This document shows positions 1 through 64,000 of a stretch of 64,000 bases of DNA, one piece after another. Made by a program: the position numbers and the translations under genes. A model generated the notes under the pieces. The model worked only from the letters and a program-made list of their open reading frames with translations. It had not been told where the DNA came from and did no database searches. How positions within the stretch are numbered: position 1 is the stretch's first letter; each line of letters begins with the position of its first letter. Source of the DNA: Cladophialophora immunda (Eukaryota; Ascomycota; Eurotiomycetes; Chaetothyriales; Herpotrichiellaceae); contig NW_015622542.1 of assembly GCF_000835495.1 (NCBI RefSeq), forward strand, positions 4,858,485 through 4,922,484, written 5' to 3'.

Positions 1-73
1 GCACATGTCTGCCTCTACATACCGACATAGCCTTGCCATTCCTCCTACAAGAATTCTTGTCCATCCAACCAAT

Positions 74-1069
74 ATGACAAACCCGCTATTGCACAAGCCG
101 ATCCTTCTGCTGGATGGCGGACTAGGCACAACGCTTGAGGACGAGCACGGTATAAGATTCTCGTCTGCAACACCACTATGGTCATCGCACCTTCTGATCG
201 ACAACGTGGGGGCCCTCAGAACGGTCCAGCGCGATTTTGCAGAAGCAGGAGCAGACATTATTCTTACTGCCACCTATCAGGCGAGCTTCCACGGCTTCAA
301 GAATACTCGAATTACAAAAGAGGACGGTATTGATCGAGAAGAAGCAAGGAGATATATGTTCTCTGCAGTGAGAATTGCTCGAGAAGCCTTCAATGGACAA
401 CCGGGCCTGGTGGCTCTGAGCTTGGGTGCATACGGTGCGACCATGGTTCCTAGTACTGAATATACTGGACAATACGGTGACATGACTGAAGACGACCTCC
501 TCTGCTTCCACGTCGACAGGATCTTGTGCTTTGTGGATAGTGCAGAGTGGGAGGATATTGATTTGATCGCAACCGAGACTCTGCCGAGAATCGACGAAGT
601 AAGAGCAGCAAGGAGAATGATGAAAAAAGTGCACGACAAGCCCTATTGGATATCCTGTGTCTTCCCAAATAGCCGCGAGGAATTGCCTGACGGTACAGGC
701 GTGGAAGAATTGGTCAAGACGATGCTGGAGGGGGAGCGAACCCCGTACGCAATTGGTATTAATTGTACAAAGGTCCATAAGATTGCCAGCTTGATCAAGA
801 GATTCGAAGATGCTGCAAATGTGCATGCTCTAGAGCTTCCGAGACTGGTCATCTATCCAGACGGTGCTGGCGGGAAGGTGTACGACACCAAATTGCAGAA
901 ATGGATAGGCGATGACGAGGGCCAATTGCCGTGGGATCAGCAAGTGTACAGTATTATCGAGGAGGTGGCAGAGAGAGCTAAATGGAAAGGGGTCATTGTG
1001 GGTGGATGTTGCAAGACCAGACCGGACCATATCAAGAAGTTGGCTGCGAGACTGCGCGAGTTGAGATAG
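74..1069 (+). CDS. homocysteine S-methyltransferase
   Basis: Transfers a methyl group from S-methylmethionine or S-adenosylmethionine to homocysteine, giving methionine (Mht1/Sam4-type, cytosolic). Intronless. The protein opens with LLDGGLGTTLE, the typical start of the Hcy-binding barrel, and carries the zinc-ligand cysteines expected for the family in GINC (mid C-terminal half) and GGCC near the end. An in-frame ATG at position 5 would add 23 residues with no family character, so the ATG at 74 (MTNPLLHKP) is preferred; it gives 331 aa, normal for the family. The gene lies at the left edge and is complete. It is a sulfur amino acid gene more than 50 kb from the O-acetylhomoserine enzymes at the other end; no functional link is implied by position. 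Family assignment is confident; substrate preference is not visible. Confidence 0.9.
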   Translation: MTNPLLHKPILLLDGGLGTTLEDEHGIRFSSATPLWSSHLLIDNVGALRTVQRDFAEAGADIILTATYQASFHGFKNTRITKEDGIDREEARRYMFSAVRIAREAFNGQPGLVALSLGAYGATMVPSTEYTGQYGDMTEDDLLCFHVDRILCFVDSAEWEDIDLIATETLPRIDEVRAARRMMKKVHDKPYWISCVFPNSREELPDGTGVEELVKTMLEGERTPYAIGINCTKVHKIASLIKRFEDAANVHALELPRLVIYPDGAGGKVYDTKLQKWIGDDEGQLPWDQQVYSIIEEVAERAKWKGVIVGGCCKTRPDHIKKLAARLRELR

Positions 1070-1319
1070 ACAATGGCGAACAAGACATGGGGACATCCGG
1101 AAGACTTTCCGCCTGCGTTTTCGCCCCGCGAAACACCAACGGTCGGGAGCCTGACTAGCCTGTTCCTTGCAGATCGTGGAGCGCCAATTGTCATGCCGAG
1201 TTCCATCCTCGTGTTCGTCACCACTTTCTTCGTCTCTCACCACTTCGACTGCCATTGTTGTTATCCTCCCTATCCATGATTTGAATCGACTCTACGGAGC
1301 AGCTCTCGGCCTGCTCATC

Positions 1320-3719
1320 ATGGCCACACCGCAGACCTCGCCGCCCCCTTCCGAACGCACCCCCCTCCTCTCCGGCCCTGAAGATGACTCTCGATCAAAT
1401 TACTCTGACCAGCCCAACGGCGATGTGAACCCTCCCTTGCCCGAGTCGCTAGATTCCCCAAAACCCAAGAAGCAACCGAGATGGCCAAGCATAATAGCTC
1501 TGACTATTCTATGTCTGGTCGTGGTGGCAGTATGCTTTGGACTCACCTTACCATCTACAATCCAAGAATATGCGAAAGAAGCCGTTGTCTTCGAGCCCAC
1601 TAGGCTTTCCATCGATTCCTTTACCTCTCTCGGTATCCGTGCTAGGGTTCAAGGGGATTTTTACATGGATGCTTCAAGAGTCCGCAACAAGGCCACAAGG
1701 AGTCTCGGCAGATTTGGGACCTGGCTGGCTAAAGAAGTCAAGACCGGAGAGTCAGAGGTGAATGTCTACCTTCCAGAGTACGACGATGTCCTGTTAGGGA
1801 CGGTCACCATTCCTCCTGTCCGCGTCAGCATCCGCAACCATCAATACAACCATATTGACCTCTTTGCTGATCTGGAGCCGGGTGATCTTGACGGTGTCCG
1901 CCGAGTTGCCAAGGATTTCATGGATCGAAAACTCGACGAAATCACCGTCAATGCCGTTGCAACCGTCTCTCTGAAAAGTGGATTGATCAAGCTGGGCAAA
2001 CAAACCATTTCGCAAACTCTGCAATTCAAGGGTCAGGATGTGCCATCGGTTCCAAACTTTGATATTCAACAACTTCGTTTTGCGGAATATGGGATGCCTG
2101 GACATCCCGAGGGCGTTAAGGCTATGGCCATGGTTTCTGTCATGAATCAATATCCCGTCAAATTCGATGTGCCACCGTTGGCGTTCGAAATCCTTCTCCC
2201 AGACTGCTCAGAGAATTACCTCTTCTTCGGAACAGCCAAGACGGATGTCATCCATATCTTGCCAAAGCGGAACGTTAGCGCCGATGTGACTGGCTTGGTG
2301 AAGCAGTTGCCTACATCTCTGACGTCTGTATGCCCTGGCTCGAAAACCTCCCCTTTGGACAGTCTGGTTGCCGACTACCTCGCTGGCCGAGATACCACTG
2401 TCTACATCCGCGGGGGACAACAAGACGAGACCACTCCGGATTGGATAGGAAAGCTTTTACAGGATACCATGCTCCCATTTTCGCTTCCTGGTCATCCTTT
2501 TGACAATCTCATCAAAAATTTCTCTTTGGCGGATGTTCATTTTGCTCTGCCAGATCCGATGACGGATTCACGGCCGGAGATATCAGCGGTCGTCAAAGTC
2601 TTGATCGGCTTACCCGCGGAAATGAACGTCAATCTGGATGTTGATAGGGTCAGAGCCGACTCTGACGTCTTCTACAAAGGGGAGCTCCTCGGCAACCTTG
2701 ACCTCTCCAAATGGCAAGCGGCGAATGCGACGCAGGTGGATGATGACTTACTGATCCAGTCCATCGTCAAGGATGCACCGCTTGAGATCAAGAACCAGGC
2801 GTTATTCTCCCAAGTCGTCCAGGCGCTGATATTCGGCAAAGGGGCTTCGCTCTCGGTGCAAGCAACCGTTGACGTCAACACCCATACCGCATTGGGAGAA
2901 TTTGTAGTCCGAAGAATACCAGCACAGGGCGAGATCTTCATCAAGCCCCTTCGCGCTGGGGATTTCCAGATGCCGGAAATAAAGGGTATGGAAGTCGTTG
3001 CCACGTCCGAAACCTCATTAACTCTACAGGCAAGGGTTAATGTGACGAATCCCACGGACTATTCGGCCACGATTCCGTACTGCAATGTCAGCATCTGGGT
3101 CAACGACACTCGCGTCGGTTATGCATGGGCGACTTCACAGCATGTCGTGCCGGGTCCCAACAACCTCACGGCCAATGCTTCATGGGAAGTGGGTAAAATT
3201 GGACGAGAATGGCTTTCTCAATATATCTCGGGGTACAATACGAGTCTGACTATCAAGAGCCACACTGGCTCGATACCGAATTTTCCTGATCCCGGTGTGG
3301 AAATGACAGTCCCAGCTCCACATATGCTGTCGCATCCCCTGAGAGAAGCAACGGTACGTGGCTTAACATTTCCGAAATTTGGCTGACGGGAGCAGATGCA
3401 CATATTTTCCTCAACCGCAACATTCATTCTGGTGTCGCCGCTCGCCTTCTACGTCACCAACATTGCAGCAGCAGCTTTTTACAACGGGTCAGAGGTCGGA
3501 ACAATCGAATGGAACTACCCGTTTGCGATCGAGCCCGGAGAGAATCTAACGCCAAAACTGCCCGTCGAATGGGGTGGGAACGCACTGGGCACCATCAGGG
3601 ATGCGCTTGGCGGCACCCTGAAATTGGATGCTAAGGCGGATGTTGGCGTAAGGATAGGTAAGTGGCAGGAAAACATCTGGTACGAAGGAAAGGGGTTGGG
3701 AGCGAAGATTAGACTGTAG
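1320..3719 (+). CDS. DUF3712 single-pass membrane protein, Tag1-like (vacuolar)
   Basis: Two exons, 1320..3353 and 3396..3719; the 42-nt intron starts GTACGT and ends CAG, and 785 aa result. Upstream in-frame codons from 1167 lack family character, so the ATG at 1320 (MATPQTSP) is chosen. Residues 1-55 are polar and proline-rich and contain an acidic dileucine signal ERTPLL (residues 12-17), a usual vacuolar sorting motif. One membrane helix follows at about 57-79, then a long luminal part with repeated beta-rich modules of the DUF3712 / LEA-2-like type. This architecture matches fungal vacuolar proteins related to yeast Tag1, which acts in ending autophagy. The family and topology are seen; the Tag1-like role is inferred. 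It lies 250 nt downstream of the methyltransferase in the same direction. Confidence 0.8.
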
Positions 3720-4032
3720 ATTTGATATATGGTACGTCAGGCCCGGAGTTGCAGGAATATCAGCTGATTGTTGATAGATACATCACAATGCGAGCGAGCT
3801 AGATTGCTTCTGTAATCATCCCTGTGGCGATAACTCGCTCGAAAGGGAGATCACGATCCTGGCCAGCTCGACCCTGGCGAGAATTTTCTGTCATTTCGGC
3901 GCAAGCTCGGGATCTCGCGGATACTCTACCGGTCACGTGGCAGCTCTGCATTGAGGTATAATAGACGGCCACATTCTTTCACGCCGGCACTGTCCCCCCC
4001 AGGTTCAGCTTGTGCATCCAAACACACACAAA
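3720..4032. promoter_or_regulatory. intergenic region with promoter of the 4033 gene
   Basis: Holds the 3' end of the DUF3712 gene and the promoter of the small downstream gene. A CACGTG E-box sits at 3934-3939 and a TATAATA stretch at about 3957-3963, roughly 75-100 nt before the ATG. The E-box is the core recognised by fungal bHLH factors; use here is inferred only. Confidence 0.4.
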
Positions 4033-4359
4033 ATGAAATCACTCAATCCCCAACTTCGGAAAAAGGGCTTGGAGATGGTCCTGGACCCATCCGTCGACCC
4101 GGCGCTGGGACCCGTCTACACCTTCCAGTCGGTCAAACCGGGCATGACGAACAACGACGTGGCGTACCGCCTGTACTATGCTGGAGAGGTGGCGAAGTGG
4201 AGTGCGTCGAGGAGGAAAGCCATCGACAAGGCTGCGAAGAAGATCAAGGCCCGGCAGGAGAAGGAGGAGAGAGAGAGGAAGCGCGCAGCGAGTGCGAGCG
4301 CCAGTTCGACGGCGGGTTCCAGTTCCGGTGCAAGCTCGAGTGGCAGCGGTGAGGAGTGA
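4033..4359 (+). CDS. small basic protein with charged helix and Ser-rich tail, unknown
   Basis: 108 aa, intronless, start in a good context (acaaaATGaa). Residues 1-55 form a compact region (LDPSVDPALGPVYTF, then NNDVAYRLYYAGEVAKW). A lysine/arginine/glutamate helix follows at about 60-85 (KAAKKIKARQEKEERERKR) and the tail is Ser/Ala/Gly-rich. No signal peptide or membrane segment is visible. I do not recognise the family. The ordered N-terminus and the promoter elements upstream suggest a real gene. A nuclear or RNA-binding role would fit the basic helix but is only a guess. Confidence 0.55.
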   Translation: MKSLNPQLRKKGLEMVLDPSVDPALGPVYTFQSVKPGMTNNDVAYRLYYAGEVAKWSASRRKAIDKAAKKIKARQEKEERERKRAASASASSTAGSSSGASSSGSGEE

Positions 4360-5221
4360 GCAGAAAACGAGCATTCCGACCATCTTCGACAACACAAATT
4401 AAGCAGCGACACGGTTGACGCCCGGGTTTGTCGTCTCCAGTGGATTTGTCCAGACGTCGAACGGCCATGACTGGGAGCCATCGGATAGGACAGCGACGAC
4501 GACTTCCGCCCCGCATCAACGGCGATGACTTCAGCAACCATGATGTCGTCAAGAAGTGCTCCCCACAGCTTCATTCTCTTCAAGCACGCCCAGTTCCTTG
4601 GCCAAAAAGCTGCGAGCATGAGAGCACGGATGCTCCATTACACCCTGGCCTCTCCGCATCGACTTTCAACCGTCGTCAGTCAATCACAGAGAGCCCAGAT
4701 CATTCCGTGCCTGTGACTACCGACACCGCCGCCGTGGTCATCTCGTCCTTCTGCCTCCCCAATCCTCAGCGCGGGACGCCATGAGTGAGAAATATCGCTC
4801 CACCACCACGAACAGATCTCTCCGTCATGTATGGCCTCTGCAGAAGCGAGCATATGTGCAAGACTCAAAGGAACCGACCAATCAGTGGGCCTTATCATTA
4901 GACTTGGCGGGCTTGACTGGCGAAGCCCTGTCGGCAATGGAAGACTCAGGGAGTTGGGATGGGCGCGAAAATCGTCACGGACGCACAAATGTACCCAGCA
5001 TGACAGCGGTGGTGATAAATGGCAATCGCGATCAGCAAACTCCCGAGCCAGAGTGCCAGAGTGCCAACCAGCTGTCGGGCTCCTCAGCAGGGAAGGCCAG
5101 GTTACAACGGGATTGGGCTGCGCTCGAGCGCACAGCTTTTGCATTTTTATCGGGAAGGAGATATAGAGAGTATATACTGCGGAATGAGGAGCCAAAAAGG
5201 GTCCAGAACACCAAGCTGAAG

Positions 5222-5249
5222 ATGAATGAATGAATGAATGAATGAATGA
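5222..5249. repeat. (TGAA)n microsatellite
   Basis: About seven tandem copies of a GAAT/TGAA tetranucleotide in non-coding DNA. Confidence 0.9.
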
Positions 5250-5476
5250 AAGATCCGATCTGCTTCCCACCTCTGTGCGAGCGAGCGAGCGAGCTCCATT
5301 GTGTGGGGCGTGATATACACAAATACATCCTCCACGAATAGAATACCTACTTGATACCCAATCGGAGCTGTGTGTTCAAAGCAAGCACCCCCGAATGCTT
5401 CTTTGTGAGCTGCCTGATTTGCAGTCGAATATTCTCTCTCTTAGTTGAGGAGGTACGATAGAGTCGTTTGAAGCGG

Positions 5477-5502
5477 GCGAGCGAGCGAGCGAGCGAGCGA
5501 GA
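5477..5502. repeat. (GCGA)n microsatellite
   Basis: About six tandem GCGA/GAGC units. A shorter array of the same unit lies about 200 nt upstream at 5278-5293, so the motif occurs twice in this spacer. Confidence 0.85.
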
Positions 5503-6331
5503 GAGAGGATAAATTGTTCTCGCTGATACTGGCCACTCAGGCTCGCTCTCACAGGTTATCTACAAGTAGACCCAGAAGGGGAGTCAGAGCCAGAGTCAGT
5601 AATTAACACTCCGCGTTCTCCGCCCGTCCCACGGCGAGGCGAGGCTCCGTGTCAGCCTTGCCTTGTAGTCGACCACATGGCTCACACCGATGACCAGCGA
5701 TGGACAGCGTATCCCCGCGAAGCGGATATGCAGTAAATAACACCCGATCTAACATGATCCTTGAGAGCCGGAGCCGGTCAAGGGCTGTCCCCACGCCAGA
5801 CTCTCACCGTTATGCCCCATGCAGCGGTCTATGGCTTGCACTCAACGGTATACTGTACCATAAAGACAAGGCTGGCGTTGTCGACTGCCACTGCCAGACA
5901 CGCACGTGCCGATAAGCCAGACGACTGGACTTATCCATGCCTCTCCCAGATTCAGATCACCGGCCTAGCGTAGGAGGGTGGGAGAGGATGTTTCTTTGTT
6001 GTTATTGTTCACTTTGACGTGTCTTGTTCGCCATTCACTTTTCTCCCACCTCACCTACAACACCGCCGGCCGTGCTTCAAACCACTCCAAGTGCTTTGTG
6101 CGAGTGACCAGTCAACGGGATAGTGTCGACAGTGTCGAAACTGTCCTCTCGCTGTCGAGCTCAACGACTCAAGGTCTGTCCGAACACCTTGCTTACATCC
6201 AATCCCCCGCTCCCCTGAGCAAGGAGCAGCCCTCTAAATCCTCCCACACCGTATTGTGACCTGACCAGTCCTGGCTCACCTAGATCTTCACATCCACATT
6301 GTCGAGACACAGACACAACACCTCTCCAAGG

Positions 6332-6619
6332 ATGACCTGCAGCGACACCGAGTCCGATGCCGCGTCGTCATCTTTCGACTCACCCTCACATCAAGACGAC
6401 GTCGAAGCCAAAGACTCTGTAGCTGTTCTGCAGGCTGTCGCGGAGCCCGCTCGTGGGAGGAGAAAGTCGCGGGGTTCGGACAAGGCGGCAAAATGCACTC
6501 GAATAACGACGGAAAATGAACGCGCCAGAACAGAAGCCGAGGCCGCCGGAAGTCACATCAAAGACTATGCGACGGGATATGGGACGGAGATTTCTGGCGA
6601 GAAGAGGCTGACTGAATAA
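6332..6619 (+). CDS. possible small hypothetical protein
   Basis: An open frame of 95 codons beginning MTCSDTESD, acidic and Ser-rich at first and then basic (RGRRKSRGSDKAAK). The low-complexity composition looks disordered. No domain, signal peptide or membrane segment is visible and no homologue is recognised. It could be chance; retained only because it is the one ATG-started frame in the spacer with uneven, protein-like composition. Confidence 0.2.
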   Translation: MTCSDTESDAASSSFDSPSHQDDVEAKDSVAVLQAVAEPARGRRKSRGSDKAAKCTRITTENERARTEAEAAGSHIKDYATGYGTEISGEKRLTE

Positions 6620-6849
6620 ATGCCGACAGGCTTCTCCAGAGCGCGTATGGAGTCATGGCTTGGGTTGATTTTGGTGTCGGTTGAAAGGGACGGGACGAGG
6701 ATCCTTTGGACGTCGTGTTGCCTCAATTCGGGATATTGGTCCAAACAAAGTCGCTGCCGAGGAAGCTGTCAGAGGAGTCGAGCTCTGATGAGTGAGACAA
6801 CTCCCCACGGACCCAGTGTCTGAGTAGAGAAGAGAATAGTGTGCCTTGA

Positions 6850-9068
6850 TCACCCAAAACAAAACTGTACAAAATCCCCCTCTTCCGCCCGCCGCGCATC
6901 AAGTTCATCTCCCCACCAAAAGTCGTCCTCTCCGGCGTCGTGTTTGGCCCAAACGGCCTCCATCACATCCAGCACGGTCATGTACATCTGGTAGCCGAAT
7001 TTCCTGTACCACCGCCTGCAGTACTCTTCCACGAGCTCACGATGTGCTATGTTACGTGCCTCTGACCCCGCTATGAAGACGGCAAACAGGAGCTGCTTCT
7101 GGATCAATGAAGTCGGTCGGCATGCCGCGATATGGTCGAGGCAGACGCGGGAAAGGAACAAGATCCGAGCGCCCACCTTTTCGGGACGGTCGGCGCGTGG
7201 CCATTTGAAGATGCGCAGGATGTAGATCAGCAATGCATACCGGAATCCCTCGCAACAATGATACCGATCACGTTCGGTGTGCATCGCTTCTTCCTCGTCC
7301 GAGTCGCACTCGAGGCCTCGACCAGGATACACGTACTTGGTAATTGACTGCTCAATCTCCGTTACCAACTCTGAGGCAGTCTTGCTCCATTTACGGCCGG
7401 AAAGGTTGGCGAGCTGCATCATGGGAACGAACAGTTCGCGCGGGCAACCGTTCAACTGGTAGAAGGTCCAAGGATGCCGTCCTTCGGTTTTGAGGACGGT
7501 CTCGAGGTATACGTAGGGCAGGACACATTCGGTTCGTGCTAGTAGCGATACCATGGCGTCCCACCTAGACTGTTCAGCACAAGATTTTGGGTGAGGGCGG
7601 AATTTGCTCGAGCTCACCAAAGAATCATCGAGACTTGGACATTCGCTTTCCTATTCACGGACCACCTTCTCACTCCACCATAAAGCTCCAAAAGATGATA
7701 TGCGTCGGCCAAGTGAGATCGCCAAATGTTAAGAGCCGAAATGGTGGCCTTTCCGGAAAATGCGAGTCAGCACACTGTACACAACGAGCTCCACTTGTCG
7801 TGAATACCTACCTCAAGTTGCCAGAGGGCAAGAGCCGTGTCCAGTAAGCTCAAGGCGTTACTATAGATGCCTGTCTCTGTCAGCGCCCCTTGATACAATG
7901 TCATCGCCGTGTTTTTGTGGCTCAGCGCCTCCATAGGCGGGCAAGGCTGAGAAGGAGACCGTAGCCTAAAGTGGCATGAAATGGCCATAATGGCGTGCAG
8001 CAAGTGCTGGGAGCCTTTGGTTGTTTCGGGCCTATAGCGGTAAGGGTTGATGCTGAAGTCGGAAGTGATTGGGTAATTGCAGAATTCTTGATCATCTGGA
8101 ATGAACATTGTCAGTAAACCCTGCATCCACCACCCTGGGACATCGAGTTCAAACGTACACATGTCGAGGAGCCCCGAGAACTTGTCGTGTAATGTCGGAA
8201 AGCAGACTTGGGGAATGTACGACAGGCTGATTTGGCTTGTATATTCAGAATCAGTAAGATGCCCAGTGTCAGACAAGGAGCCGTCGAGACTCTCCGACGG
8301 AGCAGGGCTCCATGCTGCGGACGAAACCTGAGAATGCTGGATTTGCAGACATTGTTCCAGGCTCTCGCTATCGGGCGTGCCCACGGCCTGAACTTCAGTT
8401 ACAATGTCCGGGTCTAAATGCCCATGTAGCCATGTAGCATCAGAAGGCGATGGCAATTGTGGGGAGTACAGCTCTACTTGTGTCTGGGCTGTCATATATT
8501 CGGTCACCACGGGGGGGACTTGGTACGCATCTGTTGCCTCATGAGGAGATTGTAACTCGGTGGTAGGAGCGTTCCTCTTGCTATCGAAAGAGACTGTTCT
8601 TGTCGTAGTGCCTTCCAGGACGTGTTGGCGCTTTCGTCTTTTCGCTGGCCGTCCAGCCACGAACATGTACTGCCGGGGATGGGTAGAAGCAGACCCCTCG
8701 CCATTGCCCTTGTGATCGTCGTGATGTAAACTGCCTTCAGCGAAAGAGGATGCTGCCGTGCCGTTCTTCGCTTGGGAGAGAGCCGCCCGCACTTTAGGGG
8801 GCTTATCAGCGGTGGAGTGGTTACGGTGCCATGTCAACTGCATCGAATAACCCTGGCACAGTCGCCCAGATTGCTGGCACGTCGTGCATCGCGGCCGTTG
8901 TCTATCGCAACGTATGCCAATTGCCTCGCAGTTATGACAGTTTGATTTTGCAAAGGCTAGAGAGTTAGTTCGGCGAGCCTTTGACACGGACGAGGGTTGC
9001 TGATAAGGAGATAAGGCCGCTGCCATCATTCGATGTCTGCCCGTGGAGTCGACTGTCGCACTTCTCAT
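6850..9068 (-). CDS. Zn2Cys6 transcription factor
   Basis: Four exons on the minus strand: 9068..8159, 8095..7812, 7748..7618 and 7564..6850, joined by introns of 63, 63 and 53 nt with GT..AG ends; 679 aa. The binuclear zinc cluster has its six cysteines at residues 44, 47, 54, 61, 64 and 71 (C-x2-C-x6-C-x6-C-x2-C-x6-C). Next comes a basic stretch containing AKRRKRQ (nuclear localisation). The C-terminal half is a fungal-specific regulatory domain, seen in SNPYR-like INPYRYRP, LWWDAMV and FYQLNGCP. It sits at one end of the block of transporters and oxidoreductases at 9.4-19.6 kb and is the likely pathway regulator of it; that role is inferred from position. Confidence 0.88.
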
Positions 9069-9432
9069 GAAGAGAGTAAAAGAGAATCGAGGTCACATAG
9101 AACTCGGTTGGAAAACAGACAGGGCTCTGGGCTGAGGAACATATAGAGAGGGAGAAGAGGAGGGAAAGAGAGCAGACATCGAATTTGGCGACCTTATTCT
9201 GGCGGCGCGTTTCCACTCGCGGTCTTAGTGCCCACAGCTCAGACATTCAGACGGCTGCCACGATCCACTCTTATAAAGATAGGAGATTGCGGATATTGAA
9301 CCAGACCCAAAGTGAGATATATTGTTTCTGCGCGAGATATCAGACCCTACGAATTCCGACAGGGACTATTTTGTTGCCAAAAGAGTTCCATCTTCGACTG
9401 AGACACCAATCTACAACCCCGGATACACACTT
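9069..9432. promoter_or_regulatory. spacer between regulator start and permease end
   Basis: 364 nt holding the promoter of the Zn2Cys6 gene (transcribed leftward) and the 3' end of the permease. No gene is visible. The part near the start codon is rich in GAGAG/CTCTC, common in fungal 5' leaders. Confidence 0.4.
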
Positions 9433-11447
9433 CTACACCTTCTTGGCTTCGGATATCGAGCGCTGCCTAAGTGCTTCCATGATCTCATTATCATCTCCAA
9501 CTGAAATTCCTTCAATGGTTCGATGGCCGAGGAGCTCATCATGGCGAGCAGCCTGAAGAAGTTCGAAGTTGATGTTGGGCCCTTTGAAAACATGTCGCTG
9601 GCTTGTGAACCAAGCAATTAGGAGGAACGAAACCAGACCGACCGTCACCACGCTAATGCCTCGTCAGCAGCCTCACTGCGCATTGGTGGGCTCACTTACC
9701 TGATCCAGTTCATGTTCTCCAGTGTAACAGGATATGAGGCAGGAATGCAGTAGATGATGTCGATGAAGATCACCCAGACGCAAGCAAGCACGTTCAGCGG
9801 AAGACCCCACTTCCCCAGATCCAATTGTCGAGGCGGGAGAATCTTATCCCGTCCACGCCAGGCCAAGATCCCTTGAGGAACAACATATGACGTCGTCATA
9901 AATACGATGCATGCCCCAACCATGGAAGAAAACGCGGCTGAAGAACCCAAGAAGATCAGACCGTACAGCTGGGTTATAGTCAGTAACAGAGTAATCGCTT
10001 GGGGGCTGGAAACTTACCGAGACGAGTGTTGCTTGGAGGCATGCTGCATTTAGCGGCATCTGCCATCGGGGGTGGACTTGCTTCCAATATCTTGACAGAG
10101 GGAAACAGTTGTCTCGTGATGCTGACCACATTTGGCGACTTGCGCTGGTGATGTTTGCAGTGGCGCAGCCGAAAAAGCAGATCGCAAACGCCACCATGAG
10201 GACCGAAGTGCCGGCTTTGCTCCCTGTGGCTTGATAGTAGACTTCGATCAGAGGAAGGCCGGTCGGAGTGGAAATAACGCTCTCAAAGTCGGTAATCACA
10301 AATGACAGCGAGATCGCATATGGAAAAGCTGAATTCTGTCAGCCACCTTGTCCATACACCTATAAACCACTCACAAGTCACAAATCCCATGATAACTGGG
10401 TACATCTGGAGTCATCCGTCAGTCAGTGTTTCTCTTGCGATCGAACAAGTTGCCTTACAATAACTTTCGGTACATTGACAGTCGGATTAGGGATTTCTTC
10501 ACATCTGCAGAATAGTCAGCTATCAAATGTCACAGCAACTGCGAGACAGAAAATAGAGTAAGGGTAAGGGTTAATACTTACAAATGGGCGCCGCAATCGA
10601 CCCCAAGGAAGCCATATAGAGCATTCACAACTGCGAGAAGAAAGGCAAGCCCATCGTTTGGCCAGCCAGTTGAATTTGTTATATCGGAGAAGACAAATTT
10701 CGCGGATTGGTAGTTGGGAGCGGCACATGCAAGTATCGTGATTATTGTAACAGTTAGGGCCGTTGCCGAGAAGTAAACTGTTTGTAAATTAGTGAAGAAG
10801 TTGGCAATCTGAGAGAAAAGGCGCACGAATAAATTTGTTCCACATAGGAAGCCATTTTGTCGCAAACACATTCATCGCAACGGCTAACCAGGTAACCAAA
10901 ACAAAGACCAGCCAGATATGCCACCGTTCGATGACATAGTCTGGATAATTGAGAACGGCGATTCCAGTAATCATCGCCGCAATGAAGTTTGTCACGCTGG
11001 CAAGACCGAGCCACCATCCCAAAGTGCTGATTCCCGCAGATCTGGCATTGGTTAGCAAGAGTCGATACAGGTACTGTTCTCGTCCTACATGTATGACGCA
11101 AAGGGTGCCCATTCAGGTGTGGATACCACATAGGACCAGTAGTATTGAGCACCGGCAACAGGGAATGCGCTGGACAGCTCGGCCATGCCGATGCCTGTGA
11201 CTGCAGTCATGACTGCGGCGATGGCAAGAGTCCAGATGGAACCCGCGGAAGAGGCCTCGGTAAAACCGGTACCGAAAGCACTGCCAAAGCCGTTCCAGGT
11301 TGCGAGGAGGGCATAAGACATCGATATGAGGGAGAGAAGAGAGAATCGTCGTGGCATAGCCCGGGTATAACCCTGAGCCTGCAATTCAAGGTCATCAATG
11401 TCGATCTGAGCATCTTTGCGGTCTCCCGCGGCGGAGGAAGTTGCCAT
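9433..11447 (-). CDS. APC-family amino acid / choline-type permease
   Basis: Plasma-membrane transporter of the amino acid-polyamine-organocation family. Eight exons: 11447..11089, 11041..10827, 10777..10582, 10504..10459, 10405..10375, 10328..10018, 9968..9700 and 9652..9433, with seven introns of 46-77 nt and exons as short as 31 nt; 548 aa. About twelve hydrophobic segments are present. Family signatures include the first helix region FSLLSLISMSYALLATWNG, GSIWT and AEL in the second helix, the EEIPNP loop and a SRQMWSASRD region. This subfamily covers GABA (Uga4-like), choline (Hnm1-like) and amino acid carriers; the substrate cannot be read from sequence. It is divergent from the PhyH dioxygenase at 11942 across 494 nt, which suggests shared control. 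Confidence 0.87.
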
Positions 11448-11941
11448 CCTGAGGCAGTTTGGAACGTCTAAGTCTGGCCGGAGGGAACTGAAGAAGATGT
11501 CGCTGTCTCAGGAGGCAGCTTCTCTCCTGCCATGATATGTATCTGCCCGTCTATACGAACGTGCACGTTGGCGTGATAAGCTGGGCAAGGCCTCGATTGC
11601 CTCTCTAGGCATGAAAGATAAATGTCATCAAGTCCGGGCCCTTGCGATAGGTTGACGAGATACACCATGCAACAGCCTCGGCTGGTAAGTGGTCCAAATC
11701 GAGGTCTGTCTAAACCTTCGAGGTTAGAAGGGTTGGCCAAGAACGATAACGCCCAATTGGGCAAGTGAGTTTGTGGAGATGACCGACTCGAACCGGCCTC
11801 TGAGATAAGGATCCTGGAAAGCCACAGTTTCCCATTTCGGTAGGAAAGTCAGTAGAGGAATGTAATGTGTTATATACGGGCTTGTGAGGGCTTGTGAGGG
11901 TATGGAGATGAGTTTGACCACATTGTAGAGAGCTGCGGAGA
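11448..11941. promoter_or_regulatory. bidirectional promoter, permease / dioxygenase
   Basis: The 494-nt spacer between two divergent start codons. A TATATA box at 11871-11876 lies about 70 nt before the dioxygenase ATG. A 10-nt direct repeat (GCTTGTGAGG-like, two copies) follows at about 11880-11899. The pairing suggests co-regulation of uptake and oxidation. Confidence 0.45.
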
Positions 11942-13103
11942 ATGGCAACCACAACAGTCACGACCACGGCGCCGGAAAGGGCCTTTATCCCAATCAAGGC
12001 GGAAAGTCTTCCACCCGTCCTCACCTTCGAGGCTGATGCCGACCCGGCAGAAGTCATCAAAGCCTTGAAAATCAGTGGTGGATGCAAAGTCAAAGGAGCT
12101 GTTGATAAGGCCATCCTTGCCCAAGTGGAAAGAGAGTTGCGCCCACACATCGAAGCGGATGTCGTGTGGGAGGGAGACTTCTTTCCGATCCAAACTCGGA
12201 GGGTCGAAGGTATGATTGGCAAAAGTCCGATCTGTGCCGAGCACATCATCAACCATCCACTGTATCAGGCTGTGTGCAAGGAGTTCCTGACAACCAAGAA
12301 CTGGTACTGGAGTGGTCAGAAGAAGATCTTTGCCACGTCGGATCCCCAACTCAACAACTCGATTTGCTTCTCCATCGGACCAGGCGCGTGGGACCAGCCC
12401 CTGCATAGGGATAGCTGGTGTCATCAGACTTATGAGAAAGAAGTTGCCGTATATCCTGACAACTATGACCGTGATGTTGGCATTGGCTGGTTCATTGCTG
12501 GCAAACCTGCAACCAGAGAAAATGGTGCGACAAGGTTTATCCCTGGCAGTCATCTGTGGTCCAAGGACCGACCTCCTCAGGAGGAACTCGCTGTGCACGC
12601 AGAGTTAGAACCAGGTGTAAGTGCGCGATGCCATAAAATCACCAGGAAAATACTGATGGTGTATGCAGGATGCTTTTATGATGTTGAGTTCATGTTATCA
12701 TGGCGGATCTGCCAACAAGACGACAGACCAAGAACGTTTGCTCTTCAGGTAAGGTCATCGCGCCACTCGAGCACGAGAGGAAATGCTGATGGTTTCAGTT
12801 GCTTCATGACCAAGGGCTGGTTGCGCCAGGAAGAAAACCGTGAGTTCCCGTCTCTTTTTGGGATAATGTCGATTTTGAACAGGCCAAACCTGTGACACAG
12901 GCTAACGCGTGACTCTAGAATACCTGGCCATTCCAAAGGAGGTGGTGCTCAAGATGCCTGTTCACATCCAACAGCTCATGGGTTACAAGCTGAGCCAGCC
13001 GTTCTTAGGATGGGTCGAAAGTGATGACCCACGTGTTGTTCTGGACCCGTCATTGAAGGACGATCCGTCAGGGCACTATGATGAAGATGAAGACAAGCAT
13101 TAG
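11942..13103 (+). CDS. phytanoyl-CoA dioxygenase (PhyH) family oxygenase
   Basis: Fe(II)/2-oxoglutarate-dependent oxygenase. Four exons, 11942..12616, 12669..12748, 12799..12839 and 12919..13103, with introns of 52, 50 and 79 nt; 326 aa, usual for the family. The facial triad is visible: H155 and D157 in PLHRDSW, and H236 in SCYHGGSAN, with R248 (TTDQERLLF) as the likely 2-oxoglutarate-binding arginine. The triad's last histidine lies in the short second exon, supporting the splicing. Fungal members of this family hydroxylate, epoxidise or desaturate metabolites and are common in biosynthetic clusters. Its neighbours (permease, MFS, flavin monooxygenase, CmcJ-like oxidase, regulator) support a role in a small-molecule pathway; the substrate is unknown. 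Confidence 0.87.
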
Positions 13104-13933
13104 AGCTTTGAATGTCTCGGTAGGATGCATGGCCAGGTGTGTCCGTGTGTATGCTGTGGTTGCACAAGTTAGTTACTCCGTAGCCCCAATGGAAGAGGGA
13201 ACCAGATCTCCCAGCACCATCGGCCTTCTGTCTTGTGTCATCGCGTCAAGTGTCAAATGCTCAGAGTGGCAGGCTTGTTCCAGAAGTGGGAAAAGGATCA
13301 AAGAACAAAAAGGATCGACTCGCTCACCGAAGAAGCGCAGGGTTGCACTGGAAAATGATCGTCTGACAGGGAATTATTGTCATGTGCAGGCGCTAGCCAG
13401 CGAATGGCTTGAAGCTCGACCTTCTGTCACTGCTTCTTTGCGTCAATCACAGTCTCTTCGGCAATCACATTGACGCTAAGAATTTCAGCTCTATTCCTAG
13501 TCGACTGGGCAGTGTGCAAAACCATCAGTTCCAAGCATCTTACCGACCCTGGAAGGGGGAAGTGGGAAGAGATTGATTGGCGGCCAAGCGAAGCGAACTT
13601 CCCCTTATAGAAGACCATCACCACCATCCCGCGCCGATCTGGGATTGAGACATGGAACGGTCTGACATGCCCCCTGCCAGAGGCGAACCACTCACTAATC
13701 TCACTTTAGTCTTTGGTCGAAGATCTGGTTGTGTCGGACAAGCTTCGAGATGCCACCCCCAGAGACCCCGGACTGTGTTGGTTCACCCTCCCTGCTGGGG
13801 TTGGCGCAGAGAAGCACAGCACATCACACTGCGGGGTTGTAACCCAGAGTGGGATTAAAAGAAGCATGCGCGTGCCAAAAACCCAGTTACTACTCCGTTT
13901 GTCCACGACGCGCCCTCCACGGACAGAAAAGAC
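13104..13933. other. 830-nt intergenic region
   Basis: Lies between the PhyH gene and the MFS gene, which point the same way. It holds a 3' end and the MFS promoter. Open frames of 60-130 codons on both strands have no recognisable content. No RNA gene or repeat seen. Confidence 0.4.
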
Positions 13934-15645
13934 ATGGCCGACAAGGAGGTTTCCATCGCGACGCCGAGCCTCGACCTCTCGCCGCAGACAACTGAGCAGT
14001 CGGTGGACGACGAACCAACGCTGTGGAAGTCTATCAGGAAATGGCCCAAAGTTCTGGGATATTCATTCGGTTTGACGTCGGCCATCTTGCTCTATGGATT
14101 TGACACGTCAATAGTTGGCAACGTCTCGGCTATCCCAGCGTTTCAGTGAGTCTGCCCTGTCCCCGGTACCAATATCGTCCCCAGGGCTAACAGCATCGTT
14201 CCCAGGGAAGACTATGGCCGCGAATTGGATGACCGCCACATCATCCCGTCAATGTGGATGGGACTGTGGAATGCTGTCAGCCCCATAGGCATTATGATCG
14301 GAAGCATTATCGCCGGCTGGCTTCAAGACCGTGTTGGACGGCGGCCGACACTCGCCCTGGGAAGCCTGTTGTCAGCCGCGGGGGTGGCTATCATATATTG
14401 CTCTCATTTCCTCGACGTACTGGACTCGCGGCGGGGCACCTTCCTCGCAGCCAAGCTCATTCAGGGGCTGGCAATTGGATCGCTCCTGTGTACCACGCAG
14501 ACCTATCTCTCAGAAATCCTACCGCCGAAGCTGAGGGGGTCAGTGATGGCATTCTTTCCGGTCTTCACGCTGCTTGGGCAATTGATTGGTGCGGTCGTCG
14601 TCTACACATCCTTGGACTATCCGGGGAATCGGCCCTACACCACCCCGATGATTGCACAATGGCCGTTTTCGGCTGTCCCTTTCGTCCTAGCTCTGCTGGT
14701 GCCCGAGAGTCCAACATACCTGCTCCGCAAGAGGAAATACGACAAGGCATTCAGAGCCCAACAACGTCTCGACAGCTCAAGAACCGACACGCAGAAGAAC
14801 ATAGACAACCTGGTAGTCTCGCTGCAGAAAGAGGAAGAGCGGGCCAAACGCGATCGCGCAACGTACACGGAATGTTTCCAAGGCACAAACAGACGGCGCA
14901 CGCTGATTGTTATCTTTGCAAACACGCTGCCCCAGCTTTTTGGGCTCTCCTTACTCGCCGATGCCAGCTATTTCATCCATGTCGTCGGCATGAGTGCAGA
15001 TAACGCTCTCCTGTTCCTCCAGCTTGGCGTAGGCCTGGGGCTGCTCGCCAATATCGTCAGCATGTGGGTTGTGACCAAAGTCGGGCGACGAGTCCTCGGC
15101 ATGACATCGTTGATCGGCAGCACAGTCCTCTGGCTCGGGATGGGCATTGCTGGGTGCTTTGATGGTGTTGTCGTGATATGGTATGAACTCTCTTTTGTTG
15201 GGTCGAGCCGCCCTGCTAATCTCTCGATAGGTATACAGCGGTCACCATGATGGTGGTTATCGTCGTTGTCGGGGTCGGGATATGGCCGGTCTCGTACGTG
15301 GTCGGCGCCGAAACATCGTCCCTTCGACTTCGTGCAAAGACCCAAGGGATCGGATGGTGCTCAGGAGCTTTAGCACAGGGAGCCTTTGGGATCAGTCTTC
15401 CTTATGCATACAACGTCGACAAAGGTGACCTCAGGGCCAAGGCGGGGTTTATCATCGCAGGGTTCTCGGCCATTGCGTGGGTGCTGACCTGGCGCTTCGT
15501 TCCAGAAATGAAGGAACGTACTGCCGCCGAGATTGATGTCATGTTTGAGCATCGGCTACCTGCCAGGAAATTCAAAGACTGGAGAGATACGATGGGCGAA
15601 GTAGTTGCTGATGATTCTTTCGGGTCTCAGGCGCACTTGGCATAG
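13934..15645 (+). CDS. MFS sugar-porter-type transporter
   Basis: Three exons, 13934..14145, 14206..15180 and 15231..15645, with introns of 60 and 50 nt; 533 aa and about twelve membrane helices. Sugar-porter marks are visible: GFDTSIVG in helix 1, the loop DRVGRRP after helix 2, a PESPTYLLRKRK motif at the end of the first half, and an ET-containing loop followed by LRLRAKTQG in the second half. The N-terminal 40 residues are polar and cytosolic. The family includes fungal hexose, quinate, maltose and other polyol carriers; members near oxidoreductases often import a growth substrate. It shares the strand with the dioxygenase before it and the monooxygenase after it. Confidence 0.88.
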
Positions 15646-16323
15646 ACTGAAACGAATTGAGGAGTGGTTTCTATTCTACTATTAGGGCATGTCAGCATAC
15701 AAGTCGATCCCCCGCAGCCTGGCTTACGATCTAGCGAGCTGCGCACTTCGTGGGGCACTTGGGTAGTACCCGTATTCCTCGCGGACATACCAGAGGCACT
15801 AGGAGATGTTGTGCAACCTCTGGCGCCTCGCCATGCAGCATCATAAACCGGCAGCTGGGAAGTTCAGAGGGCATTCTACTTCTCCTGGGCACCAGCCATC
15901 AACAACTCTCTAGATCTATACCTTGGGTAGCCGTTCCCACATCTTCACAGACCTCGGCAATCGCAACATCCGGCCCAAACTTCAAATGAGGAATCCCGGC
16001 TATGTCGTGCGCAGACCCCTCACTCCGCTTCCCTCTGCCATGGCGAGCTCGGACAGTAGGCTGATAGAGGATGCCACACTGGCCACTGTCAGCTGATCTT
16101 GGCAGAGGAATGGATCGTGGGCAGCAAATCAGACGCACTAGGCGATTGGAATTGGGACGGGGCTAGTAGGCCCGAGAGCGCCTTCACGACATGTCCCGCG
16201 GGATAAGAGGTGTGACAAGGCCTTCCGTTGAGTTGCCATAAGAGTATCTCCTTCGTTCCCTCCCGTTGCACGACTCTTCTCTCGACCTTGTCCAGTACAC
16301 CTCTCTTTGCTCCCCCAAACAGG
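15646..16323. promoter_or_regulatory. intergenic region upstream of the monooxygenase
   Basis: 678 nt containing the MFS 3' end and the promoter of the flavin monooxygenase. In-frame codons upstream of the chosen ATG (from 16228) have no family character. Pyrimidine-rich DNA just before 16324 resembles a fungal 5' leader. Confidence 0.4.
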
Positions 16324-18144
16324 ATGACGGATACAAACCCATCGATGGGCGCCATCGTCCACTGCGACGTCCTGGTCGTCGGGGCCGGCTTCAGTGGCAT
16401 ATCCATGCTATATCGTCTCCGTAAGGCGGGCTTGAACGCAAAGGTCTTCGAGTCGGGAGGCGACTTTGGCGGCGTCTGGTACTGGAACCGGTACCCGGGA
16501 GCCCGTGTGGACTCGGAGTGGCCCTACTATCAATTGAACATCCCCGAGGTATGGCGCGACTGGGAGTTCACCGAAAAGTTCCCCGGCCACAAGGAGATCC
16601 GGGCGTACTGCGCGCACGTCGACAAGGTGCTCAACCTGCGCAAGGACGTCCAGTTCAACGCGCACGTGGTCGATGCTCGATGGAGCAAGAGCGACGAGAA
16701 GTGGACGGTCAAGACTGAGCAAGGCCATATTGCCCAGAGCAAGTACTTGATCCTATGCACTGGCTTGCTGCACCGTAGGCATATCCCGGATTTCCCCGGA
16801 TTGACAAAATACAACGGAGTCCTGCATCACACCGGCTTCTGGCCCGAAGACATGAGTGTGAAGGGAAAGAAAGTGGCCATCATCGGGGCTGGCGCCACCG
16901 CCGTGCAGGTCGTGCAGGAATTGGCAAAGGAAGCCGACCAACTCACCGTCTTCATGCGACGGCCGAGTCTGTGCTTGCCGATGGGCCAACGCCCGCTCAG
17001 CCCCGAAGAACAGAAGGGGTGGAAGTCTTATTTCCAGGCTCTGTTCCGCGAGGGCCGTCAGTCGAGGGCCGGATTTCCCGGTTCAGCCGAGCCATGCGGC
17101 GTGTTTGATGTGTCCGACGAAGAGCGCGAGCGGCATTTTGAAGAAATCTGGCAGAGAGGAGGCTTCAATTACCTCATGGTAAACTACAACGACGTGGTCC
17201 TGAGCAAAGAAGCAAATCAAAAGGTGTACGATTTCTGGGCTAAGAAGATGAGGCAGCGGATCAAGGACCCAAGGAAGCAGGAGTTGATGGTGCCCGTCGA
17301 AGCACCTTATTACTTTGGCACTAAGAGATGTCCGCTGGAACAGGACTACTACGAGATGCTCGATCGGCCGAATGTCCACATTGTCAACATGAACCAGAAC
17401 CCGCTCAAGACCTTCAACGCCACCGGCATGTTGATGGAGGACGGCACGCAGATGGATTTCGACGTGGTGGTTCTGGCGACAGGATTCGACTCGTTTTCGG
17501 GATCGTGAGTTTTCTCTTGCCGTCCGTTGGGAGAGCCACCGCTAACCTCAGAACCAGGTTGACACAGATGGGATTGAAGAACAAGGACGGTGTCGACATC
17601 AAGGACGTCTGGAAGGAAGGGATCCGGACGTACCTTGGCATGACATTCAACGGCTTTCCGAATGCCTTCATGGTCTACACTCCCCATGGTACGTCTCCTC
17701 GTCCCCTCCCCTCCCGCGGATCCCCCACCCCAAAGCTGACCTCCTTGCCATATAGCCCCGACCGCCCTGTCGAACGGACCGACCATCATTGAAGCGCAGA
17801 GCGACTTTATTCTCGCGGCGATCGAGAAGCTGGAGAAGGAGGGCGCCGCGACGATCGAGCCGAACCGCGACGCCGAGGACGAGTGGGACGGCATGATCGA
17901 CGCCATGAACAAGCACACGCTCTTCCCGCTCACCAACAGCTGGTGGAACGCGTCCAACATCCCGGGCAAGAGGGTCCAGATCCTGACCCACCCGGGCGGC
18001 ATCCAGATGTACGAGGCGCAGTGTCGCGAGACGCTGGGCGACTGGAAGGGCTTCACTGTCGTGCACGGGGCGAGCAACGGCGTCGCCAAGGATAACGGCG
18101 TGCATGCTACGGAGAAGAGCGTGGAGATTGCCGTCCCGGTGTAG
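16324..18144 (+). CDS. FAD-dependent monooxygenase, Baeyer-Villiger type
   Basis: Class B flavoprotein monooxygenase using FAD and NADPH to oxygenate ketones (or other soft nucleophiles). Three exons, 16324..17504, 17558..17688 and 17756..18144, introns 53 and 67 nt; 566 aa. FAD-binding GAGFSG is at residues 20-25, the pocket region GGVWYWNRYPGARVDSEW follows, and a second Rossmann motif GAGATA marks the NADPH site. The Baeyer-Villiger fingerprint is present at about 163-174 as YNGVLHHTGFWP, with Tyr in place of the usual first Phe. The second acceptor site is ambiguous: AG at 17551 would add two residues in frame. A (GAGGTC)3 repeat lies in the 3' flank at about 18170-18187. It converges with the CmcJ-like gene. 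Confidence 0.88.
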
Positions 18145-18475
18145 TTGAAGCTTAGCTGGAGTCGTGAGGTCGAGGTCGAGGTCGAGGCTGATATATGTTA
18201 CACATGTCCGCTGGAGGAGGGACTATACAAGATTGAGAATCAGGGGCCGGAGCAAGAAGTTGAGTTGAAATCAACGTGAAGGTGTGAAAGATGAATTCGA
18301 TGAATGTCAAGCGGCTCAACCTCTCTTTGATCAAAACTATTTCCATTCTTCGAAAGATTTATCTCTTTTTCTACACACCCCTTTTTCGTCCCCTGACAAA
18401 CCCTGGTCGACGGGAAGTAGCACCGCAGAAACTTGATTGGGAATTATTATCATTTCTATCTAGACAACCAACTAC
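18145..18475. other. convergent 3' spacer
   Basis: 331 nt between two converging genes. It holds both 3' ends, a short GAGGTC hexamer repeat and AT-rich sequence suited to polyadenylation. No gene seen. Confidence 0.45.
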
Positions 18476-19597
18476 CTACCAAATCACCAGCATCCTCACC
18501 TCGACGCTCCTCCGGAGCCTCTGGTCCTCCTGGTCCGGGAGCGCAAAGGCACTGTGCGCAACCCACGGCGCGACGCGACGGCCCTGGCGATGTGCCTCGC
18601 TGTCAAACAGCTTCAGGGCGTAGACCTCGTCGGGCTGCTGCTCGCTGATGTAGTACCACTGGTGCATGGCGCCGTCCCGGGGCGCGACGGCGATCATGTT
18701 CTCGCTGCGGAACTCGGGCGCGAAGCCCGGGCGGGCCTTGTACACGCGCTGCAGGGCGATGTAGGCGGGGTTGTTCTTCTCGATAGCGTCGTCGTCGGTC
18801 CTGGAAAGCAGGGTGCGCGGGTCCAGCACGCCCAGCGGGTCGCGGTGGACGGGCTCCAGCGGGCGCCAGACGCTGAGCATCGCCCAGCGCGGGCCGTGGT
18901 AGTTCTGCCCGCTCCACTCCCACTGGTCGCTCAGGCCCTGTTGGCCCATGGCCGCGTCCTCGGCGGCGATGATCTCGTCGCGCAGGGCGAAGAACTCGCG
19001 CCGCTCCGCCTCGGTCGTGCCCTCGATGTTGTGGTTGTCCTCGAAGAACGTGGGCGCCACGGCGCGCAGCTGCGCCCGGGCCCCCGCGGCCGTGTAGTCG
19101 CCGTGTACGATGAAGAAGGGCTGCAGGCTCTGCTTAACGAAGCGCGGGTTCTTGGGGTCGAACGTGTCGGCATCCGTCTCCTTGATGTCGCGGACCGTGG
19201 TGCCGATGGCCGCGGCGCTCCGCACGCCCAGCTGCGCCTTCAGCATGGACACCAGTTCCGGCCAGTACGTTGCGTTGACCAGGTCCGAGTCGTGGAAGTC
19301 TGGGACCGCGTCGCTCTGCGGGGGTAACAGCGTCGACGGGTGGCGCAGGACCTGGAAGCCGTGCGTCGTCAGGTCGAAGGACGAGAGGCCGTAGGGGCGG
19401 ATGTCGGCCACGGGGCACCGCACGCGCTGCAGCTCGGTCGACGAGCCGTTGAAGATGTGCAGGATCTCGGACTCTTGGGGCGCCGACGTGCTGCCCCAGT
19501 AGTTGAACGAGGCCGTCAGCGTGTCCTTGTCCTCGTTCTTGTCCTTGAGCGCGACAGAGTATGAGGGACGGGTTTGAGTGGTGGTGGTAGTCGACAT
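18476..19597 (-). CDS. CmcJ / GA4-desaturase-like oxidoreductase
   Basis: Intronless, 373 aa, starting MSTTTTTQTRP. It matches the fungal family annotated as CmcJ-like methyltransferase / GA4 desaturase / AsaB-type hydroxylase: the N-terminal SFNYWG and IHNF-like region, RPYGLSSFDLTTHGF, the WRPLEPVHRDPLGVLDPRTL stretch and the C-terminal YYISEQQPDEVYALKLFDSE with a closing PWVAHSAF. Family members act as non-haem iron/2-oxoglutarate oxidases in secondary metabolism, for example on terpenoid or polyketide skeletons. The gene is visibly more GC-rich than the spacer DNA around it. It closes the block that begins with the regulator at 6.8 kb. Reaction and substrate cannot be read from the sequence. 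Confidence 0.82.
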   Translation of the reverse strand: MSTTTTTQTRPSYSVALKDKNEDKDTLTASFNYWGSTSAPQESEILHIFNGSSTELQRVRCPVADIRPYGLSSFDLTTHGFQVLRHPSTLLPPQSDAVPDFHDSDLVNATYWPELVSMLKAQLGVRSAAAIGTTVRDIKETDADTFDPKNPRFVKQSLQPFFIVHGDYTAAGARAQLRAVAPTFFEDNHNIEGTTEAERREFFALRDEIIAAEDAAMGQQGLSDQWEWSGQNYHGPRWAMLSVWRPLEPVHRDPLGVLDPRTLLSRTDDDAIEKNNPAYIALQRVYKARPGFAPEFRSENMIAVAPRDGAMHQWYYISEQQPDEVYALKLFDSEAHRQGRRVAPWVAHSAFALPDQEDQRLRRSVEVRMLVIW

Positions 19598-20474
19598 CCT
19601 GGCCCTTTACACCCACGGTTGTCCTAGTGAATGTTCCAGAGGATAGGTTGTCCTTGCCAGCGGTACTGAGACTTTAGGCTTGAAGATAATGCCTTCTCTT
19701 TGTTATGGGATTCCAAGTAATGCTATCGTTGAGGAATCGAGTCGTTCAACGGTGTCAGGTTGTACGGCCCGCAGCCCTTTATACCTATCATACACAGTCC
19801 CCCATTCAGGCCGCTGTGGAAAGGGATCAGGCGTTTAGGACGCCTAATATAGGAAGATCGGAGAATGGGCGATTGAGAGTGGGCTCCTTTGCGAGGTGGT
19901 TACTACTTTCCGTGCTCTGAGGCTGGAGATGATTGCTCACTGTGGTTCTCATATGTACCTTAGAGGGTGAGTGGTGAGAGAGTCTGGTAAACACATACAT
20001 GCCTAGGTAGGTATTAGATACACTCCCAGTGTCTTCTTTATGCTGTATATCCTCCGTTCATACAGTCAGTACTTACGTATATCAGAGTGGCCGCGACAGC
20101 CGTGGGACGGGAGGCCTGAAGATCCGACTTTCTCTGTCCATCATCGTCTCTGGCTCGCTGTCGCCGAATCTGTCTCGGTTGCTGGTGCGTCTCTCTCGCT
20201 CTCCACTATCGGGGCAATCCAGCAATGGGCTTCGTCTTTCAGTGGGTGGCCGCTGATCCTCCCACCTTCTCGTGCCTTTATGACGTATGCAGTCAAACCT
20301 CAGCCAGGGATTGATGGATGGCACAGGATGGTACCTTAGGTGTCCGAGGTATGTTCTTACAATCCACGACTAATGGTCTTTCTCATTAGTTACTTCCTGA
20401 TCGTCTCTTCCTCTGACAGACAGACACACAGAGGCATATGATGGGTTGTCTCCTCCCTCCCGCAGGATCCAGCA

Positions 20475-20510
20475 CAGTCACACCCACACCCACACCCACA
20501 TCCACACACT
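20475..20510. repeat. (CACACC)n-like simple repeat
   Basis: Imperfect tandem CACACC/CACATC hexamers in non-coding DNA. Confidence 0.8.
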
Positions 20511-21005
20511 CAACCCCATCTGAGTCAGCTCGATCAAAGGGGCTACGATGAAGTCGACTCTTGGTGAACATGAGTGGTGTTGCAAGAGGATCGTTTCTTC
20601 TGCGGGCTACAGGGCTTCCCGAAACCGCCCTCCCCTTTGAGGACACATTGCGACTTTGTCTCGGCGGGAGCTAAGGAATCTGTAGACGTAGTCTAGCTAA
20701 ATATGTAATTGCTCCCCTAAAACTATACCCAATCACCACGTACGATTAAAACCACCCAGTTTTCGAGCTTGGTTACAGTAGTTGTAAAGACATGTTTATA
20801 TAATACGCGCCATACAGCTAGTATATTCTTTACCGTTCCGCGAGTCGCCATTAGCGCCTTCATTCGAAGTAAAAAGGCGATTGAGAGTCAGGCTGGACGC
20901 TAGACTTTTCTTATTGAGAATAGATTACCGGCGGAGTTATTCCAGTCGCGGATATCTCGTCACGAACAACACAGCTATGTACAGTAACACATTGACATGC
21001 CTCAC

Positions 21006-21036
21006 CCCTTCGCCCCTTCGCCCCTTCGCCCCTTCA
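21006..21036. repeat. 8-bp tandem repeat, four copies
   Basis: Four consecutive CCCCTTCG units (the last incomplete), within a region without genes. Confidence 0.85.
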
Positions 21037-24000
21037 TTAGCACCCAAATTCGCTGGAGGGTGTGTTCGATCTATGTACGCAACGTCTAAGGCTAAGTTTC
21101 GGGCAACGACAATGCGCAACTCGTGCTTCCGTCGCTGTCATCTAAGCGTGCTAACCTCTCCAAAATCACAAGCCGAACAAATATGCCACCCTCATGCGAC
21201 TCACCTGCAAATATTCGCGCTCGGAGACGTCAAGAGACAATTTCCTACATTTCTTCTTACAGTACACACTGATTCAATTGCGCCTTCATCTCCGCATATA
21301 CACAAAATATATTCGGGTCCACATGGGTTGAGTCTAGCCCATATAGTATCGCATCCAAGCGCAGATCCTCGCATTCACCAATCAACAGCGAGTACAGACT
21401 TGGCACGACCGCATCTTACTGTATCTGAGGCCGCGAACATTAATAGCAGCAACGATTTTACTCCAAATCGACTTCGACCATTACCAACCGCTCTCAGAGG
21501 GCTAAATGCCGCGTACTCGAGGGATGCAAGGAGAGCCAACATGAAAAGAGGTAGTTACGTCTAAGTACAGTACAGTACCATCGATATTCCCATCTGTGTT
21601 CAAATCTCCTCCTGCGGTTTCAGCAAGCAATTGAGGTTAATATGCCACGATCACGTACCAGCACAATGAGAGTGCCAACACATCGCTCTCTTGGTCAATT
21701 GCCGCCGTGCATATTGCAGCCGCATCCAGACCTGGTCGGCATACCAGCTCGATTCGACGTTTAGCCTGATTGCGCATTCTCCAATATGTCCTTATTTCGC
21801 TTATTCCGAGCTCTTTCCATGACACCAGGTCCTCTAGATCCTGAGATTCCCGTTATTCCCAACCCCTACCGATGCGAGATCCTGCCTCTCCTGCCATCAC
21901 CGATTGCCCATACGATCTCGTCTTACTTATCCCCTGAGCCTTCTCGACGATGCCTCCTCTACCGATCGAAGAGTACCAGGTGGGCTGGGTGTGCGCCCTC
22001 CTTAAGGAGCTAACGGCCGCGCGGGTGATGCTAGATGAAGAGCATGAACCATATACGAGTCAAGTGCTGCACGACAATAACAGTTACATACTAAGACGTA
22101 TTCATGGTCATAACGTAGTGATGGCGTACCTACCTACCGGAGTGTATGGCACCGTCTCCGCGGCGACCGTGGCGACCAACATATTGAGGACTTTTACTAG
22201 CATCCGCTTCGGCCTAATGGTTGGCATCGGGGGAGGAATCCCAAGCTCCCACAAAGGCGGGGACATTAGGCTCGGTGACGTGGTGGTCAGTCAGCCTGAC
22301 GGGACGTACGGGGGCGTGGTGCAGTACGACCTCCGGAAGAATCTGGGAGATAGAGTATTCGAGCGGAAGGGCATGCTGCGGCCACCTCCAACGCTCCTAT
22401 TGACCGCGCTGGCCAACCTCCAATCAAGACACCAAATGTATGGTTCACAGATCCCGGAGACTGTTTCTGCAATAGTCTAGCGATTTCTACGATTAGCTAA
22501 GGGAGGGTACGTGCATCCTGGTGTGGAGAAAGACACACTGTTTTATAGCAACGTCGAAGGCCACCAAGACGGGGGTCATTACACCGAATGTCAAAACGGC
22601 ATTATCAACCGACAGCCTCGTGAAGACCACAGTCCCGAGGTTCATTACGGGGTCATTACTTCAGGAAACGAATTGATGAAGAATGTAGTCGAACGGGCTC
22701 GGCTAGGCCGCGAATTCGGCGCCAAGTGCGTGGAAATGGAGGCCGCTGGATTAATGACTGATTTTCCCTATGTTGTGGTGCGAGGGATCTGTGACTATGC
22801 CGATTCCCATAAGAACGACGTGTGGTAGGAATATGCGGCGGCCACCGCTGCCGGGTTTACCAAAGAACTATTAGCCATTGTCAAGCCAGCAGAAGTGATA
22901 TCGGTCAAACGGGCTGCAGCGGTAATAAGTAAGTCTTGCAACTCATCTCCTCGAGGTAGTGAGAGCTAAATATATCGTGGATTAACTTCTATGTATAGGA
23001 TAGAAGTGCTGATGTCTCAGTAGAATATAATCTCGGTCTCAATCTCTACGATGCTCCGGACATGGACGAGGATCTCTTTATTAGTCGACAGAGCGAGATT
23101 CACCAGATGGAGTCGATCTTGCAGCCTCAGTCCGACACAGTCGACTCCCGCAGAAAGGTGATTGTTCTCGGCGGCTTAGGTGGGATTAGCAAGACTTAGC
23201 TGGCGATTTCCTATGCCAAACGACATCGGACCGACTATTCGTCCGTCTTCTAGCTAAATACCACCTCTAAGGTCAGCCTCCAGACGAGCTTACGGAATGT
23301 GGCCCATCGAGTACTACCTCTAGAGACAGTCGGTAAGCTTAATGGCGAGTAGATTCGTATGTCCGTCTCGAATTAGCTCTCGGAACACGATAACACTCGG
23401 TGGCTACTTATCTTCGACAACCACGACGATCCGGATAAGTACTCGCTTCATAAATATTTCTCATTTATCGCATATAGCTCGGTCATCGTCACCACGCGAC
23501 AGCCGGATCGAGTGAACGGAGTCAAGGTGCGGGTGTAATCGATGAGTAAGGAAGACGATAGCGTTCGAGTTCTAGCTACTCAGTCCGGACGCGACAACGC
23601 AGAATCAGGTAAGGGAGGTTAATTCACTACTCGCTGTTTATATCTAACCGTTTGAAGACCAAGATGCCCGACTCCTGGCCCAGCGACTCGACGGGCATCC
23701 CTTAGCTCTGGCAACAGCGGGAGCCTTTTTAAGTCAGTCTTCGATCAGCTTTAGCCAGTATCTTCGACAGTATCATGCGCGATAGAAAGTGATTGATTCG
23801 ATGGAGACATTACCCGATTATCCTTCGCGCACACTCTACACGACATGGACTCTATCATTCACGCGGATTGAGCAACAATGCCCGCGTGCAGCATATCTCT
23901 TACGATTTATAGCATATTTGGATCACCAGGATGTCTAGTTCCAACTCTTCAAAAGAGGGTAAGGTGACAACCGACCCGCGTGGTTTACGGAATTAGCGGG

Positions 24001-24373
24001 CGACGAGTTTATGTTTAAGGATACGATGCGTATACTCACACGATACTATCTCGTAGAAGCGCATTATCAGACCGGGTTATATAGTCTTCACGTGTGTGTC
24101 CATGACTGGACGTTAGAGGGGTTGAACCACCCGATCGACGCGAGGCAATACTGGTTAGCGTTTGACTGTGTGGCTAGCCACGTCGACACGGAAAACTGGG
24201 ATCATCTGTCGACGATTCGATATCGGCGGATCACGAGGCATGCCGAGCGGTTGGTGCACGGTCGCTTTCGGGCAGCAGCAAACCGGAATGACTCAGTACG
24301 GACCAGATTAGGTGCGATGGTGTTGCTGGCGCTGCTTCTTAAATAGCAAGTACGGTATAATGCCGCCGAGCAG

Positions 24374-25830
24374 ATGTACGTTCGAGCGCTACAAGGCTAC
24401 GAGGAGGCACTTGGACCAGATCACATATCGACACTCGATATGGTCCACAACCTAGGCCTCCTCTACGCCGACCAAGGCAAGCTAGTCAAGGCGGAGAAGA
24501 TGTACGTTCGAGCGCTACAAGGCTACGAGGAGGCACTTAGACCAGATCACATATCGACACTCCGTACGGTCAATAACCTAGGCATCCTCTACGCTAACCA
24601 AGGTAAGCTAGCCGAGGCGGAGAAGATATACGTTCGAGCGCTACAGGGTAAGGAGGAGGCACTTAGACCAGATCACATATNNNNNNNNNNNNNNNNNNNN
24701 NNNNNNNNNNNNNNNNNNNNNNNNNNNNNNNNNNNNNNNNNNNNNNNNNNNNNNNNNNNNNNNNNNNNNNNNNNNNNNNNNNNNNNNNNNNNNNNNNNNN
24801 NNNNNNNNNNNNNNNNNNNNNNNNNNNNNNNNNNNNNNNNNNNNNNNNNNNNNNNNNNNNNNNNNNNNNNNNNNNNNNNNNNNNNNNNNNNNNNNNNNNN
24901 NNNNNNNNNNNNNNNNNNNNNNNNNNNNNNNNNNNNNNNNNNNNNNNNNNNNNNNNNNNNNNNNNNNNNNNNNNNNNNNNNNNNNNNNNNNNNNNNNNNN
25001 NNNNNNNNNNNNNNNNNNNNNNNNNNNNNNNNNNNNNNNNNNNNNNNNNNNNNNNNNNNNNNNNNNNNNNNNNNNNNNNNNTCCTCTACGCCAACCAAGG
25101 TAAGCTAGTCGAGGCGGAGAAGATGTACGTTCGAGCGCTGCAAGGCTGCGAGGAGGCACTTGGACTAGATCACATATCGACACTTAATACGGTCAACAAT
25201 CTAGGCGTCCTCTACGCCAACCAAGGTAAGCTAGTCGAGGCGGAGAAGATGTACGTTCGAGCGCTGTAAGGCTGCGAGGAGGCGCTTGGACCAGATCACA
25301 TATCGACACTCAATACGGTCAACAATCTAGGCCTCCTCTACGCTAACCAAGGCAAGCTAGTCGAGGCGGAGAAGATGTACGTTCGAGCGCTAAAAGGCTA
25401 CGAGGAGGCACTTGGACCAGACCACACATCGACACTTAATACGGTCAATAACCTAGGCGTCCTCTACGCCGACTAAGGTAAGCTAGTCAAGGCGGAGAAG
25501 ATGTACGTTCGAGCGCTACAAGGCTACGAGGAGGCACTTGGACCAGATCACATATCGACACTCCGTACGGTCAACAACCTAGGTACCCTCTACGCCGACC
25601 AAGATAAGCTAGTCGAGGCGGAGAAGATGTACGTTCGAGCGCTGCAAGGCTACGAGGAGGCACTTGGACCAGATCACATATCGACACTCCATACGGTCAA
25701 CAACCTAGGCAACCTCTACGCCGACCAAGATAAGCCAGTCGAGGCGGAGAAGATGTACGTTCGAGCGCTGCAAGGCTACGAGAAGGCACTCGGGGTCGAG
25801 CGTATCTCGTCATATCTGCCAGCGTTAAAC
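24374..25830 (+). repeat. 126-bp TPR-coding tandem repeats
   Basis: Near-identical units of exactly 126 bp (42 codons) begin at 24374, 24500, 24626, then after the gap at 25123, 25249, 25375, 25501, 25627 and 25753. Each encodes one kinesin-light-chain-type TPR (MYVRALQGYEEALGPDHIST, then NNLG and LYA). Differences between units are mostly single C/T or G/A changes. The last unit drifts into a C-terminal cap. Such high identity points to recent duplication or gene conversion. Confidence 0.92.
24681..25081. other. assembly gap (401 N)
   Basis: A run of 401 N inside the TPR array. Distance between the flanking repeat starts (24626 and 25123) is 497 nt, while four units would need 504, so the gap length does not fit the repeat register and is probably an estimate. 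Copy number here is unknown. Confidence 0.97.
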
Positions 25831-26109
25831 ACTATATTCGCCTTTGGTGACCTCTACGCGCAAACAGACAGAACAGATATAGCGAAAGAAATGTATACTC
25901 GAGCATTATCGGGTTATACAGCCGTCCAAGGACCTTCCTCGAAATGGTGTAGTGAAATTCAAGGTCGGCTTCAGGCTTTGCAGCTCACGCCGAGTGAGAG
26001 TGACACTCAACATACGCCTACTGAGTCTGGAAAACCCGGAACAAAATCTCGTCTACAGAAACTTTCCCACAGATCGAGAAAATGACTAATGAATGGGACT
26101 TCCGATGTC

Positions 26110-26738
26110 GATCCTCTCTTATCACCCTTCCTCGCAGCAGCCCCGGTCATCGAACGGGTCGCCTCCATATAATTAAATAAAAGGTTTAACCGGAGTCTCT
26201 TACCCTTCCGGAAGTATTAACGCCAATTACGCAGTTATTTTTCCACAATACCCCAATCAATGTTAGTTTGATCGAATCTTTTGGTTAGATCTCGCTACGA
26301 ACGTTCCGTAACTGAGATAACCGCAGTCATATCCTCGGAGCGTACACCTCGACTTCTAGGGAGCTTTTTCTATAATAGCTCCTCGAGCTAGGCTTTCAAG
26401 ATAAGTCGCCAGTAACAACCAGGGGCTAGTAACACTTCGGGCTCGGTATCCTTTGAGATCGCTTTACCGTTGAACGTCACTTTCCACTCGGTCGAGTAGC
26501 GCAGGTAATCTGGAAAATCGCTCCCCTATGTCTGGGTTCTACTCCCCCCTTGCAAAAACCTCGAGGTCGATGGGGATGGGTTATGGCACTGGCTTACTGC
26601 CGGTGGGATGTTATTCACTGTCACACAGGGTGTGACGCAGTCAGGAAGAGGAGTTACAGCGGTTCCGACACTCGTTACGCTTTCTGAAAACTGGGTAGAA
26701 TTCTGCGGACGCCCATTACTGGAACTTGAACAAGTCAT
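26110..26738 (-). pseudogene. degenerate conserved fungal gene of unknown function
   Basis: Minus-strand frame beginning MTCSSSSNG at 26738 and continuing past several stops without a frameshift: an N-terminal Ser/Thr/Pro-rich part, then DFPDYLRYSTEWKV, NGKAISKDTEPEV, LAPGCYWRL, KKLP, RDLTKRFDQTNIDW and a basic KGKRLRLNLLFNY. The composition and motif order look like a real protein family of filamentous fungi that I have met in hypothetical proteins but cannot name. About six in-frame stops occur, all TAG or TAA (the first at 26526-26528). The 3' end is uncertain and runs toward the end of the NLR pseudogene, tail to tail. Stops again fit C-to-T change at CpA on one strand or the other. Confidence 0.6.
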
Positions 26739-28215
26739 CTAAATTGACCGCTTCATCCATAGCGTCGGGTCGTGGCGTTAAAGGTGATGGAGTGATACGT
26801 TGTCAATTTGATGAAGTTGTGGTGGCGGAGGTCCCAAGTCTGGTCTCGCGTCAGCAAAAGTGAGCGTAGGGTGAGCAACTGCACAACTCGAATAATGTCT
26901 TTGCTAGTATCTTGTCCATTGCAAAATACCCGTGTTCATGTTTACCATCTGTTCAAGAAACATTCACAACATTCGAGTCCTCTTGTCTAGAGTAAGTACA
27001 GTAAACCTCTCAGAGTCCAACTCGAAGGCCGCAGGCCACTGATACCGCTTATGCTCCAGAACCAATTTATTCTCTTCTCTTTCATCAGCCTGGCAAATCG
27101 CACATGCCCACATTTGAGCAATCGGCCTTGCTCTGAACAGCACGAACACTTCTGCATTGTTCACCGACAGACAGCCTTCAATCTGTTCAGTCTCGGAGGC
27201 ACGACCAATGCTAACGGCGTGAGCGGGAGTTGCAGCAGCACATGATTTTGAGCTGTGAGAGCGATCGCTAAGTCAGGTCTGCGCATCAAGAGAAAACAGC
27301 GATTCAGATATGTTGACGAGACTGTCGAAAATAGCCAGACACCATTGCGGTGTTCCAGCTCAATGCGGCGGGGGCTGTCGCACTTTGCGGGTGTGCTCAA
27401 GGAGAAGAAGGTGCTGCTTCTCGCAAGAGCTACGCACGCCGATGAGAGGAGGGAGGTTGCGTTTCCTACTGTACAGTATCATGGTCAAAAGGTAGGGAAT
27501 GTTTTGCTCTTAAGTTGTTTCGTCAGAACGATCAGAACTTTATCGCTCCAACAGAAAATTCTCCCTTGACCCGGTCGCAGATCTGCGGCTGATATAAGCT
27601 GTGGTGGGAATAGCGGCCTAGGTGAATACGAGTTGTTGCGCCTTCGAACTGGCAGCAGTAGTAGCTTCGAACTAAATCTTAAACTGGGGAGGGAGCGAAA
27701 GGTCGTTGGGATGGGACAGCATTGAAGCACCGGCAATTCACGTGGCTACATACTCCATATTCCGATGGCTTTTTGGAGGCCCCCGGGTTCCGTGCAGCAT
27801 TCCAAGGCCTCATCAATACGTGGTTTGTAGCGCGAAGAAATGCCGGGCCAATACATTCCATGTATTACCGAATAATCTTTCAGTATGCGCGTGGTATTGG
27901 AAATACCATAGAGAGATCCCACACCTTCGTGTGGTGCAAATCAGCAAGAAGGCTACTACAGATTAATTTTAGCTCTAGCCGCTAATACCTTAGCCTCTCT
28001 GGGATAAAATCACAATGTGTCCGTAAAGGGGGAGGGCGGTTTCGGGAAGCTCTGTATCACGATGACAATCCGTTCAACTCACCAAGAGGGATTATTATGG
28101 GTATTGAATAGTCCCCCCACAACCTATTATCGAGGGACGCTCTCGCCGGCGTGGACAAGGTAACGTACATCTCCTGCTGCTCTTCTCAAAACTTTCCAAC
28201 GAGACAGCTCGTCCC
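26739..28215. other. gene-poor region right of the pseudogene pair
   Basis: About 1.5 kb without a supportable gene. A plus-strand open frame at about 27725-27985 reads with protein-like composition (FTWLHTPYSDGF, INTWFVARRNAG) but has no ATG in a useful place and no family I recognise; it could be the remains of a longer gene. Other frames are short and overlapping. Confidence 0.4.
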
Positions 28216-30028
28216 CTACAAAGCTCCGGTCGTTTCTTCTCTAAACTTCTTCGTTCCCAACTTGCTCGTGTCGTATCCGTGCTCCTCCAAGTATCGTTTG
28301 AACCGCTCGTCCTCTTCCTCAATCATGCCTTGGCCGACGTTGGGCAAGCCCACAAACGCCACCACCGCGCTGAAGATGCACAGACTGCTGCTGACCCAGA
28401 AGGGATATTGCCCTTGCTTGACCGTGTCGCTACCTGCAGCATCGATCAAGAGCGGAAACACATAGGTGCCGACAAATGCGCCCACTTTCCCCCACGCCGC
28501 GGCAATGCCGTAGAACTGTCCGCGGATCGGCGTGGAGGAGAGTTTGGACGCGAAGAGGCCAATGTTGTCGCCCGGTCCGACTTCGCCCAGGGCCATGAAG
28601 ATACCAGTCAGGATGATGAACCCGGCAACTCGAGAGGGGTGGTTCAGCTCCGAATAGGCGCCCGTCATGGCGAAACCGACGATGCCTTGCAACAAGACAC
28701 CCGAGATCAGGCACCATTTGGGACCAATCCAATCAGCCAGGAAAGCACCGAAGAAGGAACCTGGAATCCAGAAACTGCAGAGATCTGTTAGCCCGTCTAC
28801 CGAACCTGGGCCAAAGCGCGACGACGTTGATCGATCCGCCTGCACAGAGAGTTTCACAACCAGAGGACTCACCTGTTGATCGCTGTAGCCATCCCAAAAT
28901 TCTTCCACAGCGGTGCGTCGGTAGGGAGGATAAAAACCAGCCAGGCTGACGAAAAGATGCCAAAGGAATAGGCCGAGAAGTTCTGCGTCCCGGTCAGAAC
29001 CGTCCAGTGGCGGAATCAACGATCAGACTTACATAGACAAACCAGATGATTGAAATGACTGTACATCTCCACCAATAGAACTTCACAATCAGCCACACGG
29101 GGAATTTGTTCATCTTGTTGCGGTGGTACTGTTCCGGTTCTTGAAGCTTGATTCTGGGGCATGTCAGGAACAACGGCGACACCAGATACGACGGGGTTCA
29201 GCTCACCGGAGGTAAAGCAGACTCAGAGGTGGAATCGCGCCTAGTGCCAGACAGATTCTCCAGGCTGCGCGCAGATGGTTCTCACCAGTCGCAAGCACCA
29301 CAATCATGGGGACGAATGCACTGATGACGAAACCCAGATCAATCTGAAAGTCGGTGGCCAGGATGAACCACCGATTGCGATGGCCTTTCTTGAGTTCGCC
29401 CGTCGATTCGGCAGCTCCAACTGATCCAGCAGGACTTTGCGCACGTCAGTAAATCTTCGCGGAGGACGGAAACCACAGTGCCTTACTATTCCCCTCCAAT
29501 ACCCAGGCCGATCAGGAAACGGTAGGCTGACAGAGCGGCGAAGAGACCTTGCGTACTGCCACCGGCTCCGTAGGCGCCCGCGCAGAGGATCGAGAAGATG
29601 ATGAGAACTATCCGCCTCCATTAGCACCGATGTTTGACGGGATTATATCCACGACAGGTCATACTGAAGGTAGAAATGAGCAACGTGTTGCGGCGAGACC
29701 AATGGTCGCTCAGGACGCCAAAGAACAGATGTCCCACCACCGTGCCGGCAAAGGCGATACTGGGGACAGCGCTCTTATACGACGACTTGGAGTACTGGTC
29801 ACCGTAGATGAGCTGGAGCATTGTCGACACCGAGCCGATAACACCGTTCAGATACCCGTCAGAGAAGAGCCCTGCTCCGCAAGCGATCACTGGCCACGAT
29901 CGCTCCCATCGCCCTTTAGGCACTTCGCCGAGCGGTACAGCGTGGGCCGCGATATCCCGTTCGTGATCTGCATCGTACTCCTGAGAAGCAGGGAGCTTTC
30001 CCTCCTGGAGCTGTTTCTCGTAGTCCAT
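28216..30028 (-). CDS. MFS transporter, Git1-like (glycerophosphodiester / phosphate type)
   Basis: Six exons: 30028..29665, 29607..29487, 29434..29207, 29153..29033, 28982..28873 and 28774..28216; introns 57, 52, 53, 50 and 98 nt; 500 aa. Features of the fungal Git1/Pho84 branch are clear: an N-terminal GAGLFSDGYLNGVIGSV helix, FAGTVVGHLFFGVLSDHWSRR, GLGIGGEYPAGSV joined across an intron, a central ELKKGHRNRWFI loop, and helices up to a charged C-terminal tail (EEEDERFKRYLEEHGYDTS). Yeast Git1 takes up glycerophosphoinositol and glycerophosphocholine; this gene probably imports a phosphodiester or phosphate compound at the plasma membrane. Substrate is inferred. Two more minus-strand genes follow upstream, but the 687-nt spacing argues against tight linkage. 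Confidence 0.86.
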
Positions 30029-30714
30029 TTCGCCAGGTCACAGTTTGGGAACGGTTCGAAAGTCTGCAGTCGAAATCCCTCAAAAGGCGCGTTGAGGGTG
30101 GAAACTGGAGCTGATGGCGTCTCCATCCCAGCTGCTGCACCGGCCTGCATTATATTGTTCTTTTGAGGTCGAGATCGACTTCCCGAGGCGGCGTCTCTCG
30201 CCAGTGCCACCTCCATGCTGCAGAGATTTTTTTCCGACGATAGCTTGATGCAGCATTGAGTGGCATCGAACCCAAAGAGGAAGGAATACTGCACGGTGGA
30301 TTGGTGCCGGCCAGCCAATGATGACGGGCGATTAACGCACATTGTTGAACGGACCGCAATACCACGAACAGCGACTTCGCCTGCGGCAATCCAACTTCAG
30401 CCCGATAGGTCCAAAGTCCATGATAAGAGGACTCTCACGTGGTGAGTTCAGCGTCGGAACCGTTGGAACGCTCTGCAAATGCATACCACACGTGGCAGAT
30501 ACTATGGGCTAAGCGACCACGCCCTCGCCAGAGCATTTGCCTCTGCGGCAAGACATGGCCTCGCAGGGCAAGGAATCTCATTCTAGAATCGGTCAGGCCA
30601 CGGATTCGGCCGACGGCTGGTCATTCTGGGCCAAGGCTATTGGATGCCCGTTTATCATTGCTTGTGGGCTTTGTCTTCAGGACAACCCGGAAGAATCCTC
30701 CCGTCTTCCAGACG
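30029..30714. other. intergenic region, transporter promoter
   Basis: 686 nt between the Git1-like start and the end of the oxygenase gene. Two CACGTG E-boxes lie close together at about 30436-30441 and 30488-30493, on average 430 nt upstream of the transporter ATG. E-boxes of this form are bound by phosphate- and sulfur-control bHLH factors in fungi, which would fit a phosphate-compound carrier; inference only. Confidence 0.4.
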
Positions 30715-31948
30715 CTAGTCATAGTAGTTCTGGACTTTCACTCCCTTGAAGTTGAAAGAGGTCCCTTCACGCTTCTCAATCACTGTCTTGTGATGTACAT
30801 CCTTGACTCGCGCCCGCACGTACTCGGTTCCTGTCGGGACTGGTTTGTTTGGGTCCTTGTCTTCCTCCGATAGCAGGCCAAGACGCTCAAGGAGGGGTGA
30901 CGGGACGGTCCTCATAGGAGTCCTCGCTCCAGGGCGACTGAAATAGAGCAAGCCTAGACGGGGGATATGCATTTGATCTTTGGGGGGCGTGACGACCCTG
31001 TGTACTGTTGATTTGATGAAACCTGTGTTTTCCTTCAGCGACCTCGACATTTCTGGATCGATGATCGAGTCTTACCGTTTGTAAGGAACGACAGCGTGTC
31101 GGCTGCATTACAGGTGATACCTCCTTCAACCGGCTTCACCCACTTCCATTGCCCTTCAGGCGTCCGGATCTGCAAACCTGCGACGTGCTGTGAGAAGAGT
31201 AGGGTGAGGCTACCAAAGTCCGTGTGGCCGCCCTTGGTATATGCTTGAGCCTTGTCCCATTCGTCCTGGGTTCTCACATTGTAGATCATGTACCTAAGGT
31301 GATCATCCGACTCTCCGTCGTAGGCATGTGCGTCCACGAAATAGTTTTCTGGTAGTTCGAGAATAATGGCAATAAGCACATATAACTTTCGAAGCACCTT
31401 GTCCCATAATTCCCGGTGGAATGCCGAGATCTCGTCCCAGTTTTCGCGGACAATTTGGTGCTTCGGCACATTCTCGTACATGGGGATGGGCTTTTGGATG
31501 TTAAGCTGGACAGGATGAGCTTGCTTAGTGTTGACTGTGGTAAAGAACACACCATCTCAACGTTCTCCTTGACGCCACTATCTCCAACCCACCGCGAGTT
31601 CTCCCTATAGCCGAAGTACTCTCCTTCGGCAAAGTTGCACGGGAAGAAGCGCTTTTCTTCGATCGGTTCCTTGAAGAAGGTGTTGCCGATACTGAATTGG
31701 CGGAGCACCTTACTATCGTCGATGCCCGTATTGACCACAGTCCAGAAGCCGACTCGAGTGACAGCATCATAAAGTTGTTTGGCCAACTCTTGTTTGCCCC
31801 CTGCCTCATCAAAACGGGATAGGTCGATGGTAGTAAGCGGAGCCCAATCAAGCTCCTCTTTCGTATACTGTGGCCGATTCCAAGGCTTGATCAAAAGCTG
31901 CTTGGCTGGCTGTGCCGGCGATTCGGTTTCAATGGCAGATGGCGCCAT
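30715..31948 (-). CDS. Fe(II)/2-oxoglutarate oxygenase, isopenicillin-N-synthase-like
   Basis: Three exons, 31948..31553, 31505..31076 and 31022..30715, introns 47 and 53 nt; 377 aa. The N-terminal DIOX_N part is seen in TIDLSRFDEAGGKQELAKQL and VGFWTVVNTGID. The catalytic part has H226 and D228 in GGHTDFGSLTLLF, distal H283 in KSTVHRVV, and R297 in PRLGLLYFSRPG, where the usual RxS is RLG. Family members hydroxylate, desaturate or cyclise small molecules and include gibberellin, flavonoid and beta-lactam enzymes; many fungal paralogues are uncharacterised. It stands alone between a transporter and an acetyltransferase on the same strand. The product is unknown. Confidence 0.87.
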
Positions 31949-32652
31949 TTTCGGGCGTGTGCTGCAGTACTGTCACGTTTAGAGAGGTGTCTTGGTTCAC
32001 GGAGCACGTCAGACGTTTCAGTCAGATGGCGTGGGAGATGGTGCTTAAAAGTCAGACGGACGATCATGCCCTTTGAGATGCGGGGTCGCAGTGAACGGGG
32101 GACTCCTTGCTCGAGCTCTCACCAAGGGCTGGACATGATTGCGTGCTTCCGTCGCGGTAACGCGTGCTACGAGACCGGAGGAAGCGATTGACCACGACCC
32201 GCTCCCCCAAGATTGTCTTGGACTTCTCCAAACGTCACGCATCTCCTCTTGGGATAGGTAGGCCTCCTCTTTGTGCCTACATTGCCTTGCGGCAAGCCGA
32301 GGTTCAATTCATGGAACGCTTCGGGGTGTGAGGGTAAAGCTGAGATTATTGATTCGCTTGCACTGAAGGAGGGGAAATGTTAACCTCTCAGGCCCGGCCA
32401 GTGAGAGCGGTGCAATTTGCCTTAGATCTCTGGTTGTTACTGAGATAGATGTGGCAGGAGATAGCAAAGAAAACAGAATTGCTAGTCGCACGTGCAATGT
32501 TTGAGATGTTTGCCGATTTTGCACCGTTTGTAAATCCGTTCCGGTGTAGAAGGAGGACCGCCGACTTTTCAGAGAGCTGATTCCAGTGTTACAACCAGGT
32601 CAAATCGTCCAGGCTCGCAAATTGCAGCTCATTCTATCTTCTTATTCTCGTC
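31949..32652. other. intergenic region
   Basis: 704 nt with the promoter of the 2-oxoglutarate oxygenase and the 3' end of the acetyltransferase. Only short overlapping frames; no repeat or RNA gene seen. Confidence 0.4.
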
Positions 32653-33523
32653 TTACTTCGTCCAGAGTACAGCTCCCCCCGAAATCTTATTCTGACTCAA
32701 TGGATTGTCGCTGCCATCCTCACCGACGGTCTTACTCGTGTACCCAACTATCTCGTTGAAACCGACCTTCAGGTAGAAGGCTTCCTTGCCCTCCGCGGCG
32801 ACTACACAAACCGGAAGGTCTCCAGCCGGGTCCTCCTTCGCCCTCAGCAGTCCTTCCCCAACAAGTTCCCTACCATATCCCTTCCCTTGATGATCTGGAT
32901 GAACACCTAGAACCTCCAATGACCAACGTATTTGCCGATGAGGTGCACCAAAAAAGTGGCCGCAGAAAGGACGTATCCGGGGCACGAAATTCCAGATGGT
33001 GATGGGATCGGGATCTATTATGGTTGGACGAGCCGCCGCTTTGTTGGGCCAAATGCATCGTCGCACCCGATACAAAGTTGACAATGCAGGCTTTATCAAG
33101 AGACCTGGCATCGAAAAGGTTAGAGGACATGCCCTGTGAGTGCAAAAGACACTACTTACGAAGATCCCACCATCCCCAGATCCCATGTACGTGCTCCCAT
33201 TCTTTGCCCACCCGCTCCCACTGGGCGAAACCTGTGAGAGTTTCACATTCAGTCTGCTTCGGTGTTTGACTGGCTAGCAATGTACTCCGTTCGTCCTGGC
33301 CCTGTCCCTCGTTCCCATTGCTGGACTTGTACGACACCATGAGGATTTGGTGGAAGTCGTACCACGCGATCAAAAGGTTCTCTCGAGCGGCTTCAACGAA
33401 TGCTGCTGGGTGCTCCTCTAAGTGAGGGAAAAGGAACCGGAATAAAGGGTCCGACCTGAAGGCTACAGCGTATATTTCCGCCATGACAGGTATGTCGGAT
33501 CTGGTCGCGGGACGGATCGGCAT
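32653..33523 (-). CDS. GNAT-family N-acetyltransferase
   Basis: Two exons, 33523..33160 and 33104..32653, with a 55-nt intron that has a CTAAC branch point; 271 aa. The start MPIRPATRSDIPVMAEIYAVAF is the usual first strand and helix of the GNAT fold. The acetyl-CoA-binding motif A is EVLGVHPDHQGKGYGRELV (QxxGxG/A), followed by VVAAEGKEAFYLKVGFNEI. The central part is longer than in bacterial GNATs, as is common in fungal members. The acceptor amine or protein is unknown. Confidence 0.85.
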
Positions 33524-35378
33524 GATGGCAAACGCACAATAGCAGGTTCAAGCCTGTGCTGGGCTCAAGAGAAACAGTCTTTGTAAGAGCCACCGGTTTC
33601 TGTAGCGACAATCCGGTATACTTGTGTGACGCTCAGTCTTGGCCTTTCCCCAGCACATCAAGAGTTAAGGGCGGCTAGAACTGGTGGGTCTGGAATGCAG
33701 TAGATGGTAGACATGGCGGGTGTTGAACCCAAGATCCGTGTTTCTCGACTTCGTCCCGAGTGCTTGCTGCGTCCCTTATAGTGTGTTAGAAACCCGGCCT
33801 CGCTTTCGTTGGTGCTCACGAATTCCCTGATTGCGCCTTCATGTACGAAGTATGTAAGACTGCGACCAGGAGCTGCGCTAGCCAGTTCGGCTTAGATCTC
33901 GTACAGTAACTTACAGAAAAGGTGATCTGTCGGTCAGTGTGTCTGACAACTTTTTGTCGTTACAGTACAATGGTAAGTACCCAGTACCAATTTCTGGTTC
34001 TGATATCGAATATTGAGTTGCAAGGTTGGACTATTACACTGAATCTGCCGAGCTTTTTGGGCTTCCTCTCGTCTACTTATCTGAATAGCTCGCTACTTAC
34101 CTGGTAGATATACTGGGTATATGTCTACTTCTGGCCAACGAAATGCCTAATTTGCCACTTATCGTTTGGTCCTCTAGAGCACGCTGACCACGGTATACCC
34201 AGCAACGAATGTGGACCTCGAAATGTTGTAACGAGGGCACCATGATCTTACCAATCGCCTATTTGTCACGTATGCATCGCAAGCCTATATCTTCCACGTT
34301 TGAAATAGGTAGCTAATTAGACCTCCGTTTCTCTCGAGCAGAACCCCGCTGGGTGCCTCCAGTGAACTATAATCTCTGCCGTTGCAGAGACGGGTTGTGG
34401 AGCCAAAGGTTTTACCAGCGAGGCCACCTTCAGCGTTTACCAAATTTCCAAGCAATGCTTGAAGAGTCTAAATGGGAGACATGCGAAGCTTGATCAAAGT
34501 CCTTTTGATCGCCGTTGCTAACGGAGAACCACCTGCATCTGAAACGTTGGGTGTACTGGGCCTGAACTTAGGCACCCGCGATCCTGCATGATCTTCATGA
34601 AAGGAATATCATCATGGAAGGGCACATGTTGTCGCATTAACAGGCTTCGAGCACCTTGAATGGAGCTGCTCTTTACCAATCGAAATACAAAATCCGTCCT
34701 TCTGGCTGAGCGCAGATTAATGATGATTTGGACAAGGGAGGCGCGGGAGAAAGGGAAACCTGGGCTGAGAGTGGCTTGTGAAGAATTTCTCCTGATCCTG
34801 GGACGAGAAGATGGGAAACTATCTTCGCCATGCCTTCGCGATCTGTTTGTCGACGGCTCACAATCGCATTTGCCCCAACTCATTCTGCATACCCCTTTTG
34901 AGTGGGCGTGATTTCCCAATGTGCGACGGCCTTGCCCGATTTGGCGAAGACTTGGCCATATTGCGATTAGCTCGTCGTTGAAGCGAACCGCGTATCGGCT
35001 ACTGAAGAACTATTTCCCAGATCTGGCCCAGACAGAATCTCCACGACTGGAGCCGTGACCACGCTTTGTCTCATGCTCAGCTCAACGCCTGCCTGGGTGG
35101 GTGTAGATCTGTGAATGCTGTGGCCAACTTTCGTGGCGTCGAAAAGCGGTAGCTGAGGTAAGGTTTGAGGATTTGCCGCTGGCCTTTGTTCTCTGGTGTT
35201 CGACGGAATTGAAATTCTCTGCTTGTCCTCCCAACTCCCAAGCTCTTGTCTCCTTCGACCTTCGTCGACTTTGATTCTGGTGTTGTCGCTTGTTCTCGGT
35301 GACGGCGTCCTTTTGCTTTTGGTGACAATCGTCACCGTCCGTTCATTTAACAGACATCTTCGATATAGTGTTCTGGGA
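33524..35378. other. 1.85 kb intergenic region
   Basis: No supportable gene. The stretch 33900-34400 is AT-rich with several GTACAGTA/CAGTAC motifs. A minus-strand frame at about 34518-34919 has no recognisable content. The last part is the promoter of the mucin-like gene; the open frame upstream of its ATG uses only a GTG start. Confidence 0.4.
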
Positions 35379-37551
35379 ATGAAGGCTGCGCTTTTTACTG
35401 CCGCCTTCTTGTGGCGGATTGGGTTCGGCCATGGTCAAAACCTGAACGATTGGGACGACAATGCTGTGGTGACCACTACTATTACCAACACCCATTTCAT
35501 CTGTCCTTGCACCACGGTCTCCCTGGTAGCGCCCGAACACCCTTTGGCTACCTCGCACGCATCAGAGTATAGAGGGCAGCATGGTCATACTTCTCCTTCT
35601 CCAGCCGACACTACGACGAGAGCCAAAACAGTTCCACATCCTCATCACTCGCCCAGTACCCTCTCGCCCGCAGGTGATGAACAAACATGGGTAGATTGGG
35701 ACACTGCGTCTGCTCCGGTTTCCAGTACTTCCAGCAACGGTTGGAGCCTGTCTCCATCAACGAGTTCCCTGACGAGCATTTATCACAGCACATCAACAAC
35801 GCATTCAAGGTCTTATGCTGGAAGTCATTCTACTCCACTGAGTTCTCTGCCTAGTATATCGACCTCGTCAACGACGTCAATCCGCACTCACTCATACCCT
35901 ACTTCCTCCACGAGTCTGTCCTCCACGAGCCTGATCACTTACCCTACTACGCATTCAAGACCAACCTCGAGCACCGCATATACAACGTCATCCACTACCC
36001 TTTCGACAACATCGACGATCACCAGCACGACGACACAGAGCATAGCTTCTTCATCGAGCTCTACAAGCTCCAGCTTCTCCTCAACTTCGACCTCGACCTC
36101 GACCTCGACTCCAATCTCAATCTCAACGTCAACGTCAACGTCAACGTCAATTTCGACCTCGACCTCAACATCTACCTCAACATCAACCTCGACCTCGACC
36201 TCAACTTCAACGATTAGCTCTACGTCGACCATCACAAGCAGTTCAACGACTTCAACGTTGACTACAACGTCGACAACTTCGACCAGCTGCCCAACAAGCA
36301 CTTGCGCAACTGTAACACAGGTATAATCCCCGTGACTTAGACATAATGGAATATCATGGAGAGTCCACACTAATATTGGCAGGATGTCGATGTTGTCACT
36401 GACGGCGGCTTCGAGGGTGTTGATAACGGTGTGACACTTACAACCGGTGTGACAAGTGGTGGCTGGACTGTCGGCGGTTCAGCATATTTCGACTTCAATG
36501 GCAGTCCCAATGGTTATACCACGCCCGACGACGAAAAATTTGTGTACGTGTTCCCTGGGCGTGACTTGAAATGGCTCTTCGTGCCTTTTCTTTGTTGTCC
36601 GCTCTTCTCCAACACGATTTCATCACTACTCATGCTGACGGCTCTGCACACAGCGTATTTCCGGGTTCGAACACTGTAACTGCAACTGTTTCTCAAACCA
36701 TCGTCAACCTTGTTCCCGGTACAACCTATGAACTGAGCTTCGACTACAGCATCCCATACTCTACAGCAGTCAACGATGGAGTCGCGAATTTTTGCTATTT
36801 GACTGTCAGCCTAGGTGGCCAAACTGTACCAGATCTTATCGGATTTCTCGGGGAAGCGCAACCGGCATGGGGCGAAATTCGGGATGTTGACTTGGTTGCG
36901 GAATGTTCGGAAGAGATTCTTACTTTCAGCTGGGACTGTTCTGGTCTGGAGGATGGAATGGAGACTGATTTCGCGATCGACAACGTTAGTTTGGAAGGAG
37001 CATATTGTGCTCCGGCAGATCCTGCCTCCTCCTCTACAACGACTTCTTCGACGACTTCTTCGACGACATCTGCGCCGTCTACCTCTTCCACCTCGTCGTT
37101 AACCACCGCTTCATCCTCGTCTAGCAGCACGTTCACAATCCCCACCACGACGCCGATAACGACGACGACAACTACAACTTCCACAACCACCACCACCACC
37201 ACCACCACATCATCGGGACCAACATGTGCCGCAACGGGACTCGCAACTGGCAGCTGCCCCTCCCAGTCGTCCACATTCGTCACAAGCAATGGCGTAATCT
37301 TCCAGAAATACTGCGACACGTATTACTTCGGCAACACGCCTGTACAGATGAACGGGAACTTCCAGGGTGATTACGGCGCCTGCGCGGAGCTGTGCTCGCA
37401 AAACCCCGAGTGCACATCGTTCGTTTATGAGACGCCTGGGGATGGTATCCCATATGACTGCGATCTGTGGAGTGGACCGCTCACAAACGGGTCGCCTTCG
37501 TCGAGTAGGGGCAACTTCGACACGGGTGTTGTGGTGCAGACATGTCAGTAG
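35379..37551 (+). CDS. secreted mucin-like Ser/Thr-rich protein with carbohydrate-binding-like and PAN-like domains
   Basis: Three exons, 35379..36320, 36383..36543 and 36654..37551, introns 62 and 110 nt; 666 aa. Residues 1-18 (MKAALFTAAFLWRIGFGHG) are a signal peptide. Residues 60-310 are a Ser/Thr stalk, with a (ST)n core at 36080-36220. A beta-sandwich-like module follows from VDVVTDGGFEG through AIDNVSLEGAYC, resembling fungal CBM-like or DUF642-like domains. A second Ser/Thr linker contains a poly-Thr run, and the C-terminus is a Cys-rich PAN/Apple-like domain (CDTYYFG, CAELCSQNPEC, YDCDLW). No GPI signal is visible. It is probably a heavily O-glycosylated cell-wall or surface protein. 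Stalk length may vary between strains because of the DNA repeats. Confidence 0.8.
36080..36220 (+). repeat. TCGACC/TCAACG hexanucleotide repeat coding for (Ser-Thr)n
   Basis: Imperfect tandem hexamers (TCGACC, TCAACG, TCAATC) that keep the frame and encode alternating Ser and Thr in the mucin stalk. The reverse frame reads Val-Glu repeats and is not a gene. Confidence 0.9.
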
Positions 37552-37867
37552 CTGTCGTGCTACCATTGGCGAAGGGCAGGCAACCACGTGGTCTGCCACT
37601 CTCCATTGGTCTCAAAGTGGTACGGCGTTGGTGATACTGCATAATGCCCGCTAAGCTTGTTCGGTACCAGCGCGGTTGCCTCGTTGACCACCTTCCTCTT
37701 CCCTTGGATATTCCTTTCAAACATCTTTCTTGGGTTGTTTTACTGTGCTTCTATTGAGAGAATGTTCTACTGCGACAAGCCATTAAAGCGCACTTGGTGC
37801 ATCCTATATCAAGCTGCAGAACTCTTCCATGTGACTCAACTTCCTCCCCGCGAGTTGCCTCAGCTGT
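37552..37867. other. short intergenic region
   Basis: 316 nt between the mucin-like gene and the NACHT gene, same direction. Nothing recognised. Confidence 0.4.
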
Positions 37868-40800
37868 ATGGATCCTATCACCGCGTTGTCTCTTGCCTGT
37901 AATGTCATACAGCTGGTCGAGTGCTCCATTGAGACTGTCCAGGTCTGCAAAGAGCTGTACCACAATGGTTCCATAGACGAACACAACAGGATAGAAAAGT
38001 ACACTGCAGATATCACAGCCACGAATAAAGATCTGCAGGCAGCCTTGGGCACTGGGGCTCCAGCAAGCAGGCCGCTAAAAATTGAACGTGCGGCCCAAGA
38101 TGCCTTAGCAACCGCCAATGAACTCAGAATCATCCTCAACCGCCTCAAGCTGTCCAAGTCGCAAGGCATTCGCAGACTCGGGGGCGCGTTCAAAAGCACT
38201 CTCAAGACTCTTATAAGCAGTGGGAAGATCAAGGCGCTGCAAGAGAAACTGGAAAAGCAAGAAGCAGCTCTTAGGTCTAGCCTTCTCAAAGATTTATAGT
38301 GAGTGCTTATCTCTCGTCAACTCTCGTGTTCAGACCGTGTCCCTGTCACCATACGCCAGCGACACCGATTCCTTGGGGTTCACCGCGATAATTCTCCCTT
38401 ACATCATCCGGCTGGCTGACTGTCATCCAAGCATCAAAGCGGGTCGAAGCGATTTGGCCCGGCAGAGAGACTTTCAAAGCCTCTCACAAGGTCAGAAAGA
38501 CATCATCATCCAAACCTTGGAGGCCTGCCGACTGCTGTCGACCGAAGTCTCCACGTCGATCGGGTCAGCAGAGGCAAGAATTACGGATCGACTGAGTGTA
38601 CAAGATGCGAAACTCGAAAACAGCGCCAGACAGCAGAATCTCCAACTAGAGATTCTTCGTGATGAAGAATTCGCCCTACGCAGAAGACGCCTTCTCAAGG
38701 CTCTTGTGTTCCCTGAGATCAATGAACGCCGCAACATGATAGAGGGTCGAATCGATGACTTCGGAGATACCTATAAATGGATCTTCGAAGACAAGCCTAA
38801 TGCCAGTAACGATGTCCTGGGGCCGCAATCTGATTTGGATCCTCCACTCGATCCATCGATGAATCTCAACCCGTTCCCGCCTGACTCGCACTCCGATGGG
38901 GGCGACGGTGATCTGGAAGTGGGTGTCAACTCACAAGAAACTGGATCTTCGGACCTTGAAGCTGCCCCTCCTGCACAGGCCAGCGAAGTCCGGAGTCTAC
39001 AGTCCTCAGAGGAGAGACTCGCCGACTCCGAACCCACATTTTATGCAAAGCAGAGCGAGCCATTGTCAGCTATACGTCGTCCTGCACATGCCTTTGCAAA
39101 TTGGTTAGAGAATGGGACAGGTCTTTTCTGGATTTCAGGGAAGCCGGGCTCGGGCAAGTCCACCCTCATGGACTATATCTACCACAAAATCCAGCCTGAG
39201 AAAATTGGATCTGCAATGGTTAGGGCATGGGCGGGCGGTTGTCCCGTCGTCGTTCTCACATTTTGGTTCTTCCGGCCGGCATCTACTCCGTTACTGAAAA
39301 GCCTTCAAGGTTTCTGGAGATCGCTATGCTTCCAAATCCTTGATTCAGACACGAAATTGGCGAAAATGATTCGAGAAGACGAAGACGGCAATGTACCCCC
39401 AGCTCTGAAGTCTTGTCTTCTACCAGGTGGCTCAAGTGCAGAGTCGTGGACTGATAATGAACTGCAGACGTGGTTCTGGTATATGGTCACACACTCGACT
39501 CTGCGCTATTTCCTCCTGGTGGACGGGCTAGATGAAATCGAAGATGGAAGAGAACTTCTCTTGAACACAGTGCTGAAGATGTCTGCCATGAGCCCCAAGC
39601 TCAAAGTATGTTGTGCTGGTCGCCCTGAGAACCCGTTTCAGTCCACACTCAAACACCACCCGAACCTACGGCTTCAAGATTTCAATCACGCTGATATTGC
39701 GGAAGACTGCAAGAGGCGACTTGGAGGCCGGAAAGCAGAGAAATTCGCTAACCAGATTGCCTGGCGCGCGGAAGGAGTGTTTCTTTGGGCTCATATCATT
39801 TCCGAAGACTTGGCCAGAGCTGCCAAAGAAGGGGAAAGCGAAGAAGATCTAGACCTTCGTCTTAAGGACTGCCCTACTGAAATGACCGAGATGTTCAAAT
39901 ACATGCTATTGAAGCAAGATAAACTCTACGGGACACGACCAAAACCTTACCTGCAACTGGTGGATTTCGCCTCACGCATGAAGCAGACCACGACCATGCT
40001 TGAACTTCTGATCGCTACTTTGCCACCAGCGCGGTCCCCGAAGTGGTCACAGTTGTGTGGAAAATTCGACATTGAATTCTTGTCATACCTTGAGGAACAA
40101 CTTGATGGACTCGGTCCTCGTATCGAGGCTACATGTGCTGGCCTGGTCCAATGTCATCGGGAGCCCCGCTCATACCGATATGAGATTCTAATGGAATTCA
40201 AACCTATCTTTCCGAGATTAGAAGAATCAGCGGATATAACGGTGGGATTCATTCACCGCAGTGTACACGACTTCCTCCGTGAAGACCAAGGTGGAGCGGC
40301 TTATTATCAAAGATTCAGTCTCACCGATGATGAGGCTGCCAGCATGCTTATGGCGGGCGCTGTGAGCCCCCTTTTCTTCAGCAGTGAGAAGCTACTGTCT
40401 TCCTATTATCCCTATACGCCACTTTATTATGCACGATCTGTGAGCAAAGACAGCTGGGTTTCTGAAACAATTGCGATCCTGGATGCCTTCTTCAGGCAAT
40501 GGGAAGTTCGGTGTTTGCCTACACAAGAAGATGAAGCCATATCGGAATTGTTTCTGCCCGTGACTTTGCCTGACCTGTCTCTTTTGGAGAACCTGGTCTT
40601 TGGGTTTGCCCCTATGTATTCACTCGATACATATGTGCAGGCCAAGATGATAGAAGCAGATCCAAGCAGACGACATTCCTTGGCAGCCCAGGCGCTTTGC
40701 TCGTATCTGGGGACAGGTGTGATCCAATCCCGAGGTGAAATGGTTACAACTCTCTCTCCCTACTTGGACGCTTTCCAAGTGTATCAAATGAATTACCGGG

Positions 40801-41462
40801 CCATCACTTCTCCATTCTCACTTCTCGAAATCGAAAGCACTGGATATTTATTCGATCATGTCGTTGCAGCCAGGGTATCAGGAATTAGCGGATGGCTTGA
40901 CCACGAGTTAGACTTCTTACGTCTGCCTTCGGAGTTTCTGAATCCGCATGCAGGTCTAGAGGTTGATAGCTTCGTTGAAGTCTGGATATTGATTTCTTAT
41001 GATGGCGAAGTTGGCAAAGTTGTTCCAACACCAGATGTTGATTCGCCATACATGAAAAGGCTCTTCAAGGACACCGCCGTTGCCGTTTCCCACATCCAGC
41101 CACAAAATATCTTGCGCACAGATATATTGCCACTCAAAATCGTCGAATGGTCCCCTGCTGGCACGACGCGATTTTTTCCCTTCGACGAAACTTTACAGGA
41201 AAGGTTTTGCGTGGCCCATTCCAAGGAGTCATGGGACGCGCTTCGACAAGACTTCAGTTTGGCTGCTGCAGAGGGTCTAAATTCATCAGTGGGTGACATG
41301 AGCAAAATGGAGCTTGAGGAGATCGAGCTTTGCAACAAGCACTTTCTGTCTATGGACGAGGATAATAAATTTAAAATCGATGCACGAAGCCGTTTCATAC
41401 TAGGCGAAAATTGGTGGCCTTGGGCCGGTGGGCATCGACCGAAATATGGACCGAACCATTGA
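37868..41462 (+). CDS. intact STAND protein with NACHT domain (fungal NLR-like)
   Basis: Two exons, 37868..38298 and about 38432..41462; about 1153 aa. The donor GTGAGT is clear. The acceptor CAAG at 38431 follows a CTGAC branch point but other in-frame acceptors exist, so the join is tentative. The N-terminus MDPITALSLACNVIQLVE with a helical first 140 residues is typical of fungal STAND N-terminal (Helo-like) domains. A low-complexity acidic linker precedes the NACHT NTPase: P-loop GKPGSGKST at about residue 380 and Walker B FLLVDGLDEIE near 504. The region after it contains VGFIHRSVHDFLRE, the usual end of the winged-helix part (DUF7791 type). No C-terminal WD40, ankyrin or TPR repeats are seen. 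Such proteins are linked to heterokaryon incompatibility and innate recognition; function here is inferred. Confidence 0.85.
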
Positions 41463-42834
41463 TGATCCAATTCTCTGCAACCCAATCGGCCTATCCTTGC
41501 CATTGATTCCACAACCTGACCTCAATTTACCACTTATAATGGGCCACAAAGATGACGAGAGAGGTGAAGACGTTGTCGCTCCAGGGTGGTCCGCAACCAG
41601 GCCGAGAACTCCAATCACCAACCCGGCTCCTTGAAAGTCCACAACACCACTTCGCGAGTTGTTGCAGGACAAGCACTCAGAGGAGTCCCCGGCGACTAGC
41701 TGGCCGGCTTTACACGAGACCGGCGCGCGCTCTCAATTGTGCGCGTTCACTCCCTTGGTTCACAGACTAGCTGGATAGAACAATGTCGACTCACAGAGGC
41801 AATTAATCAAATTGAACTCGGAGAAAAGTGACCTCCAGAAACCTTTAAGCACAGCGAAGCTCATGTAGGCTGGCACGTACCTCCTTGGTTGCTGAGTATT
41901 CGTTGCCAATCTTACAGACTTATTCCCGCTCTTAGGACCTGGCTCGCTACCTAGGGAGGTAGATTGCTCGAGTTACCGTACTCGACATACGTAATTAAAG
42001 TACTCACTCTTTAAATAGTCTTCCTATGGAGGACATGAAAAGAACTGTCTGAATGCTTGCGTAAGTCTATCCAGAGCGCAACTAGCTCTCGCCTTTCTGA
42101 GAGGCACAGGGGTGCCAAGGCGTTGCGGCTGGTGTGGAGGGCTTGAAAGAAAAGGACTAAAGCTTGCACTTGCATTCCTATCCAGAGAGCACCAGGCTCT
42201 CATCTTACTCGACGGGAGCAAGATGGGAGAGACCACATCTATCCGCTTGTAAGGAGGCTTGGTTTCTTCGGTTCCAAAACTGTACCCTGGAGCATGACAT
42301 TGTAAAGTTTCTGTGTCCTCGAAGAAAGAGAAAGACACCTATACACATATTCGATGTGATGCTATCTCGTCTCTCAAGAATTAGAGCCGTTGTTTTAAGA
42401 AGTGTCTCCTCTTTCCGTTGTTCTGCCCTGTCTCGAAATGTGGATACCACTGTCACTCTCACTTTCGCTGCCACTTTCACTCAATGAAATGGAAGCAGTC
42501 TTTCCTCCTCTTTATTTCACAACTTCTACTCTCGCTAGCTTCAGAAGATGGGATCTGTTGAAGACACTGGGAGATTCCAAGTAGCCTCCCTGGTTCCAAC
42601 AGCCTCGAATCAGCCTCTATGCTCTTGCTTTGCTGACCGCCGCACACGATTCCACAGCACTCGTCTGCCGCTGAGACACGGTCGTCCGTCAACTTTGTTG
42701 TATTGCCATATCTGTCAGAGATAGTATGAAGAAGTCCACATGCGCAAGTTATAGGTCACGTTGATACGCTACAAACGGATGCTGGTTATTGAAAGTGGCT
42801 CGTGACAAGATCCAGGACAACGGATCCTTGGTCG
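41463..42834. other. 1.4 kb intergenic region
   Basis: Convergent 3' flanks of the NACHT and HRI1 genes. Short overlapping frames only, with TC-rich stretches around 42400-42520. Nothing recognised. Confidence 0.4.
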
Positions 42835-43596
42835 TCAGCTCAACTTTTCAATCGCGCATACGATGTACTTTGCTCCGAAGGTCTCTACGACGTCCCCTTC
42901 CTTACAGCTTTCCTCCCACTGCGCTTGCTTCTCTGTTCTATTCTGCAAACCTTTGGCGCGCCTAGGAAGATCTTGAAGATTTTGCTCGTCTCCTGCTTCG
43001 TATTTCGTAGTCCATTCGGCTTTTCCGTCATCCCAAATCTCTCTTCTGGCGCAGAACCCCGTCATTCCTGCTGGCCCTTCGCTGCCGCCTTTCAAAGCTA
43101 GAAAATCTCCTCCCAGTTGCCCCAGGAAGGTACGACCATCCACGCTGCGCAAGATCCAGGCAGAAGGGAAATGCTCGGTGAAAGACGGAGAGAGAGTCCG
43201 CCAGACTTCCTCGTAGGGTGTCATAGTATTGGTTTCCGGGTGAAGCATGCTGCCTGTTTCGATGCTGTCCGTTGATTCGGAGGCTGGCTGGAAGCTGCCA
43301 ATATCAGGTTCCGTGTATCCCCTCGAATCAATCCAATGCGTCCATTTGCATGTCACTATTACTTGTCTCAGCAGGAAGCCTGATTAATCGAAAGGCGTGC
43401 GGGGATACCACCTACAAGGCTCCTGTGACAATATAAGTCTTTCACCAGCCATTGCCCAATCAATTGAACCATCAAGCTTGGTGATGCGAAGATCGACATA
43501 CCAGCCTTCAACACCAATGATCAATGTATCAGTGGGCTCCGATGCCTCACCTGGAACCCAGCGTATACTGAGGCGAGTCGAAAGGCGCGCGGGCAT
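42835..43596 (-). CDS. HRI1: HRI1 family protein
   Basis: Two exons, 43596..43416 and 43361..42835, with a 54-nt intron; 235 aa, matching the family. The start MPARLSTRLSIRWVPG at 43596 is chosen because the upstream open frame to 43740 has only a TTG start. Family features are RWVPG, TDTLIIGVEGWYVDLRI, DWAMAGE, TCKWTHWIDSR and TPYEEVWR. HRI1 is a conserved fungal protein with two lipocalin-like barrels; yeast Hri1 binds Hrr25 and Sec72 interactors have been reported, but its role is not established. The acceptor could also be six nucleotides downstream. It is divergent from the Zn2Cys6 gene across 488 nt. Confidence 0.85.
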
Positions 43597-44084
43597 TTTT
43601 AATGGCCTGTAGCACGCACCTAAGAGAGTGTGATGGAGATGCCGAGAGCTGTCTGGATAGGCGTACGATATCGACGGTGACTCGAGCAAAGGGATTGGGC
43701 GCTGATGGTCATATAGCTTCCCAAGAGCAGCGTATTGCAAGGGATCCTTTATAGCTTAGACTTCCAGCTGGCTTGGTCACACCCTGACACATTCAGCGAC
43801 TGGAAGATGAACTGAGATATTGTAGCTGTCGCTTCATCATTCCCTTTCCGGCTTAGTGGTGATGGATTAAAGCTTATCCGTGGTTCCGGAGTAGTCCGCC
43901 TCGCCTCCAGGACTTTTTGCTATCCAACCTCGGGTTTTCACCCACTTGGTTTGGGATGGTCCACGGACTGAGTCCCTTTGTTCTGCGCTATACAGACATC
44001 CAGCTCTCAAAGTTGAGCAATGCCGCCACAGCCCACAGCGCTGATCTTGCGACCGAGTGTGCACACAAAGCTACTGTTGGAACG
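43597..44084. promoter_or_regulatory. bidirectional spacer, HRI1 / regulator
   Basis: 488 nt between divergent starts. An open frame upstream of the regulator ATG (from 43917) lacks family character and is treated as leader. Confidence 0.4.
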
Positions 44085-45826
44085 ATGACAATCCCCTCTC
44101 GATCCTGGAATGGCTGCGTTCGTTGCAGGAAGCGACGCCAGAAGTGTGGGGAGCAGAAGCCGCAATGCGTTCGATGTGAGAAGGACCAAGTGGATTGCTC
44201 CTACCAGAAACCCCTGAGATTTGGAGGACGGCCTTTTGCTCAATCGCGATTCGGGGCCTGTCTTTCAAAGAATACTGGAGGAGCCCGAAAAGCCGGTGCG
44301 TTTGCTGCGAATGATGATTCCTGTGCATGCGCGTCGTAGACTGAATTTCCACAACAGCAACCATTGATGGAGGATTTGTGTACACTTCGGCCTCAATCGC
44401 CAAGGTAGTCCCATCAGAGACCTCGCCATGCAAGCTGGATCCCGCGGCAGGGACAGAACCATTAGAGGCCGAGCAAGTGATTGAGGACGAGACTTCCTTG
44501 GATTTGATCCAAGTGAGTAAACGACTACCCGATCCGATATCCAGCCACGTCGACATACTGTCATTCATTCCTGGGAACAACCGCGCCCTCCTTCAGTACT
44601 TCACTTGCAATGCTTCCATGGCTCTGGCTACACACGCCTTTGTCCATCAGGAGGTTTGTGAATTGATATTACCAATGGCCCTTGGGAATCCCGCCCTCCT
44701 CCACGCCACCCTGGCCCTGGCGGCTATCCATCGGAATTCATTGACGTCCATGGCTGAAAATGAGATGGATGATGGCGCCCAAAGACTTGTCACCCACCTC
44801 ACGGCCACTAGCATTCGCCATTTGCGTCGAGACCTCCAAGATCCAAGATCCAGCCCACTGGCAGCTAAAGTGGCCACGACTCGAACCCTGTTCCTCTGTG
44901 AGGCCATTTCTGGATCTCACTCCCTTCGGGCCTGGAGAGCTCATTTCCTGGGAGCACGAGCCTTACTGTCTTCCCACGCAGGATCATCGCAGGGGTTTGA
45001 GCAGGATCCATCACTTCTTTTCCTGCAGCGGTGGTATAACATCACCGAAGCGCTCGTTGCTATCACAACTGACGGGCTATCAGCGGGCCAAATCGCTTGT
45101 GGTGGACCACGATACCTCATTGGCGAGGCTGAAGAGGCTGATGTTTGTATCGATATGTATACGGGCTGTGCGGAAGACATTTCAGTAGTGTTCCGAGAGA
45201 TCGGAGCTGTGGCTTGGGAGAGACGACGTGCAGCTGATGACCCTGGCCGACATCCCAGGCTTTCGGAACAGGATTTCCTGCGTGAAGCCGATCTCTTGGA
45301 GATGTCGGTCCGAAGGATGATTGAGCGTGACAAGGCTCGGTCAACCGTGTTCAACATTCCCGGCGGTCGCGATCTATCTGTGGAGGAGTCCAAGGAGTTC
45401 TTGCTTTGTAACGAAGCTTACCAACACACTGCGCTCATTCACATTCATCGACGGGTTCGGCGACTTCCACCCAATGCTGCAGCCGTGCAAGCGTCCGTCC
45501 AGAGGATTATCGAATGTGTCGAAAGTATTAGACCTGCTGCGACCTTGTCACCGCTAACTTTGCTGACAACCCCTCTCTTCACTGCGGGTTGCGAAGCGGC
45601 AGGTCCCGAACGTTGCAAGATCGCGCAGCTCTTGACCAACATGTTCACTCTTTTACGTCTACCAAACATGAAGCGTGCGTTACAAGTGCTCGAAGCCTTT
45701 TGGCGTGTATCGGAAGTTTCCGGTATTGATTGGGAGGATTTCTCGCGTGAGTTACATCTGCCATATAATAAAGGCCAGGCTGACGAGACTATAGGTCAAC
45801 GGAACTGGGATTTCTTGCCATATTGA
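44085..45826 (+). CDS. Zn2Cys6 transcription factor
   Basis: Two exons, 44085..44295 and 44358..45826, 62-nt intron; 559 aa. The zinc cluster is at the very N-terminus, with cysteines at 11, 14, 21, 28, 31 and 38 (C-x2-C-x6-C-x6-C-x2-C-x6-C), then a PLRFGGRPFAQSRFG segment typical of one Pezizomycotina subgroup. The regulatory part, with HEEVCELILPMA-like and LLHATLALAAIHR motifs, is the C-terminal fungal activator domain (Fungal_trans_2 type). It converges with the MFS transporter at 45978, 151 nt away, and may control the MFS/P450 pair; this is inferred from position. Confidence 0.88.
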
Positions 45827-45977
45827 GCTGAGCAGCTCTGCCGTCCAGTGCGATAAATGCGCCGTCAGCTACCTAGCCGAGTCAGCGCCGAATGCGTCCT
45901 GAGCGGCAACGACGAAGTCCCTCTTTTCTTCTCTGTCCTTCAACGGAGATGCCCTGTTAAGACCGCAGCTGGTGGAC

Positions 45978-47847
45978 TCATTTTTCTTGCTGAACGCTAC
46001 TTTCGACGCTTCGTATGTCTGGCAACTCATCGGACGAGAGCACTATGGGTTTTACCCACCTGTTACCCCATCGGTGGAGTACAAAATAAGTAAGTGGCAG
46101 CAAAACGGCGCAGACGATTGCCTGGGTGCCGAAGCACCATCCATATCCTGGGCGTCAAAGTCAGCCTCAATCCTCCAAGTCGGGGATCAACGTGTTGCTT
46201 ACCAACTGCGGCGGTCCAGTCGTAAATATACCAGGGAACGATAAACGCGGACATCTTTTTGGGGTCAGTCTCGACGGTCATGGTACTGAGGCTGATGTCC
46301 ACTCACATTTATGATGACGGAATAAAATGTTATGACCTCAATGGCGTGCTCCGGGTAGCAGTCAACGATATATGTCGACAAGGTCGTGTTGCCCGCTTGA
46401 AGGCCGACCGCAAACAGGAACAGAGCCACTTGACCGACCATCCAGTGCCATCCTTTCTGGACCGAAGCTCCCCAGACCGCAAGGCCAATGGCGGAGAGCA
46501 GGGCGCCGGGATAGCCGAGCCACAGCCTCATTTCTGGTGTTCGCTGGCCGTGGTTTTTCCTCGCTAGGCGGACGACGATCCAGTCGCTCAAATGGCCCGA
46601 GCAGAATATCTCGGCAAAGATGACCCCGATCAGAGCTCCGGTGAAGAACAAACCTTGGATCTGGATCTTGTACTCATAGTACGCCGCGGGGATCATTGAG
46701 AGCAGAGCCACGATCCTGCCTTGCTTTTAGTACTTGTTCGACGGGATTCGCCATCGGGGTCCACATACCACCAATAATGGAGAAATATATATCCGCAAAC
46801 ACTGGCGACCAACTTCGGGTACGCCCACAGCTTGCAGAATGTGATTAGGGTTGCCCAAGGTTTGGGGTGGGGGACACCTGGGATTTTGCGGATGTTCTGG
46901 GAGGAGTGTCAGCATGTCAAAGCACAATGCTTTCTCGAGACCTGTCTCACCAGCCAGGGGAGTTGTGTGGTTCGTTTGATGTCCACCGCGGGATTCTGCA
47001 AGGCTTCCCCACGCGCCTTTGCAGCGGCTTGTTGCAGCTCTAGAGCAACAACGTGGGCGCGAGGATATTGAGTTTCTGGCAGAAACAGGAGTTCCCAGAG
47101 CAAGAGAAATGCGAAGGCGATGGTGACATGGTAGGCCACCCAGTATTGGTTCACGGTGGCTATAAACCCGCCAACTGTCATGTGTGGTCAGTCCAACTCT
47201 CTCCTTTCACTCGGTAGCGACGGAAACTCACTGAGGCCGCCCAGGACGCTTCCTATGTTTGCAGACATGGCCCAGAGACCGATCCGAAACCCTCGTTCAT
47301 GCTCCCAAGAGATGTCGTTGATGATGCTGAGGCCCACGTTGGCCGCGGGGCCCGCTGCAAACCCTTGGAAAAACCTGGCTGCCATGTACTGGCCGATGGA
47401 TTGTCCCTTGATCGAGGTGCAGCCACTGGCCAGAACTGCGGTTGCTGTGGCAACGATGGTCACCACCCGGCGGCCGTATGTTTCTGCCAGCGATGAGGTG
47501 ACCAGAGGGCCAAACGCGAGGCCAAAGGCAGAGATGCCGAAGGACCAATTGACTTGGTTGTACGAGGCATCGAATTGCTCCTCGAGAAGCGAGAACGATG
47601 GCACCGGGGCAGTGGTCAAGTACGTCAACAGGAAGTAAAAGAAGCACACGATGCCGATGATGTTGTATTTCTGTAGCCTGGACCAGTTCAAAGGATCGAG
47701 GGAGTCTTGGGTCGGTGCCGGCGTCAATGGTTTGTCTCTGGCCTCAACTGGCAGATGGTATACGTCGGCCACGTCAACGGGCGAACTTTGTATCGATGCA
47801 TCGACCGCAACGGGCTTTTTCTCGACGTCGCTCACCTCGGAGGACAT
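45978..47847 (-). CDS. MFS transporter, drug:H+ antiporter type
   Basis: Six exons: 47847..47232, 47174..46951, 46896..46769, 46715..46307, 46254..46203 and 46147..45978; introns 57, 54, 53, 52 and 55 nt; 532 aa. The cytosolic N-terminus ends in DPLNWSRLQKY, the usual entry to helix 1 in this group. ETYGRR after helix 2 and the GFAAGPAANVGLSIINDI segment in helices 4-5 mark a DHA1-like carrier. Final helix and tail were recovered by splicing the last two introns. Such carriers export drugs or metabolites or move nicotinate-like acids. A TATATA box lies at 47953-47958, about 105 nt upstream. It is divergent from the P450 gene. Confidence 0.87.
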
Positions 47848-48766
47848 GTTGGCAGTCGAGGCAACAGAGAGGTGGAGAGTATTGGGTAATGAAAAGAGCG
47901 GGGTTCTGGACTTGGGACAGGTGATGGATCAGGGTGGGTTGCATGCAGTCCATATATACTCGTTCGAACCACCCCAGATTATATGGACAGGGGGGACGTA
48001 AGACGGAACGACCAAGATAAGGACTCGAGTTATTCTTGTGAATGATATTGCAGAATGGTTAAGACGGCCACGATGGATGACCAGGGCTATACTGGAGAAG
48101 GCAAGTTGGGGAGATGAGAAGGCTATAAGGTCGCAGACGGTGATAGGGCTACGCTCGAACCCCTTCTCGCCATTTGCGCACACCTACGTGCGGGCCGCTC
48201 GAGCTATTAGCAATTCAATGGCCCTTTATCGCCGTATTGCCATGTGGAACACGCCTCCACCATTCCCAAAGGGGAAGGATGAGGAGACGGGCGGGGCGAT
48301 AGATCATAGAAAGACCTCATGGAATTTGTCGGCACCGCACAACCTTCTTCTGGCCGCCTCCCTGCCCATTTCCGTCTTTGCATTGGAACACTCACGTCCA
48401 TCCACTCCTTCGCCGTCGCCTCATTATTCTCTATTCGGGCGTGAAGGCAACAACCAACTCGGCATTGAGGTAGAGTCCACGCGCTCATCGCCACAACCTT
48501 CCCGTCTGGGATCGAGTCTATCAAAATTGCCATTTCCCTCCCGAATCGAGCCTCCTCAACGCATGATATAATAATAGTCCACACAGCTCTGTTGCAGGAG
48601 ACCTTATCAGCGTTTCCGTCGCCTTCAAACCAGGACAAAACCGTGGACACCAAGACCAAAAAAAGAAACCAAAAAGACGACTGTGCACCAATTTGATTCG
48701 GGGGGACACATGTTGAATTAAACCAACCCGGCAATATCCAACCCAAGCCTGACACCACCCGGCGCA
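47848..48766. promoter_or_regulatory. bidirectional spacer, MFS / P450
   Basis: 919 nt between divergent starts. TATATA at 47953-47958 is well placed for the MFS gene. A plus-strand frame of 177 codons (48038-48571) has no family character and is not called. Confidence 0.45.
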
Positions 48767-50596
48767 ATGCTTTTCTGGCTCCTGTTGCCGTACTTCGTCC
48801 TCGTCGCCGTCCTCTTCCAGGCCGTGCAGAGGCTGCGGTCGCCGGTGGCCCGGCTGCCGGGCCCGGGCTACACGGCCTGGACGTCGCTGGTGCTGAAGTA
48901 CCACGAATTCACGCACGGCCGGCGCCTGTACATCCACGCCCTGCACCGACGGTATGGGCCGGTCGTGCGGCTCGGGCCCGGCGAGGTGTCGTTCGCGACC
49001 GCCGACGCGGCCAAGGAGATCTACATGTCGGGCGGCAGCGGGTACGACAAGACGCCCTTCTACTCGCTGTTCACCCAGTTTGGGACGCGCACGCTGTTCT
49101 CGACGCTCCCCAGGGCCGACGTATGTATTCTGTCGTGACTGCATTTTTTCTTTTTCAAAAGGAAAGAAAAGCCCACCAGGCTGTAGTGGTGGTGGTGGTG
49201 GTGGCAGCGATGGTGGTCGGAATGAAGCAGGCATTATGGGCTAACTTCTCACGGGTTTTCTAGCACAGCTACATGAAGCGATACCTGGCCGACCGGTACG
49301 CGAACACCAACATCATGAAACCCGACATCCTGAACGGCATCTCCCAGCACGCCCGGGACTTTTTGAACAAGTGCCTGGACCAGTGTTACGGGAGTGATGG
49401 GTTCGCCGACATCTACGTAAGGGACTTCTGCCTCGCCTCCGCTCTGGGCCACTGCTGGGCCACTGCTGCTGCGCCCTGCAAAGACTGACGCGGACCTTTC
49501 TCAGGTATCTCTCCACTGCTTCGCCCTGGACGGGGTGACGCATCAGCTTTTCCACCCGTACGGCACGCACGCCAACAGGAACGAACGAGATCTGCGGCTG
49601 ATGCAGGAATTGTCTTACCACGATAGTCTGAAAAGTAATGTGTGGCCCGGATTGCAAGACAGTTGCGATCGAGTGTTGTTAGAGGAGTGACTAACCAGCG
49701 CTTTCAGGCAATGTCGCCATCTATTACATGCCGTGGCTCTCTGGTGTGGTCCACTACATCAGCCCTCCCAAGCCCGCGCCGCTGTCGAATGAATACGTCC
49801 TGAAGACTAGCGCACTCCCGTCGCCGTCGCCGTTCAGCCTCCTCTCGAAGCTCCAGGCACAAGCCAAGGCGACCAGCATGGCCCCCTACGCCGTGCCCGC
49901 CGAATGCAAGGACCACCTGGCCGCGGGCGTCGACACGACCGGCGACGCGCTCTGCTTTCTGATGCACCACCTGTCATTACCCACGCCGGCTTCGCAGCGC
50001 GTCCAGGGCCTCCTGCACAAAGAACTCGCCGAGAACGCCGCAGTACCCTTCGACCAACTCCCCTACCTAGACGCCGTGGTCAAGGAAGCCCTCCGCTGTT
50101 TTCCCCCGATACCCATGTCGATGCCGCGATGTGTGCCTCGCGGGGGCAGCACGATCGAAGGCCACTTCATCCCGCAAGGGACCATCGTGAGTTGTCAGGC
50201 CTACACGCTGCACAAAGATCCCGATGTGTTCCCCAACCCATTGGAGTTCTTGCCGGAGCGCTGGCTGGACAAAGCCGGCGAGGCAGAGAGGAACAGGTTA
50301 TTCTTCGCCTTCTCCAGCGGCGGAAGGGGATGTCTGGGCCGGCAGTAAGTTTCTTTCCCCTACTCTCTGGGTTTCCCCTGTATTTCTTGTCTGCCGTCGA
50401 ATAGGATGGCTAACTACTTGTGTGTGTCAAAAGCCTCGCCATAGCGGAGATGAAACTCCTCCTCCGCGAGGTCTACTCCCAGTGCCGCACGACCTTGTCT
50501 AGTCAGATGAACAGCGACATGGAGATGGAGGACCAGATCATTGCCAGTCGGCCCAAGGGCCAGAGCTGCAAGCTGGTGTTTGAGAAGGTCGTATAA
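48767..50596 (+). CDS. cytochrome P450
   Basis: Haem-thiolate monooxygenase. Five exons: 48767..49120, 49264..49416, 49505..49634, 49708..50344 and 50434..50596, introns 143, 88, 73 and 89 nt; 478 aa, a little short. The N-terminal membrane anchor MLFWLLLPYFVLVAVLFQAV is followed by a proline hinge (RLPGPGYTAW). I-helix AAGVDTTGDAL, K-helix KEALR (ExxR), FLPERW and the haem loop FSSGGRGCLGR with the ligand cysteine at about 421 are all present. The first intron contains a (GGT)n run near 49187-49205. The 5' exon is very GC-rich. Fungal P450s of this kind (CYP65/CYP68-like fold) act in secondary metabolism. Neighbouring exporter and regulators fit that role; substrate unknown. Confidence 0.88.
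49183..49206 (+). repeat. (GGT)n trinucleotide repeat in P450 intron 1
   Basis: About seven tandem GTG/GGT units inside the longest intron of the P450 gene. Confidence 0.85.
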
Positions 50597-51047
50597 CTTA
50601 GCACAAGATCAGGTTTGTCCTAGTTGACACGTACGTAGAAAGGTTAAATCGTGGCTCATATTAGCGTTGGATAGCAATTCGAAAAGCCGGCGCAGAAGAT
50701 ATTCCCTCGTGCTTTTGTATTTGTCGCGGTCTGCACTTTGCTTGATTGTAGTCTGCGAGGGCTGCGCTCTAGATAGATCTAGATGTCGTTAGGTGCTATC
50801 GCACGAGCGACGAGACTACCACTTGTCCTTCCTTGTCACTTCGAATCGGTTCGAGCTATTGCTGAGTAGCAAAAATCTTTAACCGCATAGAGGCCTGTTT
50901 CAGTCATTTCACGTCATCATCACCAAGGCTGGCGCGCAGAGCAGAGTAGATTGTGGTCAAGTGTATCATTGTCTGCGCTAGTTGACAGTATTTATGTCGT
51001 CATTCATTATTACACTCATTACCTCACATGAGGCCAATGATCCGAGA
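50597..51047. other. convergent 3' spacer
   Basis: 451 nt between the P450 and the second regulator, tail to tail. Nothing recognised. Confidence 0.4.
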
Positions 51048-53428
51048 TCAGTTATTGTGCTGTCGTACATGCTTCAGCGCCTCCAGGGCCTCCTCTACCT
51101 GCTCTACGGTTACGAATCAGCATATAGAACTTTCTCGGAGGTCGAGGGGACAGAGCAAAAACTTACGGACCATGCCGTTCAGAGCTTCAAACGCGACTGC
51201 ATAGTTCTGCAGCGCCCTCAGAACTCGGCCGACGCCGGCGTACAGATCCTCGATGCCCTTGTCGGCGGCTGAACTCCGTTGGTTGATGCACTGCATCTCG
51301 AGGCTTTTGTAGCATAATGTGAGCAGCGTGTAGCAGCTTTGCATGGCGCAGCAGGCAAACGAGGGCATAGTCCGTGGTGCCGGGGTCGAGGAGACGGGTG
51401 ACAACATTGGCGGAGAAGGTAGGGGGAGCGGCAGCTGCATCGGATTGGGGTAAGGGAATGATTCGAACGCCCGGCCGATGGCAAGCGCAGCCTTGAGGCA
51501 AGTCTTTGCAGCGGGCAGGTCAGTGATCGAGACGTTCTTGGTCAGCGCGTCTGCGTGGTCGCTAGATGCATCAACGGAAACCCCGCGAGGCGACTGCGAC
51601 CAAAGCCCGGGAAAGCCGCCGGACTGGAAGCCTTGGGGCGAAGTGTTTGAGAAGGCAGACGGGAGCATCGCGTGACACGAGCACCCCAGTGGGCGCGGGG
51701 AAGATACGTCCGCTTGGTCTAGATCGCAGTGACGACGGGTAAATATAGGGACGTCTTGGAAAGCGCGATACCGATGGAGTTTGATCCTCGCACTGTTGAG
51801 CTTGATCAGCGCCTGCAGTCGCAGTGATTTGGCCAGAGTGTGTTCTTCAGGGTCTGTAGGTGACAGGGTCGACGGCTCGTTCGGGGAGGACGCATATCTG
51901 AAAAGGACCGAATCCAAGTCGCTCTCAAGCATCGCTTTCCGTTGATCCAGCGTGCTGTCCCCGAGACCGCTGTCGAGGGCCTTCTTCAGCGCCACAGTGT
52001 ACTGTGTACACCTTAGGATACACTGCTGGGCTTCAATGAAAAACGACCATGCGTCGGAGTCCGCTGGCGATGTTGGCAACGGGGTCCTGAATTGATGAAA
52101 ATCAATCGAGATGATTGGAGGCTGGCTCAGCATGATTAGCCAGTGATACCCAACGATCCCGAATGATCAAGCTTACCGTGCTGCTGACAATCGAAGACTG
52201 CAGGACGACAATATACTAGGCAACAGGTCAGCGAGAAATATCCACACCAGGCATGACTCTGCGACTTACGGTCATCCACCAGGCGCGTCGACGCGCTTCT
52301 GTGTATTCGTCTAAAGAAAGATCGGAGATGTCGTGCAGGCAAAGTCTGATGGCAGCATCGTATGCTTGGCTGGCTCGATTTCTCATCTTCGCCAGATTCC
52401 CCCGCTGGGCGTATTCATAGATACTCAGTAATACGTGTGCCAGCACCCCTTCTAGCTCGACCGGCACACATGGATGAAGCTTTTCGCGATCGACCGATGG
52501 TCGACGGTGATCCAAAGCTTCAGACGGGTTGGTGGCAGATTCGAGCAACTCGGTCTCAATCTCAATGCTCTCCATGGCCATCTGGGAGAATGAGTGTGCT
52601 TGCTGCCTTCTGAGACATACAGACTCATCACTGTCAGGGTACTCGTCTTCCGGGTGGGGGATCAGAACGAGAATCGCCATTAATGCCATTACCAAAGGAG
52701 ATGCCGGCTCGAAGTATTTCGATTCGCTCATCGGGTCATCAACTTGCAGTGTCGTCACTGGCGGTGGCAGGATTGGAAAGTACGGATGAATGAAGATGTA
52801 GTAGGCATTGAGAATGGCTTCGTTTTCCTGATAGCTCCGAGTGATCGGCGTGTAGGGTTTGCCCAGTGAATCATCGTCCAAGGTATCGATTGTGTCACCG
52901 CCTTCGGAGACGGGCATGAATATATTGTCGAAGATCTGGTCGCTGTCGTCCTCGTCCTCGACGTCGATCAACCCAGCTCCGGGAGCGATCATGGTAGCAA
53001 TGAGGTCGTTGTGTATCTCTTCAGACGATAGCATCAGTGCATCCCAGTCAATATTGATGTCCGGGGCAATGTCTTGAGGCTGAGATGTTACTTCGTCAGC
53101 CCGCCGTTGCCTTTCCGCGGCCATAATGGCCTTTTTGCGCGACACACGGGGTCCACCACGGTTGCTTTTGACATAGCGGCATTCTTTGCCCCTTATCAGG
53201 CACTAGAAACACAATCAGGCACGGTCTTGAGTCAGTCGCGGCATCACCAAGCACATACATTGTTACACGGAACCTTGGCATCGCATCGAGTCCGAGACGC
53301 ACGGCTTGATCGGAGTTATAAGAGGAGCTCGCAAGTAGACGCTCGTCCAGCAGCGCTTACCAAGATGTACACGCCACCTTCACTGGTGGCAGGATGTTCT
53401 TCCTCCGGCGGCTTTGACTGGACGCCAT
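51048..53428 (-). CDS. Zn2Cys6 transcription factor, zinc cluster spread over three exons
   Basis: Six exons: 53428..53361, 53304..53259, 53202..52270, 52215..52177, 52121..51167 and 51103..51048; introns 56, 56, 54, 55 and 63 nt; 698 aa. The canonical cluster C20-x2-C23-x6-C30-x5-C36-x2-C39-x6-C46 is assembled from exons of 68, 46 and 933 nt, with two introns falling inside it; the perfect cysteine spacing validates the joins. A long acidic linker (DVEDEDDSDQIFD) is followed by a fungal regulatory domain (YYIFIHPYFPILPP, SPLVMALMAIL). It is the nearest regulator to the nitrilase, homoserine acetyltransferase and aspartokinase genes and is the best candidate for controlling them. Confidence 0.86.
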
Positions 53429-53913
53429 GGCCCCATTCTCCAAGACGGTAGAAGTAGACATGAGGTTTGCGGGGGCAGGTTCGGGGTTCCAACTTCCCAG
53501 ACTTGCAAATGTATTGATGAGCGTGGGGATCCTGAAGTTGCTCGCGCACGCAACCCTCCCTAAGCTTCCGAGATCCCGCTGTCAACAGGGACGTTGGGGG
53601 CGCAAGATTTAAGGCGACGAGACAGAGGCGCAGGAGAGAACAGGGACTCGACGTGATATTAATCTATTGCCTTGGGGCCCCGGGACTTGGCAGCCCTCTT
53701 CGTGGTCTCGGTGGTGAGCAATCCTTCGTACAGGTAGAGATAAGCAACTTTCTTATCACCCAATTAGATGCCCCAAAGGCTCTACATACACTAGACCGAG
53801 ATTGCCCCTCGTGGTGTTCTGGGGCCGTCTACTTGGTATAATATCTGGCAACTCGTCACGCCACAGAACCGGGGCCTAGGCTCAGTTGGTGAGGATTACC
53901 AGATCCGGCTTTC
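53429..53913. other. spacer between regulator and nitrilase
   Basis: 485 nt, regulator promoter and nitrilase 3' end. Only short frames. Confidence 0.4.
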
Positions 53914-54969
53914 TCAGGCACTGAAAACTACATGGTCTCCAGGCTTTCTATTGACGGTTAGCGTGAAAATATCTGGCCTCGCATAGCTCCCGACCGGGTC
54001 GAAATCCATTCTGGCCTGTATAAGGTCGTCCATCCTCAGTTGCCCGTAGACAATCTCTTCGCGATCCCAGACGGGCTCCGCAACAAATGTCCCCAACGGC
54101 CCGACGATGCAAGAACCACCATGGCTTAGAATGGCGTCCGGGGTCCAAGGAGAGCCGTCTGGTTGTCTGTCATGGTGTCCAGGCGAGAAGGGTGGATAGT
54201 CAGACGGAAAATCGGCCACCTTGCAGAACTGGTTGCACGAAATAACGAAACAGCGTCCTTCTTTCGCGATGTGCTGCATCGACGCCACCCACGAAGGCAG
54301 GTCATCGGCGTTCGGTGCGATGTAAACCTCGATTCCTTGTTGATATAGCGACAGTCTTGCAGCAGGCATATAGTTCTCCCAGCAGATGAGTCCACCGACA
54401 CGGCCAATTTCCGTATCCACAACCTGAAGTCCATCTCCTGCTCCTCTCCCCCACACGAGGCGTTCCGCTGCCTGCGAGAAATCATCATCAGTTGCTGGTT
54501 CCAGGTCCAAAGGCGCAAGAACACCTCTGGCTAGGATCCGGGGTTCCTAACATACTGTGGGGATGAGTTTTCGATGCGCATACAGCAGGTCGCCTGTTCT
54601 CGCGAGGAGTATCGCCGTGCAATACAAGGTTCCTCTTTCTTTCTCAATTATTCCTAGCGACAGGAACACGTTGTGGTCTCTTGCAATGGTCCGCAGCTCC
54701 TCGAATTCTGGAGAAGGAATCGCCACAGCCGAGTTGTAGTATTTTGAGAACCATTGGCGGCCTCGAGGCTCTCGTGCTCCTATTGTTGCATCGAAGGCGT
54801 AACGCCAGGGGTATGCGCTGAGGAACCCCTCTGGAAAGACAACTAGATCGGCCTTTTCTTGCGCGGCGGCCTTCGTGAAGTGTCTGACTCGCTGTATCGA
54901 AGCAGGGAGATCGAATGCGACTGGAGCCGCTTGAACTGCGGCGACCTTGAAACTAGCCAACGTAGACAT
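53914..54969 (-). CDS. nitrilase (carbon-nitrogen hydrolase)
   Basis: Hydrolyses a nitrile to the carboxylic acid and ammonia; cytosolic. Two exons, 54969..54556 and 54471..53914, with an 84-nt intron; 323 aa. The ATG at 54969 (MSTLASFKVAAVQAAP) begins directly at the first strand of the fold; upstream in-frame codons have only a GTG start. The catalytic triad is complete: E47 in VVFPEGFLSAYPW, K134 in HRKLIPT and C168 in LICWENYMP. CWEN is the true-nitrilase form, distinct from amidase relatives. The conserved SHGGSCIVGPLG-like late motif is also present. It is divergent from the homoserine O-acetyltransferase with 411 nt between starts. The natural substrate is unknown; cyano amino acids are considered in the findings. 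Confidence 0.92.
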
Positions 54970-55380
54970 GGTCGTACCGAGTGCCGTGCTTTGGGCAGCC
55001 ACCGGGGCTCTGGTAAGAACACGACATCCTTTTGTGCTTTAGAGATAGACCTGTACGTCTGGCCACCGCCACGGAGCCAACGATAATTTCATATGTTCGC
55101 CAGTTACAGACACCTGACAAGTCGAACGCCGCTTTGGTTTCTGCGCAGCAGGCCCCGGTGGTTAGACCCACTCCGGAGGGCTCCTGGCAGACCAAAGCCC
55201 GAAAAGCAAACACCGAAGGATACATGTCTCCGCCCCAGCCTTATTGGTTGCTGAACATACTCAACACCGGGTGGCCCTGAAGAAGAGCGTCTGGTCCGGC
55301 AATATAGCACATAAACAATACCTAGTAACGATTCAGAAGAGCACTTTGAGAAAGCAGAACTTTTACGAGACTCGAACACC
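54970..55380. promoter_or_regulatory. bidirectional promoter, nitrilase / homoserine O-acetyltransferase
   Basis: The 411-nt spacer between two divergent starts. A CTCCGGAG palindrome at 55171-55178 contains inverted CGG half-sites, a form recognised by some Zn2Cys6 dimers. No E-box is seen. Binding is inferred only. Confidence 0.4.
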
Positions 55381-56817
55381 ATGTGTGTCTATAGGCGACC
55401 AACAAAAGGCACAATGAACGTCGGTATGTTGGACTATTGCAAAGCGTTTCCAAGGCTACCCTCTAATCCTTTGGCAGAACTCAATGCCCACCCAGAATAC
55501 AATTACTACACGAGCCTAGTGCGGAACTTGAAAACCGCCGTCGTACCGACGTTTACTTTGGAATCGGGTCAAGAGCTCCATCGAGTTCACGTAGCCTACA
55601 GCGCCTGGGGCACCTTGAATGAGGAGGCAGACAATGTTCTCTTAATCTGCCACGCTCTCACGGGGAGCAGTGACGTGGAGGATTGGTGGAAACCTTTGAT
55701 CGGCCGAGGCAAGGCTGTCGATACAAGCCGGTTCTTTGTCATTTGCTTCAATTCCCTCGGGTCGCCGTACGGCTCCGCATCACCACTCAGTACAGACCCG
55801 ACGACTGGGAAGCCTTACGGACCAACCTTCCCGGATACAACTTTCAGAGACGATGTCAGGATACAGAAGATTGTTCTCGACGCGCTTGGGGTCAAACAGA
55901 TTGCATCGGTCATCGGTGGATCGATGGGCGGCATGATTGCCCTCGAGTGGGCTTTGTGTACCCCTCCAGGTTACGTGAAGACGGTGATCCCTATATCGAC
56001 CTCAGCATATCAAACAGCGTGGGGGATCTCCTGGAACACGTCACAAATACGATGCATCCAGGCCGATTCACAATTTCGCGGCGGATACTACGCTCCTCAT
56101 CCTCAAAGTCAGCCCGTGCAGGGCTTGGGGGCCGCCAGGATGATCGGGATGCTCACCTACCGATCGTACACTTCTTTCGAAGCACGGTTTGGTCGACGCA
56201 AGTCGGGACCAAAACGGCCGTCGCAGTCTTTCTCAAGGCCCATGACCTCCATCCCCTCTCCACCGCCCGAGGCGAGAGACGACATCCCCGAGACAACGGC
56301 GTCGAAAACCGAGGCGCAGGAGTTCGGCCCGACTACAATATATTCCGCGCAAAGCTACATGCAATACCAGGCCGACAAGTTTCTGAAGCGCTTCGATGCC
56401 AATTGCTACATCCACCTTTTGCGGAAGATGGATTCTCACGATATTACAAGAGGGAGGAGCCCAACCATGCCCTTGCCGTCCGAGGAGCACCCCAGCGTCA
56501 AGAGCGTTGCCGCCGTTCTGGCGACGTGTACAGCACCGGCACTGGTGGTGAGCATAGATTCAGACCTGCTGTTTCCGGCCGAGCAGCAGACGATCCTGGC
56601 CAATTCGCTACCTCGAGCAAAACTCATGAAGCTCGACTCGTCCGACGGACACGACGGCTTTCTGCTGGAAATGTCCGCCATGGAAGAATCGATCAGTGCC
56701 TTCCTTCGGGACCACTGCACCGGCATCTTCGAAGCTCCTGCTCTCGAAGGCGGTGAAGACGAAAACGAAGACGTTGTAACGAATAGTGTGTTTGGCGAGT
56801 TGGATTCTCAGTTTTGA
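55381..56817 (+). CDS. homoserine O-acetyltransferase (Met2-like)
   Basis: Moves an acetyl group from acetyl-CoA to homoserine, giving O-acetylhomoserine. Intronless, 478 aa, alpha/beta-hydrolase fold. The nucleophile elbow is GGSMGGM with S181; the acid is in SIDSDLLFP (D393/D395) and the base is H424 in SDGHDGFLLE. Oxyanion-side residues CHALTGSSD and CFNSLGSPYGSASP are also seen. The start could be the first ATG at 55381 or MNVGMLDY at 55414. It is followed in the same direction by aspartokinase and O-acetylhomoserine lyase, so the genes for making and using O-acetylhomoserine are adjacent. This pairing, rather than the gene itself, suggests a dedicated paralogue like FUB5 of Fusarium. A separate housekeeping copy would be expected elsewhere. 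Confidence 0.92.
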   Translation: MCVYRRPTKGTMNVGMLDYCKAFPRLPSNPLAELNAHPEYNYYTSLVRNLKTAVVPTFTLESGQELHRVHVAYSAWGTLNEEADNVLLICHALTGSSDVEDWWKPLIGRGKAVDTSRFFVICFNSLGSPYGSASPLSTDPTTGKPYGPTFPDTTFRDDVRIQKIVLDALGVKQIASVIGGSMGGMIALEWALCTPPGYVKTVIPISTSAYQTAWGISWNTSQIRCIQADSQFRGGYYAPHPQSQPVQGLGAARMIGMLTYRSYTSFEARFGRRKSGPKRPSQSFSRPMTSIPSPPPEARDDIPETTASKTEAQEFGPTTIYSAQSYMQYQADKFLKRFDANCYIHLLRKMDSHDITRGRSPTMPLPSEEHPSVKSVAAVLATCTAPALVVSIDSDLLFPAEQQTILANSLPRAKLMKLDSSDGHDGFLLEMSAMEESISAFLRDHCTGIFEAPALEGGEDENEDVVTNSVFGELDSQF

Positions 56818-57371
56818 GGATGGTGTATTCTGCGAGGTGCTTGATAGATTATTTCTCCTTTGATGTTAAATTAAATGCCAAAAGAATGCTATTCATTGTC
56901 CCAACAGCTCTGCCCTTGCGTCCGCTATCCTCTCTTCAGGTTAATTTGTACCATGACCAATTCGTGGCATTCAAGCTCGAGAAACTCGACTGTTTCGGGG
57001 TCGAATATGACGAACTTGCATTCCAAGGCCATTGGTCAATTCGGGACTAATCCACCGGGAGTTTGAGGGTGGATTATGTCGAGGTAGTGAGATTGTCGGC
57101 CGGAAGAAGGTCAATCGCCGTCGGAGCGTTGTCCTGGTCTTATCTAACTTGCCATGTCACCTTTCGGCGACTGCTTATTCCAGCCCTGGTGTCCTGGCTC
57201 CTGAGGCACCTATCTCCGCCATGCGTCGGGCACGGCCTTCAGGGAAGAATATTATATCTATAATCTGTATAATATTGTCTGGTTGCGGTTCTTTCTGATG
57301 TGGCGTTTGTATCAATTCCAATCTTTGCGGTGTTGTATTGTACAAAACTACAAAAGGCAAGGAGAAACAAT
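56818..57371. promoter_or_regulatory. spacer and aspartokinase promoter
   Basis: 554 nt; AT-rich DNA at 57245-57280 lies about 100 nt upstream of the aspartokinase ATG. The frame open from 57300 uses a GTG start and is leader. Confidence 0.4.
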
Positions 57372-59018
57372 ATGATTGCACGAACAGAGGAATATCGACC
57401 ATGGCTCGTCCAGAAATATGGCGGCACCAGTGTTGGCAAGCTGCTGGACACAATTACAGAGTCTATCATTCCACAATACCGGCAAGACTACAACGTCGCA
57501 GTTGTTTGTTCGGCGCGTTCTAGCGCAAGCAAGTCAGCCGGTACAACGAATCTCCTCTTAAGGGCCCTAGCTTGTGCCGTCTCAGAGGAGGCGAGAGGAG
57601 CCGATTTCGACGAGGTTGTTGATGTTATCCAAAGTGAACATCTGTTGGTTGCAGAATCCCTGCCCAGCGACGGTGCTCTCCAATCCGCCTCAAAGCTCAT
57701 TCAGCAGCTGCGACAGAACATTGTCGAAGAATGCGAGGCCTTGAGAAAATTCTTACGGGCCACTCGGGTCATTGGTGAAGCCTCCGACAGAACGCAAGAT
57801 AGGGTGCTTGGTGTTGGAGAAAAGCTTTCCTGCTTGGTGGTTGCGGCCGCGTTGTCACTCAGAGGCGTGGAAGCAGAGATGGTGAACCTGGAAAACATTG
57901 TCCAAGTTGCGGACAAGCGTTCGACTCGTGAACAGCAAGCAGCCTACAAGCAAAACCCTATTCTATTCCTTCAGGGACTTCGAGACGCTGTCAGAGACGC
58001 AATCCTCCAGTGCTCTGCGTCGGGGAAAGTGCCAGTCGTTACGGGGTTTTTCGGCTCCATGCCACATTCGCTACTCCATACCGTCGGCCGTGGATATTCA
58101 GACTTGTGTGCTGCGCTGTGTGCGGTCTCATTAGACGCTGAGGAGCTCCAAATATGGAAGGAGGTCGCTGGTATCTTCACAGCCGACCCTACGAAAGTAT
58201 CAACAGCCAGAGTCCTGCCCATGATCACCCTGGAGGAGGCGGTCGAGTTGACATATTACGGCAGTGAGGTGATCCACCCTCTGACGATGTCGCTTCTAAA
58301 CAAGGAAGACATCAACCTGCGCTTGAAGAACGTGAAGGATCCTGCCGGCGCCGGCACTGTGGTCTACTCGACAACGCCTGGCTCGAGTCCCGTGCAGACA
58401 CCCAGTTCTACGGAGATGGAGATCAGCCGGTCATTATTCATGACTTCGAATGGATACTACGGCAAAGACCAGGCTAAACGAGTGCCTACCGCCATTACAA
58501 CGAAGGATTCAATCACTCTCGTCAACATCACTTCGAACGGCAAGCTGCCTCCACAAGCATTCCTTGGTCAGGTTATCGGGATTCTTGGACAGCATCAGCT
58601 CTCCGTCGACCTAGCGAGCAGCAGCCGTCAGTCACTCAGCCTAGCGGTATCGGCCTATGGATTGGTGAATGTCTCTGACGCGATCGATCAAGCCCTCCCC
58701 GACCTCGAAGAATTTGGCACAGCAACCATTGTGCCGAAAATGTCCATCATCTCGGTGGTCGGCCATAAAATGAGAAACATGGTCGGAATCGCAGCGGAAA
58801 TCTTCTCGGCTTTGGCAAGTGCTCGCATCAATATCCGTCTGATTTCGCAAGGAGCGAGCGAGATCAACATATCGTTCGTCGTCAGGACGCAAGATGCGTT
58901 ACTGGCGATGGAGGTCATCCACTCGCAAGTCATGCAAATTCCTGGACACGTGGAGCGCGAGATTTCGCTCATAACAGGTGAGAAATACACATTGTCGCTG
59001 CCTCCTCTAGCATACTGA
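57372..59018 (+). CDS. aspartokinase
   Basis: Phosphorylates aspartate, the first step to homoserine, threonine and methionine. Intronless, 548 aa from the ATG at 57372 (MIARTEEYRPW). The kinase domain has VQKYGGTSVGK at residues 13-23, GVGEKLS and VTGFFG, and the GYSDLCAAL loop (usually GRGxSDxxA, here GRGYSDLCA). Two C-terminal ACT domains follow, from about residue 375: ITLVNITSNGK and MSIISVVGHKM, the latter with NIRLISQGASEINISFVV, nearly canonical. The first ACT domain reads VDLASSSRQSLSLAV where fungal enzymes usually have a TSEVHVS-type effector motif, which hints at altered feedback control. Position between the acetyltransferase and the lyase suggests a pathway-dedicated copy like FUB3. 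Confidence 0.93.
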   Translation: MIARTEEYRPWLVQKYGGTSVGKLLDTITESIIPQYRQDYNVAVVCSARSSASKSAGTTNLLLRALACAVSEEARGADFDEVVDVIQSEHLLVAESLPSDGALQSASKLIQQLRQNIVEECEALRKFLRATRVIGEASDRTQDRVLGVGEKLSCLVVAAALSLRGVEAEMVNLENIVQVADKRSTREQQAAYKQNPILFLQGLRDAVRDAILQCSASGKVPVVTGFFGSMPHSLLHTVGRGYSDLCAALCAVSLDAEELQIWKEVAGIFTADPTKVSTARVLPMITLEEAVELTYYGSEVIHPLTMSLLNKEDINLRLKNVKDPAGAGTVVYSTTPGSSPVQTPSSTEMEISRSLFMTSNGYYGKDQAKRVPTAITTKDSITLVNITSNGKLPPQAFLGQVIGILGQHQLSVDLASSSRQSLSLAVSAYGLVNVSDAIDQALPDLEEFGTATIVPKMSIISVVGHKMRNMVGIAAEIFSALASARINIRLISQGASEINISFVVRTQDALLAMEVIHSQVMQIPGHVEREISLITGEKYTLSLPPLAY

Positions 59019-60004
59019 TCTCATCACTAGGTCCATGGCTTTACTGAACACGGTGTATATGTTTCTCTTCAGCGTGCATTTGGGGATAGGCTTGGGTCTC
59101 TACTGCAATCACATTTTCTAGATGCCAGATAGAGATAGAACGAATCATCATGAATGTGTATATCAGAGAATTGACAACCTGTATACCTCTACCCTCAATA
59201 ATAGTCGTCTTATTCGTAACTAGAATACTCGGTGCTTTCTTCGTCTCCGCCCCAGTAGAGCCTAATTCCTCTATTCATGTGATTCGCGGGGTCGATATGT
59301 GACAACTCCTTTTCAAATGGGCACAAAAGAACCTCTACCACACAGAGTCGTCTCTGAGCAACAGGGCACGCTCGATGTCTTCTGATGTCCCTCTTTTCCT
59401 TCACCAGGGGATGTTTACAGAATGCCGCGGCCACTTTGCTAGGGAAACTTAGCCGTCCGGTATAGTGGATGGCCACGGAAATCTGACGGCCCCCAGGTTG
59501 CCGGGGTTTGCTTTTGATAAGCGGCATATGCCACACAACTTTAAGGGGCCAATCAACAAACACAGTCCGGCTTCGGCCTTTGCATAGGAGACTGACTGCA
59601 TACTGCAGGCGTGCATCTGCGTCCCGCTAATCAGACAGTAAACATTCGTTAATTAGAGCTCAATGGCTATGCACACTATCACGCATGCGTGGATGAGCAC
59701 ATTCTCCTTTCCTGGCCTCACCAGACTCCGTCTCCCCGGTCTTTGTCGAGATAAGCAGGGGGCCGCTATCTTCATTCGTAGCAAAGGCCGCGCGATGCAG
59801 TATACGTATCGACTAGATCGGCAGCGTGAGAGTTGTATGATGGGCATACACTATATCAAGACTGACTCCTACCGTGAATAGGACTGAGTAGCTCTCCATC
59901 TTCAACATTCAACGTGCCTCAATCAATCCTTTGGTTTCCTTTCTCTCACCACCAGCTTCATTGCCCTTTTTCTTACCTCACAAGGACACAGACAGCAAGG
60001 AAAA
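59019..60004. promoter_or_regulatory. spacer and OAH-lyase promoter
   Basis: 986 nt between two same-strand genes. Only short frames. CT-rich DNA just before 60005 resembles a strong fungal leader. Confidence 0.4.
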
Positions 60005-61438
60005 ATGGTTTCCGGACATTTGGGCGAAGTGAGCAAGGCTCCAGAGTACGAGACCGTCGCTCTGCACGGTGGACAACAGCCCGATCCCATCAACGGCTCA
60101 AGAGCTGTGCCCCTGTACCAAACATGCGCGTACAACTTCACCGACGCCTCGGATGGTGCAAGTAAGTTTGCGTGGTCAAAGGATGGCTACGTGTATACCC
60201 GAATGGGCAACCCCACCAACACGGTCTTCGAGACCAGGATGGCGATGCTCGAGGGAGGCGTGGGCGCCGTGGCGACTGCCAGCGGCCATGCCGCCCAGTT
60301 CATGGCCATCACCTCCGTATGCGAGCCTGGTCACAACTTCATCAGCACCATGAACCTCTACGGCGGCACACACAATCAGTTCCGAGTCTACATGAAGAAG
60401 TTCAACATCAATTGCAAGTTCATGCAGGGACAAGACCCGCAAGAGATCAAGAAACTGGTCGACGACAACACCAGAGCCGTGTACATTGAGACCATCGGAA
60501 ATCCCCAATTCAACGTCCCCAATATCAAGGCCATCGCTGACGTCTGCCACGAGGCGGGTATCCCACTGATCGTGGACAACACCTTCGGCATGGGCGGATA
60601 TCTTGCACAGCCGATCAAGCAAGGCGCCGACATCGTCACTGCCTCGTGCACCAAATGGATCGGCGGCCATGGGACGTCGATGGGCGGGATCGTGATTGAC
60701 GGAGGCCACTTTGACTGGTCTGCCTCTGGCAAGTTCCCCGGCTTCACCGAGCCGTCAGAGGGTTACCACGGCATGCGGTTTTGGGAGACGTATGGCTACA
60801 AGGCCCTGGCAGCCAAGCTCCGCATGGACGCCATGAGAGACCTGGGCCCCTGCATGTCGCCCTTCAACGCCTGGCTCTTCCTGCAGGGCCTCGAGTCCCT
60901 TCCAGTCCGCGCCGACCGCCACGTCTCGAACACGCTTGCGTTTGCACAGTGGCTGGAGAAGCACCCCTGTGTCGCGTGGGTCAACTACCCCGGTCTCAAA
61001 TCCCACCCCGACTACGAGCTCGCGCAGCGGGTGCTGCCCAAGGGAGCCGGAGCCGTCCTCACCTTCGGCGTGGCGGGCAACATCGACGAGGTCGAAGCCG
61101 TCGTCAACAACCTCAAGCTCTGCTCCCATCTGGCCAACGTCGGCGACGCGAAGACCCTGATCATCCACCCCTGGCGGACCACCCACCAGCAGATCCCCGA
61201 CCAGGAGAAGATCAAGGGAGGCGTCACGCCCGACATGATCCGCATCAGCCTCGGCTTGGAGCACATCAACGACATCATCCACGACTTCGAGCAGGCCTTC
61301 AAGGCCGCGGGTCTCAAAGGGGCCAAGGACTGGGTGCCGACGTGGAAGAAAGGAATGGAGGGCGAGGAGTGGTCCAAGGGCACATTATACGCACCGAAGC
61401 CCAATGGTGTCAAGACGGAGGTGGTGACGAGTGTTTGA
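60005..61438 (+). CDS. O-acetylhomoserine (thiol)-lyase family PLP enzyme
   Basis: PLP-dependent gamma-replacement enzyme: O-acetylhomoserine plus a nucleophile (sulfide in primary metabolism) gives homocysteine or another gamma-substituted amino acid plus acetate. Intronless, 477 aa. The PLP lysine is K217 in ASCTKWIGGHG; YTRMGNPTN and the ASGHAAQF phosphate loop are present, as are VDNTFGMGGY and the C-terminal RISLGLEHINDI. The start MVSGHLGEV is preceded by AAAA, a good context. Its length and motifs are those of fungal Met17/CysD. It stands two genes from the acetyltransferase that makes its substrate, as FUB7 does in Fusarium; FUB7-like enzymes use carbon nucleophiles. Which nucleophile is used here cannot be read from sequence. 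Confidence 0.93.
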   Translation: MVSGHLGEVSKAPEYETVALHGGQQPDPINGSRAVPLYQTCAYNFTDASDGASKFAWSKDGYVYTRMGNPTNTVFETRMAMLEGGVGAVATASGHAAQFMAITSVCEPGHNFISTMNLYGGTHNQFRVYMKKFNINCKFMQGQDPQEIKKLVDDNTRAVYIETIGNPQFNVPNIKAIADVCHEAGIPLIVDNTFGMGGYLAQPIKQGADIVTASCTKWIGGHGTSMGGIVIDGGHFDWSASGKFPGFTEPSEGYHGMRFWETYGYKALAAKLRMDAMRDLGPCMSPFNAWLFLQGLESLPVRADRHVSNTLAFAQWLEKHPCVAWVNYPGLKSHPDYELAQRVLPKGAGAVLTFGVAGNIDEVEAVVNNLKLCSHLANVGDAKTLIIHPWRTTHQQIPDQEKIKGGVTPDMIRISLGLEHINDIIHDFEQAFKAAGLKGAKDWVPTWKKGMEGEEWSKGTLYAPKPNGVKTEVVTSV

Positions 61439-62133
61439 GGCGGAGATGATCGCGCAACCCTGGCTCGAAGAAGGCCCGAGACAAAATGCAGTCGCCTGCT
61501 CCGAGATTTGTTGGCTTGATTGAGGACGAAACTTTTATGATTTTAGGCGCTCTAGATGAATGTGTACGAAAATCCCGAATTAATTGCTGAATTACATCGA
61601 CGACTCGGTGCGACGGTTGGTTATATTCCGTCGTTGACATAATCCGATTGTGATCTCCAGGCACCGTCCCAGGCTTTGTGGAGGTTGACCAAACCTCTCC
61701 ATTGTCTGAAACCTGGGCTAGGAGGTTTCGCGGTGTCCTGGTGATCCGACAGTTCGTACATACTTACTGCAACTCGAGTACAGCGTCATCGACACTCTCA
61801 GACTTTCTCTGCGGGCTCAAGGAATTCAGGACCCTCGAGTTGTACATGGCAAAAGCTGACCAACGGACCGTTCGGAACGCCTCTTTGGCCCCTTTGCCCT
61901 GCGCCACGCATATTCTGATTGAATCCATTGCACCACCAAGGGAGCCAGATGGATTGGCCTCGTATAGGAAATCGATCGCGCCAATCACAGGTTCTCCGAT
62001 CCTTCCGCTCCCGCAATCCTCCCTGTCTGGGGTAATTAACTCACCTTGGGAAGTATAAGAGCAAACCGAGACACACACTCGCTAAGGCATCTCTGGCCTA
62101 TGCGACCAACACCGCTTCAAAAGGAAGTAAGCA
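61439..62133. promoter_or_regulatory. spacer and promoter of the SNG1-like gene
   Basis: 695 nt with the lyase 3' end. A TATAAG stretch at about 62055-62060 lies some 75 nt before the next ATG. No gene supported. Confidence 0.4.
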
Positions 62134-63645
62134 ATGGCCCAGGTCAAGACCCTCCGGAACATATATGGGAGGGGCCACGAGAACCGCATCTCCCCCAAGG
62201 ACACGGCCATCAAGGGCCCTAATATCATCGCGATCAAAGCAATCATCAAAGGGCTCATCCTCGTCCAGCTGACCTTTTTTCTCCTCTTCTGCTACATCTT
62301 TGGCACACTGTATGTCTCAAACTCGCACGTCCACAATCTGAGCGTTGTGTTCGTCGACTATGACCAGGGTCTCGTCGGGCAGTCCGTGTGGACGGCGTAC
62401 AACCAGCTCAAGGGCGACGACTTCCCGACCCTGGACCTGCGGAGCGCGTCAGAGCATCCCACGCCGGAGTCGATCCGGCGCAGCGTCTGCAAGACGGACT
62501 TCTGGGCTGGCTTCTACGTCTCGGCCGGCGCATCCGAGCGCCTCGCTACGGCCTTGGGTGGAGGAGAGGCGGCGCTGAGGTACGACCCGGCAGACGTGAT
62601 GGCATACGTTTGGAACGAGGCGCGGTGGCCCACGACGGTGGAAAGCTATCTCGCGTCCAACTTGGTCAAGCTCTCAACCGCTGCTCAGGGGGCGTACCAC
62701 TCCATCAACGGCACCAGCGCCATCCGGGCTCTGAATATGTCTTCCCCACAGGCGGTTGCGGCGTTGTACAACCCTTGGCAAGTCCAAAGCATCAACATCC
62801 AGACCACGAACCAGGGGCCACGCACTGTCTACAACACCATTGTCGTGGTCCTCATCATCATCAAGCAGTTCTTCTTCTTACTGCTCATCAATGGCGTCTG
62901 CAGCACCTTCAAGCTGTACCTCCGCCTCAAACCGCACCACCTTGTCTTCCGCCGTCTCCTGGGCAGCTCCATCTCCACGTTTCTCGGCAGCCTGCTACTC
63001 ACGGGCGCCATCTGGGCGTTCCGCGCCAACTGGGCCGTCAACGGCAACCAGTTCGTGCTGACGTGGATGACGTACTGGCTCTACGAGGAGATCAACTTCT
63101 TCTTCATCGACGCGGCGACGGCGTGGGTCCCGGCCCCGTTCATGCCGAGCGTGCTGGTCACCTGGGTCATCATGAACGTCTCGTCGACCCTGCAGCCGCT
63201 CGAGCTCGGCGCGGGCTTCTTCCGGTGGATGTACGCGCTGCCCGCGCACGAAATGTACGAGACCCTCGTCGACATCTGGTCCGGCGGGTGCAACCCCCAG
63301 CTGTACCGCGCCCTGCCCATCCTCTTCTCGTGGTGGATCGTCTTCACGCCGCTGGCCATGCTCGGCGTCCTCCGGCGGTGCCACTTCGCGGCCATTGACT
63401 TCGACAAGGAGGAGGCCGCCTTCCAGCAGCGGTTCCAGGAAGCCAAGGACTTTGAGAGGAAGCGCGACCGGCAGCGCGGGGCGGAGGGCGCGGCGGAGAA
63501 AGAACCCATCGACCAAGAGGACGACGTCGAGCTGGCCAATATTTTGCGGAAGCAGGAGACCGAAATGAGGTCGCTGTATACCTCCGAAAGCCGATCCAGG
63601 TATGGGCCTGGTATCGTGGCGCCAGGGGCGGAGCGTATTACCTAG
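62134..63645 (+). CDS. SNG1-like multi-pass membrane protein (DUF3533)
   Basis: Intronless, 503 aa. One N-terminal membrane helix (about 36-58, LILVQLTFFLLFCYIFGTLYV) precedes a large extracytoplasmic domain starting HNLSVVFVDYDQG, then five or so helices in the C-terminal half (VVVLIIIKQFFFLLL, STFLGSLLLTGAIW, FMPSVLVTWVIMNVSS, LPILFSWWIVFTPLAMLG). A charged cytosolic tail with KDFERKRDRQR closes the protein. This is the DUF3533 family, whose yeast member SNG1 gives resistance to nitrosoguanidine and affects membrane-lipid asymmetry. It could protect against or move a product of the neighbouring enzymes. The 3' half is GC-rich. Confidence 0.87.
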   Translation: MAQVKTLRNIYGRGHENRISPKDTAIKGPNIIAIKAIIKGLILVQLTFFLLFCYIFGTLYVSNSHVHNLSVVFVDYDQGLVGQSVWTAYNQLKGDDFPTLDLRSASEHPTPESIRRSVCKTDFWAGFYVSAGASERLATALGGGEAALRYDPADVMAYVWNEARWPTTVESYLASNLVKLSTAAQGAYHSINGTSAIRALNMSSPQAVAALYNPWQVQSINIQTTNQGPRTVYNTIVVVLIIIKQFFFLLLINGVCSTFKLYLRLKPHHLVFRRLLGSSISTFLGSLLLTGAIWAFRANWAVNGNQFVLTWMTYWLYEEINFFFIDAATAWVPAPFMPSVLVTWVIMNVSSTLQPLELGAGFFRWMYALPAHEMYETLVDIWSGGCNPQLYRALPILFSWWIVFTPLAMLGVLRRCHFAAIDFDKEEAAFQQRFQEAKDFERKRDRQRGAEGAAEKEPIDQEDDVELANILRKQETEMRSLYTSESRSRYGPGIVAPGAERIT

Positions 63646-64000
63646 GTAAATAGCCAAGGATGAGTGACCACCAGGCCTGGCGTGGTCCAGTGGACGAGTT
63701 CAGTGATCAGGCTACATATGGAATTGATTGAATGGGTATTCAATCAGCGAGAATCCCAAGCTTGACTCTTGAAACTTTTTGACCAGATGGACTCTACATC
63801 TCGGTCGACGCTCTCATGAAGTCGCTATCTTGGCCCCTGTGACCACGAGTATGGATCGCTCAACGATCTCCTCTCAAGTGGAAAGGTCTTGATTTGTTGC
63901 GGGACAGAGTCAGTATCTGCGTCGGCCGTCAACTTCGTCCAAGAGAGCGTCCATCAGATCCGAGATGGCCAAAGCGGGCCCTTGCGTACAGCAGACCTAG
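63646..64000. other. right-edge flank
   Basis: 355 nt without a recognisable gene; contains the 3' end of the SNG1-like gene. Confidence 0.4.

What the first reader, a model, noticed from the sequence alone, without database searches (positions are those of the whole stretch)
55381..61438. Clustered aspartokinase, homoserine O-acetyltransferase and O-acetylhomoserine lyase: a FUB3/FUB5/FUB7-like precursor module
Three consecutive same-strand genes convert aspartate toward homoserine, acetylate it and substitute it. In fungi these housekeeping steps are normally scattered. The same trio is built into the fusaric acid cluster of Fusarium (FUB3, FUB5, FUB7), where the lyase joins a carbon unit to O-acetylhomoserine. 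Here it sits with two Zn2Cys6 regulators, a P450, an MFS exporter, a nitrilase and an SNG1-like protein, but with no PKS or NRPS inside the window. This points to an undescribed pathway that makes a gamma-substituted amino acid or a pyridine/pipecolate-like product.
Basis: partly seen in the sequence, partly recalled or inferred. Interest (0 to 1): 0.87.

Follow-up and report, generated by a model that had tools for sequence, protein, structure and literature searches.

The report
Fungal homoserine-substitution cluster beside a nitrilase
A black-yeast fungus keeps spare, divergent copies of three amino-acid enzymes side by side next to a nitrilase, probably to make and modify an activated amino acid (homoserine); the arrangement resembles one in the fusaric acid pathway, but its last enzyme has a separate ancestry.

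Summary
HAT (55381-56817), AK (57372-59018) and OAH lyase (60005-61438) are intact single-exon genes on one strand. Each has a divergent second copy elsewhere in the genome; homoserine and semialdehyde dehydrogenase domains matched once each. The genome is Cladophialophora immunda or very close.

The FUB reading is half right. The lyase is not a FUB7 orthologue: FUB7 is 70% identical to this fungus's housekeeping copy and 49% to the window lyase, and tree and AU test (p 0.007) separate them. FUB3 and FUB5 could not be compared. The nearest ketosynthase match is 445 kb away; no PKS/NRPS was recognised in the next 49 kb. AK and HAT of this type share a contig length in 56 cases across two 120-hit lists, so the pair is widespread; 6 of 35 hits of the lyase clade share one with AK and/or HAT.

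The nitrilase divergent from HAT is plant-NIT-like, nearest among solved structures to the beta-cyanoalanine enzyme NIT4. Best guess: a dedicated O-acetylhomoserine gamma-substitution module, cyanide being a leading but unproven nucleophile. Whether nitrilase, P450, MFS, regulators and SNG1-like protein belong is untested; no shared promoter motif was found.

The parts
55381..56817 (+). homoserine O-acetyltransferase (MetX family), cluster-type paralogue, 478 aa, single exon
   Evidence: TIGR01392 424 bits, below its 500-bit cut-off; NF001209 364 bits, above cut-off 331; 100% over 451 columns to C. immunda CLAIMM_08968
57372..59018 (+). aspartokinase with ACT domains, cluster-type paralogue, 548 aa, single exon
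   Evidence: TIGR00657 299 bits over cut-off 208.7; 99% over 516 columns to C. immunda CLAIMM_08969
60005..61438 (+). O-acetylhomoserine lyase / sulfhydrylase family PLP enzyme, 477 aa, own clade distinct from FUB7 and MET17
   Evidence: TIGR01326 600 bits over cut-off 495
53914..54969 (-). nitrilase, plant-NIT-like, 323 aa, two exons (intron GTATGT...GCAG, by eye), transcribed divergently from the HAT gene; membership in the cluster untested
62134..63645 (+). DUF3533 (SNG1-like) membrane protein; next gene downstream is DNA primase large subunit; membership untested; DUF3533 matches at other places of the genome too
48767..50400 (+). cytochrome P450, multi-exon (approximate span, exons by eye); membership untested
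46265..47847 (-). MFS transporter, multi-exon (approximate end); membership untested
51117..53450 (-). Zn2Cys6-type regulator, multi-exon (zinc cluster read by eye; no Pfam match in the two pieces tested); membership untested
44085..45826 (+). Zn2Cys6 / Fungal_trans_2 regulator; membership untested

Best explanation
A dedicated O-acetylhomoserine module. The cluster aspartokinase starts the aspartate branch. The housekeeping semialdehyde and homoserine dehydrogenases complete homoserine. The cluster acetyltransferase activates it. The cluster lyase replaces the acetoxy group on the gamma carbon with a nucleophile through a PLP-bound vinylglycine intermediate (family knowledge). Shown: gene content, duplication, lyase ancestry separate from MET17 and FUB7, frequent contig sharing of AK and HAT and its occurrence with this lyase clade, catalytic motifs kept. 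Inferred: extra flux to O-acetylhomoserine, and that the three genes act together. Most likely specific chemistry, about 0.3 by itself: the nucleophile is cyanide or a cyanide-derived carbon, giving gamma-cyano-alpha-aminobutyrate, which the NIT4-like nitrilase turns into glutamine or glutamate; that would be cyanide or nitrile assimilation, with the MFS and SNG1-like proteins as exporters. The module is FUB-like in logic but not a relocated FUB cluster.
For: Second copies scattered: AK on C4 (44%), HAT on C4 (58% and 44% in two pieces), lyase on C3 (54%). HSD and ASD one match each, so of these five steps only entry, activation and substitution are duplicated. AK and HAT 120-hit lists share 56 contig lengths, 27 of them under 500 kb and 4 under 100 kb; four of these pairs bear consecutive locus tags (CLAIMM_08968/08969, AYO22_03430/03431, LTR85_010777/010778, ACJ41O_006359/006360). 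6 of 35 lyase-clade hits share a contig length with AK and/or HAT: Dendryphion both, Paecilomyces AK, Lepidopterella (20-kb contig), Grosmannia, Parahypoxylon and Hypoxylon NC0597 HAT. Lyase clade of 33 rows, support 100/100, stem 0.52. Catalytic motifs kept; near-fixed clade changes at residues 50, 54, 57, 62 beside the YTR loop; R or V at residue 391 in 29 of 30 clade rows with a letter there, S in 12 of 20 others. Nitrilase: NIT4 294 bits, next 150, a cyanide hydratase 116. Deleting fub3 or fub5 in F. fujikuroi lowers fusaric acid by 20% and 40% (PMC6167834 passage), so such duplicates do feed a pathway there. Two plant-type nitrilases of basidiomycetes act best on beta-cyanoalanine (PMC7503981). 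An OAH sulfhydrylase forming gamma-cyano-alpha-aminobutyrate is cited (Omura 2003) in PMC9317851 (passages).
Against: No 7- or 8-base word is shared by five or more of six promoters, and Zn2Cys6 triplet pairs are no more shared than in shuffles, so co-regulation is unsupported. None of the 120 best lyase hits exceeds 83% identity (84% over tree columns), although C. immunda, other Cladophialophora and Fonsecaea are in the same collection with AK and/or HAT at 87-96% in the listings: the lyase is absent or unannotated in near relatives. 29 of 35 lyase-clade hits share no contig length with the capped AK and HAT lists. NIT4-like nitrilases are common in Ascomycota (over 500 NitAb homologues, PMC7503981), so adjacency may be accidental; whether a nitrilase accompanies AK-HAT elsewhere could not be searched. 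The lyase scores best to sulfhydrylase models.
Confidence: 0.62

Rival explanations
1. A carbon-nucleophile pathway to a non-proteinogenic amino acid (pipecolate or picolinate type), like Fub7, CndF (recalled) or FlvA, whose aldehyde or keto partner is made outside the cluster.
For: Same enzyme trio as FUB3/5/7; flanking P450, MFS and two regulators. FlvA makes 5,5-dimethylpipecolate from O-acetylhomoserine and alpha-ketoisovalerate with FlvB (PMC8902786 passage), so a simple keto acid can serve. UniRef calls several relatives of the AK 'Aspartate kinase FUB3', labels that may reflect real closeness.
Against: Nearest KS match 445 kb away, no condensation domain near, none among the 11 downstream ORFs scanned; lyase not in the FUB7 lineage. 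No imine reductase or SDR among the window ORFs scanned.
Confidence: 0.3
2. Ordinary methionine/sulfur metabolism with extra gene dosage: the trio makes more homocysteine from sulfide, for example under high demand or for volatile thiol release.
For: Lyase matches OAH_OAS_sulfhydrylase at 600 bits with catalytic motifs kept; a homocysteine S-methyltransferase gene lies 54 kb upstream.
Against: No CYS3/MetR-type or CPC1-type pattern in the ten stretches scanned between 42.5 and 64 kb (short-pattern scan); a separate housekeeping lyase exists; clade-specific substitutions next to the active-site loop.
Confidence: 0.22
3. The AK-HAT pair is a real module but the lyase, nitrilase, P450 and transporters are accidental neighbours, the lyase being a separate arrival in this strain.
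For: No lyase hit above 83% among the 120 listed although AK and HAT of C. immunda are there (96% in the listings, 99% and 100% over tree columns); lyase GC3 0.81 against 0.63 (HAT) and 0.59 (AK); the P450 exon is also high at 0.78.
Against: Members of the same lyase clade share a contig length with AK and/or HAT in 6 of 35 listed hits. Own MET17 also has raised GC3 of 0.69, so expression level may explain it. HAT and lyase tree distances among window, Lepidopterella and Dendryphion stand in ratios of 6 to 8 for all three pairs, as if the lyase travelled with HAT.
Confidence: 0.2

Closest known systems
Fusaric acid cluster FUB3/FUB5/FUB7 (Fusarium)
   Same: Aspartokinase, homoserine O-acetyltransferase and O-acetylhomoserine lyase built into one cluster with Zn2Cys6 regulators and an MFS transporter (FUB list in PMC6738028 and PMC10967133, passages).
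   Different: Nearest KS match 445 kb away; the lyase belongs to another clade (49% to FUB7, which is 70% to this fungus's housekeeping copy); a plant-type nitrilase and a DUF3533 protein lie beside the trio. FUB3 and FUB5 not compared.
Flavunoidine FlvA / citrinadin CndF type C-C forming OAH lyases
   Same: Gamma-substitution of O-acetyl-L-homoserine by a PLP lyase (FlvA from a PMC8902786 passage; CndF recalled).
   Different: No terpene cyclase or NRPS among the window ORFs scanned; orthology not tested, no sequences at hand.
Loline LolC with aspartokinase-like LolA (recalled, no call)
   Same: OAH lyase plus an aspartokinase-related gene in one cluster.
   Different: No further loline genes were recognised among the window ORFs scanned; HAT present here. 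No sequence comparison made.
Bacterial gamma-cyano-alpha-aminobutyrate synthase (OAH sulfhydrylase, Omura 2003, cited in PMC9317851) followed by a nitrilase
   Same: OAH lyase family and a nitrilase of the plant (cyano-amino-acid) type together.
   Different: Cyanide activity not shown here; fungal, with dedicated AK and HAT, regulators and transporters nearby.

Membership tests
Fusaric acid (FUB) cluster | FUB1-type reducing PKS in the cluster | tested here: not met
   KS search of the whole genome, 20 of 20 candidates scored: nearest match C2:4468502-4469110, 445 kb from the HAT gene
Fusaric acid (FUB) cluster | FUB8 NRPS-like reductase in the cluster | tested here: inconclusive
   No condensation domain near (which would not detect a protein lacking one); none among 11 Pfam-scanned ORFs of the next 49 kb; the AMP-binding search scored only 14 of 187 candidates
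Fusaric acid (FUB) cluster | FUB7 orthologue | tested here: not met
   Tree and AU test p 0.0068 (the group was named after seeing the tree, and FUB7 is one of the long rows); 48.6% identity
Fusaric acid (FUB) cluster | FUB3 and FUB5 orthologues | not testable with these tools
   No FUB3 or FUB5 sequence was at hand; UniRef names such as 'Aspartate kinase FUB3' for relatives are labels, not a test
Cluster-type AK-HAT paralogue pair of Pezizomycotina | AK and HAT outside the housekeeping lineage and on one contig | tested here: met
   (long housekeeping branches 2.29 and 1.71 noted)
OAH lyase / sulfhydrylase family (TIGR01326) | family score above cut-off and catalytic motifs kept | tested here: met
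   600 against cut-off 495; motifs
NIT4-type (beta-cyanoalanine) nitrilase | closest to NIT4 among known nitrilases | tested here: inconclusive
   NIT4 best by far in the PDB, but only solved structures were compared and NIT1-3 were not in that listing; sequence does not separate NIT1-3 and NIT4 types in fungi (PMC7503981 section 2.1)
NIT4-type (beta-cyanoalanine) nitrilase | activity on beta-cyanoalanine or gamma-cyanoaminobutyrate | not testable with these tools
   needs enzyme assay

The most novel reading that the evidence does not exclude
A fungal cyanide- or nitrile-assimilation cluster: dedicated aspartokinase and homoserine acetyltransferase feed a specialised OAH lyase that fixes cyanide as gamma-cyano-alpha-aminobutyrate, and a NIT4-like nitrilase releases glutamine or glutamate. 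This would be a gamma-carbon counterpart of the plant beta-cyanoalanine pathway, packaged as a regulated gene cluster whose AK-HAT core is spread over Pezizomycotina.
Probability: 0.22. Interest if true: 0.72.

Novelty: new variant of a known kind. Interest (0 to 1): 0.5.

Why it matters
It suggests that building an O-acetylhomoserine supply line into a gene cluster is not peculiar to fusaric acid. The AK-HAT pair co-occurs in many Pezizomycotina, and lyases of at least two lineages have been recruited. Finding what nucleophile the second lyase lineage uses would name a whole set of orphan clusters that PKS/NRPS-based mining overlooks, and could show a fungal route for fixing cyanide into amino acids.

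Tried and rejected
Direct FUB7 orthology: rejected. PKS or NRPS just beyond the window edge: 49.2 kb downstream fetched and ORFs listed (the middle's output was cut, and relisted ORFs of 200 aa or more in L022:1300-5000). 11 ORFs were Pfam-scanned (10, one): DNA primase large subunit, adenylate kinase, a TPR protein, Myb, a WDR3-like protein, flavohaemoglobin-like protein, PEP-mutase fold, isochorismatase, P450, homogentisate dioxygenase, permease. Smaller ORFs and exons were not scanned. Shared regulatory motif: none. CYS3/MetR, CPC1 and CBF1 patterns: none in ten stretches scanned. Repeats of 40 bp or more within 44-64 kb: none. tRNA genes in the window and Rfam matches in 42-64 kb: none. 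Ten literature searches: no listed title and no passage opened (11 papers) describes this cluster; long lists were seen only in part, and most subscription papers are not held. The AMP-binding search scored too few candidates to use. GC3 values printed for SNG1 and MFS are out of frame and were not used. Structure prediction was not run: coordinates cannot be inspected here and the fold is not in doubt. Rows dropped: lyase hits P0023, P0034 and P0035 (under 380 aa) were left out of the lyase tree, and 17 of the 85 listed hits below P0035 were used; the AK tree used 44 of 120 hits and the HAT tree 48 of 120, chosen by me for spread and named species.
Full report
What is there. The three genes are intact single-exon open frames on the + strand: homoserine O-acetyltransferase (HAT) 55381-56817, aspartokinase (AK) 57372-59018 and O-acetylhomoserine (OAH) lyase 60005-61438. 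The lyase scores 600 bits against NCBIfam TIGR01326 (cut-off 495) and the AK 299 against TIGR00657 (cut-off 209). The HAT scores 424 against TIGR01392, under its 500-bit cut-off, and 364 against NF001209, over its cut-off of 331. A nitrilase (54969-53914, two exons) is transcribed away from the HAT, with 411 bases between the start codons. Beyond it lie a Zn2Cys6-type regulator, a P450, an MFS transporter and a second regulator; downstream of the lyase lies a DUF3533 (SNG1-like) gene.

Which organism. The AK is 99% identical over 516 columns to CLAIMM_08969 and the HAT 100% over 451 columns to CLAIMM_08968 of Cladophialophora immunda (96% each in the search listings). The window therefore comes from that species or a very close one (Chaetothyriales). 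The two consecutive locus tags show the HAT-AK pair side by side there too.

Second copies. Each gene has a divergent counterpart elsewhere: AK at C4:532473-533777 (44%), HAT at C4:2931524-2933035 (58% and 44% in two pieces), lyase at C3:4090124-4091449 (54%). Weaker relatives of the lyase on C7 and C2 are 25-35% identical. Homoserine dehydrogenase and semialdehyde dehydrogenase domains gave one match each. So the duplicated steps are entry, activation and substitution.

Not a displaced FUB7. A tree of 53 lyases puts the window protein in a clade of 33 rows (100/100, stem length 0.52) with Lepidopterella, Dendryphion, Nothophoma, Paecilomyces, Rasamsonia, Grosmannia, Fusarium solani, Hypoxylon, Daldinia and others. 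FUB7, yeast Met17 and this fungus's own housekeeping copy lie on the other side. FUB7 and Met17 are long rows. Forcing FUB7 into the window clade costs 46.6 log units (p-AU 0.0068); I named that group after seeing the tree, which makes the test less strict. FUB7 is 70.0% identical to the housekeeping copy of this fungus and 48.6% to the window lyase. The lyase in FUB and the lyase here were therefore most likely recruited separately. FUB3 and FUB5 could not be placed, since no sequence was at hand. One paper reports FUB3 and FUB7 orthologues, but no FUB4-6, FUB8 or FUB10, in a beetle-associated Fusarium (PMC6167834 passages). Another finds a FUB1-like PKS in Verticillium whose other locus genes do not resemble FUB genes (PMC9495618 passages).

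AK and HAT. In the AK tree (46 rows) the housekeeping copy stands alone on a very long branch (2.29), so its place is unsure. In the HAT tree (50 rows) the housekeeping copy, also long (1.71), falls with four basidiomycete HATs; the window HAT is in a 45-row group (100/100) of ascomycete proteins. In both trees the Chaetothyriales rows sit with Dothideomycetes rather than with Paecilomyces, Rasamsonia or Thermoascus (Eurotiales): AK 99/97, HAT only 87/77. The lyase also groups with Dothideomycetes (100/98, 8 rows, four of them unnamed). Class names are recalled. Horizontal spread is possible but was not tested.

A widespread pair. The AK and HAT lists (120 hits each) share 56 longest-contig lengths; 27 of these contigs are under 500 kb and 4 under 100 kb. 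If HAT lay at random in 40-Mb genomes, about 4 would be expected over 119 of the 120 AK contigs. This is a proxy, as only the longest contig per protein cluster is given and both lists stop at 120. Four of the pairs have consecutive locus tags; two pairs with JGI-style numbers do not, and such numbers need not follow gene order. Of 35 hits of the lyase type (32 of them in the tree), 6 share a contig length with AK and/or HAT hits, one (Dendryphion) with both; 29 share none with these capped lists. In Fusarium kuroshium the AK of this type is predicted as one 887-residue protein with a semialdehyde dehydrogenase (P0232), which may be a fusion or two neighbouring genes merged by annotation.

A puzzle. 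None of the 120 best lyase hits exceeds 83% identity, although C. immunda, other Cladophialophora and Fonsecaea are present in the same collection with AK and/or HAT at 87-96%. Either the lyase is missing from those genomes or it is not annotated within the length limits of the search. I could not settle this. GC3 is 0.81 for the lyase and 0.78 for the P450 exon, against 0.63 (HAT), 0.59 (AK) and 0.57 (the neighbouring primase gene); the housekeeping lyase has 0.69. Composition alone does not prove a late arrival. HAT and lyase tree distances among window, Lepidopterella and Dendryphion stand in ratios of 6 to 8 for all three pairs, which speaks for a shared history.

No PKS partner found. The nearest ketosynthase match is 445 kb from the HAT gene, condensation domains are farther, and the 49.2 kb read beyond the window begin with DNA primase large subunit, adenylate kinase and a TPR protein. 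These searches are exon by exon, and only 11 downstream ORFs were Pfam-scanned. A cluster limit near 63.6 kb is likely. From +33 kb on there is a group with a flavohaemoglobin-like protein, isochorismatase, a P450, homogentisate dioxygenase and a permease.

What the lyase may do. The PLP lysine motif (CTKWIGGHG), YTR, LYGGT, VDNT and MIRIS motifs are kept (their roles are recalled from the cystathionine gamma-synthase family). Against 20 other enzymes, 13 positions separate the clade. Four (50, 54, 57, 62) lie just before the YTR loop, which in this family reaches into the neighbouring active site (recalled). Residue 391, in HPW[x]TTH, is R or V in 29 of the 30 clade rows with a letter there and S in 12 of 20 others. 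An altered second substrate is plausible but inferred. Fub7 itself can also make homocysteine from sulfide (PMC8086630 passage), so one family member can take several nucleophiles.

The nitrilase. Its best match among solved structures is NIT4 (294 bits); the next nitrilase scores 150 and a cyanide hydratase 116. The Glu-Lys-Cys residues are present (FPEGF, HRKL, CWEN). Other nitrilase-like genes of this genome are at most 45% identical in pieces. [quoted passage not shown]). The same paper reports over 500 ascomycete homologues of one of them and says that sequence does not separate NIT1-3 from NIT4 types in fungi. OAH sulfhydrylase forming gamma-cyano-alpha-aminobutyrate is known (Omura 2003, seen as a citation in PMC9317851). 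Put together, the lyase followed by the nitrilase would fix cyanide as glutamine or glutamate. This is the most novel reading, at about one in five to one in three.

Against a single regulon. No 7- or 8-base word is shared by five of six promoters, and Zn2Cys6 triplet pairs are no more shared than in shuffles. No CYS3/MetR or CPC1 pattern was found in the ten stretches scanned. Membership of nitrilase, P450, MFS, regulators and SNG1-like protein rests on adjacency alone.

Verdict. The specific FUB kinship of the lyase is rejected and the product is open. It is a new variant of a known kind.

Noticed in passing
window 2-1066: Homocysteine S-methyltransferase (PF02574) at the window edge, 54 kb upstream of the trio; probably unrelated, but it is the step after homocysteine.
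   Followed up: no
window 24347-26082: A tetratricopeptide-like repeat stretch (by eye) part of which reads as masked bases (X in the translation).
   Followed up: no
window 38217-41462: NACHT / NPHP3_N protein of 1081 residues, a fungal NLR-like gene.
   Followed up: no
L022:3282-4607 to L023:7828 (about +33 to +47 kb beyond the cluster): Group with a flavohaemoglobin-like protein, PEP-mutase fold, isochorismatase, P450, homogentisate dioxygenase and permease: possibly an aromatic catabolism cluster.
   Followed up: partly
P0232 (Fusarium kuroshium): Cluster-type aspartokinase and aspartate-semialdehyde dehydrogenase in one predicted protein, so the module may extend by one more step in that lineage.
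   Followed up: partly
AK and HAT trees: Chaetothyriales copies group with Dothideomycetes rather than Eurotiales, which hints at horizontal spread of the pair; not tested formally.
   Followed up: partly
near CLAIMM_08951 (PMC5595782 passage): The C. immunda paper names CLAIMM_08951, 17 locus tags from the HAT, as a PcuC homologue probably transferred from bacteria; whether it lies in this window was not checked.
   Followed up: no
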